64,000 bases of DNA from the NCBI RefSeq assembly GCF_036492635.1, contig NZ_AP025305.1:1736001-1800000 (forward strand), in the 5' to 3' direction. Of this stretch, positions 1 through 64,000 are shown one piece after another. This DNA is from Aureibacter tunicatorum. GTDB taxonomy: Bacteria > Bacteroidota > Bacteroidia > Cytophagales > Cyclobacteriaceae. Every line of letters begins with the position of its first letter. Within the stretch, counting starts at the first letter, position 1. Position numbers and translations under genes: made by a program. The notes beneath the pieces are model-generated. The model did no database searches. It had not been told where the DNA came from and saw nothing but the letters and a program-made list of their open reading frames with translations.

Positions 1-679
1 ATTAACAATGATTCTTTCTTCTTGCTCTACTTCAACAGGAACAAGAACAGGCCTTAAAAGCATTGATAAACCAAAAGGGTTTGATAAAACGGAACTTGGA
101 CAAGAGTATAGTAAACTTCAAAAGATTTATAATGAAGAAAGACTTGATTTGTTTAAATCTCAATCATATGATGTAATCCAATTGGCTAAGAAATATGAAA
201 ATCAAAGTGAATTATACCTTTCAGAAGTTTATAATGAAAGTGCATTGTGTCTTAGAGTTGCAAACATGGAATTCAATGGTTTTAATGAATTTCCTAACAA
301 AGACACGATATTAGATTTGTATATGCGCGCATACAAGCTTATTAATGAAAATGATAAAAAATTAACGTCAACATTTGCTGAAACGGTTTTCCAATTAGCG
401 GATTGCTTAGAGCAAGACAATAATTTTGAATCTGCAATAAAATATCGGAAAGAGTATTATAATTTGAAAAAATCAATCTATGGAGAAGAAAACATCCAAA
501 CGGCTGACCCATTGATGTGGATTGGAGGTAACTATGAACATCAAGGTCAACTTGATTCTGCTTTGAAATATTACAGAATGGAAGTGAAATTAAGAGTGGC
601 AAACTTTACTACAAAAAATAAAAAAGCAATTGAATCTCGTCTGAAAACAATAAAAGAAATAGAAGAAAAACTACTCTGA
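1..679 (+). CDS. TPR-containing lipoprotein, 5' end outside window
   Basis: The frame is open to the left edge (codons before the first ATG at 8 are sense). A lipobox-like L-S-S-C lies only five residues after that ATG, far too close for a signal peptide, so the true start and most of the leader lie upstream. The rest (about 220 residues) is helical. Its C-terminal half carries two tetratricopeptide-like helical pairs (about residues 120-200, with the A-x-x-Y-R and L-x-S-A-L-K-Y-Y patterns). It is probably a periplasmic or outer-membrane-anchored scaffold protein. No enzymatic motif is seen and the specific role is unknown. Confidence 0.7.
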   Translation, partial: LTMILSSCSTSTGTRTGLKSIDKPKGFDKTELGQEYSKLQKIYNEERLDLFKSQSYDVIQLAKKYENQSELYLSEVYNESALCLRVANMEFNGFNEFPNKDTILDLYMRAYKLINENDKKLTSTFAETVFQLADCLEQDNNFESAIKYRKEYYNLKKSIYGEENIQTADPLMWIGGNYEHQGQLDSALKYYRMEVKLRVANFTTKNKKAIESRLKTIKEIEEKLL

Positions 680-738
680 ATAAAACTTAAATTGCACTAA
701 AATGCAGTTTATTATTAAGCCGTTGTTAACAATAAGAA

Positions 739-1344
739 ATGATAGATCGCTTAAAAATAAATTATAGACTTGATTCTCCATCAGAGGAGCAAATAATTAA
801 AATGTGGAAAGATTTGAAATTAACGCCATTATCTCAATGGTCAGATAGTACCGAAAAATTGAGATTAGCATTCGAAAAAACACATTGTAATGGTGGAATT
901 CAACTGCATAAGTTTCAAATAAGTGACAATCCGCATTTTCATTGGTTTGCAGTTAGAAATAGATTAGATGAGATTAACTTCATTAAAAAGCTATTTCAAA
1001 GACCAGAATTAAAGCACTATCGAAAAGCGCTTAAGGTCGAAAATGATAAACTCAAAATTAAATCTTTTAATTGGTATAGTGACATTTTCGACCTTTCTGG
1101 AATATTCGCTCGGATTTTAGGACAAGGGGGAGCTTATGAAAATTTAGATGCGATAAAAGCGTGGGAGGTCTCAACGGATTTCGTTAAGAATGAATTCGGA
1201 AATAGGTTTGATGAATTTAACAGATTCTCATATGAAACTGAAGGAGCAAATTGGTTCTGTAATATAGCGTGGGACTATTCGTTTTTGCTATTTGATAAAA
1301 GAAATAATCAAGTAATATTAATTGATGTAACGGATACGGATTAA
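739..1344 (+). CDS. hypothetical protein, 201 aa
   Basis: Not recognised. It is a soluble, cytoplasmic-looking protein rich in aromatic residues, with no signal peptide or membrane segment. The C-terminal part (W-x-C-N-I-A-W-D-Y-S-F-L-L-F-D-K) reads like a compact beta sheet of the kind common in small orphan and immunity-type proteins, but that is only an impression. It starts just after a TTGTTAACAA palindrome (about 723-732) and is followed after 46 bp by another orphan gene. Its codon use and length support a real gene. Confidence 0.6.
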   Translation: MIDRLKINYRLDSPSEEQIIKMWKDLKLTPLSQWSDSTEKLRLAFEKTHCNGGIQLHKFQISDNPHFHWFAVRNRLDEINFIKKLFQRPELKHYRKALKVENDKLKIKSFNWYSDIFDLSGIFARILGQGGAYENLDAIKAWEVSTDFVKNEFGNRFDEFNRFSYETEGANWFCNIAWDYSFLLFDKRNNQVILIDVTDTD

Positions 1345-1390
1345 TTTTAAAACTAGCAACACTTATGTTGTACTTAATCATAATAGATAA

Positions 1391-1858
1391 ATGGCAAGTG
1401 GCTTTATAATATTAAAAGATGGAAGGTGTTTTGCAAGAAGGTGGACTGGGTACGATGAGATAATTCGAATAGCTATAACTGAATTAGAGCAAATTGAGAA
1501 TGGAAAGGATTTGGCTGAATGGTTAATGTTGCAAATTCCAAACTCAGAAGATGATGAAAGTGCTGATGCAGGTTGGGGGTTTCATAATTCTCGTATTGAC
1601 GAATGGATAAACAGGGAGTTGGATTTAAGAAGTCTAACTAAGGAAAATCAAAAATTATTCTGGAGAGCAATTCAAAAAGGTAAAAATAAGCTGACAGAAC
1701 AAGGTGTAGGTTATTCGCCACTTTCATTTGATTTTTTTTATGTGTTTTATGATATGTGCGAACGAGCTGAAAAAGGTGAGCCCCCTTTGGCGTTGACTGA
1801 TTGGAATAAACTTGCCGATCCATGTACAGAACAAAACGGTCCAGGCTGGAAAAAATAA
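1391..1858 (+). CDS. hypothetical protein, 155 aa
   Basis: Not recognised. It is a small acidic soluble protein. The N-terminal strand-turn-strand (F-I-I-L-K-D-G-R-C-F-A-R-R-W-T-G-Y-D) is followed by helices, and the C-terminus is proline- and tryptophan-rich. There is no leader peptide. It lies 46 bp downstream of another orphan and about 160 bp before an IS3 insertion. Such short single-copy genes near mobile elements are often immunity or accessory proteins, but nothing here proves it. Confidence 0.6.
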   Translation: MASGFIILKDGRCFARRWTGYDEIIRIAITELEQIENGKDLAEWLMLQIPNSEDDESADAGWGFHNSRIDEWINRELDLRSLTKENQKLFWRAIQKGKNKLTEQGVGYSPLSFDFFYVFYDMCERAEKGEPPLALTDWNKLADPCTEQNGPGWKK

Positions 1859-2034
1859 AATGAAAAGCTAAAAGTAAATAGCTCGCTACGTTAGCTTATG
1901 TCATTCTCAGCTAGTTTCATATCTCTGATACGAATTCTATATGAACTCTGAATCTTAAGCATAATCTTAAACGTGGGTTAAGGTGTTGTCTAAATTGTCA
2001 TTCAAAATGGAGTTATGTAATGTTCCCCCCTTTT

Positions 2035-3003
2035 TTAGGACCGCAAAGTAGTTAAACTTAATTTTATTTTTTGGTTTCTCATTTCAAGAGCTTCATAAAT
2101 TTCAATATCAGGTTCTGTCAAGGGCGGCTTGTGTTGCGCCTGCGGCAAGCCGTTTATACCCTTGACGGGTTCTGGTATTGAACTTACCTTTGCTTTTGAG
2201 ATAAAAGCCAAATTCGATTCTTCAAAGTAGAGTTCTCTAGGTCGCTTGTGCTCCAATGAACTATGTCTTCTTTGGTGATTGTAAAAATCAAAATACTCGA
2301 GCAAGCCTACGAATAGTTCATTTCCTGTCGCGTAAGCTTTAAGGTAAATATCTTCATATTTTACGGTTCTCCATAGTCTTTCGATAAATATATTATCGAT
2401 CGCCCGTCCTTTACCATCCATGCTGATTCGTATTTGCTTTGAGTGTAAATAAGAGGTGAATACTTCGCTGGTAAATTGGCTGCCTTGGTCGGTATTGACT
2501 ATTTCAGGAACTCCATATTGTTCAACGCATTCTTGCATGGTTTCCTGACACCACTCAGCATCCATAGTATTGGAAATGGACCAACCCACAACAAATCGAC
2601 TCTTTAAATCGATAACTGCCATTAAGTAAAAGTAGCCTCCCTCTACTGGAATATAAGTGATATCCGTCGCCCACACTTGATTGATTCGCTCGATTTTAAG
2701 CGATTCAAGCAGGTAAGGATATGTTTTATGTTGTTTATTTCCTTTAGAAGTATGAGGGCCCGGAACGATGGCTCGCAGATCCATTAGCCGATACAATCGC
2801 TCTATTCTTTTGGAGTTTATATTATAATCCATATCTTTTTTAAGCCAAATGCTCATAGAAGGCACTCCCCAAAATGGTCGCTTTTGATACTGCTTGTCAA
2901 TTAATTTCATAAGCTTCAAATTAAGTTCGGACTCACCTTTAGATTTATAATAATAGCTTGATTTATGAATACCTAAGAGGGAGCACTGCCTCGTAATACT
3001 CAA
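2035..3003 (-). CDS. IS3-family transposase OrfB (DDE integrase catalytic part)
   Basis: This is the catalytic half of the transposase. An N-terminal HTH_21-like helical region (about residues 20-80) precedes an rve integrase core with the DDE triad: D in W-A-T-D-I-T-Y, D in V-N-T-D-Q-G-S-Q-F, and E in D-N-I-F-I-E-R-L-W. The F-Y-N-x-x-R-x-H-S-S-L motif after the last E is typical of IS3. The only in-frame start is a TTG at 3001-3003. The frame is open further upstream and meets orfA at a slippery heptamer, so the protein is more likely made as an OrfAB fusion than from this TTG. Confidence 0.92.
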   Translation of the reverse strand: MSITRQCSLLGIHKSSYYYKSKGESELNLKLMKLIDKQYQKRPFWGVPSMSIWLKKDMDYNINSKRIERLYRLMDLRAIVPGPHTSKGNKQHKTYPYLLESLKIERINQVWATDITYIPVEGGYFYLMAVIDLKSRFVVGWSISNTMDAEWCQETMQECVEQYGVPEIVNTDQGSQFTSEVFTSYLHSKQIRISMDGKGRAIDNIFIERLWRTVKYEDIYLKAYATGNELFVGLLEYFDFYNHQRRHSSLEHKRPRELYFEESNLAFISKAKVSSIPEPVKGINGLPQAQHKPPLTEPDIEIYEALEMRNQKIKLSLTTLRS

Positions 3004-3053
3004 GATATCATGCGCCTTATCGACTAGCTTTTTGCGTTCTTGTGTGTTTTTGT

Positions 3054-3338
3054 TTACGATAAGGCTTTCTTTAAAAAATCCACTTCAACTTGAAGTTGGC
3101 CTATTTTGGAGTAGAGCGTTTCTTTTTCCTTTTCCAAGCTATCCGTGGCTTCTTTTCGATCGCTATTTTTTTTAAAAAGGGAAGAGGCATTATTCAAAAA
3201 CTCGCGTTTCCAAGTGTTGATTTGAGTAGGGCTCAGATCAAATTCTTGTGCTAAAATTGCGATTGTTTTCTGCTCTTTGATAGCGGCTAATGCCACTTTT
3301 GCTTTGAATTCAGGGGTAAATTTTCTTCTGCTTTTCAT
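3054..3338 (-). CDS. IS3-family transposase OrfA (HTH DNA-binding part)
   Basis: This 94-residue protein has an N-terminal helix-turn-helix of the HTH_Tnp_1 type (R-R-K-F-T-P-E-F-K-A-K-V-A-L-A at residues 4-18, then the A-Q-E-F-D-L-S recognition helix). A C-terminal leucine-zipper coiled coil (about residues 60-94) mediates multimerisation in this family. It ends at TAA 3054-3056, just past the T TTT TTA heptamer that can shift ribosomes into orfB. It binds the terminal inverted repeats. Confidence 0.92.
   Translation of the reverse strand: MKSRRKFTPEFKAKVALAAIKEQKTIAILAQEFDLSPTQINTWKREFLNNASSLFKKNSDRKEATDSLEKEKETLYSKIGQLQVEVDFLKKALS
3072..3078 (-). other. programmed -1 frameshift heptamer in IS3 orfA
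   Basis: Read on the minus strand, the orfA zero frame is GAT TTT TTA AAG, giving the canonical X XXY YYZ heptamer T TTT TTA. Slipping back one base joins orfA directly to the upstream-open orfB frame (next codons AAA GAA AGC CTT). The fused protein would continue through about 22 more residues to the TTG annotated as the orfB start. IS3 elements generally make their active OrfAB transposase this way. No stimulatory structure was modelled. Confidence 0.7.
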
Positions 3339-3642
3339 AGTAACTAAGTTAACAGATTGTATCTTAACTTGCAGTCCTAATTTTTGGGGGAACTATAATG
3401 AGTCTAGCTTTGGCTTTAGCGATATTTAGTTTTTAGGTCACGATTATTGAAAAACCAAGATTAACACACTTTCAATACTAATTTAAGAGTTTGCAAAGTA
3501 TATAATCCTTCGGGTATGTTTGAAATATGATTTTTTAACCTTATTTTTTCATTGAAATGATTTGATCTCAATTTCTGAATTCCTCACATAGGTGAAATAA
3601 ACGGAATTTGGTTAGTTGGGATGTTGGTATTAATGAAAAGAA

Positions 3643-4482
3643 ATGACTAGACACATATTACTTCTAATATTAATAGTGGTGTTGGGTTCGTGCTCTGATA
3701 GAAAAGGAAAAAATGTAAAGGTGAAAATGGGGATTAACTCCGATCTAAAAGCAGATATCGAAGCACTAAAATTATATCGAAGTAATGGACATTTAAGTGA
3801 GATTCTTTATGAAAAGCTTTACACATATTTATCAAATGGTGGCACATTAGATATAGATGACCAGCTTTTTTATATTATGAAGAAATTTGAAAATGATACT
3901 ATTCTCAGCATAGAGCTACTTCAAATAGAGCGAAACTCTGAGATACTATTTGAAGAGAAGCAAATATATCAAATATTAATTGAGAATGGCTTCTTCGCAG
4001 AAGGTGTTCCAATAATTAATTTTAATACAAGAAAAATTATAAAGAAAAAATTCGTAGAAGAATCTATTTATCTTGCTTTAGAAGATAAAAACAAAATTTT
4101 CTATTTTGATTTAGAAGGAGATGTTATGAAAGAGAATTTATCATACACTTACTTTTTAGAAGAAATGAAAAGTTTTACGCTAGGACATTTTTCTCCTTCA
4201 AATATTCAAGAGTCTTGGGAAACAAATGGCGGACCTATAGTAATCAATTATACTTGTGAAAATAAAATATTTACATTTAGCCCTTCATACAACGATGACT
4301 GGTATGACATAAGCGAGTGCATGAAGCAAATAAATGAAATATTAAAAGCAAAAGGATATGGTATCTATACAATTTCAGCAGAATTTATATCAGGTCAAGA
4401 TGTGCTATTTATTTTTTTAAGTGATACAGAGAAAGAAAACCTTAAAGAAAGGTTAGGGTGGCAACTAGATCTAATTAAATAA
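3643..4482 (+). CDS. hypothetical lipoprotein, 279 aa
   Basis: Not recognised beyond its leader: a short basic N-terminus, a hydrophobic core and the lipobox L-G-S-C (Cys17) mark a lipoprotein. The mature part is acidic with alternating strand and helix and has no motif I can name. It is isolated: the IS3 element lies about 250 bp upstream and a convergent NmrA gene lies downstream. It may have lost its original neighbours to the IS insertion. Confidence 0.65.
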   Translation: MTRHILLLILIVVLGSCSDRKGKNVKVKMGINSDLKADIEALKLYRSNGHLSEILYEKLYTYLSNGGTLDIDDQLFYIMKKFENDTILSIELLQIERNSEILFEEKQIYQILIENGFFAEGVPIINFNTRKIIKKKFVEESIYLALEDKNKIFYFDLEGDVMKENLSYTYFLEEMKSFTLGHFSPSNIQESWETNGGPIVINYTCENKIFTFSPSYNDDWYDISECMKQINEILKAKGYGIYTISAEFISGQDVLFIFLSDTEKENLKERLGWQLDLIK

Positions 4483-4573
4483 ATATAATACCAACAACTA
4501 AGTCTTCGTATGGCTCGCAGAGCCCAATGTGAAGGCAGTATTGTCAAGCAACTGTTTTGAATACCCGAAAATA

Positions 4574-4600
4574 GGACAGGAGCATTGTCGCTCCCAGTCC
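4574..4600. terminator. imperfect hairpin between convergent genes
   Basis: The interrupted stem GGAC-GGAGC / GCTCC-GTCC has a 6-base loop and sits between two convergent genes. It lacks a clear T-tract on either side, so termination is only a suggestion. Confidence 0.35.
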
Positions 4601-4625
4601 CATTTGAAAATTGAGATGTTGAATC

Positions 4626-5507
4626 TCATGACTTTTCGATCAATGATCTAGTGAACTCTTCTATGCTTAAGCTAGGCTTGCCCAGTATTTCCCAGGTTGT
4701 TTCGGATACTTGCTCTTCTTTTAGTTGCTCCACATAGCTAAGCATGTGTTCCATGAATTCTTCATATTCCTTGCTAGGCAGACCGAGATGCTTGATGGTT
4801 TCCATCGGATACTCTGAAACTTGGATTTTGGGATTGTAGACGCTCGCGAATCTCTTTGCGGCTTCCGGAAAACTTATTCCTTCTGTGCCTTGAACGGTAA
4901 AAGACCGATTGTACGCTTTTTCATTGCCAATGGCATTGGAGATATTTTCCGCCAGATCGGTAGTGTTTGTGAAGTATACGGGATGTTTATGATCGCCTAT
5001 TATCCCAAAGTCCTCGTCTTGTATGAAGGTGGGGAAGGAATCTAAGAAGACGGAGCAATGAAAGTAAGTGTAATGAATGCCTGAATTTTTCAAATGCTCA
5101 ATGGCAGGTTTTCTGATGCGATTGGTTTTGTACTCCATGCCTTTGGTCGCAAATTCGGGATGAGACAAATCGATGCCAACTATCTGCATGATATGTTTAA
5201 CGCCAAGGACCTTGCCGGTGTCAATGACATTGATGATGCCTTCTCTTTCGGGTTGGAATGGGGCGCTTTCATTCCAATTCGTGGTATTGAGATTCAAGTA
5301 GATGGTTTCGGATCCGATGAGCGCGGAGGCAAGGCTTGCTTTATCGGACACGTCGCCATAGACGACTTCAACACCTTTGGGCAATTTTTTCTTGGCGGAT
5401 TCCACATCCCTTACCACAGCTTTTACTTGAATGCCTTTTTGGCTGAGTTGCTTTGTGATCGGCAAGCCAAGCGAACCTGTAGCTCCGATGATGGTTAGTT
5501 TTTTCAT
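4626..5507 (-). CDS. NmrA-like NAD(P)-binding oxidoreductase
   Basis: This is an atypical short-chain dehydrogenase of the NmrA/HSCARG type. The Rossmann signature G-A-T-G-S-L-G lies at residues 8-14, followed by a strand ending V-V-R-D and the V-x-x-G-D-V-S-D motif. The 293-residue length fits the family. The classical Y-x-x-x-K catalytic pair is not evident, as usual for NmrA relatives, which act as redox sensors or quinone/alcohol reductases. It lies 11 bp downstream of an SMR transporter gene on the same strand and is probably co-transcribed with it. The substrate is unknown. Confidence 0.85.
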   Translation of the reverse strand: MKKLTIIGATGSLGLPITKQLSQKGIQVKAVVRDVESAKKKLPKGVEVVYGDVSDKASLASALIGSETIYLNLNTTNWNESAPFQPEREGIINVIDTGKVLGVKHIMQIVGIDLSHPEFATKGMEYKTNRIRKPAIEHLKNSGIHYTYFHCSVFLDSFPTFIQDEDFGIIGDHKHPVYFTNTTDLAENISNAIGNEKAYNRSFTVQGTEGISFPEAAKRFASVYNPKIQVSEYPMETIKHLGLPSKEYEEFMEHMLSYVEQLKEEQVSETTWEILGKPSLSIEEFTRSLIEKS

Positions 5508-5518
5508 GATTTGATGGT

Positions 5519-5833
5519 TTAATGACTTAGTTTGATACCAATGATTCCAATGATGATGAGTGATAAAAATATCAGTTTTTGCCAGCTGAAAGCATCATTG
5601 AATAGAAGCAATCCCACCAGAATAGTACCGCTGGATCCAATCCCTGCCCATACCGCATAGGCAGTTCCCATCTCAATGGATTGCATGGATTTGAGTAAAA
5701 GCCCGAAACTCAAAGCTCCGAACACAAAGAATCCGACAGTGCCTTTCCAGTTTGAAAATCCTTCAGAGTATTTCATTGAAGTGGTAAAGGCAACTTCAAA
5801 TAATCCTGAAAGTAGTAAGTAGATCCAACTCAT
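5519..5833 (-). CDS. small multidrug resistance (SMR) family transporter
   Basis: This 104-residue protein has four predicted transmembrane helices. The essential helix-1 glutamate is Glu13 in G-L-F-E-V. The segment M-K-Y-S-E-G-F resembles EmrE, while G-T-A-Y-A-V-W-A-G-I-G in helix 3 resembles the guanidinium exporters (Gdx/SugE), so the substrate class is undecided between toxic cations and guanidinium. SMR proteins work as dimers in the inner membrane, exchanging the substrate for protons. It is followed 11 bp later by an NmrA-type reductase and preceded by a Crp/Fnr regulator on the same strand. Confidence 0.9.
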   Translation of the reverse strand: MSWIYLLLSGLFEVAFTTSMKYSEGFSNWKGTVGFFVFGALSFGLLLKSMQSIEMGTAYAVWAGIGSSGTILVGLLLFNDAFSWQKLIFLSLIIIGIIGIKLSH

Positions 5834-5911
5834 ATTAGTCTGTATTTAAGATTACAGCACAAAGGTAGAGTCGATGAAAATAGATTCTTTTTACCTATGT
5901 TAAAAAAGCAA

Positions 5912-6478
5912 TTATTTTCCAGATCGAATACGGCTAAGCGTCACCTGAGTAATTCCCAAGTAGGAGGATATATGTCCTAGCTTGACTCGCTGAAGAATTT
6001 CGGGGAATCGATTGATCAGTTTTAAGTACCTGCTTTTGGCATCTGTGAACTGAGTGAGCAATATTTGCTCTTCCATTTCCAATAGAGCTTTTTCGGCTAT
6101 TTTTCTGCCGAAGTTTGCCAGCTCCAGATTGGTTTCATAAAGCTCTAAAAGCTTAGACCTGCTGATCTTTAATATCACTGAATCTTCCAGAAGCTCAATG
6201 TTCTCCATAGAGGGTTTGGACTTGATGAAATTGCTGAGCGAAGCGGCGATATCTCCCTCAAATCCGAACCAATAGGTTACTTCTTTTCCATCTTTATTGA
6301 TAAAGTAGCTTCTCATGGCTCCGGTTTTAATGAAGTAGATATAGTTATGAATTTCGCCGACTTTGATTAATAGTTCGCCTTTTGATTTGCTCTCCTCGCT
6401 CATGCATGCATTCAAAAGTTCGAAGCTTTCGCCTGATATTTCATATTTGTGTTGAAACAAATCTTTGGAGGAGTTCAT
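5912..6478 (-). CDS. Crp/Fnr-family transcriptional regulator
   Basis: A cyclic-nucleotide-binding-like beta-roll (about residues 20-120; includes I-K-x-G-x-x-R-S-Y-F and Y-W-F-G-F-E-G-D) is followed by a dimer helix and a short C-terminal HTH with I-S-S-Y-L-G-I-T-Q-V-T-L-S-R-I-R. That recognition helix is typical of Bacteroidota Crp-like activators. At 188 residues it is normal for this subgroup. It carries no FNR cysteine cluster, and cAMP-binding residues are not obvious. It lies 78 bp upstream of the SMR gene in the same direction and may control the SMR and NmrA genes. Confidence 0.88.
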   Translation of the reverse strand: MNSSKDLFQHKYEISGESFELLNACMSEESKSKGELLIKVGEIHNYIYFIKTGAMRSYFINKDGKEVTYWFGFEGDIAASLSNFIKSKPSMENIELLEDSVILKISRSKLLELYETNLELANFGRKIAEKALLEMEEQILLTQFTDAKSRYLKLINRFPEILQRVKLGHISSYLGITQVTLSRIRSGK

Positions 6479-6529
6479 AAGAAGGTAGAGTTTTGGTGAT
6501 TAAAAATATCAATTAATTCCGCTTGATAA

Positions 6530-7756
6530 TTATTGAGATTCAGACAAATTATCGAGTTTTCTTCGCACCACTTCAGTATCATGCAAGGATAAGGATTTTT
6601 TGTAAAATTCGGTAGCCTTTTCTTTATTGGACTGAGATCGATAAAAATCTCCCATAGCATCATATGCCCGGTAACTTTTTGGGTAATTGTTGATGTTCAA
6701 ATTATATAATGCAAAGGCTTTGTCATCTTGCTGTACAGAGAGCATGATATCTCCATAGCGATTAATGCTGGATTCGGGCGGTGGAAATGAGTAGTTGAAA
6801 TGATCAGCAATGTTTTCAAAGTGATTTGTAATTACGGTCATTAAATCGTCAACATTCATTCCTAAGCCTTCTTGAAATAGAAATTCTTCATCAAAATTGT
6901 ACCAATCGAATAGGGATCGAACTGCGTCATAGGAAGCTGCGAAGGGCACGCCATTGTGATTGTCGTTGAGATAAAATTTCCAATCAAAATTCAATTGGTC
7001 AGCTTGTTCGCAGATGTTTTTGAACGCCAAGATTGTTCTCATGTGTTCGGACGAACTCAATGTGTCTTCCAATACAGTATTCAAATCTAGTCCCTTTGGA
7101 AGCCTATTGGCAACTGCCAAATAGAGCGATTTCTTTTTGAAACTTTCGCTTTTCAAAATATGGCTTGCTTCTTCAAAGAAGCTTAGATTATTCCATCTTA
7201 TGCTAGGGTCAATGGCAACATAGTTGTCAAATATCGCAGGATGGTGGATCAAGGTGTTCAGAGTAAACAAGCCAGCCCAAGAATGTCCGACAAGTGTTCG
7301 ATAGGGAGTTGTTTGATATTTTGAGTCGATATAGGGGATCAATTCATTTTCTAGGAAGCTGGAAAAATTTTCAGCACCTCCCGAGCTGGCCAAATAAGGC
7401 ACTTTGCTGGGAGTTAAATCTCTTACTCTGTCGGTATTGGGGATTCCCACGACGATCATTTCTGGAATGATATTATTGCCATTGGCGACGCTTAATTGAT
7501 GCACCATGCCTACGGTTGAGTAGAAGTGAGCGGTCCCATCCAGCACATATATTACTGGAAATCGCTTTTGCGAATTTTCCGCGCTTTCGGGAATGGAAAT
7601 CCATATTGGACGCTTTTCTTGCAAGATGTTCGAATATATACTATCGACGATTCCTACTGTTATTTGATTTTTGTCAAGGCCAATAGTGCTTGATTGTGCT
7701 AATAGATTGCAAGCGAATAGAAATAGAAGAGCGCAAATGAAGAGCGTTTTTTTCAT
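6530..7756 (-). CDS. secreted esterase of the IroE/Fes-like alpha/beta-hydrolase family with C-terminal TPRs
   Basis: I start it at the ATG at 7754-7756, because the next 21 residues form a good signal peptide ending L-L-A-Q. The catalytic domain (about residues 25-310) carries P-V-I-Y-V-L-D-G, the nucleophile elbow G-H-S-W-A-G and a late N-D-N-H-N-G-V-P histidine, as in putative esterases of the enterochelin esterase-like group. The last 90 residues (from Y-G-D-I-M-L) form two to three TPR repeats, for example A-Y-D-A-M-G-D-F-Y. It is probably periplasmic; the substrate is unknown. The longer upstream in-frame ATG at 7844-7846 would bury the signal peptide. Confidence 0.85.
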   Translation of the reverse strand: MKKTLFICALLFLFACNLLAQSSTIGLDKNQITVGIVDSIYSNILQEKRPIWISIPESAENSQKRFPVIYVLDGTAHFYSTVGMVHQLSVANGNNIIPEMIVVGIPNTDRVRDLTPSKVPYLASSGGAENFSSFLENELIPYIDSKYQTTPYRTLVGHSWAGLFTLNTLIHHPAIFDNYVAIDPSIRWNNLSFFEEASHILKSESFKKKSLYLAVANRLPKGLDLNTVLEDTLSSSEHMRTILAFKNICEQADQLNFDWKFYLNDNHNGVPFAASYDAVRSLFDWYNFDEEFLFQEGLGMNVDDLMTVITNHFENIADHFNYSFPPPESSINRYGDIMLSVQQDDKAFALYNLNINNYPKSYRAYDAMGDFYRSQSNKEKATEFYKKSLSLHDTEVVRRKLDNLSESQ

Positions 7757-7894
7757 GGGTTTTAGGGAAGTAGCGTTTGATGAAAAAATATAAAGGTATT
7801 TTTTATGTGTTAGGTTTTTAGAGTAATTATATATTTGAAATGGCATTAATTAATCGCACAACAGATTTGTGAAGTGGCAAGAATAGATATTATT

Positions 7895-8581
7895 TTACTT
7901 AATGTTAGCATATCTTTTTAACGTTCCTTTTCTAATTTTACCTTTGTTATTAGCTTTAATAAATTCTCCTGTTTCAACATTAAGGCAAGTCAACCACATC
8001 CCACCGTGAGCATAAGTATCAATACAAATTGTATGTTTAAAATCGGCAATTTCACCATTTTTGCGTGAGGTATGACCACAAATTACAGTTTTTGTTGAGT
8101 TATAAGCTTTTGGATTTTCATATTTTTTCCAAAATAGATGATGTTTATTTTGTTCGTTTAAATTTTTCCCAGCTTCAAGACCTGCATGAATGAATATAAA
8201 ATCCTTAATTTCCAAATAGTCAAGGCAAGAATCTATAAAATCCCAATGAGATGGACTTATTATGTCCATCCAATTTTCAGTGTTATTGATATGATAAGAT
8301 TCTAAAGTGTTTGCACCTCCAAAATGTAACCACTCCTTTAATCTTACAGGCGACATTTTTGCGGCTTTCATCATTATTTCATGATTGCCAAGAATAAACT
8401 CAAAATCATGATTTTTTTGATTATTAATAAGCCAGTCAATGACTCCTTTGCTATCAGGTCCTCGGTCTATATAATCGCCAAGAAATACAACTTTGTCATC
8501 AGTTTGTATAATACCTTGTTTGAATATTGTTTTTAATGCTCTAAGACTTCCATGTATATCTCCAATTGCGTAAATAGGCAT
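7895..8581 (-). CDS. metallophosphoesterase, PPP-type serine/threonine phosphatase family
   Basis: The dinuclear-metal signatures are present in order: G-D-I-H-G (residues 7-11), G-D-Y-I-D-R-G, G-N-H-E, then C-G-H-T-S and a final Y-A-H-G-G. At 228 residues it matches bacterial PrpA/PrpE and Ap4A-hydrolase-like phosphatases. It should be a cytoplasmic Mn-dependent phosphatase acting on phosphoproteins or dinucleoside polyphosphates. It stands among orphan genes on the minus strand with loose spacing, so the context gives no substrate. Confidence 0.9.
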   Translation of the reverse strand: MPIYAIGDIHGSLRALKTIFKQGIIQTDDKVVFLGDYIDRGPDSKGVIDWLINNQKNHDFEFILGNHEIMMKAAKMSPVRLKEWLHFGGANTLESYHINNTENWMDIISPSHWDFIDSCLDYLEIKDFIFIHAGLEAGKNLNEQNKHHLFWKKYENPKAYNSTKTVICGHTSRKNGEIADFKHTICIDTYAHGGMWLTCLNVETGEFIKANNKGKIRKGTLKRYANIK

Positions 8582-8736
8582 TTTATTTTTGAATTAAATT
8601 TTGATGAAAAGCGTTGTTCTTTAACCTTGAATTTAGCATCAGTTTATATTTTTTTGTTAGCACATGTTTTATAAGGCGTTGATTCGAAGCTTTTACTTGT
8701 TTTGCGTATCTGATGCGAATCAGTTAGAGATTTTTA

Positions 8737-9150
8737 TTAGTTGCTCTGATTCTTATATAAATCAAATGCTGTTAGGTTATCAGAACCCTCTAAAATGCTA
8801 AAAGTAGCATAGGATATTGTTTCTATCCAGACTTCTAATAGTTTTATTTGTTGTTTTTCAATCAAACCATTCCTTTGTAGCATTCCTTCAGGGTTTATTG
8901 CCCAATTTCTAGTGAAATGACAGATTCCCCATAAAGCAATAATTACTTCTCTATCTATTTTCTCATTGGTTCTTAATTCATCAGAAATCGTTTTAATTGC
9001 TGTTATGACTTCATGGAAGTTTTCTTCAATTAATTCTCCTGTAAATGGCCTTAGCATTCCTAAAAAACCTCTTTTCGATTTTGGATGATCAATATCTTCA
9101 TGAGTAAAACTATGATATTTTAATATTTCTTTCGCTTCTTTCTTTGTCAT
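8737..9150 (-). CDS. hypothetical protein, 137 aa
   Basis: Not recognised. It is a helical, soluble small protein without a leader; I-A-L-W-G-I-C-H-F-T-R-N-W is the most distinctive stretch. It starts 18 bp after the stop of the upstream 254-residue orphan, so the two probably form one transcript. Such pairs of small cytoplasmic proteins are sometimes immunity genes, but no partner toxin is visible here. Confidence 0.6.
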   Translation of the reverse strand: MTKKEAKEILKYHSFTHEDIDHPKSKRGFLGMLRPFTGELIEENFHEVITAIKTISDELRTNEKIDREVIIALWGICHFTRNWAINPEGMLQRNGLIEKQQIKLLEVWIETISYATFSILEGSDNLTAFDLYKNQSN

Positions 9151-9168
9151 TTTTCAGTTATAAATTTT

Positions 9169-9933
9169 TTATATAATATTGTTTATAGATGGTTTTATCT
9201 CTTTGAAATCGGTTTTAAATGATATAAATGAATTATTTGAAATGTAAGCTTCCAATATTTTTGGTTGTCTCCCCCAACTATCAGAAACACTCATTTCTTC
9301 TGTTGCTTTATACCATTCGGTTTTTGAGAATTTTTCGTTATACTTGATCCATTCATGAATCATCTCGACTTTATCAGTATTTATAATTTTATTACCAAAT
9401 AAAGGTTTAATTTCTTTACTTGATGTAAGGTGTCCAAAATATTGGGGGCCTCCTGTTGTTCCAAAGATTTCAATTGTTCCGTAATTTTCAGAGTTTAAAT
9501 ATAATGAAGGTTTGTATTCATCATAAAATTCAATGAACTCATGAACTCCTATATATTTTAGAATTTGCTGTTTTTCCCAATCTTCTTTTTTTGGGAAATT
9601 TTTGTTTAACTCTTCATCAAGAATTAGTCTTTTGGGAGCATATGGGTATATGTCTGTATGTGATTCAAAATCAAATTCGAGTAGTTTTTGAATTAACTTT
9701 TCATATTCCTCTTCAGAAATACTCATGCTTTTCCATGTGCAACCAGGAGACATTCCACCACTGGTTCCTTCACTTTTCAGAAGCTTATTTATAAAGTCTA
9801 TTGGGGGAATAAGTCTAATATCTTTTTCTTGAAAAGCATAGGGAAAAGAATAAGGGTAGTCCAATAAAATTGAACATAAATCTCCTTTAACTTTTTCCGA
9901 TTCGTTCATTGACCAGTGTCTAGTATATTCCAT
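9169..9933 (-). CDS. hypothetical protein, 254 aa
   Basis: Not recognised. It is a soluble acidic protein with mixed alpha/beta character and no signal peptide. The segment T-I-E-I-F-G-T-T-G-G-P-Q-Y-F-G-H reads as a strand-loop-strand and could be the core of a small beta domain. It lies immediately upstream of a 137-residue orphan (18-bp gap). No catalytic motif can be identified. Confidence 0.6.
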   Translation of the reverse strand: MEYTRHWSMNESEKVKGDLCSILLDYPYSFPYAFQEKDIRLIPPIDFINKLLKSEGTSGGMSPGCTWKSMSISEEEYEKLIQKLLEFDFESHTDIYPYAPKRLILDEELNKNFPKKEDWEKQQILKYIGVHEFIEFYDEYKPSLYLNSENYGTIEIFGTTGGPQYFGHLTSSKEIKPLFGNKIINTDKVEMIHEWIKYNEKFSKTEWYKATEEMSVSDSWGRQPKILEAYISNNSFISFKTDFKEIKPSINNII

Positions 9934-10339
9934 ATTTTTTATAATTAGTCATAACAGCCCGTATTTTGAAATCAGTTTTTCGAAATATGAGGAGCATTAT
10001 TAAGGAGTAAAATTCATTTCAATGAAAAAATAAGTTTAAAAAGTTATAATTCAAATACGCATAGAAGATATCTGCTTTGTTAAGTTTAATTATTTGTGCC
10101 TCTGATACGAACCTGAATGATTTGGCACTTTGTTGCTTTAATCGTTTAAGATTGACGGCGAATTGATAGAAAAGCTGTTTTTAAACCGAAGAGTTTGCTA
10201 TGATGTGAATTCGCGAGAGGGAAATGCTTTCGCAAGCATAAAAAAACGGCTTGAATTTAACTCCAAACCGTTTGAAACCGATAAATTTTGAGTTTGTATG
10301 TAATACCTTGATAAGGGTCTTATTCAATCAGCTTAATAG
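9934..10339. other. intergenic region with one terminator
   Basis: This is a 406-bp gap between two minus-strand genes. It holds the terminator at 10242-10274 and one copy of the motif TCTGATACGAA (10101-10111), which also occurs at 1924-1934 and, with one change, at 8709-8719. No ORF, tRNA or convincing conserved RNA structure was seen. Confidence 0.5.
10242..10274 (-). terminator. rho-independent terminator after the TonB/propeller operon
   Basis: On the minus strand AAACGG and CCGTTT pair around a loop of roughly 20 bases and are followed by a run of seven T's. It lies about 65 bp beyond the stop of the beta-propeller lipoprotein gene. Confidence 0.6.
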
Positions 10340-11536
10340 TTAGTTGAATATCTCAATGACACTAGGATCTCCCTGAGTCGTGACTATAGGTTTGTCGCTT
10401 GTTTTTCCTGATTTAAGGTCGTAAGTGTAGATTCCCACACCGGTTTCTGTCGAAAGACCCCAAAGTATTTGATCATTGTATTTTGCCAACGATGCTGAAT
10501 AACCATTGCAGTAAGGGAGGTCTAATTTTGCAATGCTTTGATTATAGATGTCAACTTTAAATGATCCCACAGTGCGGTCATTTACATAGTCAGGAGGATT
10601 GCTGGCAAGCGAGTAAATATTTCCAGCGCCGAACAGAGTCCCATCGTTATGGTAAAGAATATGTTGAAAGTAGTCCAGTTTATTTCCTGGAATGTCATCT
10701 ATTGCATAGTCAGAGACATTGAAAAAATACTCAGGATCGAAGGCCATGGCTCCCTCTTTGATACGCAAAAAACCGCATTTTTGCTCTGGAACAAATCCAT
10801 ATGAAGCCATGCAAAATATATACAGATCTCCTTTTTCATCGAAAAACATCGCGCGAGTATCATCTAATGCGCCTGCGAAAGTAGTTCTGCTGTCCGTAGT
10901 GGAAGTAATCGAATTGTTTTGGTTTAAATCAATGATCAAAATCTGTGCGGGATGAACACTTGAGAAGCCATCGGAACTTTGTTGGCAAGCGACGTAAAGT
11001 TTGTCATTTCTTAGGATCAAATTCGTTGGATCCGGGCTAGCATCATCAATAGCATAGCTGGTCAGATCAATATAATCCGTAATTTCCATAGTTGTTGGAT
11101 TGATTACCGCGATTTTACCCAAAGTGCGGAGAGAAAGAAAAGCTCTGTCTTTGCTTTCAATCGCCAAACTCATAGAAATAGAGCCTGTCGGCAAACTAAG
11201 GCTTCCTATTTCGTCGAGCTTGCCATTGTTTCTTCGATATTTGATTAAGCGATCGCCTCTTTGGTTCGGGATCATGTACACATCGTCTCCGTCAAGCACC
11301 AAGAAAGGAGTGACAGTGGATTGTTGAGCATTTGAAACCTCATATGAGCCTACTGTTAAATCTTTGATAGTGCCGATATACCCAGTGGCAGGGTTGGAAG
11401 AGTTGATATTGGTAACAATAGCAATGTCGTGGTTTTGATCATCCACAGTCATGCTTTCTTCTTCGTTGCTCTCACAAGCGATTAAACCTATGATGGAAGC
11501 GAGAAAAATGAATAGGAGCTTCGTTGTCTTATGCAT
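10340..11536 (-). CDS. beta-propeller lipoprotein, partner of TonB receptor (DUF4374-like)
   Basis: This is a lipoprotein with a leader ending L-I-A-C (Cys21). The remaining residues show repeating four-stranded blades with D-K-L-Y-V-A, G-D-L-Y-I-F and related strand patterns, indicating a seven- or eight-bladed propeller like those of DUF4374-type surface proteins. Its start codon lies one base beyond the stop of the TonB receptor, so the two are translationally coupled. Paired surface lipoproteins of this sort usually help capture a ligand, often a siderophore or metal complex, for the receptor. No ligand is shown here; the family name is a judgement by eye. Confidence 0.75.
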   Translation of the reverse strand: MHKTTKLLFIFLASIIGLIACESNEEESMTVDDQNHDIAIVTNINSSNPATGYIGTIKDLTVGSYEVSNAQQSTVTPFLVLDGDDVYMIPNQRGDRLIKYRRNNGKLDEIGSLSLPTGSISMSLAIESKDRAFLSLRTLGKIAVINPTTMEITDYIDLTSYAIDDASPDPTNLILRNDKLYVACQQSSDGFSSVHPAQILIIDLNQNNSITSTTDSRTTFAGALDDTRAMFFDEKGDLYIFCMASYGFVPEQKCGFLRIKEGAMAFDPEYFFNVSDYAIDDIPGNKLDYFQHILYHNDGTLFGAGNIYSLASNPPDYVNDRTVGSFKVDIYNQSIAKLDLPYCNGYSASLAKYNDQILWGLSTETGVGIYTYDLKSGKTSDKPIVTTQGDPSVIEIFN

Positions 11537-11537
11537 A

Positions 11538-13913
11538 TTAATTGTGATTATGTGTTTGTTTCCCCAGTAGCAAACAGCGTAATTTTATACGATATGTACG
11601 GCCGGGCAAGGGTTGATTGTAATTGTTTATGACAAGTTCGTCTGTGATATTATTAACTTCAAATGTGATGGTAAAGCGATCTTCTTGAAAAGCTTGCTCT
11701 ATGGAAGCCGTATGCGTCAGTACTTTTGGAATGACAAATTTGTCATTCACGCTAAGCGCGAAACCATAGTTGAATGCATCTGTAAAAGATAGATTGTAAA
11801 TAAGCCTTGATTTGCTTTTCTTTAGAAACAAGTTGTCTTTGTGGGCTTCGGCGTTAAGATTTGCAAATAATTGCGGAATATTCGGAATGTCTTTTTTGTA
11901 AGTCGGGTTGTCAACTTCTTTTGTGCCCGGAATGTATTTATTATTATCCACAACCCTCTGATAAGTCATGTTAATTCCAGCATACAGCCATGATGTTATG
12001 TCGGCTTTTACCTCCACATCAGCACCCGTTATGTACACTTTGGCATAGTTGACATAGCCAATCGATAGACCATTGCCAGCCAACTGGATTAAATTGTCGA
12101 CGTTCATGTAAAAGCCGTTCACTTCCGCTTGAAAACGTCTGTAATTTTTTAAAATGCGATCGTATACTAATCCAGCGGTGAAATTATAAGCTTCCTCGGG
12201 CTGTAGAGTTATAGAAGGCGTGATCAACACTCCATCTCCAAACAATTCTTGAGTATTAGGCAAACGAACGGCTCTTTCATGCACCGCTTTGGCTAACAGA
12301 TACTCATTTAGAGTATAGCGCATGCCAAGGACATAACCCCAACTTTGTGTATTGGTCTTTATATATTCCGGTTCTCCTTGCACATAAATGTTTGTGTTAT
12401 AACCTTCAGTATGATTATAGTAATGTTTGACAGCTGATGAGAACAAGAGTTTTTGATTTTTATTTTCCTGCTCGAATGTAAGGCTAGTGACGGAATGAAA
12501 TAGATGAGCGGGATAATTGAACAAATTTTTGCCCGCATGCTCATTTGCTACATCGTCACGAGGATCCAAATTCGATTTTCGAAAATTTTGGTTGAAATTC
12601 AGCGTTGAAGCTTTTCCCAAGCGGTAATTAAGGTTCAGTCGTTGCCTTAGCTCATTTTGCTCTGTGTTTGACATATTCGGACCAATGCCTAATTCGCCTT
12701 TGCCATAGATGCTTGGGGTGCGTGTGCCATCCCAATTATAGCTATAAGAGGATGTGTCAACCATAGCAACATCAATTTTGGCCCTTATCAATGTATAACG
12801 AAAGGAGAGTTTGTCATTCCATAGACCTGTTTTGCTAAGGTTCATGACACCAACATAGGTCTTCCCTTTGTTTTCAGCATGCTGTATATTTTGGGTGATG
12901 CCTTGTATCTCTTTATGTGTGCTCATATACGCGCCCTCGAAATCAACTTCGTCGAACCATAGGTTATTGAAAGTAATACCTCCGCCTATCAGCAGTGAGT
13001 GAAATTTGTCATGATCTCGCTCTACAATCAGGTTTTCCTGATCGGGTATAGCCATTTTATAATTATTGTCAGCCTGCGTATTGAACACACCAATGCCTGC
13101 TTGGATACTTTTCCACGATTTTTTTAGAATAAGGCCTAGATTGGAGGTATTATAAGATTGATGGGCAATATTGGCGTCGATATAGCTTACATCTCTATGT
13201 TTTGTGACTATATTCACCGCGCTTCCCAAGCCGTCGCCTCCCAACCAAGCGGGAACGGATCCTTTATATATTTCGACCCGCTCAATGACTTGCAACGGGA
13301 TGTCATTAATGCCTAAACTGCCATCGGGTGTATTTAATGGATTTCCATCGACATATAATTGCACGCGTTTACCTTCAAGTCCTCTTATGTTGATGCGAGC
13401 GGCACTTCCAAGTCCTCCGCTTTGCCTGATTTGGATTCCTGCTTGTCGAGCGAGAATCTCATTGAGATTGCCGGCTTTGGTCAATAGTTCTTGAGATCCG
13501 ATGATGGTCACAGGAGCTACTGTGGCTGCTTTGATACGTCTTTTTTCTGCTTCTTCCTCTTTGAGGGCGACAACGTTCACGGCATCGAGCATAGCCGTTT
13601 CAGGCTTGAGGCTGATTTTGAGGTAATCATTATCGATTAAAAAGGCCGAATTATGATAGCCTAAATATTTAATCTCTATGCTGTCTCCAATTTGCGCTTG
13701 AATAGAAAAAGTACCGTCTGCGGCTGTTGTAGTAAAGTTTTTTCCACTAATTATCGTCGCGCTTATCAGGGGTTCTTTGGAGTTTTGATCTAATACTATC
13801 CCTGAAATCTGTGCTTGAGTGAAATGAGTCAGCAATATCAGTAGACTAATCGCAACTGCTTTTAAAAATATATTTTGTTTCAATTTTGTCAGTTTGTTTG
13901 TTTGAAAAATCAC
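11538..13913 (-). CDS. TonB-dependent outer-membrane receptor
   Basis: This 791-residue protein begins at a GTG (13911-13913) with a leader ending T-Q-A-Q (about residue 34). A carboxypeptidase-regulatory-like domain follows (I-S-G-I-V-L-D-Q-N-S-K-E-P-L, about 35-120), then the plug (L-N-E-I-L-A-R-Q-A-G-I, I-N-I-R-G-L-E-G-K-R, V-E-I-Y-K-G-S-V-P-A, G-G-D-G-L-G-S-A-V-N-I), then a 22-strand barrel. It imports a large ligand across the outer membrane using TonB energy. The single receptor-plus-lipoprotein arrangement without SusD favours a siderophore or metal chelate over glycans, which is inference. No Fur-like box or riboswitch was recognised upstream. Confidence 0.92.
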   Translation of the reverse strand: MIFQTNKLTKLKQNIFLKAVAISLLILLTHFTQAQISGIVLDQNSKEPLISATIISGKNFTTTAADGTFSIQAQIGDSIEIKYLGYHNSAFLIDNDYLKISLKPETAMLDAVNVVALKEEEAEKRRIKAATVAPVTIIGSQELLTKAGNLNEILARQAGIQIRQSGGLGSAARINIRGLEGKRVQLYVDGNPLNTPDGSLGINDIPLQVIERVEIYKGSVPAWLGGDGLGSAVNIVTKHRDVSYIDANIAHQSYNTSNLGLILKKSWKSIQAGIGVFNTQADNNYKMAIPDQENLIVERDHDKFHSLLIGGGITFNNLWFDEVDFEGAYMSTHKEIQGITQNIQHAENKGKTYVGVMNLSKTGLWNDKLSFRYTLIRAKIDVAMVDTSSYSYNWDGTRTPSIYGKGELGIGPNMSNTEQNELRQRLNLNYRLGKASTLNFNQNFRKSNLDPRDDVANEHAGKNLFNYPAHLFHSVTSLTFEQENKNQKLLFSSAVKHYYNHTEGYNTNIYVQGEPEYIKTNTQSWGYVLGMRYTLNEYLLAKAVHERAVRLPNTQELFGDGVLITPSITLQPEEAYNFTAGLVYDRILKNYRRFQAEVNGFYMNVDNLIQLAGNGLSIGYVNYAKVYITGADVEVKADITSWLYAGINMTYQRVVDNNKYIPGTKEVDNPTYKKDIPNIPQLFANLNAEAHKDNLFLKKSKSRLIYNLSFTDAFNYGFALSVNDKFVIPKVLTHTASIEQAFQEDRFTITFEVNNITDELVINNYNQPLPGRTYRIKLRCLLLGKQTHNHN

Positions 13914-14437
13914 TCAAGATTTTTAAGCGTTTTTTAGAGAAGATATTGAATATATTCAATTATTAGCGTAGGGTTTTAGTGTTTTGTCTTTTGTATTTAT
14001 ATTTAATTATTATAATATGAATACAAATTTAGGCGTTTTAATTATTTATGCAACTATGTTGCGAATTATTTGAATAGATATATCATGTCTACGAAAAAGT
14101 AATTATTTGTAATTTTCTTGATATTGGTTAGGTTGTTTTTGCCGTATTTTGATGATGAGCTGACAGCAGGATTTGTAGTATGGCTTAATTTTTCGAAAGA
14201 GACCTTAGGTTGTTTTAAAGTTGAGAGGGGCCTTTGTGGATTGTATAAGTTCAATTTTGGGAAAGTTGAGAAGGCAAATGCAAACCTAGAGTTTATTGAT
14301 CATGCCAAGTCCTAAAAAGCGCAACTATTTTATGACTTTAGAATTTAATATTTGTTTCTAATTTCACTAGTGGCTAGCATGCCAATTCTCAACTTTCAAA
14401 ATATGAGAAACGCTTCTAATTTATTCGAGAAGCAAGC
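13914..14437. other. intergenic region, AT-rich, no gene supported
   Basis: This 524-bp stretch lies between the 5' end of the TonB receptor gene and the 3' end of the phosphotransferase gene, both on the minus strand. It must hold the receptor's promoter. A 65-codon plus-strand frame at 14118-14315 has no ribosome binding site or recognisable domain and is not called. No riboswitch fold was seen. Confidence 0.5.
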
Positions 14438-17011
14438 TTATGTATTTCTGCGACTCTCCAACACTTTTACGATGCCATTGGAACCGTCAACTTCAATAAT
14501 GTCTCCATCATTGATAATTTTGGTTGCATTGTAAACGCTACTCACACAAGGCAAACCATATTCTCTGGCGATGATCGCGCCATGTTGGAGTGGACCTCCC
14601 ACCTCCATGACAATGCCTGCAGCATTGATAAAAACCGGGGCCCAACTAGGTTCGCTAGCTCTACAAACAAGAATTTCGCCTTTATGTAGAGGCTTTTCTT
14701 GCGGATTCATTAGAATTTTCGCTTTTCCTTTTATTACTCCCGGCGATATCGGTTCTCCCGGGATTTCTCCATCTTTGGAATTTCGGATAGCATGATATAT
14801 TTTACCTCTGCTATCAATTAGTCGGGGCCAATCTTTCACATTTTTTACGGCATTATATGGCGCAATATTTTTTTCAACGAGACTAAGCAAGTCTAAATAG
14901 GGATCTTTTTCAGCGAGAGATATTTCAGAAATAGATAAATTGAATATTTGTTCAGGGGTTTGGAGACGTTTATTTAGGGTGAATTCTTCGCCAAGCTTTA
15001 ATGCTTTTTTTCGAAGCAAGCTTATCGCAACCACGTACATGTATTTAGGGTGATCCCTGAAGCCAATCATATCTCGATAAGTATTAGCTAGTCTAATGAA
15101 CTTTTGTTCTTTGCCGAAGCTTCGCGCTATTTCGCATAATCTATTATAGGCCTCTTCGCTTCTTTTTTTGACATTTAGCGTTGCGTTATTATTGATATCT
15201 ATTTCTTTTAAATAAGAGAAAATTTGAGAAATGTCTTCCGAGATTCGAGGTGTCGCAATGTCGATTTCCTTTACTCCTCTGCAACCAAATCGTTTGATAT
15301 ATTCATTATAGCTGCTTAGGAATTCGTCGGAGTATTTATGCGCATTCAATTTATTTTCAAAATCCTCTAAGTTGTTCGTGTTGACAAACTCTGGAAATGA
15401 TGCTGTTTTAAGCATCAGTCGCCCCATTTCCGAGACAGGATTGTCGGGAAGGTTCATGGCAAGCGAGACAATCAAGTCAGAGGCTTCATTATGCTTTTTA
15501 AACATTCTCTCAATTTTCCATTTAGCTAAATTTGCGGCAACGAGCAGCCCGCCTATTTCTTTGACTAATCGTTTAAAACCACTTAAAGCTTCATTGACGA
15601 GCGTTTCAAAAGGCTTGTTGCTTTGCTCAAGTTCTTCATGGAAGTATTTCCATACCTCATCACTTGTTTTTTTGTAATTGAGCAATGTTGACTTGCTGTT
15701 TAGCAGCCCTTTGAAAGTACTGGAGCCATATAATGAAAACATGAATTTTGTTGTTTCCCAAAGGAACCATTTTAACTTTTTGGGCGTGCTTTTCTGGATG
15801 AAATCGTGTTTGTTAAGGTGAGCGAAAATTTCTTTGGTAGGAGCGTCATGCGAGCTAAATGTTTTGGTCAATGCAGCGCTTACTTTCATCACATGAGACA
15901 TAATGATGTAGTGACGACCATGAATAGACCATAATATTCCATCTTTGCCTCGAGGCAATCCATTTCCCATATAGACCATTTTTGCCCAGATGTCCAAGCC
16001 TAGGTTTGACATTGGCTCGGAAAATCCTTGTGTAGCTAGTATGAAATCCATATACAAGTCTTTCGTGTCTCCAGATTTTGTAAGCATTTCTGGAAATAGG
16101 GGAATATGCGTGGTTATGGGTCTTGCTTGCAGCAAGTACCATTTTTCATCTTCAATAGCCCACTCGATATCCATTGGTTTGCCATAGTGTTTTTCTATTC
16201 TGGAAACCAACTGTTCAAGACTTAGGATTTGAGTATCCGAGAGGGCCTGTTCCGTTGGGTTTGCATTATTTTTCTCTTTTGTGCCGCCTGTGTCTAATAG
16301 CCAGATGCCAAGTTCTTTTTTAGCAACTTTTTTTTCGATGATTTTATTTAGGACTTTATCGACGATATATATGTCAGGAGTTACAAGACCTGAAACGATG
16401 GCCTCTCCTAAGCCAAATGAGGCGTTGATGACTACCTCATCGTAAGCGTTGTTCAAAGGATTCAATGAAAAAGCCACGCCGCTGATCTCTGATTGAATTT
16501 GTCTTTGTATAATGATGGCAATGGCTGTATGGTCAAAAGAAATGTTGTTTAGCCTTTTATACTCCATTACTCTGTAATCAAAACAAGAAGCGAATGCTTT
16601 TGCTATATGTTTCTCGAGCTTGTCTTTTGTGATTCCTAGATAAGTCTCATACATTCCTGCAAATGAAGTTCCCTCCATATCTTCTTCAGGAGAAGATGAG
16701 CGAACAGAAAATATTTGGCCGGGCAGATGAGCAAGGTGTTTTGTTAATTGAATTTGCTGCTTTTCAGTAATTGCCATGTTTTCAGCTTTCACGAAAAGTT
16801 TGTCGCAGTTTGCCTTGGTGCTTTCCGTTAAAAAATTGCTCCATTCAGAAGATGCTTTGATGTCGGAGAGCCATTCTTCGAAATAAGCTACAGACAATAC
16901 CATGCCTTCTGGTACCGGGAACCCCGCTTGAGTTGTTTCTATCAAGGCTTTTGCTTTCCCGCCGACTTGGCGCAGTTCAGGAGTTGTTTTTGAGTTAAAA
17001 AGTGTGATCAT
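14438..17011 (-). CDS. PEP-synthase-like swivelling-His phosphotransferase, rifampin phosphotransferase architecture
   Basis: The start is the ATG at 17009-17011; upstream codons look non-coding. The 857 residues comprise an N-terminal PPDK/ATP-grasp domain (G-G-K-A-K-A-L at about 16; R-S-S-S-P-E-E-D-M-E-G; M-D-I-E-W-A at about 290), a long helical middle domain (about 320-740) and a C-terminal phosphohistidine domain with G-G-P-L-Q-H-G-A-I-I-A-R-E-Y-G (His810). The PEP/pyruvate TIM barrel of true PpsA is absent and the swivel domain is last. That order and size match rifampin phosphotransferase, which uses ATP to phosphorylate rifamycins. The middle domain sets the substrate and I cannot confirm rifampin binding; it may act on another compound. 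Confidence 0.85.
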   Translation of the reverse strand: MITLFNSKTTPELRQVGGKAKALIETTQAGFPVPEGMVLSVAYFEEWLSDIKASSEWSNFLTESTKANCDKLFVKAENMAITEKQQIQLTKHLAHLPGQIFSVRSSSPEEDMEGTSFAGMYETYLGITKDKLEKHIAKAFASCFDYRVMEYKRLNNISFDHTAIAIIIQRQIQSEISGVAFSLNPLNNAYDEVVINASFGLGEAIVSGLVTPDIYIVDKVLNKIIEKKVAKKELGIWLLDTGGTKEKNNANPTEQALSDTQILSLEQLVSRIEKHYGKPMDIEWAIEDEKWYLLQARPITTHIPLFPEMLTKSGDTKDLYMDFILATQGFSEPMSNLGLDIWAKMVYMGNGLPRGKDGILWSIHGRHYIIMSHVMKVSAALTKTFSSHDAPTKEIFAHLNKHDFIQKSTPKKLKWFLWETTKFMFSLYGSSTFKGLLNSKSTLLNYKKTSDEVWKYFHEELEQSNKPFETLVNEALSGFKRLVKEIGGLLVAANLAKWKIERMFKKHNEASDLIVSLAMNLPDNPVSEMGRLMLKTASFPEFVNTNNLEDFENKLNAHKYSDEFLSSYNEYIKRFGCRGVKEIDIATPRISEDISQIFSYLKEIDINNNATLNVKKRSEEAYNRLCEIARSFGKEQKFIRLANTYRDMIGFRDHPKYMYVVAISLLRKKALKLGEEFTLNKRLQTPEQIFNLSISEISLAEKDPYLDLLSLVEKNIAPYNAVKNVKDWPRLIDSRGKIYHAIRNSKDGEIPGEPISPGVIKGKAKILMNPQEKPLHKGEILVCRASEPSWAPVFINAAGIVMEVGGPLQHGAIIAREYGLPCVSSVYNATKIINDGDIIEVDGSNGIVKVLESRRNT

Positions 17012-17206
17012 TTTAAATATTTTAAGCAGGTGTTTATGAGATTGCCCTAAGGTAATATGGACAAACAAAAAATTATTATGCCTAAAATCACTATCCCATT
17101 TAATTTTTTGCTTTATGCGCAGTTTGATGATTAGGTAGTCGTTAAACTCTGATCTTCGAAAAGTTGATATTTTTTTGAATTTGGCATTTATTAGAATCAT
17201 AAAAAA

Positions 17207-17225
17207 CCACGTCCTTTGGGCGTGG
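17207..17225. repeat. left-end hairpin of the IS200-type element
   Basis: The imperfect palindrome CCACG...CGTGG has stem 5 bp plus mismatches and a loop of 9. It is identical to the copy at 17818-17836, in direct orientation. Confidence 0.8.
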
Positions 17226-17309
17226 TCAGAGAGGTTTTACGGGTTTGCCTAAACGGCGTGCCATTGTTACCTTTCAGGCGTTGTCCCCACAACAAAAGAA
17301 AGGCAAACA

Positions 17310-17732
17310 ATGAATAGGTTTAATAAATTATCACACGCCGTATGGTCTTGTTCATATCATATAGTATGGACACCGAAATATAGGTATAGAATATTAAAAG
17401 GCGAAATAAAAAACGAAGTAGAAAAATGTATTCGTACATTTTCGGAACAGAAGAAATGTGTATTAACAGAATTGAATATTCAGGAAGATCACGTTCATTT
17501 GTTAGTACAGATACCCCCCAAATTATCCATATCTGACTATATGGGTATTATAAAAGGAAGGACAGCTATACGTATATTTGGCAAGTTTAAGCATCTAAAA
17601 TGTCGCCCCTATTGGGGCAATAGTTTTTGGGCAAAAGGTTATTGTGTAGACACAGTTGGTTTGAATGAGGAGATGATACGAAAATATGTTAAGTATCAAG
17701 AAGAAAAAGACAAACGAAACGAAAATAGATAA
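17310..17732 (+). CDS. tnpA: IS200-type transposase TnpA (Y1 HUH single-strand transposase)
   Basis: This 140-residue protein has the HUH motif H-V-H (His61, His63) after I-Q-E-D and a catalytic tyrosine in M-I-R-K-Y-V-K-Y-Q (Tyr126). The stretch I-P-P-K-L-S-I-S-D-Y-M-G-x-x-K-G matches IS200/IS1541 TnpA rather than the REP-associated RAYT branch. It acts as a dimer on single-stranded hairpin ends, forming a 5'-phosphotyrosine. The length is complete for the family and the active-site residues are present, so it is probably functional. Confidence 0.93.
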   Translation: MNRFNKLSHAVWSCSYHIVWTPKYRYRILKGEIKNEVEKCIRTFSEQKKCVLTELNIQEDHVHLLVQIPPKLSISDYMGIIKGRTAIRIFGKFKHLKCRPYWGNSFWAKGYCVDTVGLNEEMIRKYVKYQEEKDKRNENR

Positions 17733-17775
17733 AACGAATGATTAATATGGGGACAACAACTTTTACCTTCTTTGA

Positions 17776-17806
17776 GGGGAAAAGTATTTTTATCCCCTTT
17801 TAGGGG
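17776..17806. terminator. hairpin inside the IS200-type element downstream of tnpA
   Basis: GGGGA-AAA and TTT-TCCCC pair around an A/T loop and a T-run follows on the plus strand. It could end tnpA transcription or be part of the right-end structure. Confidence 0.45.
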
Positions 17807-17817
17807 TTAACTCAATG

Positions 17818-17836
17818 CCACGTCCTTTGGGCGTGG
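17818..17836. repeat. right-end hairpin of the IS200-type element
   Basis: This is the second exact copy of the 19-base palindrome found at 17207-17225. Together the two mark the ends of the element. Confidence 0.8.
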
Positions 17837-17886
17837 ATTTTTTACTAGCAAATAAAGAGTACAGAAGAATGGCTCAATAAAAAGCA

Positions 17887-17915
17887 AAGGCGGAATTCTT
17901 GCCGAAATCCGCCTT
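17887..17915 (-). terminator. rho-independent terminator after the VOC gene
   Basis: AAGGCGGA pairs exactly with TCCGCCTT around a 13-base loop. On the minus strand the stem is followed by T-rich sequence (GCTTTTTATT). It lies about 35 bp past the stop of the VOC gene. Confidence 0.7.
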
Positions 17916-17948
17916 GGTTAAAATCTATAGTTTTGAGCGTGCTCGTAA

Positions 17949-18344
17949 TTAGAGCATTTCGACTATCTGGATATAATTGCCGCAAGTATCGTCAAATACT
18001 GCGATTTTAGCCGTTCCCATAACAGTAGGCTTAAGGCTGAATTCCACTCCTAATTCTACAAGTCGATCGTATTCGCCTTGCACACTCTCAACGCTGAATT
18101 GAGTATAAGGCAGGCCTGATTTGTACAATTCTTTTTGGTAAACTCTTGCAGGTTCAAAGTCCTTAGGCGAAGGTTCCAAAAGAAGTTCGGGTCCGTCTTG
18201 CTCTTCATTAGCTACTACAGTCAACCATCTGTTGCCTTCTCCTACTGGAATGTCCAATTTCTTTACGAAGCCAAGTTTTTTGGTATAGAAGTTTAGAGCT
18301 TCTTCTTGGTTGCTTACTGGGATGCTTAATAATCTGATTCTCAT
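17949..18344 (-). CDS. VOC (glyoxalase/bleomycin-resistance) family protein
   Basis: This 131-residue single VOC domain has two beta-alpha-beta-beta-beta modules: I-P-V-S-N-Q-E-E-A-L-N-F-Y-T-K-K-L-G-F near the start and a D-T-C-G-N-Y-I-Q-I-V-E ending with a metal-ligand-type glutamate. Proteins of this size bind a metal or small molecule as dimers. It lies 56 bp downstream of an AraC regulator in the same direction, a pairing frequent in Bacteroidota. The substrate is not known. Confidence 0.88.
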   Translation of the reverse strand: MRIRLLSIPVSNQEEALNFYTKKLGFVKKLDIPVGEGNRWLTVVANEEQDGPELLLEPSPKDFEPARVYQKELYKSGLPYTQFSVESVQGEYDRLVELGVEFSLKPTVMGTAKIAVFDDTCGNYIQIVEML

Positions 18345-18400
18345 ATTGTAAGGATTAAGAGATTTAACAATGACACAAAAGTCCGAAATCTATTTTCAAA

Positions 18401-18802
18401 TCATTTCTTGAAAATTGCTCTTTTCTGAAATTCCGTCGGAGCGGATCCTGTTTTCTTCTTGAATAAAGTGCTGAATGAGCCTATGCTTTCAAAGCCGACT
18501 GCATAGCAGGCTTCCGTCACTGACATGCCTTGGGATATGTATTCCTTTGATTTTTCTATTCTCATGTCGATCAAGTATTGTTTTGGAGTCTGACCGTAAT
18601 ACCTTTTGAATAGTCTAAGCAGATGGTATTTTGAAACAAAGCTAATGCGAGAGAATAGACTCAAGTTCAGTTCGTCTTCAAAATGCTCTTGAATGTATTT
18701 TCTTAAGCCAATAACAGTGTCAATTTGCCATTGGTTGGAGTAATTGTCTTTTTTTATTCTTTCGACTTCCTTATTGTAAAGCTTCATTTTAGAAGAGGTC
18801 AT
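18401..18802 (-). CDS. AraC-family transcriptional regulator (DNA-binding domain only)
   Basis: The start is taken at the ATG at 18800-18802 (M-T-S-S-K). An earlier ATG at 18833-18835 would overlap the upstream gene by 28 bp. The protein is almost entirely the two-HTH AraC domain (about residues 25-130): L-R-K-Y-I-Q-E-H-F, L-L-R-L-F-K-R-Y-Y-G-Q-T-P-K-Q-Y-L and A-C-Y-A-V-G-F-E-S-I-G-S-F-S-T-L-F-K-K. There is no ligand-binding domain, so control would be by level or by a partner. It probably regulates the downstream VOC gene. Confidence 0.88.
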   Translation of the reverse strand: MTSSKMKLYNKEVERIKKDNYSNQWQIDTVIGLRKYIQEHFEDELNLSLFSRISFVSKYHLLRLFKRYYGQTPKQYLIDMRIEKSKEYISQGMSVTEACYAVGFESIGSFSTLFKKKTGSAPTEFQKRAIFKK

Positions 18803-18807
18803 TGTTG

Positions 18808-19467
18808 TTAATCTATGAATGGGTAGCTTTCCCAAGGCTTTTTATTATTCAATGCTAAAACTATTTCTGTTCCAATATGTGCTTTTTTCAAGGCTAATAA
18901 TTTGTTTAACTCCTGTTTGCTTTCTTCAAATAGGTCATTTTTGATTAGCTCAACTATTTTTATGAGGTATATGAAAGGTAGAATGAAATCTTTGTGAATA
19001 AGCTTCTCGATGCTTGGAACTTTATCAAAATGTCCATTTAAGAATGCTATAGTAAGTACTTCAGCTTTTTCGTGACTAGATTTGCTTACTCTTAATGCTT
19101 CCTCATATTCATTGTCAGCAGCTAATTGAATATATTCCGATTTGAACGATTTGAAAATTGATAAATACTTGCTATTAGATTCTAATGAATATTTTGCTTC
19201 CAATTTCTCTTTTATAGGAATATTATATGGTATGTATTCAATTTCACTATAATTGTCATCAATAGAATTATCAACTTTAGTTGAGTTAAGAAATTGACTT
19301 ATTTGATTGTGCAGTGATTGAAAATTCAATAAGTATGAGACATCGCAAATAATGTCTAAATTTTGCCTTGATATCCAATGAATGACTTTGTTTTCCTTTT
19401 TATAGATTTTTTTAAACTCGCTTTCTAATAGTTTTTCTTGATTAATCATTTTTGTCATTTCAATCAT
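18808..19467 (-). CDS. hypothetical protein, 219 aa
   Basis: Not recognised. It is a soluble, helix-rich protein with charged K/E-rich stretches and hydrophobic heptads, resembling an all-helical repeat fold (for example A-A-D-N-E-Y-E-E-A-L-R-V-S). There is no leader. It ends only 5 bp before the AraC start, so the two genes may be one transcript, although the AraC/VOC pair is likely to be an independent unit. Confidence 0.6.
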   Translation of the reverse strand: MIEMTKMINQEKLLESEFKKIYKKENKVIHWISRQNLDIICDVSYLLNFQSLHNQISQFLNSTKVDNSIDDNYSEIEYIPYNIPIKEKLEAKYSLESNSKYLSIFKSFKSEYIQLAADNEYEEALRVSKSSHEKAEVLTIAFLNGHFDKVPSIEKLIHKDFILPFIYLIKIVELIKNDLFEESKQELNKLLALKKAHIGTEIVLALNNKKPWESYPFID

Positions 19468-19645
19468 ATTGTAAAGTTACCTTTTCTTTTTTAACTGTTT
19501 ATTGAGCATCGAAGCATAGAATTTAGCTTTTTCCAACATTTCCCATGAAGTGTAGATATCAATGATTGATTTAGTTCTTCATTGGTCAACTCTTTGTCAT
19601 TTTTTCGATTGTTACAGGCAAAGGGTATTACAAAAAATCAGATAA

Positions 19646-20071
19646 TCAATTCCATTTTAAGCAAGAGAAGAAAATGACGATTCTTAGATGGTAGTCCGAC
19701 TTGATCTCGTTTTCTTCTGTCCAATTTAAGATTAATAATTTTAATTCATCTACATTGTTGAAATCAGCATTTGAGCAAAAGTTGATTAGTTTATTTTCTG
19801 GCGTTAATATTACTGATGTGTATGCCTTGCTTGGAATATGAACGTCATTTTTAGATTTATTGAATTTAGCCAGTTCGAGAAAATCTTCAGAAAGTTGATT
19901 TTGTGCCTGGGGATTTACTGGTATCATAGTATTCAGGAAGTACACCGAATCTCCATTGATATGTTTTAATTCACAAATCTTGATAACTTCAGGAATTGAC
20001 TTGATTTCCTGTCCAAAAGAATCGATTGAAAAAATGAATAGAAAAATCATATTAATGGTTTTTAGTGTCAT
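19646..20071 (-). CDS. hypothetical secreted protein, 141 aa
   Basis: Not recognised. The N-terminal signal peptide (M-T-L-K-T-I-N-M-I-F-L-F-I-F-S, cleavage probably near S-F-G-Q) sends it to the periplasm. The mature part is about 120 residues with predicted strands and no motif. It is spaced loosely from its neighbours and gives no context clue. Confidence 0.55.
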   Translation of the reverse strand: MTLKTINMIFLFIFSIDSFGQEIKSIPEVIKICELKHINGDSVYFLNTMIPVNPQAQNQLSEDFLELAKFNKSKNDVHIPSKAYTSVILTPENKLINFCSNADFNNVDELKLLILNWTEENEIKSDYHLRIVIFFSCLKWN

Positions 20072-20211
20072 TTAAGTCAGTTGTTTAATAGATACAATTT
20101 TGTATAACTTCAAGTATCAATTTGAGTTTGATCCATTTTGAACTTGGCTAAAAAAATGAGTGTTTTAGTCATTATTGAAAATTGTACTTGTAAGTTGTTG
20201 AATTACGGTTC

Positions 20212-20763
20212 TTATATTTTTAAGTCTTCCTCAATATATTCCGCATTTAAGTATTTTCTAATTCTATATTTACCGCTTTTACTTATAAATATAAACTTGT
20301 GCAAATCTTCTTCAAGTATATCAAGTTCTGAGATATTAAACATTTTTTTCTGGATCCATTGATTCTTTTCAAAACTATAAATATGAAAAGTATTCAAATT
20401 TGAATAATCTATATGGTTAAATATTACACCTAATTCATCGGATCCACTATTGTTCAAATCTCCTAAATTTTCAAGCAATTTGTATCCGTAGCAATTTTTT
20501 TTGACAGGAAAGTTATTAAATCTAGAGTCGCTTGATATTAAGCTTGTATAGGTTTCTCCTATTTCTAGAATCTCTTCGAATTCTATGTTTAAGTGTTTTA
20601 CTTTCTCATTTGATGAGCTTTTTCGAATCTCTTCGGTTAAATTTTCGATTTTTCCATCCCCGTTAAAGTCTCCTTTGACGGTAATTTGTATTATTTCTTG
20701 TTTGTTGATTGGGCTATAGCTGCAAATAGTTATAGCTAATGCAGTTATTAAGTTTTTTATCAT
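20212..20763 (-). CDS. hypothetical secreted protein with a Ca-binding FG-GAP-like repeat
   Basis: This 183-residue protein has a short signal peptide. The loop G-D-F-N-G-D-G-K-I-E-N (about residues 32-42) is a D-x-N-x-D-G calcium-binding loop like those in FG-GAP/VCBS blades and dockerins, and a second N-L-G-D-L-N-N-S-G-S-D-E-L-G (about 105-118) repeats the pattern. It may be a small extracellular or periplasmic propeller-like domain. The function is unknown. Confidence 0.6.
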   Translation of the reverse strand: MIKNLITALAITICSYSPINKQEIIQITVKGDFNGDGKIENLTEEIRKSSSNEKVKHLNIEFEEILEIGETYTSLISSDSRFNNFPVKKNCYGYKLLENLGDLNNSGSDELGVIFNHIDYSNLNTFHIYSFEKNQWIQKKMFNISELDILEEDLHKFIFISKSGKYRIRKYLNAEYIEEDLKI

Positions 20764-21045
20764 CGTTTACTTATGTTTTGCAACTTTATCTAGTTCATGA
20801 TTACCGAAAACGTAGCTGTATTTATAAAATTAAAAAATCAATTTTTATAATAATTTAAGTTAAATAGACAGCATTTCAAATGTATTGCTTGGCTTTGTCA
20901 ACTAGATTATTTTTCAAGTTTTTTCAATTCATAAGTTCCTGATAGTCTTAATTATACACATTCGTGTAACCATATGCATTGAATGTAACATCTTGTATAT
21001 CAGTGTTTTTTGAGTTTGTTTTGCATTCGAATTTAAACAGTATTG

Positions 21046-21645
21046 ATGATGAAAAAATATTTAAGTTTGCTTGCTTTAGTATTTTCTATGGCAACAATTG
21101 CTTACTCGCAAGACAAAAATAATATCGGAAATATGGAGGAACCAGTTAAAACGTATCCTAAAACATTTTCTCATATAGGAATAACAGTGCCTGACATCGA
21201 GGAAGCTGTAAAATTTTATACCGAGGTGATGGGCTTTTATATCATCATGGAGCCAACAGTAGTAAAGGAAGAAAATGAAACGGCCATAGGCCAAATGTGC
21301 ATTGATGTGTTTGGCGAAGGATGGGAAACTTTTAGAATTGCCCATCTCTCAACAGGCGACAAGATTGGATTTGAGATATTTGAATTTAAAGAAAGCAAAG
21401 ACCTAAAGCCTAATTTTGAACCCTTTAGAACCGGTCTGTTCCACTTTTCTGTACAAGATCCTGATGTGGAAGGACTTGTGAAGAAAATCGTAGAGGCAGG
21501 AGGGAAGCAAAGAATGCCAATAAGAGAATATTATCCGGGAGAGAAGCCTTATCGCATGTGCTATGTTGAGGATCCTTTTGGAACGGTATTCGAAATCTAC
21601 TCTCACTCATATGAGTTGCACTACTCCGAGGGAGCGTATAAATGA
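21046..21645 (+). CDS. secreted VOC-family protein
   Basis: The start is ATG at 21046; the following 20 residues form a signal peptide ending I-A-Y-S-Q. The mature protein is one VOC domain: F-S-H-I-G-I-T-V-P-D-I-E-E-A-V-K-F-Y with His ligand, F-H-F-S-V-Q-D-P-D-V-E with second His, and C-Y-V-E-D-P-F-G-T-V-F-E-I-Y with the terminal glutamate. All three canonical metal positions appear present. A periplasmic glyoxalase-fold enzyme is less common than a cytoplasmic one. Its last 25 bases overlap the 3' end of a convergent HxlR gene. Confidence 0.88.
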   Translation: MMKKYLSLLALVFSMATIAYSQDKNNIGNMEEPVKTYPKTFSHIGITVPDIEEAVKFYTEVMGFYIIMEPTVVKEENETAIGQMCIDVFGEGWETFRIAHLSTGDKIGFEIFEFKESKDLKPNFEPFRTGLFHFSVQDPDVEGLVKKIVEAGGKQRMPIREYYPGEKPYRMCYVEDPFGTVFEIYSHSYELHYSEGAYK

Positions 21646-21980
21646 TGATCTCTTGCAAATTCTTGTCCCCATTCATCCAATTGCAGGATAATGGGGATTA
21701 GTGATTTGCCTTCTTCAGTCAGTGCATATTCCACTTTGGGAGGAGTAACCGGATAAACGGTTCTTTTGACGAGTTTGTCCTTTTCCAATGCTCTGATAGA
21801 ATATGTGAACATTCTATTTGAAATGTCTGTGATGCTCTTTTGCAATTCTCCCGATCTTTGAGGCCCATCTTGCAAATGAAAGAGTATTAGGCTTTTGTAT
21901 TTATCTCCAATCAAATGTAGAGCGAAAGCCAAAGAGCACTTGAATTCCTTGTTATGATACTTTATTTTATCTGAAGCCAT
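21621..21980 (-). CDS. HxlR-family winged-helix regulator
   Basis: The start is the ATG at 21978-21980 (M-A-S-D-K). The residues H-L-I-G-D-K-Y-K-S-L-I-L-F-H-L, D-G-P-Q-R-S-G-E-L-Q-K-S-I and I-S-N-R-M-F-T-Y-S-I-R-A-L-E-K-D-K-L-V match HxlR, with the wing at Y-P-V-T-P-P-K-V-E-Y-A-L-T. The usual redox cysteine is at C-S-L (about residue 15). It is convergent with, and overlaps by 25 bp, the secreted VOC gene. HxlR regulators often control neighbouring detoxification genes. Confidence 0.9.
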   Translation of the reverse strand: MASDKIKYHNKEFKCSLAFALHLIGDKYKSLILFHLQDGPQRSGELQKSITDISNRMFTYSIRALEKDKLVKRTVYPVTPPKVEYALTEEGKSLIPIILQLDEWGQEFARDHHLYAPSE

Positions 21981-22257
21981 AATGAGATCTTTTATGATTC
22001 TAAAAAGCAAAAGACTTTCGAATACTACGAATTCCTTGCCTTTTAATTATACATAGGGCTTGTGTATTATAAAATAAAATCAAAAATAATGTTTTAGTTG
22101 TGTTGTTAAGTTGCCTGAATTTGATAATTGGATGCGAAGTGATAGGCAGTTAATATTTGCTTAAGAGGTGTCGAGCCAGAAAGAATATCATAAAGTTTCA
22201 ATTATTATTGATGCTAAATAGGCAATGTTGGGAAGCGTAGTGTTAGTGGTTGTGCTT

Positions 22258-23067
22258 TTACAATTCATTCTGACCCAAGTACTTTTCTACGGGTTCGACT
22301 TCATAGATATAGCTTCTTGACAAGAAATCATGGAAAAAAGACGCATGAGCTCCCCCTGAGATGATAAGAATTCGGTCATTCTCATCGGCTTCGATCTTGC
22401 AGATATTGGCGAACATTCTTAAGTTTCTTTGATAAAACCGAGCAGCTTCATCCACGCCTTCGAATTTATCAGAGGAGTTAGCATAGAATAGCTGATCAAC
22501 ATTGTAGTTATATAATATAGCGCGAGTTTCGGGCGTATTCATTTGCATCAAGGTCTTTTTTAGCCCGTCTTTCTTTGGGTCTAAAGGCAGTTTAGAAAAT
22601 AAGCTGTCAGCAGTTTGTAGGCTTTTGAAGTAATTTTTTGCATTGAGTTCCTTTGCCAGTTTGTCTTGATAGTAATCGTAGCCCATTTCATGGTCAATGG
22701 CATAGATTCGCTTTGTTTTGGCCAGTCGACCGATTTCGAAAGCTAAGAGTTGTATTTCATTGTCAGCGTAAATGGTTTTCGTTTCGGGATTATTCAAATA
22801 AGCGTCATAGGCACTTTCCACCAAATGTTGGTTCTTTGGAGGTGTTTCTACCATGATTATTGTAGGCTTGAATTTGGCGATCAGCTCATTTACTTCCTTG
22901 ATTTGCTCTTTGTTTTTCTTGTTTTCTTCGTCGTATTCTGTTGTTCTTAAATCATCGGTGTATCCCAAGTGGAAAATGCCTAGATTCAATACTTTGATTT
23001 TATTATCTTGCGCTTGAGCAGTGAACAGCCCGAATAGCAGAGCGATGATTAGAAGTGCGTTTTTCAT
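22258..23067 (-). CDS. secreted TraB/Tiki-like (DUF5694-type) protein, array copy A
   Basis: This is the last of five tandem paralogues. The 269 residues start with a signal peptide (cleavage near A-Q-A-Q, residue 20). Conserved positions: G-I-F-H (Gly30-His33), I-M-V-E (Glu74), Y-A-I-D-H (His126) and S-G-G-A-H (His241), followed by F-F-H-D-F. A G-x-x-H, distant Glu and late G-x-x-H pattern is the signature of the TraB/PrgY/Tiki/EreA-like superfamily, whose Tiki members are metalloproteases. So a periplasmic or secreted hydrolase is plausible but unproven. It has its own copy of the duplicated promoter region (23068-23240). Confidence 0.8.
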   Translation of the reverse strand: MKNALLIIALLFGLFTAQAQDNKIKVLNLGIFHLGYTDDLRTTEYDEENKKNKEQIKEVNELIAKFKPTIIMVETPPKNQHLVESAYDAYLNNPETKTIYADNEIQLLAFEIGRLAKTKRIYAIDHEMGYDYYQDKLAKELNAKNYFKSLQTADSLFSKLPLDPKKDGLKKTLMQMNTPETRAILYNYNVDQLFYANSSDKFEGVDEAARFYQRNLRMFANICKIEADENDRILIISGGAHASFFHDFLSRSYIYEVEPVEKYLGQNEL

Positions 23068-23240
23068 TTTGATAAGCGTTTTGTTTGAAAGGATTATGAT
23101 GTAATGATAGGAAAAGGAACAGAGCCTTATTTTTTTATTATACCAACTAACTGAGTTAATACACCAAAAGTTAGTTTTAAATGCTTTATATTTTTGTCCT
23201 GAGAAAAAGGGTGCAAGTATAAGAAAAGAATCAGTTTGTC
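23068..23240 (-). repeat. duplicated promoter/leader region P1 of the array
   Basis: This is closely similar to 24915-25092 and, over most of its length, to 26768-26925. Shared blocks are the leader CAAACAAAACGC, GGTATAATAAAAAA (read on the minus strand), and the block at 23191-23209. The similarity to P2 continues to the stop of the upstream paralogue, so gene and promoter were copied together. Confidence 0.8.
23191..23209 (-). promoter_or_regulatory. conserved operator-like block, copy 1
   Basis: CTTTTTCTCAGGACAAAAA on the minus strand is identical to the copy at 25037-25055 and differs at one base from 26890-26908. It lies about 125 bp upstream of the start codon in each unit. It is a candidate regulator site shared by the three array units. 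Confidence 0.55.
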
Positions 23241-23260
23241 ATATGATTCTTTCCTAGTGT

Positions 23261-24067
23261 TTATAGGTTGTCATTTGGTTGGAGATATTTTTCAACAGTC
23301 TCGACTTCATAGATAAAGCTTCTTGACAAGAAATCATGGAAAAACGCAGCATGCGCACTGCCTGAGATGATTAGAATTCTGTCGTTTTCGTTGGCTTCGA
23401 TCTTGCAGATATTGGCGAACATTCTTAAGTTCCTTTGATAAAATCTTGCTGCTTGATCTACTCCCTCAAACTTATTTTCGGAATTGACATAAAATAAATG
23501 GTCCACATTGCAGTTATACATAAAGTCACGATATGCTTGGCTGTTGTCGCTAAGAAGAGCTTTTCTTAGTCCCACTTTTTTAGGATCGGCTTCGAGTTTA
23601 GTCGCTTTTTCATCCGTTATTCTGTTCGTTTTAAAATATGTTTTCGCATTTAACTTTTCAGCTAGTTTGTCTTGATTATATCCATAGCCCATGCTTTCAT
23701 CAATGCAGTAGATTCTTTTTGTTCCGGCTAAGCGCCCAATTTCAAATGCCATGAGTCCTTTTTCAGTTTCATAGTTAGCTTTTTCTCCTTCAGGGTCATT
23801 AAGGTATGCTTGATAAGATTTTTCCACTTCTTCCTGATGTTTTGGCAGTTCTTCTATCATGATAATCGTAGGCTTGAACTTGGCGATAAGTTCATTTACT
23901 TCTTGAATCTGGTCCATGTTTGATTTCTCATCATATTCTGTACTATGAGCATCAGGAGTATATCCCATATGGAATACGCCTAGGTTCAATACTTTGATTT
24001 TTTTGTTTTGCGCTTGCGCATTGAACATTCCAAAAAGTAAAGCCATGATTAATATTGTTCTTGTCAT
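23261..24067 (-). CDS. secreted TraB/Tiki-like (DUF5694-type) protein, array copy B, variant motif
   Basis: This copy is 268 residues from ATG 24065-24067 with a signal peptide ending N-A-Q-A-Q. It has G-V-F-H, I-M-I-E and S-G-S-A-H, and the family core A-F-E-I-G-R-L. At the position where the other four copies read I-D-H it reads Y-C-I-D-E: the histidine is replaced by glutamate. It is closest to copy D (shared D-P-E-G-E-K-A and C-terminal P-N-D-N-L). It follows copy C by 34 bp and is presumably co-transcribed with it. Confidence 0.8.
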   Translation of the reverse strand: MTRTILIMALLFGMFNAQAQNKKIKVLNLGVFHMGYTPDAHSTEYDEKSNMDQIQEVNELIAKFKPTIIMIEELPKHQEEVEKSYQAYLNDPEGEKANYETEKGLMAFEIGRLAGTKRIYCIDESMGYGYNQDKLAEKLNAKTYFKTNRITDEKATKLEADPKKVGLRKALLSDNSQAYRDFMYNCNVDHLFYVNSENKFEGVDQAARFYQRNLRMFANICKIEANENDRILIISGSAHAAFFHDFLSRSFIYEVETVEKYLQPNDNL

Positions 24068-24101
24068 TGCAGTGCTTGTTTTAGTTAGGTTAGTCAAATG
24101 T

Positions 24102-24914
24102 TTATAGATTGTTCTCAGGTGATAGGTATTTTTCCACCGACTCTAGTTCATACACACTGCTTCTTGACATGAATTGATGAAAGAAGGAAGCGTGCAATCC
24201 GCCTGAGATTATCAGAATGCGGTCTTCTTCGTTGGTTTTTATTTTGTTGATATTAGCGTACATTCGAAGGTTTCGATGATATAGTTTTGCCGCTTCGTCG
24301 GCTCCTTCGAATTTGTCGTCCGAATTGATATAGGTAAGCATATCTGCGTTGGCATTGATAAGAAAGTTCATGCAAGATTCGGAGTTCATAACAGAAAGTG
24401 TCTCTTTAAGTCCTGATTGGGCTGGATTCAGCTTTGCGATTAATTCGGATTTTTCCAATGTTTTTAAAGTCTGAAAAAATTTGTCAGCTTTTGTTTCTTG
24501 AGCAAGCTCGCCCAGATTGTAATTATAAGCCATAGAGTGGTCGATGGCGTGAATATGTGCCGTGTTGGCGAGTCGTCCGATTTCAAAAGCAAGTATTTCC
24601 ACTTCAGTGCCTCCAAAAGTTGTTTCTTGCTTTGGATCTTTCAAGTAAGAAAGGTAAGCTTCTTCCAATGCATTTTGATCATTGGTTTCGACTTCAACCA
24701 TGATGTGCGTTGGCTTGAATCTAGCGATCAACTCATTTACTTCTTTGATTTGTTTTTTGCTTTCATCCGAGCTTTCGTCATATTCTATTGAGTGGGCATC
24801 GCTTGTATACCCCATATGGAAGACGCCAAGGTTCAATACTTTGATTTTATTATCCTGCGCTTGAGCAGTTAACATTCCGAATAGCAGAGCGATGATTAAA
24901 AGTGCGTTTTTCAT
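24102..24914 (-). CDS. secreted TraB/Tiki-like (DUF5694-type) protein, array copy C
   Basis: The start is ATG 24912-24914 (M-K-N-A-L-L-I, identical to copy A for 12 residues), giving 270 residues with a signal peptide ending A-Q-A-Q. Motifs: G-V-F-H, I-M-V-E, H-A-I-D-H and S-G-G-L-H. The second half is the most diverged of the five (K-T-L-E-K-S-E-L-I-A, M-N-S-E-S-C-M-N). It is the first gene of the C-B unit and has promoter copy P2 upstream. Confidence 0.8.
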   Translation of the reverse strand: MKNALLIIALLFGMLTAQAQDNKIKVLNLGVFHMGYTSDAHSIEYDESSDESKKQIKEVNELIARFKPTHIMVEVETNDQNALEEAYLSYLKDPKQETTFGGTEVEILAFEIGRLANTAHIHAIDHSMAYNYNLGELAQETKADKFFQTLKTLEKSELIAKLNPAQSGLKETLSVMNSESCMNFLINANADMLTYINSDDKFEGADEAAKLYHRNLRMYANINKIKTNEEDRILIISGGLHASFFHQFMSRSSVYELESVEKYLSPENNL

Positions 24915-25092
24915 TTTGATAGGCGTTTTGTTTGAATGATTATGATGCAATGATAGGAAATGGAATAGAGGCTTATTTTTTTATTATACCCACTGATTGT
25001 GTTTATACACCAAAAGGTAGTTTTAAATGCTTTATTTTTTTGTCCTGAGAAAAAGGGCGCAAGTATAACAAAAGCCCTAGTTTGTCATATGA
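24915..25092 (-). repeat. duplicated promoter/leader region P2 of the array
   Basis: This is the second copy of the region described at 23068-23240. The two agree over nearly their full length, with scattered substitutions, including the segment AGTTTGTCATATGA at their distal ends. Confidence 0.8.
25037..25055 (-). promoter_or_regulatory. conserved operator-like block, copy 2
   Basis: This is the exact match to 23191-23209, at the same distance from the start codon of copy C. Confidence 0.55.
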
Positions 25093-25106
25093 ATATCAGC
25101 AAGTGC

Positions 25107-25913
25107 TTATAGGTTGTCATTTGGGTGAAGGTATTTTTCAACAGGCTCAACCTCATAGATATAGCTTCTTGACAAGAAATCATGGAAAAATGAAGCATGC
25201 GCCGCACCGGAGATGATAAGAATTCTGTCGTTTTCGTTGGCTTCGATCTTGCAGATATTAGCGAACATTCTAAGGTTTCTATGATAAAATTTCGACGCTT
25301 GATCTACACCTTCGAATTTATTTTTTGAGTTCGCATAGAAAAGATAATCGACATTGGAGTTGAATGACTGATCTCGGTACCCTTGAGTATTCATATAGCT
25401 TATCACATTTTTAAAGCCGACGATCTCAGGATTTCTTTTTTCAATTTTTCTTAGTGAGTCCACGATGTTGACTGTTTCAAAGTAATTGTCTGAATTAAGC
25501 TTTTTGGCTAATCTATCTTGATAATATTGATAACCCATTTTGTGGTCTATGGCATATATTCTTTTAGTGCCGGCCAGACGGCCAATTTCAAAAGCCATAA
25601 GTCCTGTTTCATTCGTATATTTTGCTTTTTCTCCTTCAGGGTCATTAAGATAAGCTTGATAAGACTTTTCAAGATCTGCTTGATATTTCGGAGATTTTTC
25701 AACCACAATGATGGTGGGTTTAAACTTCGCGATGAGTTCGTTTACTTCTTGAATTTGACTCATATTTGATTTTTCATCAAATTTAGTTGAATGAGCGTCC
25801 GGAGTATAGCTCAAATGGAAGACGCCAAGATTCAATACTTTGATTTTATTATCCTGAGCTTGAGTAGTGAATATGCTAAGAATTAGGGCGATGATTAAAA
25901 GCGATTGTTTCAT
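25107..25913 (-). CDS. secreted TraB/Tiki-like (DUF5694-type) protein, array copy D
   Basis: This copy is 268 residues with a signal peptide ending T-T-Q-A-Q. Motifs: G-V-F-H, I-V-V-E, Y-A-I-D-H and S-G-A-A-H. It is very close to copy B in the first 130 residues and the last 70, but between them (about 140-190) the two differ greatly, marking a variable middle segment across the family. It is the second gene of the E-D unit, 47 bp after copy E. Confidence 0.8.
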   Translation of the reverse strand: MKQSLLIIALILSIFTTQAQDNKIKVLNLGVFHLSYTPDAHSTKFDEKSNMSQIQEVNELIAKFKPTIIVVEKSPKYQADLEKSYQAYLNDPEGEKAKYTNETGLMAFEIGRLAGTKRIYAIDHKMGYQYYQDRLAKKLNSDNYFETVNIVDSLRKIEKRNPEIVGFKNVISYMNTQGYRDQSFNSNVDYLFYANSKNKFEGVDQASKFYHRNLRMFANICKIEANENDRILIISGAAHASFFHDFLSRSYIYEVEPVEKYLHPNDNL

Positions 25914-25960
25914 GATTTTTTAGTAAAAGTGAGGGTGATTATTAATAATTTTGGAAAGGG

Positions 25961-26767
25961 TTATAGTGTACTGTCTTCAGTTAGATATTTCTCAACTGAT
26001 TCAAGCTCGTATATATAGCTTCTCTTGAAGAAATCGTGGAAGAAAGTCGCATGAGCTGCTCCAGAGATGACAAGAATTCTGTCTTCTTCGTTGCTTTCTA
26101 CTTTATTGATATTGGCAAACATTCTAAGGTTTCTTTGGTAAAATATTGCCGCTTGGTCAGCTCCTTCAAAATTGTCTTCGGAATTCACATAAGTCAGTTT
26201 GTCTGCGTTGCCATTGATCGAGGCAGTTCTGTATTCTTCGGTGTTCATGTTATTTAACACTTCTTTGAAACTGGACTTCATTGGAGTAGTCTTTAAGTTG
26301 GCATAGACTTCTTTTTTTCTTTTTTCTGTTTCGAAGTACTTTTCAGCGCCATATTCTTCCGCCAGGCCTGATAAGTTGTAGGCATAGTTCATTTTATGAT
26401 CGATTGCGTAAATTCTTTTGGTATTAGCAAGTCTTCCGATTTCAAATGCCATGATTTGTATTTCATTATTAGCATATCCGGTTTTGATTGTCGGGTCATT
26501 GACATAAGCTTGATAAGCTTTCTCAAGTTCTTTTTGGTATTTGGGAAGCGTTTCCACCATGATGATCGTAGGCTTGAATCTAGCGAGAAGTTCATTGACT
26601 TCTTGGATTTGCTTCATGTTGGAGGCCTCATCAAACTCGGTCTTATTTGCATCAGTAGTAAAACCCATATGGAACATTCCTACATTAAGAACTTTTATTT
26701 TTTTATCCTGTGCATGAGCAGTGAATATTCCGATGAATAATGCGATGGCTAGAAGTGCGTTTTTCAT
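25961..26767 (-). CDS. secreted TraB/Tiki-like (DUF5694-type) protein, array copy E
   Basis: The start is ATG 26765-26767 (M-K-N-A-L-L-A), giving 268 residues with a signal peptide ending A-H-A-Q. Motifs: G-M-F-H, I-M-V-E, Y-A-I-D-H and S-G-A-A-H. It is the first gene of the array and is divergent from a LytS-type sensor kinase across a 224-bp spacer that carries promoter copy P3. Confidence 0.8.
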   Translation of the reverse strand: MKNALLAIALFIGIFTAHAQDKKIKVLNVGMFHMGFTTDANKTEFDEASNMKQIQEVNELLARFKPTIIMVETLPKYQKELEKAYQAYVNDPTIKTGYANNEIQIMAFEIGRLANTKRIYAIDHKMNYAYNLSGLAEEYGAEKYFETEKRKKEVYANLKTTPMKSSFKEVLNNMNTEEYRTASINGNADKLTYVNSEDNFEGADQAAIFYQRNLRMFANINKVESNEEDRILVISGAAHATFFHDFFKRSYIYELESVEKYLTEDSTL

Positions 26768-26925
26768 TTTGATAAGTGTTTTGTTAGAATGATTATGATG
26801 CAATGATAGGTAAAGGGTGGGGAGGTGATTTTTTTATTATACCAACGAATAGAACTTTTACACGAAATGAAGAAAGTGCTTGACATTATTTTTTGTCATG
26901 AGAAAAAGCTAATTTGTATAAAATA
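26768..26925 (-). repeat. duplicated promoter/leader region P3 of the array
   Basis: This is the third, more diverged copy of the array promoter. It shares the leader next to the start codon, GGTATAATAAAAAAAT and the operator-like block, but has its own sequence between them. It lies in the divergent spacer before the sensor kinase gene. Confidence 0.7.
26890..26908. promoter_or_regulatory. conserved operator-like block, copy 3
   Basis: CTTTTTCTCATGACAAAAA has one substitution relative to copies 1 and 2. Here it lies between array gene E and the divergent two-component operon, so a bound regulator could act on both. Confidence 0.5.
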
Positions 26926-26991
26926 ACTTTTTGTTTGTCCTAAAAATGAATTCGAGTAAAGCGATATCTCTAAATTCATTGAAAAAAGATT

Positions 26992-28080
26992 ATGAAGTTG
27001 AAAAAGGAAATACTGCAAAATATTCTAATACTTATTGTTATTTACGCGCTTAGGGAAGTGGGAGAAATATTGATGGGGAAGAATGGCACAAGCTTAAATA
27101 GTGAATTGCATAAGCATGTTCTTACCTGTACTTTTTATTTGTCATTTACAACTGTATATTTTATAAACTATTTGGTATTGGTTCCAAGGTTTATTGTTCA
27201 AAAAAAGTATGTTCAATACGGCTTTTCGTTTTTAGGGCTGATGCTCGTTTTTGCTTGTGTTCGGTTTATGCTTGAAGAAGTGATTCTATTCAAGATTTTT
27301 GGCGAGCATAATTATTTCTTCGAAGGTTCAAATATTATTGGGGTTTATCTGGTTGATTCATTTTACTATACCTTGGTGGCTGTTTTATTGAGTGTTGTTA
27401 TTAGTCTTCTTTACCGATACAATGAGAAGTCTCAAGAAATGCATCAGCTTGAGTTAGCTCATCAAAAAGCGCAAATGTCAGCATTGAAATCGCAAATAAG
27501 TCCTCATTTTTTATTCAATACACTTAATAGTTTCTATGTGGAGCTGTTCGACACTCATCCGGAAACAGCGAATGATATATTAAAGCTGTGCAACTTATTA
27601 AGGTATGTTACTTATGAGACGAGTACTGATTATGTGACTGTCGAAAAGGAGATTTCATTTATTAAAGATTATATGTATTTTTTTGAGCGTCGTTATGAAG
27701 ACAATTTTTTTGTTGAGTTGAATATTCATGGAGATGTAAGAGACGAGCAAGTCCCATCCTTGATATTAATTCACTTTATCGAAAATGTCTGCAAGCACGG
27801 AATCATCAGTCAGGAAGATAAGCCGGCTTTCATAGACATTTATATCAATACCGAGGAAAATAAACTGGAAGTGATAACGAAAAATCATATAAACATTTCG
27901 GAAAAATATCATGAATCAGGAATTGGCACTGAAAATATTAGAAAGAGACTGGAAGTGCTCTATGGGGACGCTTTTGAATTATATTATCAACAAGATGACC
28001 ATCAATTTGAAGCTTACCTGAGCATGCCATTGCAAATTATTTCAAACAAAACAGAACTGTCGCATGACTTCATTACATAA
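26992..28080 (+). CDS. LytS/YehU-type sensor histidine kinase
   Basis: This protein has four predicted transmembrane helices in residues 8-145, a short coiled linker, and a His_kinase domain with S-P-H-F-L-F-N-T-L-N (phospho-acceptor His). The ATPase N-box is H-F-I-E-N-V-C-K-H-G and the G-box is G-I-G-T-E-N-I-R-K-R-L-E. At 362 residues it is typical of Bacteroidota. No extracellular sensor domain exists, so sensing is within the membrane. It overlaps its response-regulator gene by 17 bp and diverges from the five-gene array. Confidence 0.93.
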   Translation: MKLKKEILQNILILIVIYALREVGEILMGKNGTSLNSELHKHVLTCTFYLSFTTVYFINYLVLVPRFIVQKKYVQYGFSFLGLMLVFACVRFMLEEVILFKIFGEHNYFFEGSNIIGVYLVDSFYYTLVAVLLSVVISLLYRYNEKSQEMHQLELAHQKAQMSALKSQISPHFLFNTLNSFYVELFDTHPETANDILKLCNLLRYVTYETSTDYVTVEKEISFIKDYMYFFERRYEDNFFVELNIHGDVRDEQVPSLILIHFIENVCKHGIISQEDKPAFIDIYINTEENKLEVITKNHINISEKYHESGIGTENIRKRLEVLYGDAFELYYQQDDHQFEAYLSMPLQIISNKTELSHDFIT

Positions 28081-28780
28081 ATGCATCATCGTGGATGATG
28101 AACCGCCTGCTATTCGATTGATGGAGAAATTTATCGAAAAGGTTAATTTTCTTACAGTGGAGGAGACGTTTACAAATCCGCTTAAGGCTTTGCAATATGT
28201 CGAAGCTAATCAGGTGGATGTAATCTTCTTGGATATACAAATGCCGGAAATTTCCGGAATCCAGCTGTCCAAATTGATTAGTCAGGATATTAAGGTGATT
28301 TTCACAACTGCTTATTCCCAGTTTGCTTTGGAAAGCTATGATATGGGAGCAGTGGACTATTTGTTGAAGCCGGTGAGTTTTGACAGATTTTACAAGGCAG
28401 TGATGAAGCTTCAAGAATCCAAGATGACCGATGCAATCACTGTGACTGAGGAGTATTTCTTCGTCAAGACCGATGGCAAGAATAAATTTGTTAAGATTTT
28501 TCTCAAGGATATTTTGTTCGTAGAAGGGCTGAAAAACTATGTGTCTATCCAGCTTAAAGATGAGAAAATCATCACTTATAGCTCTTTAAAGTCATTTTAT
28601 GAAAGCCTTCCAAGCCAAGGTTTCATACAGGTGCATAAGTCTTTTATCGCATCGATCAAAAATATCAGCAAGATTGACAATGATTTGATTTGGATCGATG
28701 AGCATGAACTGCCACTTGGCAATACATACAAAAAGGCTTTTTTTGAAAAGATTATGGAGAACCAATTGCTTAAATCGTAA
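28064..28780 (+). CDS. LytTR-family response regulator
   Basis: The receiver domain (residues 5-120) has I-V-D-D-E-P-P acidic pocket, phospho-acceptor in V-I-F-L-D-I-Q-M-P, and T and K in F-T-T-A-Y and L-L-K-P-V. The LytTR DNA-binding domain (about 140-238) has F-F-V-K-T-D-G-K, I-L-F-V-E-G-L-K-N-Y-V and F-I-Q-V-H-K-S-F-I. It pairs with the overlapping kinase gene. Adjacent array promoters are natural candidate targets. A VOC gene starts 2 bp after its stop. Confidence 0.94.
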   Translation: MTSLHKCIIVDDEPPAIRLMEKFIEKVNFLTVEETFTNPLKALQYVEANQVDVIFLDIQMPEISGIQLSKLISQDIKVIFTTAYSQFALESYDMGAVDYLLKPVSFDRFYKAVMKLQESKMTDAITVTEEYFFVKTDGKNKFVKIFLKDILFVEGLKNYVSIQLKDEKIITYSSLKSFYESLPSQGFIQVHKSFIASIKNISKIDNDLIWIDEHELPLGNTYKKAFFEKIMENQLLKS

Positions 28781-28782
28781 AT

Positions 28783-29178
28783 ATGAAATTCGGATATGCA
28801 ATTCATTATGTCGCTGATGTGGAGGCGACATTGAATTTTTATAATAAGGCTTTTGGCTTTGCAGTCAAGTTTATAACTCTTGAAAAAGATTATGGAGAGT
28901 TGGACACAGGCTCTACGACGATCGCATTTGCTTCGAGGGAATTATGCGAATTGAATTTTGGGAAAGATATAAAGTTGTTGGCTACTAATGGCACTCCTGT
29001 TGGAGTTGAGTTTGCTTTTGTAAGTGAATATATAGAAGAGGATTTTAGTAGAGCGCTGGAAAATGGAGCTGTTTTATTCTCTGAAATAAAAGTAAAACCT
29101 TGGGGACAAAAAGTTGGCTATGTGAGGGATAATAACGGATTTATTATCGAAATTTGCACTCCAATTAAGTCTGGTTAA
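28783..29178 (+). CDS. VOC-family protein in the two-component operon
   Basis: This 131-residue single VOC domain contains G-Y-A-I-H-Y-V-A-D-V-E-A-T-L-N-F-Y at the start, then V-G-Y-V-R-D-N-N-G-F-I-I-E-I-C. It resembles the bleomycin-resistance/glyoxalase I-like proteins. It is placed 2 bp behind the response regulator and so is surely co-transcribed with the two-component genes. Whether it detoxifies or binds a ligand is not shown. Confidence 0.87.
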   Translation: MKFGYAIHYVADVEATLNFYNKAFGFAVKFITLEKDYGELDTGSTTIAFASRELCELNFGKDIKLLATNGTPVGVEFAFVSEYIEEDFSRALENGAVLFSEIKVKPWGQKVGYVRDNNGFIIEICTPIKSG

Positions 29179-29191
29179 GTGAGAAGAGTAT

Positions 29192-29650
29192 ATGAAGAAT
29201 CAATGGTTTAAATGCAGGTTTGGTTATGTGAATATCGATGAAGAGAATATTTATTTTACGGATTCGGGAATTAGGAATGAAGCTTTGAGATTGAGAGAAA
29301 AAACAAAATTTAGCTTTGAAGTTAAATATAAGTATTTGATTTACTTGTTGATCCCAGTTGTGTTGGGTTATTTAGTTTTCAATGATTTTGAAATCAGCTA
29401 CAATTGGAAAGTTCAGAAATCTATTATGGTCATATTTTTTATTCAGTTATTGAGTTACGCTTTTAGGTTCCTTATTTTTCCTAATTTCAAATTGCCCTTT
29501 AATCAGATTGAAGAGATTTTGGTTAATAAGAAATCTGCGGAAATAAAGTTTGTCAATGGAGATTGTAAAAAGGAATCTCTAAAGATTTATGGATTAAATC
29601 AGCAAGGGATTCAAATCTTGAAAGCACTTAAATTTGAAAAATTCGCATAG
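29192..29650 (+). CDS. hypothetical membrane protein, 152 aa
   Basis: Not recognised. Two predicted transmembrane helices (about residues 45-65 and 75-97) separate an N-terminal strand-rich segment from a C-terminal one of about 50 residues (Q-I-E-E-I-L-V-N-K-K-S-A-E-I-K-F). The layout resembles bacterial PH-like domain proteins with a membrane hairpin, but that is a guess. It follows the VOC gene by 13 bp and closes the two-component operon. Confidence 0.6.
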   Translation: MKNQWFKCRFGYVNIDEENIYFTDSGIRNEALRLREKTKFSFEVKYKYLIYLLIPVVLGYLVFNDFEISYNWKVQKSIMVIFFIQLLSYAFRFLIFPNFKLPFNQIEEILVNKKSAEIKFVNGDCKKESLKIYGLNQQGIQILKALKFEKFA

Positions 29651-30012
29651 TTTATTTGAGGTATAAACCTTTAAATTAGTAAAGAGCCATGACAGCTAAG
29701 TATTAGCATAGTGTTTTTACTTTTGGTAATTTTTGTTACAAATATTAAATAATTTAAATTATTAAAATGATGATTTTAATCGGAAATATGCAAAATAAAT
29801 GCAATGATTGAAGTTAGGATTAGTCATAAAGTGTAATAAAATTACGTTTATGATATAATTTTAGAATAATATTTTTTTTAAGCTAAAAAATTCAAAAATT
29901 ATTTTTTGAAAACGATTGCATTATAAAAGTTGTAAAAATGAGTTGGTTTTTATAGTTGAAATTTTTCATATGATAATTTCAGGATGAAACTTTAAACTAA
30001 AACCAACTTTTT
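29651..30012. other. AT-rich intergenic region upstream of the alpha-amylase
   Basis: This 362-bp region is strongly AT-rich and must hold the amylase promoter. I see no ORF, repeat or stable hairpin. There is no confident Bacteroidota TTG / TAnnTTTG promoter pair at the proper spacing. Confidence 0.5.
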
Positions 30013-31416
30013 ATGAAGAAAATTGACTTATTTATTCTTTTATTTCTTTTTTCATTTTGCTTATTTTCTTGTTCAGATCAAGATATTGATGTGGCGACGA
30101 CTGAGGGGCAGAGCTCGGAAACCATTCCTGCTAATAAAACATCATCTCGAGAAGCAGATAGAAATATTCAAAACAATCATGCGCCAGTGATGATGCAAGG
30201 ATTTTATTGGGATGTTCCCGCTGGCGGCACTTGGTGGGATGTAGTAAAGAGCAAAGTTCCAGCATGGAGCGAAGCGGGTATTACTTCCATATGGTTGCCT
30301 CCTGTATCAAAAGCTCAAAATGGAGCATTATCTATGGGATATGATCCGACAGATTATTTTGACTTGGGAGAGTTTGATCAAAATGGTTCGATTGAGACCC
30401 GTTTTGGATCTAAGGATGAGTTGACAAATTTGATTGATGAAGCTCACAACTATAATATTGAAGTGTATGCTGATATAGTCATCAATCACAACAGTGGAGG
30501 CCAGAAAGAAGATAATCAGTATACAGGAGTGCCTTACTGGACTAAATTCGATGTTGCTTCGGGCAAATTTACACGTTCGCAACATGACTTCCACCCTAAT
30601 TACATTCATCAAAATGATCCGCAAGTATTTGGAGGTTTTCCGGATTTATGCCATCATCATTTTTATGTGCAAGAATGGTTATGGAAAGCCGATTATTCAT
30701 TCGCTAAGTATTTGAAAGATGAAATAGGATTTGATGGTTGGAGGTTTGACTTTGTGAAGGGGTTCGAACCATGGGTAGTCAAAGATTGGTTGGAGCATAA
30801 TGGCGGTTTTTCTGTTGGAGAACTTTGGGATGGAAATGCGACATATTTGGAGCAGTGGGCTAATGAAGCGAATAGCTCTGCATTTGACTTTGCTTGCTAT
30901 TATGCAATGAAAGAGGCATTTGATGGAAATGACTTGAATAAACTGAATAACGATATGCTATTGAAAAGGAATCCTTATAAGGCTGTAACGTTTGTCGCAA
31001 ATCATGATACGAATGAAATCTGGAATAAAAATTTGGCATATGCGTATATTTTGACCCATGAAGGGCTGCCTTGTTTGTTTTATCGAGACTATGAAGAATG
31101 GTTGGATAAGGATAAGCTGAATAACTTAATATGGATACATGATAATTTAGCAGGTGGATCAACGTCTGTCTTATACACTGATAACGATGAATATATAGCT
31201 AAACGAAATGGCTGGGAAGATAAAGCTGGTCTGGTTGTATATATTAATAATTCGGAAAATTGGTCTGAGCGTTGGGTTGAGACTAATTGGAGCAGCGCAA
31301 GAATAAAAGATTTCACAGGCCATTCTGATTGGGAACCTGTTACGCAGTCTGGTCGATGGGTGAAAATACAGTGTCCTCCTAAAAGTTATTCTGTTTGGTC
31401 GATTGCTAATAATTAA
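30013..31416 (+). CDS. lipoprotein alpha-amylase (GH13)
   Basis: This 467-residue protein has a lipoprotein leader (L-F-S-C, Cys20). The TIM-barrel GH13 domain shows the conserved regions in order: D-I-V-I-N-H, G-W-R-F-D-F-V-K-G (nucleophile Asp246), V-G-E-L-W (acid/base Glu270) and F-V-A-N-H-D-T (Asp332). A small C-terminal beta domain follows. It resembles the plant/archaeal amylase subgroups (GH13_6/7). It hydrolyses alpha-1,4-glucans at the cell surface or in the periplasm. It stands alone, without SusC/D genes. Confidence 0.94.
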   Translation: MKKIDLFILLFLFSFCLFSCSDQDIDVATTEGQSSETIPANKTSSREADRNIQNNHAPVMMQGFYWDVPAGGTWWDVVKSKVPAWSEAGITSIWLPPVSKAQNGALSMGYDPTDYFDLGEFDQNGSIETRFGSKDELTNLIDEAHNYNIEVYADIVINHNSGGQKEDNQYTGVPYWTKFDVASGKFTRSQHDFHPNYIHQNDPQVFGGFPDLCHHHFYVQEWLWKADYSFAKYLKDEIGFDGWRFDFVKGFEPWVVKDWLEHNGGFSVGELWDGNATYLEQWANEANSSAFDFACYYAMKEAFDGNDLNKLNNDMLLKRNPYKAVTFVANHDTNEIWNKNLAYAYILTHEGLPCLFYRDYEEWLDKDKLNNLIWIHDNLAGGSTSVLYTDNDEYIAKRNGWEDKAGLVVYINNSENWSERWVETNWSSARIKDFTGHSDWEPVTQSGRWVKIQCPPKSYSVWSIANN

Positions 31417-31449
31417 TGGATTAAGGTATATAAAGTGTTGTTATCGCTT

Positions 31450-31496
31450 AAAAAGGGGCTTTGCAAGGTGATTTAACCTCAAGCCTCTTTTTTTAT
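31450..31496 (+). terminator. rho-independent terminator after the alpha-amylase
   Basis: AAAAGGGGCTT pairs with AAGCCTCTTTT (one G-T pair) and is followed by a run of T's, about 35 bp past the amylase stop. Confidence 0.7.
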
Positions 31497-31545
31497 AATG
31501 TTTTTTAGCTTATTATTTATAAAATTTGAAAAAGGCATAAGCAAG

Positions 31546-32274
31546 ATGACACCAAGAGTATTGGCAAGTGTAATGAATTTGTATCAAGTTTTTTCCAGAT
31601 ATCCTTTGGATAAAAACATGCAGGCGAGTCCGATCTACGGGGATAAAGTGAAAGAATGGAACTTGTCCATCTCAAGAAAACCAATGCAGGAAATGAATGG
31701 AGACGAGTTAAGTTTTTTGGCTTTCAAAGTTGGTTATACTTGGGGAACGGAAAGCGATTACAAACATTTTTTGCCTAGGTTTTTAGAGTTGATTGCTAGT
31801 TGTCAAGAGGGATTGATAGAGACTTTTATGGTTTTTCAAAAATTGGAATATTTTGATTGGCATAGTTGGCGCAAAGAAGAGAATGAAGCTGTTAATGAAT
31901 TCATCGAGGCTTTTTGGGAGCAAATGTTAAATGATGATTTGAGGCCATTTCTATTTGAAGATTGTTTTTTCACTTTTTATGAGATTTTAAGATATCCAGA
32001 TTATTTGTTAAATGCTTGGTTTGAAAGCAATAGCAGTTTTTCTCTACAAAGGTTTTGCAATTTAGTAGCTGATAATGAAAAGTTGTTTTTGGAAAATAAG
32101 CTGAGTGAAAGGTTTGATTCGAAGTATGAGAAAAAAATTGAGGCATCAGAGAAAATATTAAAATGGGCAAGGAGCAGTATGAAGAATAAACTCAAAAGCA
32201 GAGTTAATGAAATAAAAGATCATGACTTTCAAGTTTCTGTTTACTTAGCAATTGGTTTGTTAGATGACGAATAG
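31546..32274 (+). CDS. hypothetical protein, 242 aa
   Basis: Not recognised. I start it at ATG 31546 because the preceding frame runs back into the terminator stem-loop T-run. It is a soluble, helix- and aromatic-rich protein (S-F-L-A-F-K-V-G-Y-T-W-G, H-S-W-R-K-E-E-N-E-A). It has no leader and no motif. It lies after the amylase terminator, so it is probably an independent gene. Confidence 0.55.
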   Translation: MTPRVLASVMNLYQVFSRYPLDKNMQASPIYGDKVKEWNLSISRKPMQEMNGDELSFLAFKVGYTWGTESDYKHFLPRFLELIASCQEGLIETFMVFQKLEYFDWHSWRKEENEAVNEFIEAFWEQMLNDDLRPFLFEDCFFTFYEILRYPDYLLNAWFESNSSFSLQRFCNLVADNEKLFLENKLSERFDSKYEKKIEASEKILKWARSSMKNKLKSRVNEIKDHDFQVSVYLAIGLLDDE

Positions 32275-32355
32275 TTTCAATAAACTTATTTTTGTAAATT
32301 TATGGTTAATATTTTTGCTTAGTCTAATTATGTGTGGCATTGAATTTTTTAAAAT

Positions 32356-32967
32356 GTGAGAAATACTCTAATTATATTCTTCATTGTATTGACTTTGGCT
32401 TCTTGTGAGAATAATGAGTATGAAAAGCGTATTACAGAACTTTGTAATATGAATGAAAGGCTCGCGCAAGAAAATGACATGTTAAAGCAAGAGTTGGCTA
32501 TTTTGGAAAGAAGAACAGCGGACCTGATTTTTTCTAATGTTGAGCTTGCAAAGAGAATAAGTGTTCCAATCGATTCAAAATCGCAAGGCGATGGTTTAGT
32601 TGAGAATTCGGAAGAATTTTGGCCTTTTCTTGAGAAATTTGTTTCTGATGAATCGTTTCAAATAACTCGGATATTGTTTCCTGTTGAATTTGAGACCATT
32701 CAGTTGAATGAAAACGGGGACGTTGATGTGCCTGTTAATTTGGTCACATTATTTATTAAAGCCAAGGATTGGAAGCATGACGATCTTGGGTATTTTAGTC
32801 GAAATGAGGGAATGCAAATCTATGACAATTATGAAATGAAGTTTAGGTCAACAGATGAGCGTATTATTCATTTTTATGGCGTTGAAACTTCTGTGAACAC
32901 TCTATATTATTTTAAAGTGCAATACGGAGAATGGTTTCTATTCAGAAAAGAGTTGTTGGGAATTTGA
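32356..32967 (+). CDS. hypothetical lipoprotein with N-terminal coiled coil
   Basis: The start is GTG (32356-32358). The leader ends L-A-S-C (about residue 17), giving a lipoprotein. Residues about 20-65 form a coiled coil (I-T-E-L-C-N-M-N-E-R-L-A-Q-E-N-D-M-L), and the C-terminal 110 residues form a beta-rich domain. It may be a periplasmic oligomeric anchor protein. The family was not identified. Confidence 0.55.
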   Translation: MRNTLIIFFIVLTLASCENNEYEKRITELCNMNERLAQENDMLKQELAILERRTADLIFSNVELAKRISVPIDSKSQGDGLVENSEEFWPFLEKFVSDESFQITRILFPVEFETIQLNENGDVDVPVNLVTLFIKAKDWKHDDLGYFSRNEGMQIYDNYEMKFRSTDERIIHFYGVETSVNTLYYFKVQYGEWFLFRKELLGI

Positions 32968-33036
32968 TTTTAATTTATAATGATATCTAATAATCTTATG
33001 AATGATCGATTGTGATGAATAGGTTTTTAGCCTAAA

Positions 33037-33408
33037 TCACACATGTTGGTCTATCAATATCACATTGCCATCCGGATCAGTGAGCATAAGATTGGCGGGG
33101 CCAATTGTGGTTTCTTCAATGGTGTTGGCTAGCTTAACACCGTTATTGATAAGGTCTTTTTGGATTGTCCTGATATCATCGTATTGTTTTAGCATATTAC
33201 CTTCTTGATCCCATCCAGGATTGAAAGTGAGCATGTTGCCTTCAAACATTTTTTCAAACAGTCCAATCACGGTTTGGTCATTTTTCATGATGACGTATTT
33301 GCTGTCGAGGTTTCCTCCGATTGCAGAAAACCCAAGTTTTTCGTAAAAGATTATGGAGGTCTCAAGGTTTTTGACGCTAAGACTGATGGAAAATGCTCCT
33401 AGTTGCAT
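33037..33408 (-). CDS. VOC-family protein (glyoxalase-like)
   Basis: This 123-residue single VOC domain shows F-S-I-S-L-S-V-K-N-L-E-T-S-I-I-F-Y-E-K-L-G-F and the terminal L-M-L-T-D-P-D-G-N-V-I-L-I-D. The first metal-ligand histidine seen in glyoxalase I is absent (S-I-S-L-S), so it may be a binding protein or a non-glyoxalase enzyme. It is isolated, with no nearby regulator. Confidence 0.85.
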   Translation of the reverse strand: MQLGAFSISLSVKNLETSIIFYEKLGFSAIGGNLDSKYVIMKNDQTVIGLFEKMFEGNMLTFNPGWDQEGNMLKQYDDIRTIQKDLINNGVKLANTIEETTIGPANLMLTDPDGNVILIDQHV

Positions 33409-33588
33409 GGCTTGATGTTTATTGACAAAGGAGTGTATCCAAAAAGCAAACCAAATAATGGAGGATCATCACCTAATTTTTTTAAGTTTTATGATATTGA
33501 ATTTCCATAATACTCTTGTGGCTTAGAAGGAGGACTTTGAGTTGGAGATGATTATAACTAAGGCTTTGTAAGAGGCGAGTTGTTAGTG

Positions 33589-33627
33589 TATATATCAGCG
33601 GAGAGAATTGTTCCCCGCTGATATATA
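33589..33627 (-). terminator. strong hairpin after the heme-lipoprotein operon
   Basis: An exact 13-bp stem (TATATATCAGCGG / CCGCTGATATATA) with a 13-base loop lies about 14 bp beyond the stop of the minus-strand lipoprotein gene. It lacks a long T-tract but is the most stable structure nearby. Confidence 0.6.
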
Positions 33628-33640
33628 TCGAATTTGAAAA

Positions 33641-34933
33641 TTAATCGGTGTTGGCTTCAAGCAATAAAAAGCTGTAGTCGGTTTTGACTTTGCTATTTCT
33701 GGTGCGGGCGGTGCTATGGCAGCCCATGCAGCTTGATTCCAGTGGAATAAATGTTTCCATGGTTGTATTCGCCAAAATGTTTGGAGCTGGAGTCCCTTGC
33801 GGGTTTGCTGGATTTTTGGGATCTGTAGGCCATTGCGTAGCGATCAATTTGTAATTTTCCCAAGCGGTTCCTTTCAAGGCTTTTTGATATTGAGCATTCA
33901 AGGCTTTAGCCTCCTCTGTAAGCAAAGTCATTCTTACCACTTGAGTAGGTTTGATTGGCTTGCCGGGTTCAAAGGTTTGTTGATTGGCAGGGCAAGCAGC
34001 TGAGTCGCATTCAGGGTTGTAGTAAGTGTATTTGTTGTCTTTTCTGATACTGTCAGGAGTATTGAAAATTGGGTTGTTGCCAATATGCTCAAAAGTAGCC
34101 CATACCCATTGCGGTGAGCTCGAGGTTTTGTATGCAATATGCAAGCCTGTTAAGCCTACAAGCTTTTCCATATATTCGCCAGTAGGTTCGCCTGTGTTTT
34201 CGTTGATTTTTGCGACCATTGCTTTTGTGGTGAAAAACTTGCTGGCATCGTCGTCTTGTTCGATAATAGTCCATGCGGATTTGATTTCCATGGAAGTGGC
34301 AGGAAACTTAACATCTTTGTTAAGGGCGTTTAACACATTTCCGTCATAGAATTTGTTGTCAAGGATATAGTCATACTCTACTTGGTTCATATACCTTTCG
34401 TAATAACTGAAATTGCTGTTTTGATCGATTAATGAACCTCCAACCGCTTGATCAATAGAGCCTAAAAATGGTTTGATATTTTCAGCTACTTTGGAATGGC
34501 TAATTAATCGTAGTTGGTCGTTTGGATAGCCGGTATCCCATGGCATCATGCTGTCTGGCGAGTGTTTAAACGCTTCTGTGGAGGTTTTCAAGGACATCCA
34601 AACAGGGATAGAATTTCCCGGAGATAAAATGCTCTTTGTAGTGTCTGGCACGCCTCTCATCGTCGAGCTTGCCGGCCAACACATCGCCACGAACATTTGC
34701 CAGCCATATTCATCAAAGTAGACTTGCGTGCGCTCGCTTGGATTTGGAGAGTCAGTTACCGGAAAGGTATAACTTAGATCCGAATGATAGGCTTGATGTT
34801 TTTCCTCTTCTTGAGAGCTTGAGTTGTTGTCACCTCCGCTGCTTTTGTTGGTTGTGGTGCAGGCGATGAATATGCCATAGGCGATGATACTGCTTAAGAT
34901 CATCACCATGGGTTTTGATATTGAGATTTTCAT
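33641..34933 (-). CDS. lipoprotein with a C-terminal heme-c motif
   Basis: This 430-residue lipoprotein has a leader ending I-A-C (Cys25), followed by a low-complexity S/N/E linker. A single C-M-G-C-H motif (Cys402, Cys405, His406) near the end would covalently bind one heme. The body carries W-Q-M-F-V-A-M-C-W-P and many aromatic residues and does not match a c-type cytochrome domain I can name. It is the last gene of a minus-strand operon with a VTT-domain membrane protein and a large orphan. It is probably a periplasmic redox lipoprotein; substrate and partner unknown. Confidence 0.75.
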   Translation of the reverse strand: MKISISKPMVMILSSIIAYGIFIACTTTNKSSGGDNNSSSQEEEKHQAYHSDLSYTFPVTDSPNPSERTQVYFDEYGWQMFVAMCWPASSTMRGVPDTTKSILSPGNSIPVWMSLKTSTEAFKHSPDSMMPWDTGYPNDQLRLISHSKVAENIKPFLGSIDQAVGGSLIDQNSNFSYYERYMNQVEYDYILDNKFYDGNVLNALNKDVKFPATSMEIKSAWTIIEQDDDASKFFTTKAMVAKINENTGEPTGEYMEKLVGLTGLHIAYKTSSSPQWVWATFEHIGNNPIFNTPDSIRKDNKYTYYNPECDSAACPANQQTFEPGKPIKPTQVVRMTLLTEEAKALNAQYQKALKGTAWENYKLIATQWPTDPKNPANPQGTPAPNILANTTMETFIPLESSCMGCHSTARTRNSKVKTDYSFLLLEANTD

Positions 34934-34953
34934 TTTTTAATTTTTTTAGACTT

Positions 34954-35598
34954 CTAAATTTGTTTTGAAGCTGCTTTTTCTGATTTGGTGAAGTAAGAAA
35001 ATAGCCAAAATATGCTGCTGATGCTTATTACAGCTATGAAGCTCCATAAGCTGGACTCAAGTGTAGCTGCGAAAGCACCGGTATAAGCGTATATGATCAC
35101 TCCCGGCAAGTAACCAAAGAATGAGGCTATGGCAAGCTTGCGAGGGTTTAAGCCCATAGCAGCTGCCATTAGCAAAATGGTTTCCGACAGCATAGGAATA
35201 GATCTTGAAATGATAATGGCTATCAAGCCCCATTTTGAGATGAACTGTTCAGCTTGGAGCTTTTCTTTTTCATTAAGCCATTGATTGGTTTTTTCTGTGA
35301 ACTTGCTTCCGATCAATATTCCAAATGATGTTGAAATCATCAAGTCTAGCATGGAAATAGCAGCTCCCAGAGCAGTGCCGAATATTGCTCCGTTGGCGAT
35401 CAGTATCACAGTTGAAGGTACTGGCAAGATAATATCCAAGCTTAGCAATAATGTTCCCCATCCAAAGGCTATAAGTCCATTGGAAGATTGAAGGTAGTCT
35501 GGGTTTTTCAAAAATTGAATATCCAATGATTCCACCAAGATGAAGCTAGCTAAGATGAAAGTTAATATCGCTAGTGCTGTCGTTAACCATTTTTTCAT
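34954..35598 (-). CDS. TVP38/TMEM64-like (VTT/DedA superfamily) membrane protein
   Basis: This 214-residue protein has five to six hydrophobic segments. The VTT-domain core is recognisable in A-I-F-G-T-A-L-G-A-A-I-S-M-L (re-entrant loop) and S-R-S-I-P-M-L-S-E-T-I-L-L-M-A-A-A-M-G. DedA/VTT proteins are lipid scramblase-like or proton-linked carriers of the inner membrane. It lies between the heme lipoprotein (20-bp gap) and the 640-residue orphan (9-bp gap) and is clearly part of their operon. Confidence 0.85.
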   Translation of the reverse strand: MKKWLTTALAILTFILASFILVESLDIQFLKNPDYLQSSNGLIAFGWGTLLLSLDIILPVPSTVILIANGAIFGTALGAAISMLDLMISTSFGILIGSKFTEKTNQWLNEKEKLQAEQFISKWGLIAIIISRSIPMLSETILLMAAAMGLNPRKLAIASFFGYLPGVIIYAYTGAFAATLESSLWSFIAVISISSIFWLFSYFTKSEKAASKQI

Positions 35599-35607
35599 AT
35601 TATAGGA

Positions 35608-37530
35608 TTAAGTAAGCGGTAGATTATTTGAATATTCAAGGTATTGTCTCAAAAGAGTGGTTTTCCCAGGCGACATAACGTGTGTCATTGGCATGAATAA
35701 AGAGGTGTCTCTATATTGATCAGAGATTCTTTTAAGTACTTCTGCATATACATTGTCAGTGATAAGCGTTTCATTATTTAATGGCAATCGAAGCGACATC
35801 GCTGGGAATATAACATAGTAGTATCTGAGCACTTCAGGATAGACAAAGTCCCAAGTGAACTTATCGCTCTCATCCATGTGGGAGTAATCGTCGTTTTGAT
35901 AAGTTTTTGCGACAGCGTAGAAGCTATTTTTGATGCCATTGATTTTAGAGAAGTTTATTTGCCTATATCCTCCAACTATCCATCCTAAATCGAGCGCGCA
36001 GCCATTTGCTTCTTTTCCTGTGATTGTTAATGTGTATTTTTCGTTTCCTTCTTCTTCTGAAACAGTATTTAGATTCCCTACAGCACTTGTTAATGCAATA
36101 TTCAAAGCTTTGTGTTGATCGAATTCAGCTTGAAGAGTGCCAGTGAATTCCAAGTCAAATTCTATTTCAATACTATCGCTTGGAGAGAGAGGTTTGCCAA
36201 GCTTCTCAATTTTGAAATTCAGCGGATTGGTTTCATTTGGGTTGATATAGAGATACTTGTCTTCGCTTCTTATGACATAAATCTCTTCACTCAGTAGCGT
36301 GATTGGATCATTGTCGGAATTAGTTAAAATCAGTCCAACAGGATTATTTTCAATTTCAGTGATATCATCTGCATTCATTGCGACATCGACTACACCTCCG
36401 GTCTTAAAATAATTCTCGTTGTCGTAATCGATGGTATTGTCAAATTGAGTTTTAATATTTCCGTCATTGTCAAAAGTCACCAATTTCAATTCTCCATCGA
36501 GAGTCACATTAGGTCCGATTTGCCCAACATTTTCAATTTGATTAATTCGTTCTTTGTTTTTCGCAGGATCATTTAAGGCTTCCTCGCTTGAAATGGTGAA
36601 CCTAGGAGATTTTTTTATGAAGCACTTTGAAAGATCAATGCTTAGCGTATTGTTTTGGTCAATGCTGAAAAAAGCTGATGAGCCAATGGTTTCTTTGCTT
36701 TTTATAGAATGTGTAGGAGAAATTACTCTTCCCGACGGAGAACTAGCTAATTCATCAGCTTCCCACACACCTATATTCCCAATGGTATAGCCAATGACAG
36801 GATTCATTGTTCCTTTTCCTTCATTGAAGTCCGCGCTAAGGTTTTGCGAAAGTATAGCCGGGGCCATTTCAAAAATGGAGAAGTTGATAGTAATTCCTTT
36901 ATTCTTTTTTACCTCATCCATTAATGCTTTGATAGTTTCATTGCTTTCATCCACAATCCAGCTATCGTCGTATGCATAACTGACTTGCCAAGTCGCCATA
37001 AAGCTGCTAAAACCACCTGCTTTGATGGATCTTGGGTCAATATAGTAGTTGGCAGATGATACATTTCCAGTTATCTTTAGTAGCGGATTATCCATGTCGT
37101 CGCCGATTAGAAGTCCCCCAAAAATCACTCTCGAACAACTAGTCCCAGTTGGGTCCATGTCGATCATGATAGGGCTTCCATATCTGCTGTGTTGATTCGT
37201 GGGGTCTACGGATCCTAAAAAATAAAATGGCAATGGCTCTGATAAAGGATTAATGTCTCCAGGCATCCCCGCTGATGTAATGCCAAGTTGCTTGAATAAG
37301 AAAGCGTAGTCCCCAAAAAAATTCCATCCTGATGAGACATATGAACCGTTTTGAGTTAACTGTTTCAGCTTGTGTTGCGCTTCTTCATCGGACAAATCCG
37401 CAAAGTCGCCAGCCAAAGAGCCGTTTACAGGATCCATTACGAACAAGCCGACATCGTCATTATTGGCTGTGCAAGGGTTGAATGAACAGCCTCCCGAGAA
37501 GCTGAGCCTAAAATTGTTAAGGTAGGACAT
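35608..37530 (-). CDS. large hypothetical protein, 640 aa
   Basis: Not recognised. It has no signal peptide: the N-terminus (M-S-Y-L-N-N-F-R-L-S-F-S-G-G-C-S-F) is polar and contains two early cysteines (about 15 and 20). It is mostly beta-strand, with D/N/G-rich turns throughout and no repeated blade that I can align. First gene of the operon, followed 9 bp later by the VTT membrane protein and then the heme lipoprotein. The consistent spacing suggests one function shared by the three. Confidence 0.7.
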   Translation of the reverse strand: MSYLNNFRLSFSGGCSFNPCTANNDDVGLFVMDPVNGSLAGDFADLSDEEAQHKLKQLTQNGSYVSSGWNFFGDYAFLFKQLGITSAGMPGDINPLSEPLPFYFLGSVDPTNQHSRYGSPIMIDMDPTGTSCSRVIFGGLLIGDDMDNPLLKITGNVSSANYYIDPRSIKAGGFSSFMATWQVSYAYDDSWIVDESNETIKALMDEVKKNKGITINFSIFEMAPAILSQNLSADFNEGKGTMNPVIGYTIGNIGVWEADELASSPSGRVISPTHSIKSKETIGSSAFFSIDQNNTLSIDLSKCFIKKSPRFTISSEEALNDPAKNKERINQIENVGQIGPNVTLDGELKLVTFDNDGNIKTQFDNTIDYDNENYFKTGGVVDVAMNADDITEIENNPVGLILTNSDNDPITLLSEEIYVIRSEDKYLYINPNETNPLNFKIEKLGKPLSPSDSIEIEFDLEFTGTLQAEFDQHKALNIALTSAVGNLNTVSEEEGNEKYTLTITGKEANGCALDLGWIVGGYRQINFSKINGIKNSFYAVAKTYQNDDYSHMDESDKFTWDFVYPEVLRYYYVIFPAMSLRLPLNNETLITDNVYAEVLKRISDQYRDTSLFMPMTHVMSPGKTTLLRQYLEYSNNLPLT

Positions 37531-37883
37531 GTGGTGTGAAGATTAAAGTTCTAATGAAATACAGTCATTTAAAATTGTTGTTAAGTCAAGCATGCTTTGA
37601 AAAATCTGCTTGTCTTGAAATCCACCTTGAATAAAATGAAAAATAATCATTTAAAATATTACAGAATATTACACTGATAAAGGCTAAGGTATGCGTGGGG
37701 AAATCTTTTTACCTTCTTTGGATTGCACAATTCGCATTCATTTTTATAATTGATTTATAGGTTGAAATTAATGTCGTTATAGTACACTAAATGCAAATCT
37801 GGGTGGACTACATAAAATTGAAGGGGAAAGCTTTCGTTATTACTTTTGAGTCAAAGAAATGACAGACTTAAATCGAGGAAGAT
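37531..37883. other. divergent intergenic region
   Basis: This 353-bp region separates the minus-strand orphan operon from the plus-strand GH47-like gene and must contain both promoters. A purine-rich GAGGAAG lies directly before the ATG at 37884. No repeats or conserved RNA structures were seen. Confidence 0.5.
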
Positions 37884-39305
37884 ATGAATCGCAGAGTTGA
37901 ATTAAAGGGAATTTTTTTATTGGCCTTGTTTTTATTTTATGCGGCTGAGGGCAACAGTTTTGCGGCAAAAGACAAAATTTCAAAAGCTGAGAAAAAGGAA
38001 TATCAAGAACGAGTGAAAACAGCCTTCAAAAAAGGTTGGAAAGCTTACAAGGATTATGGCTGGGGACAGGATGCTGTGAATCCTATCAAAGAAGGAAGCC
38101 ATAATTGGTATGCGGAATCATTATTGATGACGCCTGTTGACGCTTTTAGCACGATGTATTTGATGGGGCTGGAAGGTGAAATGGAAGAATGCAAGGAGCT
38201 GATATTTTCAGAGCTTGATTTTGACAAGGATTTTGAAGTTCAGCAATTTGAAATAGCGATTAGAATACTGGGAGGCTTGATTTCCTCTTATCAGTTGGAT
38301 GGAGATGAAAGATTTTTGGAGTTGGCGAAGGAGTTGGGCGATCGAATGATTCCTGTTTTTGACTCACCGACTGGAATCCCGTACCGATTAGTGAACTTGC
38401 GTACTGGTAAAGCTGGTGGAGAAGGAACTAATCCTTGCGAAGTTGGCTCTATGTTATTGGAGTATGGCATGTTGAGCAAGTTGACAGGAGATCCGAAATA
38501 CTATGAGCTTTGCAAGCGAGGAGTTGTCGCTTTATATGAAAGAAGAGGAGAAACAGGTCTGCTGGGATCATGGATTGATGTGGAAACAGGAGAATGGCAA
38601 GACAAACGAGCTCATATCTCTGGAGGAATCGATGCATATTATGAATATTTGCTCAAAGGCTATTTGCTATTTGGCGATGAAGATCTAAAAGTAATGTGGG
38701 ATACTTGCCGCAAGGCAGTCGACACTTATCTGGTTGATGAGAATGAAAACGGATACTGGATTGGCTGGGCAGATATGGATACGGGCAAAAGAGGCCTGAC
38801 TCGTTTTGGAGCTTTGGATTGTTTTTGGAACTTGTGCTATGTGCTTGATGGTGACAATGAAAGAGCCGAGAAACTGCAGGCCTCTATCTACAACATGTGG
38901 AAAATCTACGATATCGAGCCAGAGGCTATTGATTATATGAAAATGGAGCCTTATGAAGGCACTGAATATTATATGATTCGTCCCGAGGCGATAGAGTCTA
39001 CATATTATACTTGGAAAGCTACAGGAGATAAAAAGTATTATGATCAAGGAAAGCATATGTTTGAGAGTATTGAAAAATACTGTCAAGTTGATAATGGCTA
39101 TGTTCAGTTGCAAAATGTGATTACCAAAGAAAAGTGGGACACTTTGGAAAGCTTCTTTTTCGCTGAGACAATGAAGTATTGCTACTTGTTCTTTGCTCCC
39201 GAAGATGTATTTGATTTTGAAAAGTATGTGTTGAATACTGAAGCGCACCCTTTCAAAAATACTTGGGACAAAGGTTGGAAAGGCAATAAAGTTGGATTGA
39301 AATAA
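37884..39305 (+). CDS. secreted GH47-like alpha-1,2-mannosidase
   Basis: This 473-residue protein has a signal peptide ending S-F-A-A. The (alpha/alpha)7-type fold carries class I mannosidase signatures: R-P-E-A-I-E-S-T-Y-Y (catalytic Glu region), L-E-S-F-F-F-A-E-T-M-K-Y-C-Y-L-F-F, and near the C-terminus N-T-E-A-H-P, whose Thr ligates the essential calcium in GH47. The length matches bacterial GH47 enzymes, which trim alpha-1,2-mannose. It precedes a glycyl radical enzyme operon in the same direction but is separated from it by a strong terminator (39313-39336), so co-expression may be partial. Confidence 0.88.
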   Translation: MNRRVELKGIFLLALFLFYAAEGNSFAAKDKISKAEKKEYQERVKTAFKKGWKAYKDYGWGQDAVNPIKEGSHNWYAESLLMTPVDAFSTMYLMGLEGEMEECKELIFSELDFDKDFEVQQFEIAIRILGGLISSYQLDGDERFLELAKELGDRMIPVFDSPTGIPYRLVNLRTGKAGGEGTNPCEVGSMLLEYGMLSKLTGDPKYYELCKRGVVALYERRGETGLLGSWIDVETGEWQDKRAHISGGIDAYYEYLLKGYLLFGDEDLKVMWDTCRKAVDTYLVDENENGYWIGWADMDTGKRGLTRFGALDCFWNLCYVLDGDNERAEKLQASIYNMWKIYDIEPEAIDYMKMEPYEGTEYYMIRPEAIESTYYTWKATGDKKYYDQGKHMFESIEKYCQVDNGYVQLQNVITKEKWDTLESFFFAETMKYCYLFFAPEDVFDFEKYVLNTEAHPFKNTWDKGWKGNKVGLK

Positions 39306-39312
39306 TAGCCAG

Positions 39313-39336
39313 GCCTCTGATTTCAGAGGCTTTTTT
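39313..39336 (+). terminator. rho-independent terminator between the mannosidase and the glycyl-radical genes
   Basis: GCCTCTGA pairs perfectly with TCAGAGGC around a 2-base loop, followed by TTTTTT. It lies 8 bp after the mannosidase stop and only about 12 bp before the activase start, so the downstream genes need read-through or a promoter inside the mannosidase gene. Confidence 0.85.
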
Positions 39337-39347
39337 ATTTATCCGTT

Positions 39348-40235
39348 ATGGAAGGTATCATTACACATATTCAAAGGTTGTCCATACATGATGGACCGGG
39401 TATCCGCTCTGTGATCTTTCTTAAAGGATGCAATATGCGATGCGCTTGGTGTCATAATCCGGAGACATTTTACAAAAGAAGACAGCTGCAATTTTATCCT
39501 GAGAAGTGCAACGCATGTTTGGAATGCTTGAAGAAGTGTGATGAGGAAGCATTGAAGGTGGAAAATGGCAAAATTAGCTTGAATAGAGAACTTTGTTCTG
39601 AATGCATGGAATGCTTGTCTGTTTGCTATAATGTAGTGCTGAAATCAGTAGGCGTAAAACATACTGTCGAGAGTTTATTGGCGGACTTGCGTAAGGATTT
39701 TCCATTTTTCAAGACATCCAATGGAGGGGTTACTCTCTCGGGAGGAGAACCTATGATGCAGTTTGGTTTCGTTGCGGAATTGTTGCAGTCACTGAAGTCA
39801 GAGGGGGTGCATGTATGCATAGAGACTAATTTGTCATTGCCTTGGGAAAAGTATGAACCTGTTTTGGAGCTTGTAGATTACTGGCTTGTAGATTTGAAAA
39901 TGATCGATGAAGAGCAACATAAAAAATGGACGAAGATATCCAATAAAAGAATTCTTAAGAATATCAAAAAGCTTGATCAATCAGGGTATTCTTATGAGTT
40001 AAGATGTCCTGTGGTTCCGGAAGTGAATGATTCAGACGAAAGCATTAAGGCAATTGGCAATTTTTTAAAAGGCTTGGATAATGCTCAACAGTTTACGCTT
40101 AATCCATTTCATAGGTTGGGAGAACCAAAGTATCAAGCATTGGGAATGGAAAGTGCTTTTGAGTGCAATGAGGAGGTAAGCAAGAGCAAGATTGAACACT
40201 TAAATCAGATTCTTAACGATGAAAATATTAGATAA
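39348..40235 (+). CDS. glycyl-radical enzyme activating protein (radical SAM)
   Basis: This 295-residue protein has C-N-M-R-C-A-W-C (C-x3-C-x2-C) binding the SAM [4Fe-4S] cluster. An inserted bacterial ferredoxin-like domain follows with two C-x2-C-x2-C-x3-C motifs (C-N-A-C-L-E-C-L-K-K-C and C-S-E-C-M-E-C-L-S-V-C). T-L-S-G-G-E-P is the SAM-binding strand. This is the activase class of the eliminase-type glycyl radical enzymes rather than PflA, which lacks the extra clusters. It overlaps the enzyme gene by 17 bp. It installs the glycyl radical under anaerobic conditions. Confidence 0.95.
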   Translation: MEGIITHIQRLSIHDGPGIRSVIFLKGCNMRCAWCHNPETFYKRRQLQFYPEKCNACLECLKKCDEEALKVENGKISLNRELCSECMECLSVCYNVVLKSVGVKHTVESLLADLRKDFPFFKTSNGGVTLSGGEPMMQFGFVAELLQSLKSEGVHVCIETNLSLPWEKYEPVLELVDYWLVDLKMIDEEQHKKWTKISNKRILKNIKKLDQSGYSYELRCPVVPEVNDSDESIKAIGNFLKGLDNAQQFTLNPFHRLGEPKYQALGMESAFECNEEVSKSKIEHLNQILNDENIR

Positions 40236-42384
40236 CACTTTTTTTAAATATCAATCCAGAATAGATGCTTTGAAAAAAGCCAAGCATCAACAAACTAGAG
40301 AAAAAATCCAAAAGGAAGGACTGTTGGATGAAGATGATTATGGGCGTCTGGCTGTGCCTGACGAAGCATGGAAGATCAAGCCCAATCACGCTGATGGTTC
40401 TTTTTATGGTTTGGATGGTTGGACTGAGAATTTTTGCGATTTGATGGATAATCATCCTGTTTATGTTGATGCAAATGATGCTTTTGCTGGACGATGGATT
40501 TATTTTATGTCGAAGATGAGGCCGAATAAATGGAATCCGGATTTTCCGTTCGAGCATTTGCATGAAGACCAAGAAAGATATGACATTATTCATGGCATAG
40601 GAGACGATGCTCATTTTGCTCCCGATTATGCTTTGGGTTTGGAGCTTGGCTGGCAAGGTATTCTAGACAAAATCGAAAAGTATAAAGCCATCAATACTAG
40701 AGAGGAGGCTTTGGCTTTTTATCAAGCTCATGAAAAAGCTGTGAAAAGCGTGATGGGTTGGATTGGAAGACATGTGAATCATATTGATGCTTTGATAGAG
40801 TGTCAAGATGATATAGAGCTTAAGGAAAATTTGATGGAAATGGCTGAAGTGAATAGAAATTTGCTTCATCAACCGCCTAGAACATTTCGTGAGGCATGCC
40901 AATGGATTATTTGGTATCATTTAGCTTCAAGAACTTATAATAGAGATGGAGCGGGAGGTCAGATAGACGAATTGTTGCGTCCTTATTATGAGATGGATTT
41001 AGCATCTGGAATTTTAGACAGGGAAAAGGCCGTATATTATTTGTCCTGTTTTTTGATCAATGATCCGATTTATTGGCAGTTAGGCGGACCGGATGGTAAT
41101 GGAGGCGATGTCGCTTCTGAATTTTCATATTTGGTATTGGAAGCTTGTGACAAGGTGAATACATCGCTTAATATCACCATCCGAGTGCATGAAAATATGG
41201 ATGAGAAGCTCTTTGGAAAATCGTTGCATTATCTTGTGAAGCATAAAAACGCATGGCCGCGCTATTCAGGCGACAAGGCTTTAGTGGAAGGCTTTATGAA
41301 GAATGGTTATTCGGAAGAATTGGCGAGAAAAAGGATTGCCGTAGGGTGCAATTGGATGTCATTGCCGGGTTTGGAATACACGATGAATGATTTAGTCAAG
41401 GTGAATATGGCTAAAGTATTTGAAGTCGCTTGGGAAGAGATGCAGAAGCAAGAAACAACGATGTCCACGGGGCGTTTGTGGTTGAAGTTTTGCGCGCATC
41501 TTGAAACAGCGATCCATACCGCCGCGGAAGGCATTAGGCATCAATTAAAATTTCAAAAGCATAATGAGCCTGAATTGTTGCTGAATTTATTGTCTTATGG
41601 TCCTTTGGAATTAGGAAAAGATGTGAGTGATGGCGGAGCGACTTTTTATAATTTGGCAATTGATGGAGCGGGGCTAGCTGTAGTGGCGGACTCGTTCGCT
41701 GCTTTGCAACAAAGAGTTGAAATAGAAAAAAAACTTGATTGGAATGAATTGGCATTAATATTAGCGAATGATTTTGAAACGACTGATGGAGATCGAATTC
41801 GAAATATGCTGTTAAGTTCTGATCGGTATGGACAAGGTTCTGGCAGAGGCGATGAATGGGCGAAAAGAATTAATGACATCTTTTCAAAATTGGTAAAAGC
41901 GGAATCGGATGATGAAGCAGGCCATTGCTTTATCCCTGGTTTTTTCTCATGGGCGAATACTGTTGGCCTTGGTAAGAGCGTGAAAGCATTGCCGAACGGC
42001 AGAAAATCCGGAGAGCCGATTTCTCACGGAGCGAATCCCACGCCGGGCTTTGTTATTGATGGAGCTTCCCTCGCTTTGGCAAGAGCTGTGGCTGAAGTGC
42101 AACCGGGCTTCGGAAATACAGCGCCTATGCAATGGGAGCTTGACCCCACATTGGCAAAGAAAGAGCATTTGTCTTTGATAGGCGCGATAATCAAAGCGCA
42201 TTTTGATATGGGAGGCACTTTGATTAATGTGAATGTCATGGATGAAAATGAGATATTGGCAGCTCATGAAAATCCAGAAAAATATCCGAACCTTGTTGTG
42301 CGAGTGACAGGTTTTACAGCTTATTTTTCTATGTTGACCAAAGAATTCAGGCAATTAGTTGTGGATAGAATATTATTGAACTAA
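40219..42384 (+). CDS. glycyl radical enzyme (PFL-like) of unassigned reaction
   Basis: This 721-residue protein carries the glycyl-radical motif R-V-T-G-F-T-A-Y-F (Gly698) near the C-terminus. The thiyl cysteine is expected at Cys377, in V-G-C-N-W-M-S-L-P-G. The known eliminases (choline, diol, hydroxyproline, isethionate) have C-x-E, and PFL has C-C; neither is present here, so the substrate class looks different. The G-G-Q-I-D-E-L-L-R-P-Y-Y and R-T-F-R-E-A-C-Q-W segments confirm the barrel. It is slightly short for the family. It starts 17 bp inside the activase gene; its TAA overlaps the cupin ATG as TAATG. Probably sugar-related by context, not proven. Confidence 0.93.
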   Translation: MKILDNTFFKYQSRIDALKKAKHQQTREKIQKEGLLDEDDYGRLAVPDEAWKIKPNHADGSFYGLDGWTENFCDLMDNHPVYVDANDAFAGRWIYFMSKMRPNKWNPDFPFEHLHEDQERYDIIHGIGDDAHFAPDYALGLELGWQGILDKIEKYKAINTREEALAFYQAHEKAVKSVMGWIGRHVNHIDALIECQDDIELKENLMEMAEVNRNLLHQPPRTFREACQWIIWYHLASRTYNRDGAGGQIDELLRPYYEMDLASGILDREKAVYYLSCFLINDPIYWQLGGPDGNGGDVASEFSYLVLEACDKVNTSLNITIRVHENMDEKLFGKSLHYLVKHKNAWPRYSGDKALVEGFMKNGYSEELARKRIAVGCNWMSLPGLEYTMNDLVKVNMAKVFEVAWEEMQKQETTMSTGRLWLKFCAHLETAIHTAAEGIRHQLKFQKHNEPELLLNLLSYGPLELGKDVSDGGATFYNLAIDGAGLAVVADSFAALQQRVEIEKKLDWNELALILANDFETTDGDRIRNMLLSSDRYGQGSGRGDEWAKRINDIFSKLVKAESDDEAGHCFIPGFFSWANTVGLGKSVKALPNGRKSGEPISHGANPTPGFVIDGASLALARAVAEVQPGFGNTAPMQWELDPTLAKKEHLSLIGAIIKAHFDMGGTLINVNVMDENEILAAHENPEKYPNLVVRVTGFTAYFSMLTKEFRQLVVDRILLN

Positions 42385-42797
42385 TGAAAATAACAGAGAA
42401 GTACAAGCATGAAGGAGAAGGTTATTCTCCTTTTCTGATCAGACCGGGATGGCAGGTAGCTCAGCTTAATTATGAAGAATCCCTTGAAATTGAAAATATC
42501 AATAGGTTGGATGTTCATTTTGAAACTGACGAGGCTTTTCTATTGATGGAAGGGAATGCCCTTCTTGTTTCCGCTCAAATAGAGGAAGATAGAATCGCTT
42601 ATGATATGCAAGTAATGGAAACGGGCATTATTTACAACATTCCAAAAAATGTTTGGCATACCATAAGTTTAAAAGAAAATGCGAAAGTCTTGATCATTGA
42701 AAATGACAATACGCATAAAGATGATTTTGAATTTTATTATTTTAAAAAAGAACAGCAAAGAGAGTTCTTAGAAGCGGCAATGGATATTTGGCCTTGA
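42384..42797 (+). CDS. small cupin-fold protein
   Basis: This 137-residue protein has the two cupin half-motifs: H-F-E-T-D-E-A-F-L-L-M-E-G and I-P-K-N-V-W-H-T-I-S (third histidine). Metal ligands are thus likely. Small cupins of this kind are often sugar isomerases, epimerases or ligand-binding proteins. It shares one base with the end of the glycyl radical enzyme gene (TAATG), so it is translationally coupled. It may process the enzyme's product or substrate. Confidence 0.82.
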   Translation: MKITEKYKHEGEGYSPFLIRPGWQVAQLNYEESLEIENINRLDVHFETDEAFLLMEGNALLVSAQIEEDRIAYDMQVMETGIIYNIPKNVWHTISLKENAKVLIIENDNTHKDDFEFYYFKKEQQREFLEAAMDIWP

Positions 42798-42832
42798 GCA
42801 AGAATATATGATTGATAGAAGTTTTATTTAAG

Positions 42833-42853
42833 GAGCAGGTTTTAGGCCTGCTC
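42833..42853. terminator. terminator between cupin gene and AraC gene
   Basis: GAGCAGG pairs with CCTGCTC around a 7-base loop; short T-runs lie on both sides. It lies between convergent genes and probably serves both. Confidence 0.65.
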
Positions 42854-42857
42854 TTGT

Positions 42858-43691
42858 TTAAAATACCTTATGGTGTTTCTCTCTGTATTCCAAAGGTGTC
42901 ATTCCATAATGTTTTTTGAATAGCCTGAAGAAGTAGCTATGATTGTGAAAACCGGCCTCGTTATGAATGGCTTTCAAGGGAGCGTTGGTCATGATCAGTT
43001 GGCTTGAAACATAGTTTAAACGTTCGTTATTGACCATTTCTGTCAACGTTTTTCCTAAGTGTTCTTTCACTACTCTATTGACATGATCGCTTGACCTTTC
43101 GCACAATTCAATGAATCCTTTTTGGCCTTTTTGCAACTGATTGGGAAGACGAAATTCTTTCAAGGCATTTTCCAGCCAAGCAGGCCACTTATGCGAACCT
43201 TGCATGTTTAGTTGAAGCCTTTCGAATAGATGGAGGACGAATAGGTCCAAGTTCAATAGATTTTTCGGGAGGTTGATCAGCAAACTAACTCTTTTGATAA
43301 CAGACCTTAGTGCGTCGGGAGTGAAGCTTCCTTGATAGGGCATGAGGTCATTAGTCCAAAACATTGATTCGCCATTGAAATATCTAATTTGGTAATTTGT
43401 TACAGTTGCCCATCGTAATGCCAGATTCGTAATCACTAATTCTTCCGACCCGACAGGCTTGAATGTATGTTCGTCAGAAGGTCTTATGAAGCAAAAGCTG
43501 CCTTGCTCTATTTTATTTTCATGGCCGTTGATTAAGTGAATTCCTTTACCGGACGAGACATAAAAAAACTCGGCATAATCGTGAGAATGCAAAAGCAAAT
43601 CTCCATCTGCGCCAATCGTTGTTCTAGCTAGATGAAAATGATCGTCGGAATTATTAATGAAAGTTTCAAACTTGAAAATTTTAGCCTTCAT
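42858..43691 (-). CDS. AraC-family regulator, ChbR-like
   Basis: This 277-residue protein has an N-terminal cupin ligand-binding domain (about residues 15-95: H-S-H-D-Y-A-E-F-F-Y-V, G-S-F-C-F-I-R-P-S-D-E-H) and two HTH motifs at about 185-275 (T-L-T-E-M-V-N-N-E-R-L and N-H-S-Y-F-F-R-L-F-K-K-H-Y-G-M-T-P). The layout and the R-P-S-D-E-H stretch resemble ChbR, the chitobiose regulator of Escherichia coli. It is convergent with the glycyl radical operon. I infer that it senses a sugar and controls that operon. Confidence 0.88.
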   Translation of the reverse strand: MKAKIFKFETFINNSDDHFHLARTTIGADGDLLLHSHDYAEFFYVSSGKGIHLINGHENKIEQGSFCFIRPSDEHTFKPVGSEELVITNLALRWATVTNYQIRYFNGESMFWTNDLMPYQGSFTPDALRSVIKRVSLLINLPKNLLNLDLFVLHLFERLQLNMQGSHKWPAWLENALKEFRLPNQLQKGQKGFIELCERSSDHVNRVVKEHLGKTLTEMVNNERLNYVSSQLIMTNAPLKAIHNEAGFHNHSYFFRLFKKHYGMTPLEYREKHHKVF

Positions 43692-43736
43692 GGTTTGAGA
43701 ATTTATAAAAAGTGATGATAATATTGCGATTCTAAT

Positions 43737-44714
43737 TTAATCAATATTCAATAGTTCTTGGCTTAAAACTTCTAAATCTTGTTTCATCAAATTGATGGTT
43801 GATTCCAGCTGGTCGAGCATAGAAGCTCTAAGCTCAAGATCGTCGGCATTGTAAGCTCCTCCACTGCCAAAGAGCAGTTCTTTCGTTGATATGTTTTCAT
43901 GATTGTTCAATTCTGAGAAGTCGGCCCATCGATTAGCTAATTCCGATGCCATGGACATATTAGGAGCGCCGAAAGAGTTGCTGTCGGTTAGAAAAAACCA
44001 TATCGATGGCGGGTAATAAGTAGAAACTTTCGGTTGGTTCCAAATATCAGTTAGCGGATTGTCAAGATGATTAAAATCGATGCTTTTCCCTTTTTTTAGA
44101 ATCATAAAACCTAAGGTAGCTTCAATAATTCCCGTGCCGAAACCGATATAGTCATTTGTGTTTCCTTGGTCAATGAAGGCTATCGTTAACACGGATCCCA
44201 AAGCGCCAATGACAATAGCGCTGACAGTCAGAAATGTCTCTCTTTTTGCGTCGATATCTTGCAATGAGCTGGCTATTTGTTCGGCTCTTTCTTCTTCGCA
44301 ATCCATTATGGAGGCATAGGAAGAAATCTCCAAGTTGGTGATATTGATCTTGTGGAGAATCTTTTGATAAGCTTCAATTTTAAGCAGTTTATATTCGATG
44401 TTTGAGCTAGTGTTAGCGGAATCGACATGGACGATATATTCTTCAAGTAAAGGCAAAATGCCCATAGCATTAGCGATAAATATGCTTTTTGGAGAAAAGT
44501 GATTTTGTAGACTTAATTCTATATCGTTTGTTGTCAAAGTTTGTGGGAGATCTTCAGCAGTATAAGGCTTGTGTCCGATGAGATTGCAGTTGCTGTCTTT
44601 TACTTTTTCTTGAAGCCTAGCTATTTTTTGAGCTTGGCATGAAGCAAAGAGTATCAACATTGGTATTGCAATGGCAAGTCTAGAATAAAATAATCTTTGG
44701 AGTTCTCTGCGCAT
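43737..44714 (-). CDS. hypothetical lipoprotein with an internal membrane hairpin
   Basis: Not recognised. The leader ends F-A-S-C (Cys26). The first half is helical with an all-polar coil. Residues about 163-215 contain two hydrophobic helices (V-S-A-I-V-I-G-A-L-G-S-V-L and G-I-I-E-A-T-L-G-F-M-I-L). The C-terminal part ends in a helix with coiled-coil character. It is a single gene, 22 bp... 45 bp from the AraC start but in the same direction. The function is unknown. Confidence 0.55.
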   Translation of the reverse strand: MRRELQRLFYSRLAIAIPMLILFASCQAQKIARLQEKVKDSNCNLIGHKPYTAEDLPQTLTTNDIELSLQNHFSPKSIFIANAMGILPLLEEYIVHVDSANTSSNIEYKLLKIEAYQKILHKINITNLEISSYASIMDCEEERAEQIASSLQDIDAKRETFLTVSAIVIGALGSVLTIAFIDQGNTNDYIGFGTGIIEATLGFMILKKGKSIDFNHLDNPLTDIWNQPKVSTYYPPSIWFFLTDSNSFGAPNMSMASELANRWADFSELNNHENISTKELLFGSGGAYNADDLELRASMLDQLESTINLMKQDLEVLSQELLNID

Positions 44715-45024
44715 GATTTATATTTTTAATTAGCTTTCATCTCAATTTTGGAGAGCAAAAAACGCATCATTTTATTTTGCCGGCTATGATATTGGTTCGT
44801 TGTTATTTAAAATAATATTCATATTTTTTAATTATTATAATAAGTGTGAATGAGTAGGGTGTAATTTAACATTTTGACGGAAGCAAAATTTTGTTTTTTC
44901 TAAAAACAAGCGCTTAATTTGCAGCAAATAACAAGCGATGGAGTTCGCTTTTAACCGTCTTTATTGACTGATGACTCCTGTTTTTTTGAATGCTCATATT
45001 ATTCAATAAATAAAAACAGTAGTT
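44715..45024. other. divergent intergenic region
   Basis: This 310-bp AT-rich spacer lies between the minus-strand lipoprotein and the plus-strand PepSY-like gene. TAATTTG at about 44916-44922 matches the Bacteroidota -7 element in the direction of the PepSY-like gene, with a TTG roughly 21 bases upstream, slightly wider than ideal. Nothing else was recognised. Confidence 0.4.
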
Positions 45025-45504
45025 ATGCAAAATGTAATTTCATTAATCACTTCTCGTCGTTATTATTCGACTTTATTATCGCCAATTTTCGTAGCCTTAT
45101 TTATTAGCAACAGTCATTGTTCATTGGCGGATAATTATATGGATGCCGGATCATTGCCGGAGGTTGTTCAATTGTATATCGAACTGAATTTTCCCAATCA
45201 TAAGATTGTAAAAGCCAAAAAAGAAAATGGATTCAAAAGAGTCAAGTATGAAGTAATGCTTGACAGCTACATCGAACTTGACTTTGACGAAAAAGGTGAA
45301 ATCATTGAAATTGAAAGCAATAGAGGGGTTGAAATACCTGCTAGAGCCTTGCCTCCCTTTGTTTCAGCTTATTTGGAAGTGTATATGCCTGAGAGAAGAA
45401 TAGTGGAATGGGAGAAAAAATGGAATTGGCATAAAGTGGAATTGGATAATGACTTAGAACTGTATTTTGATTTGAAAGGAAATTTCTTGAAAAAGAAATA
45501 TTAA
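45025..45504 (+). CDS. PepSY-like periplasmic protein
   Basis: The 159 residues include a signal peptide ending C-S-L-A (about residue 36) and two copies of a PepSY-like unit: V-V-Q-L-Y-I-E-L-N-F-P-N-H-K-I-V ... Y-I-E-L-D-F-D-E-K-G and V-S-A-Y-L-E-V-Y-M-P-E-R-R-I-V ... L-E-L-Y-F-D-L-K-G. This twin layout is the Bacteroidota PepSY-like family (formerly DUF2874). Such proteins sit in the periplasm, sometimes as inhibitors, but their role is mostly unknown. Confidence 0.85.
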   Translation: MQNVISLITSRRYYSTLLSPIFVALFISNSHCSLADNYMDAGSLPEVVQLYIELNFPNHKIVKAKKENGFKRVKYEVMLDSYIELDFDEKGEIIEIESNRGVEIPARALPPFVSAYLEVYMPERRIVEWEKKWNWHKVELDNDLELYFDLKGNFLKKKY

Positions 45505-45524
45505 TAGATCGGCGAGTAGGTATT

Positions 45525-45559
45525 AAAGGGAGGCTGCTATTCAAGAGCAGCCTCCCTTT
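45525..45559. terminator. bidirectional rho-independent terminator
   Basis: A 14-bp perfect stem AAAGGGAGGCTGCT / AGCAGCCTCCCTTT with a 7-base loop lies between the convergent PepSY-like and PAS/GAF genes and serves both. Confidence 0.85.
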
Positions 45560-45560
45560 A

Positions 45561-47336
45561 TCAAATAGCTTCATTAATAGAGCTTTGTTTCTCATCAATC
45601 AATTGGCATAGGCAAATCACTTTTGCCATTTTGCCATTTTCATTCTTGAAAGGGAGGTAATTTACGTCAAGAATGATGTCTTCGCCATTAGCTTTTTGAC
45701 GAATGACTTTTCGATTGTATTTTCCATTGACAAGCAGTATGTTCCAGATGTCATTATGATTCATCCTGTTTTGAACTTCAAAATTGAACGAGTCGATATT
45801 AGCCCCGATGATATCTTGTTCGCTTATACCAGTCAAGCTTGTGAGAAAATCATTGACATGAGTGATAATGCCTTTATCATTGAATTCTATCACACCCATG
45901 ATTTGACTTATGGCGTTGGTGATGCCGTATATTTCGTTTCTTTGGTGTTCGAGTTCTACTTGGATCATGCTCATTTCTTCTATTCGCTCTCGAAGCTCTT
46001 TTTCTTGAGACTGAATTTCCTCCAGGCTTTGCTTGAGGTTTTCTTCCACGCCTTTGGTGTCAGTTATATCTTGAGCGATAGCGACTATTTGATGCAATTG
46101 ATTGTCTTTGTCGAAAATTGGAGTCATGCTTTCGCTGACCCAGCGAGTTACTCCATTGACTGTGATTTTACTTTCTTTGGACAAAGATTTGCCCGATTCA
46201 CAGCCTTTCCAAAGCTTGAAATCTTCCCTTCTGATTCCGATTAATTGCTCCATTGGGGCTTGGAATAGATCGCAAGCGAATTGATTTGCATCTAATATTA
46301 TGCCTTCGGTGTCCAATAAGGCATAAATGGAATTGGCTTTGATGGCCTTAAGGGTTTCTTCATTGGCTTTGACTTGTTCGGCAAGCACCTCATTGGCTTC
46401 GCTGATTTCAGCAGTTTTGTTTTTGACTTCTATTTCAAGCTGATCTTTAAGATTGATAAGTTCTTGTTGTCTGGCTTCCATTTCTTCTTGAGTAGCTTTA
46501 AGCTCTTCGGTGTTTTGCCTTAGTTCTTCTTCTTGAGCTTTCAGCATTTCAGTTTGTTTTTGGGATTCCAGAAGCAGTCTTTTTGTTTTCAGATTGTTTT
46601 GAATATTGTATATAGTAGCACCGATATATTTTCCGAGGAGCTCAAGAAATTTGATGACATGATCTTCCATGACTTCAAAACTAGCCACCTCTATTACTCC
46701 CATAGGGCTATCGTCATGAAGCACAGGGAACATCACAATGTTGCGAGGGTTGCTTTCGCCAAGACCGGATGTAATGCTTACATAATTTTCAGGGATGTCT
46801 GTCAGGAAGATGGTGGATTTGTTCAAAATCACATCCCCGATTAGAGAGGTTTTTAGATCGATTTTCTTATCAAAATATTTCTTCCTATTGTATGCGATGC
46901 AAGACTGCTGTTCCAGCCACTCTTCGTCTGCTGATTTTTTAAGCATGAAAAAGGCGGCTTGGTTGGCATTTACATATTCTATGATATGACGAAGCAGTTT
47001 GTCTCCGAGTTTTTCAAAAGAACTGTGCTTTTCTCTGAGAATGTTATTAAATAAGTCGAGTCCTTCTTTTTCCCAGATTCTTAGATTGTTGGAATGATCT
47101 GCTTGAATGATTTCTTTGTGTAGGTTCTTGAGTGAGATTTGCAGTTCGGACTCGTTGTCAAAACATATTTCCTTCTTTTTATTGGAAATATCTTTAATGA
47201 GACTTTGAACCGTTTTCATCTCTGATACAGAATGAGATTGAAAATCAAGCAAGCCGTTGAGCTTGTCTTTTGGAATGAATGAAAATGGTAAATTCATGAC
47301 GTAATGAGATTTTATTAAAGTCTCCAATGGAGACAT
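45561..47336 (-). CDS. GAF-PAS-PAS sensory protein without kinase or cyclase domain
   Basis: Up to 591 residues (alternative start ATG 47295-47297). The order is a helical N-terminus, a GAF domain (about 110-245; S-L-I-G-D-V-I-L-N-K-S, G-V-I-E-V-A-S-F), a coiled coil (about 255-325, heavily E/Q), then a PAS domain (S-I-Y-A-L-L-D-T-E-G-I-I) with its PAC tail, a second coiled coil, and a final PAS (I-G-V-I-E-F-N-D-K-G-I-I) ending close to the C-terminus. There is no HisKA/HATPase, GGDEF or SpoIIE domain. It probably senses and signals through another protein. The GAF/PAS/coil layout is like Cytophagales hybrid kinases that have lost their output. Confidence 0.85.
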   Translation of the reverse strand: MSPLETLIKSHYVMNLPFSFIPKDKLNGLLDFQSHSVSEMKTVQSLIKDISNKKKEICFDNESELQISLKNLHKEIIQADHSNNLRIWEKEGLDLFNNILREKHSSFEKLGDKLLRHIIEYVNANQAAFFMLKKSADEEWLEQQSCIAYNRKKYFDKKIDLKTSLIGDVILNKSTIFLTDIPENYVSITSGLGESNPRNIVMFPVLHDDSPMGVIEVASFEVMEDHVIKFLELLGKYIGATIYNIQNNLKTKRLLLESQKQTEMLKAQEEELRQNTEELKATQEEMEARQQELINLKDQLEIEVKNKTAEISEANEVLAEQVKANEETLKAIKANSIYALLDTEGIILDANQFACDLFQAPMEQLIGIRREDFKLWKGCESGKSLSKESKITVNGVTRWVSESMTPIFDKDNQLHQIVAIAQDITDTKGVEENLKQSLEEIQSQEKELRERIEEMSMIQVELEHQRNEIYGITNAISQIMGVIEFNDKGIITHVNDFLTSLTGISEQDIIGANIDSFNFEVQNRMNHNDIWNILLVNGKYNRKVIRQKANGEDIILDVNYLPFKNENGKMAKVICLCQLIDEKQSSINEAI

Positions 47337-47496
47337 AAGATTTCAATTGGAATTCTCTTATGTTAGTGTAGTCATGATTTGTTTTGTTCTTATGCTATAT
47401 AATAATTTTGAGTTTTATTTCTATAACATGTGTGTTAATCATGTTTTAAATTTGATAAATATAATTAATGGAGAGGTAATAGCAATTGCGTTTGAT

Positions 47497-48414
47497 TTAT
47501 TTCAATATGCTGATATTGATCCTGATGAATAGTTTTTCGTTAAAATTCGTTTCCAATACTCTTGCATTCGTAGCGTCAAATGTTTCTAGTCTGTTGAGCA
47601 ATACTGCCCCAGCTGTAAGGTCCATGTATAAGCTTTTGTAGACATTGAATTGAAATTTGGGGCCTACAGTGAATCTTGTGTAACCAATCTTTTGAAAGTT
47701 GGAGTTGGAATTGCCGGCAGCGTAGAAGTTGTGCAAACTCCCAAACATGGAGGCGTACAGACCTATATTTGATTTTTTGAAATGCCTGAATCCTGAGACA
47801 AAGCCTGGAAGTACAGTGTACACAGACCAATTGTTTTTCTTGTAGCTATAGCTGAAAATAGGCAAAACCAAGCCTCTTCCAAACCTAGCGTTGAACATGA
47901 GTCCAAATCCATATTCTTTGTACGGATTTGCTCTTTTAAGCGCCAAGAATGTGGATTGAATATTTAAGTCTTCTTTGGTGATTTCCTTATCCAAGTCCGA
48001 TGAAAGAGTAGGGGTGATAAGCACAGTTGCTTTCCATCTTTTGGGTAGTATGGAGATGATTCCTGTGCTATAAGATATTGAATATAATTCTTCTTTAATG
48101 GTTTTGACTTCGCTTTTGTATGAGCTTCTAAGGATGTTGAAATTGAGTCCATTATAGAGGAAAAGCTTTTTTTCTTTGAGTTTTACTGGCATGTTTAGAA
48201 GAAGCTGTGTTTCTGTCATTCCTACAGATCCTTTGTCAGGATCATTTTGTACTCTTGAGTCAGTGTAGATTGTATGACTGGCAGATGCTATTGGGAATTT
48301 GAATAGAGGCTTGTACTTAACAGTATCTGATTTCTCAGAATTTGCTTGCCCATGTGATATGTTGATAAGAATGATATTGAGCAATGCTGCAATAAAGTAT
48401 TTAGGGGTAATCAT
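47497..48414 (-). CDS. outer-membrane beta-barrel protein (DUF6268-like)
   Basis: The 305 residues include a signal peptide ending S-H-G-Q. The remainder is a run of alternating amphipathic strands with aromatic girdles (N-M-P-V-K-L-K-E-K-K-L-F-L-Y-N-G-L-N-F) and a C-terminal strand ending in I-R-I-N-I-S-I-L-K. It resembles the DUF6268 Bacteroidota barrel family. No enzymatic motif. Isolated gene, upstream of the PAS/GAF gene but 160 bp away. Confidence 0.75.
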   Translation of the reverse strand: MITPKYFIAALLNIILINISHGQANSEKSDTVKYKPLFKFPIASASHTIYTDSRVQNDPDKGSVGMTETQLLLNMPVKLKEKKLFLYNGLNFNILRSSYKSEVKTIKEELYSISYSTGIISILPKRWKATVLITPTLSSDLDKEITKEDLNIQSTFLALKRANPYKEYGFGLMFNARFGRGLVLPIFSYSYKKNNWSVYTVLPGFVSGFRHFKKSNIGLYASMFGSLHNFYAAGNSNSNFQKIGYTRFTVGPKFQFNVYKSLYMDLTAGAVLLNRLETFDATNARVLETNFNEKLFIRINISILK

Positions 48415-48553
48415 GAATGTGGTTTAGCTTGTTGAATAGCGCATTTTTGTTGTTTGGGAATACGCACATTGTAACAAATTAAGCATTTATTTTTATAATC
48501 TGATTTTATTTTATCTAAATTATAAGTCTTTTCATAATTATTTGAGAATAAAA

Positions 48554-48579
48554 ATGCCCATGATTGTGGACATGGGCAA
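48554..48579 (-). terminator. rho-independent terminator after the DUF4173-like gene
   Basis: TTGCCCATG and CATGGGCAA-type arms pair around an 8-base loop; on the minus strand they are followed by TTTTTATT, about 35 bp past the stop. Confidence 0.75.
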
Positions 48580-48614
48580 TGAATTATATTATAGGTGTGT
48601 TGGTGTTAAAGCAA

Positions 48615-49991
48615 CTATTTAGTAGCGTATTGGTTGATGTGTAAATTCCATTCTTTCCAACTATTATTGTTGGCTTGTTGTTCCAATTCTTTTATGCGGT
48701 AGCGTGTAATGTCGTATACGATATAGTTTTTTTCGTTTTTGTTGTTTAAATAGTTTGAAATCGCATGATAGTCCGGGTTTTTTAAGCTCAGCAAGTAGTC
48801 GATATCTTTGGTTTGAGAATATTCCAAATTATAAAAAGTTATTGCTTTGTCAAATGGAATTAGACTTGTGAAGATTCCAAATAGAAAAGCGTAAGCAACA
48901 GTTCTGTTGAAGTATAGCCAGTTAGTGTAGGGCTTTTTGATTTTCCATAAGGAGAGAGTAAGCCCTATCAAAGTGCAAAGCAAGAATAAGAATACAGCTA
49001 CTCTTTTGTAAGTCAGACCATATGCTTCGACATAAATGAGATTTTTATAGCATGTAATGAATGCCAATGCGATATTTTGCAATATCCACATGTTGCAAGC
49101 GAGTCGCAGATGTTTGACTTTTTGATGAAAGTTCAATCTATTTCTATAAAAATAAAGAATCATTCCAATAGCAAGGCAAATAGCGATGATCAACGTGTAG
49201 AAGCCTTCATGAACATAAGATGAAAAGCTCATTCCTTCTGGAAGCTTTTTGGTTGATATGGTTATAAGGTCCAATGCGTTGACAAGTAGCAGAATCACGG
49301 TGATGCTCCAGATGCTAGCTTTTGCTATGGAAAACTCTTTTTCATCTTTTGGGTTGATATTGCTTTTTTCTAGATGTTGTTTTTTGCCATTGTATTTTTT
49401 TAAAGACTCATTTACTCTAGACTCTGCCAAGCCAAATATTATTACAAAGAGTATTAAACAATTGATAATAAGGCCAAAGTTGAGAGAAGGCAATTCGATC
49501 ATTGATAAATAAGAGGCGAAGATTGCATTGCCTGAAGAATACAGAGTAATGAATATTAAGCAAATCAGAAACGTGATAAATGCAATGTAAAATTTAGACT
49601 TCCAGTCTTGAGCTTTTTCAGAATTTGTGATCTTTTTAAAAAAGCTGATTTGATTTTTAGGGCTTTCAAATATTGCTATCAAGCTTTGCAAGGGAATGAG
49701 CAAAGGTTTCAATGGATTTGCTAATAGTATCCACATGGAAAAGTAGCTAATCATCCAAATATACAACGAGATTTGTTGAGGGAATAGCATTAATGAGAAG
49801 CTTGATAATATGCTAGGCAAGATGGCTATTAATTTATTTTGGGTGGAAGCCTTATTATGGATTGCAATTGCGGAGATAGCTGAAACACTAGAGAACAAGA
49901 GGTAATTAATGCCTATGGTATTGTCATAAAGCAAATAAGTGCCAGTTATTGCAAGTGTCGCAGCAATGATCGCTTTTTGTAGTTCAGTCAT
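48615..49991 (-). CDS. polytopic membrane protein (DUF4153/DUF4173-like)
   Basis: The start is ATG 49989-49991 (M-T-E-L-Q); the in-frame ATG 60 bp upstream is less likely. There are 458 residues with about 11 hydrophobic helices and a C-terminal soluble tail of about 60 residues (I-D-Y-L-L-S-L-K-N-P-D-Y ... I-T-R-Y-R-I-K-E-L-E). This is the layout of DUF4173 proteins of Bacteroidota. The function of the family is not known. The gene is monocistronic. Confidence 0.75.
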   Translation of the reverse strand: MTELQKAIIAATLAITGTYLLYDNTIGINYLLFSSVSAISAIAIHNKASTQNKLIAILPSILSSFSLMLFPQQISLYIWMISYFSMWILLANPLKPLLIPLQSLIAIFESPKNQISFFKKITNSEKAQDWKSKFYIAFITFLICLIFITLYSSGNAIFASYLSMIELPSLNFGLIINCLILFVIIFGLAESRVNESLKKYNGKKQHLEKSNINPKDEKEFSIAKASIWSITVILLLVNALDLITISTKKLPEGMSFSSYVHEGFYTLIIAICLAIGMILYFYRNRLNFHQKVKHLRLACNMWILQNIALAFITCYKNLIYVEAYGLTYKRVAVFLFLLCTLIGLTLSLWKIKKPYTNWLYFNRTVAYAFLFGIFTSLIPFDKAITFYNLEYSQTKDIDYLLSLKNPDYHAISNYLNNKNEKNYIVYDITRYRIKELEQQANNNSWKEWNLHINQYATK

Positions 49992-50162
49992 GATTAATGA
50001 TTTTAAAGTGCTTTGTTTTTCAAAGTAAATTGAAAAATAGATTAATCGCAACTAAAATATTTTAAATTTAGTTGGTAATTGTTTTTGGCTTAGAGAAAAT
50101 TAGTGGATTGAAGGGTGGATTATTAATATGCCTATTTATGAATGCTGGCGATGGAGTTGAAA

Positions 50163-50189
50163 AAAGCATGCTACAAACGCATGCTTTTA
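50163..50189 (-). terminator. rho-independent terminator after the P450 gene
   Basis: AAAAGCATGC pairs exactly with GCATGCTTTT around a 7-base loop, about 20 bp beyond the P450 stop. Confidence 0.8.
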
Positions 50190-50209
50190 ATGAGCTATGA
50201 TAATGTCTA

Positions 50210-51544
50210 TTATCGAGCGCTAATGTTTGCTCGAATAATTTGAGTAGGTCTTAGTGTCAAAACAGCCTTGGCGTTAACATTTTTGTCTACTAATTCAAGG
50301 TTGAAGTTTTTGAGCATCTTGGCAAGTAGCAATACGCCTTCAGCCATGGCGAAGTGGTTGCCTATGCACTTTCGAGAACCTGCTCCAAAGGGAACGTATT
50401 GGCATTTATGCATATCTTTGTTGTCTCCATTGTAAAATCTGTAAGGGTCAAAAGTGTCAGGTTTTTTCCAATACGTTGAGTTTCTGTGCAGTCCGCTAAT
50501 GAAGATGGCTATGTCGCTGCCCTTAGGAAATGAAAAATTACTGGCTTCAACATTCTCAAGCGGAATCCTTCCAATAGACCATGCGCTTGGGTACATTCTG
50601 AGCCCTTCTTCAAATATCGCTTTGACAAATGGAAGTTTTTCTGTCAATTGATAACCGGAAACATTATCGGTGTAGTTTGTGTCGATTTCCTCGATGGCTT
50701 TGCTTAAGTGTTCAGGATGTTTGCAGAGCTCGGCCAAAGTAAAGCTCAAAGCGGAAGCGGTGGTTTCATGCCCCGCAATCATGGTGGTGATGACTTCATC
50801 CCTGACATCTTTGAGACTGAAAGGCTTGTCTTCATCATTCATGGCTCCGATAAGCATATCCAATAAGTTGTATCTGCCTTTTTCTTCCTCAGGCATATTT
50901 ATTCTTTCATTGGTGAGCTTGAAGATGATATCATCGAATCTTTGCCTGCTTTCCTCGAAACTTTTGTTTTTACCATTCCAATTGGCGCTAAGCGCATAGA
51001 AAGGGTTCCAAAACTTTTTAATGATATGCTCAAGTGAAAATGTCAAGTCCTCGTAGATCTTTTCAGAATCGATCTGTACTTGATTTCCAAACATTGTTCG
51101 AAGTATGATTTTCAAGGTAATGTCCATCATTGTTCGGTCCAAGTCAATTTGCTTTTTGCTTTGGAGGTCAATAATGAATTCATCCACGCATTCTTCCATT
51201 TCTTCGAAAATGTTCTTGATGGCGTTTTTTTGGAAAGCAGGGTTCATCTTTACCCTTTTTCTTTTCCATGTTTCGCCTTCAGCGCTGATCAAGCCGTCTC
51301 CCCCAAGTTCTTTAAGTATCTCATAGGCTTCTGACTTTTTGAAGCTTTTTTGTTGCTTTACTAGAATTTCTTCCGTGACTTTAGGGCAAGAAATAAGGTA
51401 AATGGTTTTAATTCCAGTGTTGATTTTAATGACATCGCCTTTATCTCTAGAAGCATCCATTAAAAAATCCAAGGTATTGTTGCTAAGGGATTGGATGTTT
51501 GAAAACCAGTTTTTACCGGCAGTTGGAATTTGATTTGTAGACAT
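50210..51544 (-). CDS. cytochrome P450
   Basis: The 444-residue protein has the P450 landmarks: I-helix A-G-H-E-T-T-A-S, K-helix E-E-G-L-R (ExxR), and the heme loop F-G-A-G-S-R-K-C-I-G-N (axial Cys393). There is no fused reductase, so it needs a separate ferredoxin or flavodoxin partner, and none is nearby. No signal or membrane anchor. It resembles the CYP102-heme/CYP4-like bacterial group acting on fatty or terpenoid substrates, but the substrate is not predictable. Confidence 0.94.
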   Translation of the reverse strand: MSTNQIPTAGKNWFSNIQSLSNNTLDFLMDASRDKGDVIKINTGIKTIYLISCPKVTEEILVKQQKSFKKSEAYEILKELGGDGLISAEGETWKRKRVKMNPAFQKNAIKNIFEEMEECVDEFIIDLQSKKQIDLDRTMMDITLKIILRTMFGNQVQIDSEKIYEDLTFSLEHIIKKFWNPFYALSANWNGKNKSFEESRQRFDDIIFKLTNERINMPEEEKGRYNLLDMLIGAMNDEDKPFSLKDVRDEVITTMIAGHETTASALSFTLAELCKHPEHLSKAIEEIDTNYTDNVSGYQLTEKLPFVKAIFEEGLRMYPSAWSIGRIPLENVEASNFSFPKGSDIAIFISGLHRNSTYWKKPDTFDPYRFYNGDNKDMHKCQYVPFGAGSRKCIGNHFAMAEGVLLLAKMLKNFNLELVDKNVNAKAVLTLRPTQIIRANISAR

Positions 51545-51671
51545 TAATTTTGTTATTGTTTGTAGTGGCCCACAATATAATTGAATTAGTTCATACTAGT
51601 ATCCATTTGCCTATTTTTTAACTCTTGATTAATGCTACATTTTTTCGTTGAAATGTGATTTAAGTAAAGGG

Positions 51672-51716
51672 AAAAAGCTCCGACAAGTTTATAAAATAGA
51701 ATATTTGTCAGAGCTT
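51672..51716 (-). terminator. terminator after aroB
   Basis: On the minus strand AAGCTCTGACAA pairs with TTGTCGGAGCTT, with one G-T/mismatch and a long A/T loop, then a TTTTT run. It lies 25 bp after the aroB stop. Confidence 0.6.
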
Positions 51717-51740
51717 AAGAGTATTTTGCAAAGCTAGTTG

Positions 51741-52781
51741 CTAAGCTTCCAAACTATTGTAATAGTTTATCGCATTTCTAATGTCTTCACCGTTTATTGG
51801 AATATCAAAGGTGCATTCTCCAGATTTTTTCAATAGAGAAGCCAATACTACATTTCCTTTGTTCTTCTTGTCTTGAAGCGTGTGAAGTATGATAGCTTCG
51901 AATTCACTTTCAGGTATTGGATGATGTCCGTATTGTGATAAAATGAACGAGCTAATGGTATTCAAATCTTCCGAAGCAAGACCGCACTTTTCCACTGAGA
52001 GAAAAGCTTCCGTTATCATGCCGATGGCAATGGCTTCACCATGAAGTTTTCGACCTTCAGGAGCATGTAGATAATGGCTTTCGATAGCATGGCCGATGGT
52101 GTGGCCGAAGTTTAATATTTTTCTCAATCCTTTTTCCGTAGGATCTTCTTCTACCACATTGTATTTGATGCCTACAGAGTGAGGAATAACTTTTTCGTAT
52201 TCCAAATTGTCAAAGTTATGCTGTTTTATATTCAACCAATGTTGTTGGTCAGCGATAAGGCCGTGTTTGATCACTTCGGCAAATCCAGACCTTAGCTCTC
52301 TTTGATCAAGAGTCTTAAGGAAAACGGGGTTGATGATGACAAGCTTAGGTTCTTGAAAGACTCCGATATGGTTTTTGTAAACACCAAAATCAATTCCAAG
52401 TTTTCCGCCAACGCTAGCGTCGACTTGTGAAAGCAGGGTAGTAGGGAAATTGATGAATTCTATGCCTCTTTTGTAAGTGGAAGCGCAAAATCCTCCCATG
52501 TCTCCGATCACACCGCCTCCAAGATTGATATGGAGAGATTTTCTGTCCATAGCGTAATCAGTCATTTCTTGCCAAATATGAGCGCAAGTTTGAAGCGTTT
52601 TGTTTTCTTCCCCGCTTTGAATGCGTATCAGGCGATGAGCTGGAAGAAGGTCTTTGACTAATGGGTAGCAATGCTCTTCAGTGTTCTCATCCACCAATAG
52701 GGATATTTTTGAATAGGTATTGTTTTCAAAAAAGTTGTCTATGGAAGCTTTTAGGTCTTGGCTAAATTCTACTTTATCCAT
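51741..52781 (-). CDS. aroB: 3-dehydroquinate synthase
   Basis: This is the second shikimate step: DAHP to 3-dehydroquinate, with NAD and Zn/Co. The 346 residues start at ATG 52779-52781. Key regions: N-L-G-G-G-V-I-G-D-M-G-G-F (nucleotide loop), R-S-G-F-A-E-V-I-K-H-G (Glu metal ligand) and F-G-H-T-I-G-H-A-I-E and L-H-G-E-A-I (His ligands). The upstream extension (to 52823) would place its first codons in the hairpin at 52816-52840 and is not needed by the family. The DAHP synthase gene lies upstream in the same direction, with a terminator-like hairpin between. Confidence 0.95.
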   Translation of the reverse strand: MDKVEFSQDLKASIDNFFENNTYSKISLLVDENTEEHCYPLVKDLLPAHRLIRIQSGEENKTLQTCAHIWQEMTDYAMDRKSLHINLGGGVIGDMGGFCASTYKRGIEFINFPTTLLSQVDASVGGKLGIDFGVYKNHIGVFQEPKLVIINPVFLKTLDQRELRSGFAEVIKHGLIADQQHWLNIKQHNFDNLEYEKVIPHSVGIKYNVVEEDPTEKGLRKILNFGHTIGHAIESHYLHAPEGRKLHGEAIAIGMITEAFLSVEKCGLASEDLNTISSFILSQYGHHPIPESEFEAIILHTLQDKKNKGNVVLASLLKKSGECTFDIPINGEDIRNAINYYNSLEA

Positions 52782-52815
52782 TTTGATCTTTTCTTTTGTA
52801 GTCTGCATATAATAA

Positions 52816-52840
52816 AAGCACAAGCGATATGCCTGTGCTT
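52816..52840 (-). terminator. hairpin between the DAHP synthase gene and aroB
   Basis: On the minus strand AAGCACAGGC pairs roughly with GC-TTGTGCTT around ATATC, followed by TTTATT. It ends at or just before aroB's leader, so it may terminate or attenuate read-through into aroB. Confidence 0.6.
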
Positions 52841-52899
52841 CTATATGAATTAAGACTTTGCCGGCATGCCGAAAAAGTCAATGATTGCATGTTTGAAGA

Positions 52900-54000
52900 T
52901 TATGCGTTTTCAACAACTTCTTCTTGATTCATGATTTGAGTTTGACGTCTGATAGAAGCATCATGGATTAGCGTGAACAAGTCAGCCATGAATTCTTCGT
53001 TCAAACCAAGCTCGTGAGCCCACTCAGCTCTTGTTTTCAAGATCTCATTCCATCTGTTTACCTGGAATACAGTCACGTTGTTCTCTTTTTTGTATTGACC
53101 GATTTCTTCTACTAGGTGCATTCTTTCAGAAAGAATATTGAAGATATCGTGGTCAACTTGGTCGATTTTTTCTCTAAGCTCAGTCAAGTGGCTGTTGAAG
53201 TCCTTATTGTCCGACTTAGGGTCTCTAACTTTAAGTTGGCTCAAGATTTCCGTCAAATGAGCTGGCGTAACTTGCTGTTTAGCATCACTCCATGCATTCT
53301 TAGGATCTCTGTGCGACTCGATAATTAGACCGTCATAATTAAGGTCCATCGCTTTTTGGCTGATGTCGTAGATGAAATCACTGTTACCTGCGATATGGCT
53401 TGGGTCGCAAATCAAAGGCATTTCAGGAATCTCTCTTTTCAATTCCAAAGGAATTTGCCAGCTAGGAATATTTCTGAACTTTGATTTTTTGTGCGAAGAG
53501 AAACCTCTATGAATCGCACCGACTTTCTTGATGCCAGCTTGGTAGATTCTTTCGATTGCTCCAATCCATAATGCCAAATCAGGATTGATTGGGTTTTTAA
53601 TCAAAACAGGAACATCAACTCCTTTAAGCGAGTCGGCAATATCTTGAACGGCGAAAGGATTCACCGATGTTCTAGCGCCTACCCAAAGGATATCAATTCC
53701 ATGCTTTAATGATTCTTCTACGTGTTGCGGCGTCGCAACTTCTACTCCGAATTGAACATCCGGACCAAGCTCTTGCTTGATGTTTTGGATCCATTTCAAA
53801 GCGTCTACTCCGATCCCCTCGAAAGTGTTTGGTCTTGTTCTTGGTTTCCAAACACCAGCTCTCAATACGCTTATTCCTGATTCATATAATGCTTTCGATG
53901 TCTCGAATAATTGCTCTTCAGATTCTGCGCTACAAGGCCCCGCCATTACGAATGGCTTTTTGGAGTCTTTTCTCCATGTGTTTAATTGATCAATTTGCAT
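52900..54000 (-). CDS. bifunctional DAHP synthase / chorismate mutase
   Basis: The 366 residues carry a type I-beta-like 3-deoxy-7-phosphoheptulonate synthase (about 1-260; A-G-P-C-S-A-E-S, W-K-P-R-T-R-P, C-D-P-S-H) fused to an AroQ-class chorismate mutase helix bundle (about 270-360; L-R-E-K-I-D-Q-V-D-H-D-I-F-N-I-L). This fusion is characteristic of Bacteroidota. It catalyses the first and a branch-point step of aromatic amino acid biosynthesis; the mutase domain often mediates prephenate feedback. It is divergent from the proline dehydrogenase gene. Confidence 0.95.
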   Translation of the reverse strand: MQIDQLNTWRKDSKKPFVMAGPCSAESEEQLFETSKALYESGISVLRAGVWKPRTRPNTFEGIGVDALKWIQNIKQELGPDVQFGVEVATPQHVEESLKHGIDILWVGARTSVNPFAVQDIADSLKGVDVPVLIKNPINPDLALWIGAIERIYQAGIKKVGAIHRGFSSHKKSKFRNIPSWQIPLELKREIPEMPLICDPSHIAGNSDFIYDISQKAMDLNYDGLIIESHRDPKNAWSDAKQQVTPAHLTEILSQLKVRDPKSDNKDFNSHLTELREKIDQVDHDIFNILSERMHLVEEIGQYKKENNVTVFQVNRWNEILKTRAEWAHELGLNEEFMADLFTLIHDASIRRQTQIMNQEEVVENA

Positions 54001-54091
54001 GGTACATTAGGTTGTTTTTGAAAATTTTGCTTAAATTACAATTATATTATTTTATTCGGTAATAACAAGTAATAATTTTGGTTATTTTAAT

Positions 54092-55297
54092 ATGAGTATA
54101 GATACTGTGTCTGTGGAAAAAGCAAAGTTGTCATTTGATAATACGGAAGTGGCTTTTAAGGCTAAATCCGATAACCTGCTCAAGCAGGACTACCTTTTGT
54201 TCGCTTCCATGAATTATAATGGATTAGTGAAGTTTGGTACGTCGTTTATCAATTTTGCCATCAAGGTAAGGTTGCCTTTTGTCAAGTCTATAGTTAAGGC
54301 GACATTGTTCAAACACTTTTGTGGAGGAGAGTCTATCGCAGACAGTCAAAATACTATCAAGGAATTGGCCAAAAGCAATGTAGGGACAATACTCGATTAC
54401 TCTGTGGAAGGCGAAGCGGAGGAATCAAGTTTTGACGCGACTCTGGAGGAGACGTTGAGAACGATCAATTTGGCGAAAGGAAATCCGGATATTCCTTTCT
54501 GTGTATTCAAGCCTACTGGATTTGGTAGCGGGGACTTGATGGAAAAGATTCAACTGAAGCAAGATTTGACCGAAGAGGAAAGAGATGCATTTCAAAGAAT
54601 CAGGTCTAGATTTGATAGAGCGTGTAGAGCCGCTTATGAGAATAATGTCAAGGTTTTCATCGATGCTGAAGATAGCTGGTATCAAGATCCTATCGACATG
54701 CTGGTATATGAGATGATGGAGAAATACAACAAGGAAAAAGCCATCGTTTATAATACTTTCCAGATGTATAGAAAGTATATGCTTGACAGAATGACTAAAG
54801 CGCATCAGGATGCTAAGGAAAAGGGCTATCAGTTTGGAGCGAAATTAGTTCGTGGAGCGTATATGGAAAAAGAAAGAGCCAGAGCGGCGGCAAACGGTTA
54901 CGAAGACCCTATCCAGCCTACAAAGGATGCGACTGACAAGCAGTTTGACGATGGCGTGAGATATTGCATTGATAATAATGATACTATTGCTATTGCATGC
55001 TGTTCTCATAATGAAAATAGCAACAGGTTGTTGGCTGATTTGATTGTGGATAGAAACTTGGACCCTAATGATGACAGGTACTTCTTCGCGCAGTTATTCG
55101 GCATGAGCGACAATATTACTTTCAATTTGGCTGATACTGGATTCAATATTGGCAAATATGTGCCTTATGGGCCTTTGGAAAAGACTTTGCCTTATTTGTT
55201 TAGAAGAGCTGAAGAGAATACTTCTATCGCGGGTCAAAGCTCAAGAGAGTTGACTTTGATTCAAAAGGAGCTTGATAGAAGGAAAAAATCGAGATAA
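54092..55297 (+). CDS. proline dehydrogenase (monofunctional)
   Basis: This 401-residue protein is a beta/alpha barrel. Signatures: F-I-D-A-E-D-S-W-Y (proline contacts), K-L-V-R-G-A-Y-M-E-K-E, and the FAD/substrate C-terminus P-Y-L-F-R-R-A-E-E-N-T-S. The large insertion (residues about 75-165) is typical of the Bacteroidota/eukaryote-type enzyme. It oxidises proline to pyrroline-5-carboxylate, passing electrons to quinone via FAD. No P5C dehydrogenase gene is adjacent in the window. Confidence 0.93.
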   Translation: MSIDTVSVEKAKLSFDNTEVAFKAKSDNLLKQDYLLFASMNYNGLVKFGTSFINFAIKVRLPFVKSIVKATLFKHFCGGESIADSQNTIKELAKSNVGTILDYSVEGEAEESSFDATLEETLRTINLAKGNPDIPFCVFKPTGFGSGDLMEKIQLKQDLTEEERDAFQRIRSRFDRACRAAYENNVKVFIDAEDSWYQDPIDMLVYEMMEKYNKEKAIVYNTFQMYRKYMLDRMTKAHQDAKEKGYQFGAKLVRGAYMEKERARAAANGYEDPIQPTKDATDKQFDDGVRYCIDNNDTIAIACCSHNENSNRLLADLIVDRNLDPNDDRYFFAQLFGMSDNITFNLADTGFNIGKYVPYGPLEKTLPYLFRRAEENTSIAGQSSRELTLIQKELDRRKKSR

Positions 55298-55320
55298 TAG
55301 ATACTTATTATATAATATGT

Positions 55321-55352
55321 AAAAAGAGGCTTCTTATCGAGCCTCTTTTTTT
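55321..55352. terminator. bidirectional rho-independent terminator
   Basis: AAAAAGAGGCT and AGCCTCTTTTT form an 11-bp stem with a 9-base loop, between convergent proline dehydrogenase and pepE genes. Confidence 0.85.
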
Positions 55353-55365
55353 ATGCTTGGAGTTT

Positions 55366-56067
55366 TTATTTAATGGATTCGCCCGGCTGGATTGAAAATT
55401 CTTTGATTTCACCGCAGTTGCAAAGTATCTTGCCTTCTTCTCTGCCATGATAAGTGGTTTTGTCATGATTTACTTCGATGTAAGTCCCCTCCGGTATGCA
55501 AATTACTTTAGCGTCATTATTAATCGTAAGGTATTCTTGAAGCCTTTGTTTTCTGCTTTCTCCTCCATGGTCAGGTATTACCTTTTCTGTGTAATGAGGA
55601 TTGATTTGAAAGTTAACCAGTCTCAGTGCGTCAAAGCTTTCAGGATAAGTGATAGGCATGTCGTTGGTTGTCTTTATGCTTAATGTTGCGACATTAGATC
55701 CAGCGCTCCAACCAATGTACTCTGTGCCTGTGTTTACTTTGTCTCTGATTATATTCATCAAATTATTAGCGTATAACTGATGAAGCAATTCAAATGTGTT
55801 TCCTCCTCCAACTAGGATTGCATCGGCTTGTTTTAAGCAGGCTTCTTTGTTGTCGAATTCATGAATTCCTCTTGCTTTTAGGCCTATTCGTTCCAAAGCG
55901 CTGTTTAGTCTTTCAGTGTATTCATCATATGATATGGTCACTCCAGCGTAAGGGATGAATATAATATGTTCTTTATGCCCAAGGAATGATTTGATTTTGT
56001 CGATAGCCCAATCCAAGTAAGGCTCATTTGGCAATGTTGAATTGCTTAATAATAATATTTTTTTCAT
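55366..56067 (-). CDS. pepE: alpha-aspartyl dipeptidase (peptidase E)
   Basis: This 233-residue protein of peptidase family S51 has V-G-G-G-N-T-F (oxyanion region), G-W-S-A-G-S-N-V-A (nucleophile Ser) and I-N-P-H-Y (catalytic His). It hydrolyses dipeptides with N-terminal aspartate in the cytoplasm. Size and motifs match Salmonella PepE. It is monocistronic, convergent with proline dehydrogenase. Confidence 0.93.
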   Translation of the reverse strand: MKKILLLSNSTLPNEPYLDWAIDKIKSFLGHKEHIIFIPYAGVTISYDEYTERLNSALERIGLKARGIHEFDNKEACLKQADAILVGGGNTFELLHQLYANNLMNIIRDKVNTGTEYIGWSAGSNVATLSIKTTNDMPITYPESFDALRLVNFQINPHYTEKVIPDHGGESRKQRLQEYLTINNDAKVICIPEGTYIEVNHDKTTYHGREEGKILCNCGEIKEFSIQPGESIK

Positions 56068-56303
56068 ATTGATTTTTTCTTAAATAGCTGATGAAATTCG
56101 TTAGCAATGTAACAAATATAAGATTGCCTTAAATATTGTTCCATACTGAATTCAAAAAAATACTCCTGTTGAAGTTACAAAAATTTACAGTCTATTAATT
56201 ACGAACATTTTATCTGCGGATAAATATTTTCTGTTAATTGAATTGAATGTTGTTTTATAATGCTACATTTGCATTGTTATTTCAAAATTTATAATCTGGA
56301 TTC

Positions 56304-56693
56304 ATGAAGTTCAAGGCTTTTGTTATAGAAAGAGATAAGCATGAAGCAATGTTGTTCAAGCTTGCCTTTGGTGGAAACAAGTATTATGATATTGAATTTT
56401 TCGATTCAGTAAAGAGCCTATTAGGGGCAGTAGAACAAGGTCCCGATGTTGTGATCTTGGACCTTCTGGAGCCGGAGATGCATGGCATCGAGTTGATAAA
56501 GGCAATCTCAAAAATTAATCCTGGAACCCATTTTATTATACTTACCAAACTTTGCGATCCGCATGTTATTGAAAAAGCTCAAGATGAGGGCGTTTTTAAA
56601 TATGTTATAAAGGGCGATAACAGCATGAAGTATCTAAAGAAGAGTTTGAAAGAGCTTTCTTTGGTATTAAAAGGCAAGTTGATAGATTCTTAG
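56304..56693 (+). CDS. stand-alone receiver-domain response regulator
   Basis: The 129 residues are one CheY-like receiver: V-V-I-L-D-L-L-E-P-E (phospho-acceptor Asp53), I-I-L-T-K (Thr), and V-I-K-G-D (Lys). The first acidic pocket reads E-R-D, somewhat unusual. There is no output domain, so it acts on another protein. The cognate kinase is not adjacent. The gene is preceded by AT-rich sequence. Confidence 0.9.
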   Translation: MKFKAFVIERDKHEAMLFKLAFGGNKYYDIEFFDSVKSLLGAVEQGPDVVILDLLEPEMHGIELIKAISKINPGTHFIILTKLCDPHVIEKAQDEGVFKYVIKGDNSMKYLKKSLKELSLVLKGKLIDS

Positions 56694-56713
56694 CATTGTA
56701 AAAAAGAAAAGCA

Positions 56714-56739
56714 ACCCTGTCACATAAGATAGAGTTGCC
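56714..56739 (-). terminator. weak hairpin between convergent receiver and 56.8-kb genes
   Basis: On the minus strand GGCAACTC / GGGTTGC arms pair imperfectly and a T-rich run (TTTTCTTTTTT) follows. Confidence 0.5.
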
Positions 56740-56769
56740 TGAATTTTTATTGGCAAGATGCGCAGGCGA

Positions 56770-57189
56770 TTAGCCTACCCATAATTCCTTTTTTATTTTC
56801 TTTCCAGCTTGCAAAAGAATTCTTGCAGGTCCAGGAACCAAAACGAGTCTGGATATTTGATCATCAATCGAGTCAACATCCACAATTACTCCTTCGTTGA
56901 ATTTAGCGTCGAAAAGTGTTTTGCCGTCTTCGTCTTTGTCCAATACTTCATATTGATTGGCTAGGTAGGCGATTGGCAGCAAAACCTCGTTGTCAGGACA
57001 TAGCTCCTCATGAATGTCAGTGAGTATGTCTTCGAGGGCATCGCCAAACTCTTCCATGAAATCATCTTCTAGATCGTGAAGCTCTTCCTCAACATCGTCA
57101 TACTTTGGATTGTTGTAATCCATGTCGTTCAACTTGTTTTTCAACAATGCAATTTCAGTTAAGTCAGCGTTTAATTTTTCTATGTCCAT
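56770..57189 (-). CDS. hypothetical acidic protein, 139 aa
   Basis: The start is ATG 57187-57189 (M-D-I-E-K-L). The N-terminal half is a highly acidic helical coil (E-E-E-L-H-D-L-E-D-D-F-M-E-E-F-G) and the C-terminal half is a small mixed domain (D-S-I-D-D-Q-I-S-R-L-V-L-V-P-G-P). I recognise it only as a conserved-looking cytoplasmic protein; no function assigned. It diverges from the phosphosugar mutase gene. Confidence 0.65.
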   Translation of the reverse strand: MDIEKLNADLTEIALLKNKLNDMDYNNPKYDDVEEELHDLEDDFMEEFGDALEDILTDIHEELCPDNEVLLPIAYLANQYEVLDKDEDGKTLFDAKFNEGVIVDVDSIDDQISRLVLVPGPARILLQAGKKIKKELWVG

Positions 57190-57424
57190 ACTTGTAAGTT
57201 TTTGATAGGTCAAAAAAAATGAAATATCTTTAATTTAACAATCCACTTGGTGATTATTTACGTAAATTAAGCAAGTTGTTTGCATAGGATATAATCATTA
57301 GTGATTAATCTTTCGCACAGTGCAATTTATATGAATTTTATTGAAAATTCTTTGTTTGCAAATCATGCTGTGATGCAAGAGAATTTGAAAATGAACTATT
57401 TTTTTTAAAACAATTTATCTAGAA

Positions 57425-59158
57425 ATGGTAGATAACTCAATTATGGATAAAGCCAAATTATGGCTTGAAAGTCCAGTGATGGATGATGATTCTCGTTCCG
57501 AGATAAAATCTTTGATGGAAAAAGAAGATTCCACGGAATTGGTGGACGCTTTTTATCAAGACTTGGCTTTTGGAACAGGAGGTTTGAGGGGAATAATGGG
57601 AGTGGGATCCAACCGTATGAACAGATATACTGTAGGCAAAGCTACTCAAGGACTGAGCAACTTCTTGAAAAAGACTTATCTGGGACAAAGCATCAAAGTC
57701 GCAGTTGCCTATGATTCGAGAAACAACAATAAGTTTTTCGCAGATGTGACCGCTTCGGTTTTAACTTCTAATGGCATAGAGGTTTATTTGTTTGAGGATT
57801 TGCGCCCGACTCCAGAGTTGTCGTTTGCCGTAAGGCATTTGGGATGCCAAGGTGGAATAGTAATTACCGCTTCTCATAACCCTAAGGAATACAATGGCTA
57901 TAAGGTGTATGGAAATGATGGTGCTCAGGTAGTAGCGCCTCATGATCAACAAATCATGGATGAGGTGAATTCGATTAGCTCATTGAGTGAGATCAAATTT
58001 GACAAGGATGAAAGCAAAGTTCATATACTAGGAGAGGAGATTGACAGAGCATACTTGGAGCAGGTGAAAACTCTGTCGCTATCGGGAGAGGAAATCGCTA
58101 GGCAAAAAGATTTGAAAATCGTTTTTACGCCTATTCATGGCACGGGCATAACATTAGTGCCAAAGGCTTTGGAAGCTGTTGGCTTTGAGAATATACATGT
58201 TGTAGAAGAGCAAGCTGAACCGGATGGGAATTTCTCTACGGTACCTTATCCTAATCCTGAGGAAAGAGCTGCAATGAAATTGGGACTGGAAAGAGCGCAA
58301 GCTATAGATGCAGATATTTTATTCGCAACTGACCCTGACGCTGATAGAATCGGAGTTGGCCTTAAGAATAATAAAGGCGAATGGGAACTGTTGAATGGCA
58401 ACCAGACAGCTGCTTTGTTGACTTATTATTTGATCAACAGATGGAAAGAACTTGGCAAATTGACAGGCAAAGAGTACATCGTGTATACGATTGTAACATC
58501 CGATATCTTAGGAAAAATAGCAGAAGCTTATGATGTGGAACATAGCACCACTTTGACTGGGTTTAAATTTATCGCTGAAGTTATAAGAGAGCTTGAAGGC
58601 AAAAAAACGTTCATAGGTGGAGGCGAGGAAAGTTATGGGTTCTTGGTTGGAGACTTCGTAAGAGACAAAGACGCAGTATCCGCTTGCTTGATGTTTGCTG
58701 AAATGACTGCTTACTATAAAGATAAAGGCTTGTCGATATTCGATATGTTGGAAGAAATGTATCGTAAGTTTGGCTTTTATTACGAAGAGTTGGTTTCATT
58801 GACAGAAAAAGGCAAAGCTGGCCAAGAAGCGATTCAAAAGAGAATGAAGGATATGAGAGAAAAGCCATTTGAAGTGTTGAATGGCGAGAAAGTGGTTGAG
58901 TTTATTGATTATAAATCAGGCGAGTTAAAGAACTTGCAGACTGGTGAAAATCAAAAGCTTGCATACCCTTCATCCAATGTATTGCAATTTATAACTGAAA
59001 GTGGAACTAAGGTTTCAGTGAGACCATCCGGAACAGAACCTAAAATTAAGTTTTATTTTAGCGTGAATAGTGAATTCGAGCAATCTTCGAGTTTTGAGGA
59101 TAAGTTGGATTCATTGAAGGTGAAAATCAAAGACTTAAAGTCAGATATGAATCTCTAA
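57425..59158 (+). CDS. phosphoglucomutase/phosphomannomutase family protein
   Basis: The 577 residues form four domains: the phosphoserine loop T-A-S-H-N-P-K-E-Y-N-G (about 144-154), metal loop D-P-D-A-D-R-I-G, sugar-binding G-G-G-E-E-S-Y-G, and phosphate-binding R-P-S-G-T-E-P-K-I-K. At this length and with G-T-G-G-L-R-G it is the PGM2-like alpha-phosphohexomutase type, interconverting hexose 1- and 6-phosphates. It may start at the second Met (57440-57442). It is a separate transcription unit ending at a terminator. Confidence 0.94.
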   Translation: MVDNSIMDKAKLWLESPVMDDDSRSEIKSLMEKEDSTELVDAFYQDLAFGTGGLRGIMGVGSNRMNRYTVGKATQGLSNFLKKTYLGQSIKVAVAYDSRNNNKFFADVTASVLTSNGIEVYLFEDLRPTPELSFAVRHLGCQGGIVITASHNPKEYNGYKVYGNDGAQVVAPHDQQIMDEVNSISSLSEIKFDKDESKVHILGEEIDRAYLEQVKTLSLSGEEIARQKDLKIVFTPIHGTGITLVPKALEAVGFENIHVVEEQAEPDGNFSTVPYPNPEERAAMKLGLERAQAIDADILFATDPDADRIGVGLKNNKGEWELLNGNQTAALLTYYLINRWKELGKLTGKEYIVYTIVTSDILGKIAEAYDVEHSTTLTGFKFIAEVIRELEGKKTFIGGGEESYGFLVGDFVRDKDAVSACLMFAEMTAYYKDKGLSIFDMLEEMYRKFGFYYEELVSLTEKGKAGQEAIQKRMKDMREKPFEVLNGEKVVEFIDYKSGELKNLQTGENQKLAYPSSNVLQFITESGTKVSVRPSGTEPKIKFYFSVNSEFEQSSSFEDKLDSLKVKIKDLKSDMNL

Positions 59159-59185
59159 GAATATATTTAGTAGATATAGATGTAG

Positions 59186-59213
59186 AAAGCTCGCTGTTAA
59201 TGCGGGCTTTTTC
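59186..59213 (+). terminator. rho-independent terminator after the phosphosugar mutase
   Basis: AAAGCTCGC pairs with GCGGGCTTT (G-T pair) around a 7-base loop, followed by TTTTTC. Confidence 0.7.
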
Positions 59214-59290
59214 ATTTTAATTTAATGTGAATATTGAATATATGGATTGAAAGTTGATGAACTTAAAATTTTTAAATAGACGTATTTAAT

Positions 59291-59899
59291 ATGTTGGACA
59301 TTAACTTGAAGCTTAAAAAAGATCTTGTAGAGAATTTCTCATTAAAATTTAGAAAAGCAAACGTAGAGGATATCCCAACCCTGATTGAAATTCAAAAACG
59401 TTATTACAATCCTGACCCTGATAATGATAAAGAAAGACTATCAGGATTTGTATCTGTGGTTTACCAAGCGCAAGAGTGGGAAAGCCTGATCCTTAATGGC
59501 GATGTGTTTGTTCTTGAAGATGAGAATGGAATTTGTGCTTATACAGGGGCATTGTCGCCTGATCACCATGCGTCAGTGCCTATTTTTTCGCATTTTAAAG
59601 AATTATTAGACGGGCGCAAGTATCGGGAGAAAATGATTGATGAATACGATTATTGTTTTTGGGTGCAAACTTGCGTTATAGATAAATATCGAGGAAAAGG
59701 AGTGGTTCAATATATTTATCAAAAAACCAAAGAAGCTATAAATCATAAGTATGAAATTGGCTTAAGCGGGATTGATATAGAAAATATAAGGTCTTTGAAT
59801 ACACATATTGGAAAAATTGGTTTTGTTGCCTTTGATCTGTATGCGGATGATTATTTGAATAAGAAATTATACTTAGTGGCTTATCCATTAAGAAAATAA
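59291..59899 (+). CDS. GNAT-family N-acetyltransferase
   Basis: This 202-residue protein has a GNAT fold: F-R-K-A-N-V-E-D-I-P-T-L-I-E-I at the start of the domain, the acetyl-CoA motif A C-V-I-D-K-Y-R-G-K-G-V-V (R/Q-x-x-G-x-G), and motif B N-I-R-S-L-N-T-H-I-G-K-I-G-F. Substrate unknown. It is flanked by terminators and a convergent ppk1 gene. Confidence 0.88.
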   Translation: MLDINLKLKKDLVENFSLKFRKANVEDIPTLIEIQKRYYNPDPDNDKERLSGFVSVVYQAQEWESLILNGDVFVLEDENGICAYTGALSPDHHASVPIFSHFKELLDGRKYREKMIDEYDYCFWVQTCVIDKYRGKGVVQYIYQKTKEAINHKYEIGLSGIDIENIRSLNTHIGKIGFVAFDLYADDYLNKKLYLVAYPLRK

Positions 59900-59901
59900 A
59901 A

Positions 59902-59924
59902 AAAGCCGCAATTTATGCGGCTTT
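59902..59924. terminator. bidirectional terminator between GNAT gene and ppk1
   Basis: AAAGCCGCA pairs exactly with TGCGGCTTT around a 5-base loop, with A/T flanks on both sides. It lies between convergent genes. Confidence 0.85.
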
Positions 59925-59933
59925 ATAAACTTT

Positions 59934-62042
59934 TTAAAATAGTTGAGTCTTTGAGACTATTTCTTTATTAAGCTTGAATAGTTCTTTATGAAGATCGAAT
60001 TTAGGACCGTTGTTTTTGCATGATTCATAACTGCCGTCTTCCTTCATTTCGTAGGCGTTGACATTGTCTAATAAGTTGTATGCCAATATAGTTATTACTT
60101 CTTGCGTGGCTAATGGATCTACAAATTTGAATAATGACTCCAGCCTTCTATCAAAACTTCTGACCATTACATCTGCGCTACCGCCATATACAATAGGGCT
60201 CCCTTCATTATGAAAATAGAAAATTCTAGAATGCTCCAAGTAGTTTCCGACAATTGATCTGACATGTATATTTTCGCTCAATCCTTTTCTTTGTGGTCTT
60301 ATGCAGCATATTCCTCTGACGATGAGTTTGATGACTACACCCGCTTGCGATGCTTTGTAGAGTTCTTTTATCAGTTCTTTGTCTTGCAAAGAGTTGATCT
60401 TGAGTACGATGCCTGAAGGTTTTCCATTCTTGGCATTGTCGCTTTCTTTTTTAATTAGATCTATCAGCTTGTTTCTCATTCCACCAGGAGCGGTGATAAG
60501 ATTTTCATAGTAATTAGGAGCGGAATGTCCTGTAATTACATTGAAGAATTCTGAGACATCTTTGCCGTAAATCTCATTGGAAGTCAATAACCCTAGGTCG
60601 GTGTACAGCTTGGAAGTGTCTTCATTATAGTTTCCGCTTCCCATATGCACATATCTGCTGATTTTATTATTGGCTTCTTTTCTTACTATTAATAATAGCT
60701 TTGTGTGCGTTTTGAAGTGGGAGATACCATATATGACAAAGCAACCCGCTTCTTGAAGTCTTTTAGCTTCCTTTAAATTGTTTTCCTCGTCAAATCGAGC
60801 TTTTACTTCAAATAATACCGATACGTTTTTCCCATTTTCCACCGCTTTAAGCAGAGCTGATGTAACTCTGGAGTTTTGGGCCAAACGATAAATTGTCATC
60901 TTGATGGAAAGGACTTGAGGGTCAGAGGCCGCTTTTTCAAGCATTTCTGTGACAGGGTCAATGCTGTTGTAAGGATGATGAAGGAAAATATCATGCTTTT
61001 TGAGCACAGAAAAAATGTCGTTAGTTTTATTTTCAGGCAATGAAAGCGGAGGAACTGGCTTTTTTAGTTTGGGAGACAAGGATCTTAGTTTCGGATATTT
61101 GACAATTTGCCAAAGCCTTGTGTAATCCAAAATGTCTTCTTTTCCGACAGTGACAAAGTTGTCTTCGTCAATGGCGAATTTTTCAGTGAGAATTTGTTTT
61201 AAGAAGGGATCTATATCCGGTTCTATTTCAACTCTGACAACCCTTCCCGTTTTTCTGGTTTTAAGTTTTGCTTTTAGCTCATCAAGGAAGTTTACGTCTA
61301 TGTCATCGCTTTCTTCCAATGTGAAATCGCCATTACGGGTGATTCTGAATAAAGAAGCGGAAGATATTTTGATGTTTCTGAAAAATTTACCGATATACTT
61401 TCGTATGATTTCTTCGATCGGAACGAAAATAGTCTGATTGCTTCTTTCAACTACATAGAATTTAGGCAAGTTCTTAGGAATCTGAACAAAGTTGACTTTC
61501 TCAATATCCTCGACTTTGTCATTGATGGTGACAACGCCAAATATCAATACCTGATTCATTAATATAGGGAAGGTATGATAAGGATCGTAGACCATGGGCG
61601 TGATCATCGGAAATATAGTCATCTTAAAGTAATCCTTGATCTCTTCCAACTCACTTTTTTGAAGCTTTGAAAGATCTTTGACAATGTCAAAGTCATTCTT
61701 TTTGAACAAAGGCAAAAAATTCTTGAAAAGTTTTGCTTGATCATTATTGAATCGTCTTACTTCTTCAAACAATGTGGTTTTAAAAGTTTGCTCATCTAAG
61801 CCGGAGTAGTCAAGCCTCTCTTTCTCGAAATCAAGATAATTGTAAAGACTTCCCACTCGAATCATGAAAAATTCGTCCAAGTTGGATGCCGTAATGGCTA
61901 AAAACTTAAGTCTTTCAGTAATTGACCGATCTTTTTGAGCCGCTTGGTCGAGAACTCTATCATTGAATTTCAACCAGCTAAGATCTCTGCTGATCAGATC
62001 GCTTTTTTGTATGATATTTTGAATGTTTTCTTGATCTATCAT
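59934..62042 (-). CDS. ppk1: polyphosphate kinase 1
   Basis: The 702 residues cover the N-domain (R-D-L-S-W-L-K-F-N-D-R-V-L), H-domain and the C1/C2 phospholipase-D-like domains. The autophosphorylated histidine is in T-H-T-K-L-L-L, and the second conserved His is in Y-L-E-H-S-R-I-F-Y-F. Full length for the family. It makes inorganic polyphosphate from ATP at the membrane. It is divergent from the SpoIIAA-like gene; no exopolyphosphatase gene is adjacent. Confidence 0.96.
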   Translation of the reverse strand: MIDQENIQNIIQKSDLISRDLSWLKFNDRVLDQAAQKDRSITERLKFLAITASNLDEFFMIRVGSLYNYLDFEKERLDYSGLDEQTFKTTLFEEVRRFNNDQAKLFKNFLPLFKKNDFDIVKDLSKLQKSELEEIKDYFKMTIFPMITPMVYDPYHTFPILMNQVLIFGVVTINDKVEDIEKVNFVQIPKNLPKFYVVERSNQTIFVPIEEIIRKYIGKFFRNIKISSASLFRITRNGDFTLEESDDIDVNFLDELKAKLKTRKTGRVVRVEIEPDIDPFLKQILTEKFAIDEDNFVTVGKEDILDYTRLWQIVKYPKLRSLSPKLKKPVPPLSLPENKTNDIFSVLKKHDIFLHHPYNSIDPVTEMLEKAASDPQVLSIKMTIYRLAQNSRVTSALLKAVENGKNVSVLFEVKARFDEENNLKEAKRLQEAGCFVIYGISHFKTHTKLLLIVRKEANNKISRYVHMGSGNYNEDTSKLYTDLGLLTSNEIYGKDVSEFFNVITGHSAPNYYENLITAPGGMRNKLIDLIKKESDNAKNGKPSGIVLKINSLQDKELIKELYKASQAGVVIKLIVRGICCIRPQRKGLSENIHVRSIVGNYLEHSRIFYFHNEGSPIVYGGSADVMVRSFDRRLESLFKFVDPLATQEVITILAYNLLDNVNAYEMKEDGSYESCKNNGPKFDLHKELFKLNKEIVSKTQLF

Positions 62043-62291
62043 TTCAGGTGTGTTTCGTAAAGGAAAAAATGAGATTGTTGGGCTGATTTTCTATTGATAA
62101 AATTAGTGAATATTTTAAAAAAATACAGGCGTTGTCGCTTTGAAAGCAATACTAAAGTGAAAACTTAACATTGCTGAATAAAGTATAAGGTGCATTTTAA
62201 GGATTTAAGAATATATTGCTTGAGAACTATTGCCTTTTCTTCGAGTTCATGAGTATAAATACTCAATTAAATAAATTCAAAAGTTATAGTT

Positions 62292-62696
62292 ATGTTGAAG
62301 CAATTGGAAAGTAAGAAGGAGAATGTGATAGCATTTGAGTTGTCAGGTAAAGTTGAAATGAGTTTCATAAGGGAATTTATACAATTGGTGAAGCCTAAGC
62401 TTGAGGCTGGAGATGGTTTAGTGAATATTTTCATGAAAATAAATAATGCCGATTGGGATAATTTTTTTCATTTAAAATCCTTTGTTATGCATGATTGGCC
62501 GCATATAATGAAAGAGTTTAATCAGATTAATTCTGATATGAAAAAATTGAATAAGATTGCTGTTGTTGGAAGTAGTGACTTTGAAAAGCAGTTAGTGCAA
62601 GTCGATTCTTTTTTTGGTAAAATTTGGTATAAAGGAATCGAGGAAAAGTATTTTGATGTTTCCGAGGAAGAGGAAGCTTGGAAATTCGTGTCTTAA
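62292..62696 (+). CDS. SpoIIAA-like (STAS-fold) protein
   Basis: The 134-residue single domain has the SpoIIAA-like order: I-A-F-E-L-S-G-K-V, N-I-F-M-K-I-N-N-A-D-W-D, and K-I-A-V-V-G-S-S-D-F-E-K, without the phosphorylatable D-S-S/T of true anti-sigma antagonists. The role of the family is uncertain; it may bind lipids or partners. Monocistronic, with a terminator after it. Confidence 0.82.
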   Translation: MLKQLESKKENVIAFELSGKVEMSFIREFIQLVKPKLEAGDGLVNIFMKINNADWDNFFHLKSFVMHDWPHIMKEFNQINSDMKKLNKIAVVGSSDFEKQLVQVDSFFGKIWYKGIEEKYFDVSEEEEAWKFVS

Positions 62697-62703
62697 GATA
62701 AAA

Positions 62704-62731
62704 AAATCCCGCAATTTAGGTTGCGGGATTT
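62704..62731. terminator. bidirectional terminator between SpoIIAA-like gene and gyrB
   Basis: AAATCCCGCAA pairs exactly with TTGCGGGATTT around a 6-base loop; A/T tracts flank it. Convergent genes lie on both sides. Confidence 0.88.
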
Positions 62732-62738
62732 AAGAAAG

Positions 62739-64000
<1,262 letters not shown>

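Follow-up and report, generated by a model that had tools for sequence, protein, structure and literature searches.

To our knowledge, the known dehydratases and lyases among the glycyl radical enzymes (GREs) rely on a Cys-x-Glu loop, and this loop is presumably also carried by the CutC, HypD, HpsG/HpfG, IAD and HPAD enzymes of the same superfamily. Two E. coli members act on sugar-derived substrates, namely PflD, a 1,5-anhydromannitol-6-phosphate C-O lyase solved with that compound (title of 8id0), and YbiW, which acts on 1,5-anhydroglucitol-6-phosphate. PMC12441222 describes PflD as cleaving 1,5-anhydromannitol-6-phosphate, and the substrates of both enzymes as being phosphorylated on entry by a PTS. 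Other relatives include the B12-independent glycerol dehydratase of C. butyricum (1r8w) and pyruvate formate-lyase (PFL), where the loop is Cys-Cys.

Here we examine an oxygen-sensitive GRE of Aureibacter tunicatorum encoded in the window, that is, the whole 64,000-nucleotide stretch of DNA that was analyzed. An initial annotation had described a 721-residue GRE with Cys377, Gly698 and a Cys-Asn-Trp (CNW) loop, and the open reading frame, alignment A1 and Pfam bear out each of these features (Table 1). We propose, with a probability of about 0.58, that it represents a separate subfamily of GREs whose substrate is a free manno-configured sugar.

Table 1. Features of the CNW GRE locus, with positions in the window.
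Feature	Positions	Strand	Evidence
GH47-family alpha-mannosidase-like protein, 473 aa, N-terminal signal-like segment (by eye)	37884..39305	+	PF01532, 392 bits vs cut-off 22.9
GRE activase, 295 aa; radical SAM, two extra 4Fe-4S motifs; overlaps GRE start	39348..40235	+	TIGR02494, 321.7 bits vs cut-off 174.35
GRE, 721 aa, CNW subfamily	40219..42384	+	ORF, Pfam, alignment A1, tree
Cys377-Asn378-Trp379 codons (predicted thiyl cysteine; Trp where Glu is usual)	41347..41355	+	Alignments
Gly698 codon, predicted glycyl radical site (RVTGFTAYF)	42310..42312	+	ORF, Pfam, alignment A1
Cupin, 137 aa, conserved partner, predicted metal-binding	42384..42797	+	Invariant D43, H45, E50, H92 (A2, 18 sequences)
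AraC-type regulator, AraC_binding/cupin domain, 277 aa	42858..43691	-	ORF, Pfam, NCBIfam

Active-site loop and fold

The protein matches PF02901 (PFL-like, E 2.8e-96) and PF01228 (Gly_radical, E 1.4e-12), clearing the gathering score in both cases; together with Cys377, Gly698 and the fold, this places it in the GRE superfamily. Its active-site loop reads G-C-N-W-M-S-L-P-G, with the Cys377 numbering confirmed in A1. Two residues past this cysteine the window GRE has Trp, as opposed to Glu in PflD and YbiW and Ser in E. coli PflB; among the 29 other GREs aligned, 27 carry Glu at this position and the remaining two are of the Cys-Cys, PFL type, so the initial reading of a loop unlike either C-x-E or C-C was correct. 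The eliminase-type loop is replaced by Cys-Asn-Trp in every CNW member aligned. GCNWMSLPG is identical in 22/22 rows of A1 and in 31/31 rows of a wider set, nine of which were retrieved from their loci using the motif itself, leaving 22/22 as the unbiased count; given this invariance, Trp at Cys+2 is not a chance substitution. Across the CNW family, Cys377 and Asp391 are kept in 31/31 sequences and His132 and Gly698 in the 30/30 that cover them, and the mean column identity of A1 is 75%. No family-peculiar extra invariant cysteine was recognized in the CNW alignments.

The length, remarked upon earlier as below the usual range, is genuine. E. coli PflD, at 765 aa, is 44 residues longer. Alignment gaps of about 20 residues just before the GG motif (near 283), about 8 near 128 and 2-3 near 246 account for about 30 of these in a comparison of the part beyond the N-terminal region, and the first and last of the gaps also appear in the PDB profile alignment. 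The structure model has a mean pLDDT of 78 and is matched by full-length GREs at Z 24-31; fumarate-adding GREs of the benzylsuccinate synthase type are among the listed matches at a lower Z of 25.6-27.6.

Comparison with characterized GREs

PflD is the best PDB profile match, a single-sequence search puts 2f3o first, and Foldseek ranks 9rco, 7vua and 1r8w ahead of PflD. PflD and YbiW share the GRE fold (8yjo, Z 31.5, rmsd 3.2, 673 aligned) and a His at the position of His132, and PflD also shares the register C-x-x-x-S-x-P-G-x-x-Y-x-x-x-D, which includes Asp391. However, PflD is only 24.0% identical, the Glu of both enzymes at Cys+2 is Trp in the window GRE, the approximately 20 residues near 283 are missing, and the substrate loop is TYNRDG, containing the family-specific Y240-N241-R242-D243, rather than ESNG or ESNA. 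The context differs as well, with a symporter and cupin accompanying the CNW genes and no PTS gene seen among the annotated subset of their neighbours. Glycerol dehydratase also has the same fold (Z 30.4, rmsd 3.4, 680 aligned), and its His164 aligns with His132 and its Asp at Cys+14 with Asp391; its Cys+2 Glu is again Trp here, and its substrate-loop His-Ser falls in a gap of the window GRE. Similarity to PFL lies at the superfamily level, with Cys-Asn in place of Cys-Cys and a best phmmer stretch covering only residues 535-718. A Cys-Cys PFL-type protein is also encoded elsewhere in the same genome.

For each NCBIfam GRE equivalog that is matched, the score of the window GRE is only a small fraction of the cut-off. 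It reaches 140.6 bits for CutC (cut-off 1050) and 165.7 for HypD (1100), and the CutC, HypD, HpsG/HpfG, IAD and HPAD set as a whole spans 96.5-173.1 bits against cut-offs of 1000-1150. The same holds for PRK09983 (PflD, formate C-acetyltransferase; NF007437) at 200.2 against 1109, for TIGR01774 (PFL2/glycerol dehydratase subfamily) at 254.2 against 678.2, and for TIGR01255 (pyruvate formate-lyase) at 70.8 against 994.2. In a tree built without CutC, HypD and other characterized GREs from outside E. coli, the 23 CNW sequences form one clade with support of 100 and a stem of 2.8 substitutions per site, and the other GREs aligned are at most 24.6% identical to it. A split with support of 93 places the CNW clade, one further sequence (L044) and the PFLs opposite PflD, YbiW and the remaining GREs, and PflD is thus not the sister of the CNW clade. 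Placement in a characterized cluster, named beforehand as what would overturn the idea of an uncharacterized reaction, was therefore not observed. A published enzyme with the same loop would have done likewise; no description of a CNW enzyme was found in the open-access full-text literature among the matches listed, nor by a term search of PMC11528403. Judged from sequence, the window GRE belongs to a small, apparently undescribed bacterial GRE subfamily.

Relatives, with 62-72% identity inside the family, were found at 30 other loci and are apparently all from Bacteroidota. Judging by record titles, some belong to cultured Flammeovirga, Puteibacter and Labilibaculum and others to MAGs from rumen, colon and faeces. 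A profile search of 395 Bacteroidota genomes for intermediate sequences returned a full-length member from the window's own genome only, the other 22 matches being partial (110-152 bits) and to other GREs. A full-length CNW GRE was found in 0/164 genomes of the order of genome G345, a sample that holds no positive genome and hence shows little.

Gene neighbourhood

An activase is found in 28/31 loci, within 150 nt of the GRE in 27 and at 1.2 kb in one (L010), and the contigs of the other three are cut off. The window activase has a CxxxCxxC motif plus two CxxCxxCxxxC motifs and is a member of TIGR02494. Motifs for the two extra clusters in the initial annotation are thus present, but the hint of an eliminase drawn from them is weak, as TIGR02494 spans several kinds of GRE activase. 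The cupin is present in 23/31 loci and an AraC regulator homologue in 15/31, the window included. The cupin model (pLDDT 91) is structurally closest to 3d0j (Z 16.8), with TDP-sugar 3,4-ketoisomerases following at Z of approximately 11; Foldseek ranks 3-hydroxyanthranilate dioxygenase (3-HAO) above the ketoisomerases, and the sole Pfam match is a sub-threshold one to 3-HAO.

In 19/31 loci the GRE has an alpha-mannosidase (GH47, GH92 or GH38) no more than 2.1 kb away, with some families assigned by Pfam and the rest by similarity. The other 12 have none within this distance, several of their contigs being short, and one (L011) has a GH92-like piece 9.2 kb from the GRE. The window GH47 protein, predicted to be a mannosidase, matches PF01532 over its full length (residues 47-458, profile 1-454 of 455) and is the only GH47 found in its genome. 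Strong GH47 matches occur in 9/22 GRE genomes scanned, leaving out a 20-bit match in G618, with one copy each and all nine inside the GRE locus; four of the nine are Flammeovirga and not independent. In the phylum sample, 32/395 genomes have a strong GH47, own genome included (41/395 at E <= 0.001). The converse idea, that GH47 predicts the GRE, was rejected, as 31 of the 394 other genomes have a strong GH47 and 0/394 a full-length CNW GRE (both samples carry the same genome handles). Of the three mannosidase families, this phylum background covers GH47 alone; GH92 is a frequent family in Bacteroidota.

RhaT-, Sugar_tr-, MFS- or SSF-type transporter genes adjoin many CNW loci, with RhaT-type symporters in 9/31 and Sugar_tr-type in two (by Pfam for L008, L016 and L020, by similarity for the rest). 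Three loci (L018, L076 and L077, in the genomes G624, G1283 and G1353) are sialic-type. These arrangements are best explained if the GRE provides the catalytic subunit of a small sugar module for anaerobic life in Bacteroidota, made up of the AraC regulator, the activase, the GRE itself and the cupin, to which an exported alpha-mannosidase or a sugar transporter is often added. No recurring gene for a kinase, an aldolase or a reductase was seen in the module that would account for what becomes of an eliminated product, and this counts against the mechanism proposed below.

Isomerase genes of the GRE genomes were also surveyed. A PMI type I catalytic-domain match above the cut-off is found in 29/29 genomes, many at only 40-56 bits, and the idea that the GRE compensates for a missing ManA was thus rejected; these genomes have no obvious need of a further ordinary mannose isomerase. 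A probe for the PMI C-terminal domain matched 2/29 genomes and few controls. Replacement of a missing NanE/AGE epimerase was likewise unsupported, as 23/29 genomes, all three that carry sialic-type loci among them, have an AGE-family match above the cut-off; the window's genome has only a weak one of 36.8 bits, and it is lacking altogether in five genomes (e.g., G441).

Proposed function

The CNW GRE probably catalyses an unusual reaction of sugars of the mannose type. Extracytoplasmic alpha-mannosidases would release mannose, and a proton or sodium symporter would import the free, non-phosphorylated sugar, as the gene families suggest. In line with established GRE chemistry and the motifs present, the activase would generate the Gly698 radical, which passes to Cys377. 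The resulting thiyl radical may then take a C-H hydrogen from a manno-configured sugar held by Trp379 and the Y240-N241-R242-D243 loop. We tentatively suggest that the C-O bond beside the ketyl radical is then lost, yielding either a keto-deoxy sugar or an anhydro-keto sugar, and that Asp391 and His132 may take over the acid-base role that Glu has elsewhere; our estimate for this step was lowered a little because the tree does not put the CNW family beside PflD. The cupin might rearrange the keto-sugar. In support of the core proposal, a separate subfamily with a free manno-configured substrate, stand the clade of its own, the invariant loop, the nearby alpha-mannosidases, the GH47 copies inside the locus, the sugar symporters, the PDB profile match to PflD with its anhydromannitol ligand, and the ketoisomerases in the cupin comparison. 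Against it count the place of PflD in the tree and in the other searches, the 3-HAO matches of the cupin, the loci with no alpha-mannosidase close by and the GH47 genes of genomes that lack this GRE. The absence of the base residue of known eliminases also counts against the proposal, and the change of Glu to Trp makes the standard mechanism doubtful. Elimination with another base is possible since His132 and Asp391, which align with residues of glycerol dehydratase and PflD, are kept. The early suggestion of an uncharacterized reaction is partly supported, through the placement outside characterized clusters.

With Glu lost, the remaining hallmarks of activity kept and alpha-mannosidase genes close by, this conserved subfamily points to a definite class of substrates. 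It would be a test of GRE chemistry on free hexoses and of sugar handling without the usual base. A new route that starts from mannose-rich glycans could also be relevant to the fermentation of fungal mannan and N-glycans by anaerobes.

C-O elimination is slightly favoured over a radical isomerization or epimerization, a rather unlikely reading in which the Cys377 thiyl takes a hydrogen from a sugar C-H (C2 of mannose or of ManNAc, for example), after which hydrogen returns on the other face or to another carbon to give glucose, GlcNAc or a ketose, with invariant Tyr240 as a possible second hydrogen donor. Such a reaction would do without a general base, in keeping with the absence of Glu from every member; that catabolic genes were not seen to recur downstream also fits, as does the manno configuration shared by the contexts, with mannose from GH47, GH92 or GH38 and presumably ManNAc or mannose at the sialic-type loci. 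The activity would however often be redundant given the PMI and AGE genes described above, no additional family-specific cysteine was recognized in the alignments, and we know of no GRE epimerase. In its boldest form, which we consider unlikely, the enzyme would be the first GRE to rearrange a free hexose while leaving it whole, with no elimination. It would then be a thiyl-based epimerase or isomerase of mannose or N-acetylmannosamine in which Trp379, in the place of Glu, gives the sugar a surface to stack on and Tyr240 is possibly the second donor.

Also unlikely, in our view, is ordinary GRE elimination on another compound (rhamnose, another deoxy sugar or a PflD/YbiW-like anhydro-alditol) by an enzyme that merely travels with alpha-mannan or glycan loci. 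The RhaT-like symporters, a GH78-type rhamnosidase at L074 and the position of PflD as best PDB profile match and top row of the VIA comparison agree with it, but the GH78 reference matched in that one locus only, Cys-x-Glu is absent, and the PTS on which PflD and YbiW substrates depend (PMC12441222) has no counterpart among the annotated neighbours. A degenerate or non-catalytic GRE could be argued from the loss of one otherwise conserved catalytic residue, but is very improbable given the retention of Cys377, Asp391, His132 and Gly698, the high column identity of A1, and an activase at every locus that is not cut off.

Active site and relationship to known glycyl radical enzymes

The initial annotation had read a glycyl radical motif and a thiyl cysteine in the window's glycyl radical enzyme (GRE), and both are present, with Gly698 in R-V-T-G-F-T-A-Y-F and Cys377 in V-G-C-N-W-M-S-L-P-G. 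The unusual Trp that it had placed two residues after the cysteine is borne out by alignment: Trp379 aligns with the Glu of Cys-x-Glu, which is found in 27 of 29 comparison GREs (E. coli PflD, YbiW and PflB, 24 GREs from other genomes and two from the same genome), the other two, PflB and the own-genome PFL-type protein L002, having Ser after Cys-Cys. The short length it remarked on is mostly accounted for by alignment gaps near residues 283 (~20 residues), 128 (~8) and 246 (2–3). In the wider set of this Cys-Asn-Trp (CNW) subfamily, G-C-N-W-M-S-L-P-G and Asp391 are invariant (31/31); since nine of these sequences had their ORF selected by the motif itself, the unbiased loop count is 22/22. 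His132, Tyr240-Asn241-Arg242-Asp243 and Gly698 are invariant in all 30 sequences covering them.

The NCBIfam GRE models matched by the protein all scored far below their cut-offs. Its top PDB match was 2f3o by phmmer and PflD (8yjo, E 2.1e-64) by profile; with a structure model (mean pLDDT 78, pTM 0.81), Foldseek placed 9rco first and 8yjo sixth, and VIA-align placed 8yjo first (Z 31.5, rmsd 3.2, 673 aligned; next match 30.8). PDB titles give 1,5-anhydromannitol-6-phosphate as the ligand of PflD and 1,5-anhydroglucitol-6-phosphate as that of YbiW, and according to PMC12441222 these enzymes cleave the respective phosphates to 1-deoxyfructose-6-phosphate after PTS uptake.

In a maximum-likelihood tree of 52 sequences (23 CNW, 29 others; 679 of 901 columns) the CNW proteins form a separate clade (support 100; stem length 2.78 substitutions per site), and identity to the window's GRE drops from 62.2% to 24.6% with no intermediates. 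A split with support of 93 sets the CNW clade, L044 and two PFL-type proteins against PflD, YbiW and the remaining GREs, and the tree does not support a special CNW–PflD relationship. L044 is itself a separate unusual GRE, with a C-G-E loop, a 754-aa open frame and a long branch. In glycerol dehydratase, His164, Glu435 and Asp447 have functional roles; His164 corresponds to His132 in a profile alignment and the Asp 14 residues past the cysteine to Asp391, whereas the Glu of Cys-x-Glu is replaced by Trp379.

Distribution of the CNW family

A close-relative scan of genome contigs returned 22 relatives with 62–71% identity, 21 recorded as Bacteroidota and one as a 'Chlorobiota' MAG (G614), which is probably also Bacteroidota because it was grouped in one family with G615, a Puteibacter genome. 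A search of 98 relatives (own genome included) added the genome G441, and three order- or family-level searches added seven more members: the order of G623 (4/393 genomes, 3 already known), the family of G615 (4/140, 2 known) and that of G625 (6/250, 2 known). No full-length member outside the own genome was found in a phylum sample of 395 genomes. The family is rare and patchy, the coverage outside Bacteroidota being that of the close-relative scan alone.

Gene neighbourhood

A conserved gene set surrounds the GRE at the 31 loci examined (the window, L004–L025, L057, L062 and L073–L078), with counts that are lower bounds because contig ends cut several loci. The activase is present at 28 loci, 27 within 150 nt, and the contigs of the remaining three are cut; the cupin is found at 23 and an AraC relative at 15. 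An alpha-mannosidase (GH47, GH92 or GH38) lies within 2.1 kb at 19 loci, with an additional GH92 ~7.8 kb off in L062 and a GH92-like piece at 9.2 kb in L011. RhaT-type symporters occur at nine loci and Sugar_tr-type transporters at two (L020, L074).

Three loci, L018, L076 and L077, are putatively 'sialic-type'. A NanM-like domain is fused to a sodium symporter in L076 and L077; L077 and L018 each have a DHDPS-like gene, and L018 also carries a BNR protein of sialidase-like type. The label stays putative because, with models of N-acetylneuraminate lyase, the L018 DHDPS-like protein scores no more than 28 bits. In L007, L014 and L019 no marker of the kinds listed in this section was seen, although L014 has a SusC and L019 a URO-D protein. 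The URO-D-like proteins could point to methylated sugars or be mere neighbours. A transporter–glycosidase fusion such as that read in L016, from a rumen MAG, would be odd and may be an assembly matter; GH92 and GH28-like are separate genes in L017 and L025.

Features of the window and of the GRE loci (L-handles, loci from genomes searched)
Feature	Location	Strand	Description
GRE	window 40219-42384	+	721 residues; PFL-like and Gly_radical domains, both over Pfam gathering scores
GH47 near GRE	window, L004, L005, L006, L015, L020, L022, L023, L057, L062		Pfam 9/10; L062 by similarity
GH92 near GRE	L016, L017, L021, L024		Pfam
GH92 near GRE	L013, L025, L073, L075		similarity
GH38 near GRE	L074		Pfam
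URO-D-like	L019:12608-13639		Pfam
URO-D-like	L023:8916-9944		similarity
URO-D-like	L074:15746-16771		similarity
GH92-CBM-GH92	L016:2892-8141		single long frame, 1749 aa
RhaT-GH92(PA14)-GH28-like	L016:12549-17486		single frame, 1645 aa; no stop at RhaT-GH92 junction
Partial ORF	L057:19124-19501	-	by eye like GH130 mannoside phosphorylases
Transposase-like ORF	window 2035-3003	-	IS3-type integrase, by eye
Transposase-like ORF	window 17310-17732	+	IS200-like, by eye
Five tandem paralogues	window 22258-26803	-	268-282 aa; signal-like N-termini; motif IKVLNLG.FH or similar
Three adjoining genes	window 33641-37530	-	640, 214 and 430 aa
P450-like protein	window 50210-51544	-	by eye

The alpha-mannosidase link was compared with a genome background for GH47 alone. 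GH47 at E < 1e-100 is present in 9 of 22 GRE genomes (four of the nine being Flammeovirga), in single copy and in every case inside the GRE locus; G618, a genome searched, has an extra match of 20 bits. Of the 395 genomes in the phylum sample, 41 give a match at E <= 0.001 and 32 of these a strong one (own included); GH47 is therefore not specific to the GRE, yet it is commoner with it and physically linked. The partial ORF in L057 is a possible further mannose link.

The cupin is modelled with a mean pLDDT of 91, and D43, H45, E50 and H92 are common to all 18 members. The uncharacterised C. acetobutylicum protein 3d0j was the first match by VIA-align (Z 16.8, rmsd 2.7, 120 aligned), Foldseek and profile (E 2.7e-27), followed in VIA-align by TDP-sugar 3,4-ketoisomerases (Z ~11, rmsd ~3, 10–13% identity) and in Foldseek by 3-hydroxyanthranilate dioxygenase. 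The predicted fold is compatible with a keto-sugar-rearranging enzyme.

Possible reaction

We infer that the GRE acts in the cytoplasm on a free manno-configured sugar. Elimination is a tentative reading of the reaction, to which we give a probability of roughly 0.37, rather than 0.40, because the tree lends no support to a special PflD relationship. The alternative, that the enzyme isomerises or epimerises the sugar by a radical route, would suit the loss of the loop Glu and the lack of recurring downstream enzymes, but mannose isomerisation is already encoded in the GRE genomes. A PMI match exceeds the cut-off in all 29 scanned, and an AGE-family match does so in 23, with five having none and one falling under the cut-off; the own-genome AGE-family match scores 36.8 bits. 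Elimination is slightly favoured over isomerisation because these genomes already encode mannose isomerisation, the GREs around it are mostly eliminases, and His132 and Asp391 are kept.

Other features of the window

By eye, the 214-aa membrane protein of the three adjoining genes resembles the DedA/VTT type, and the 430-aa protein is lipoprotein-like with a CMGCH motif close to its end. The own genome encodes three PFL-like proteins, and their presence in one genome with the P450-like protein suggests a facultative lifestyle.
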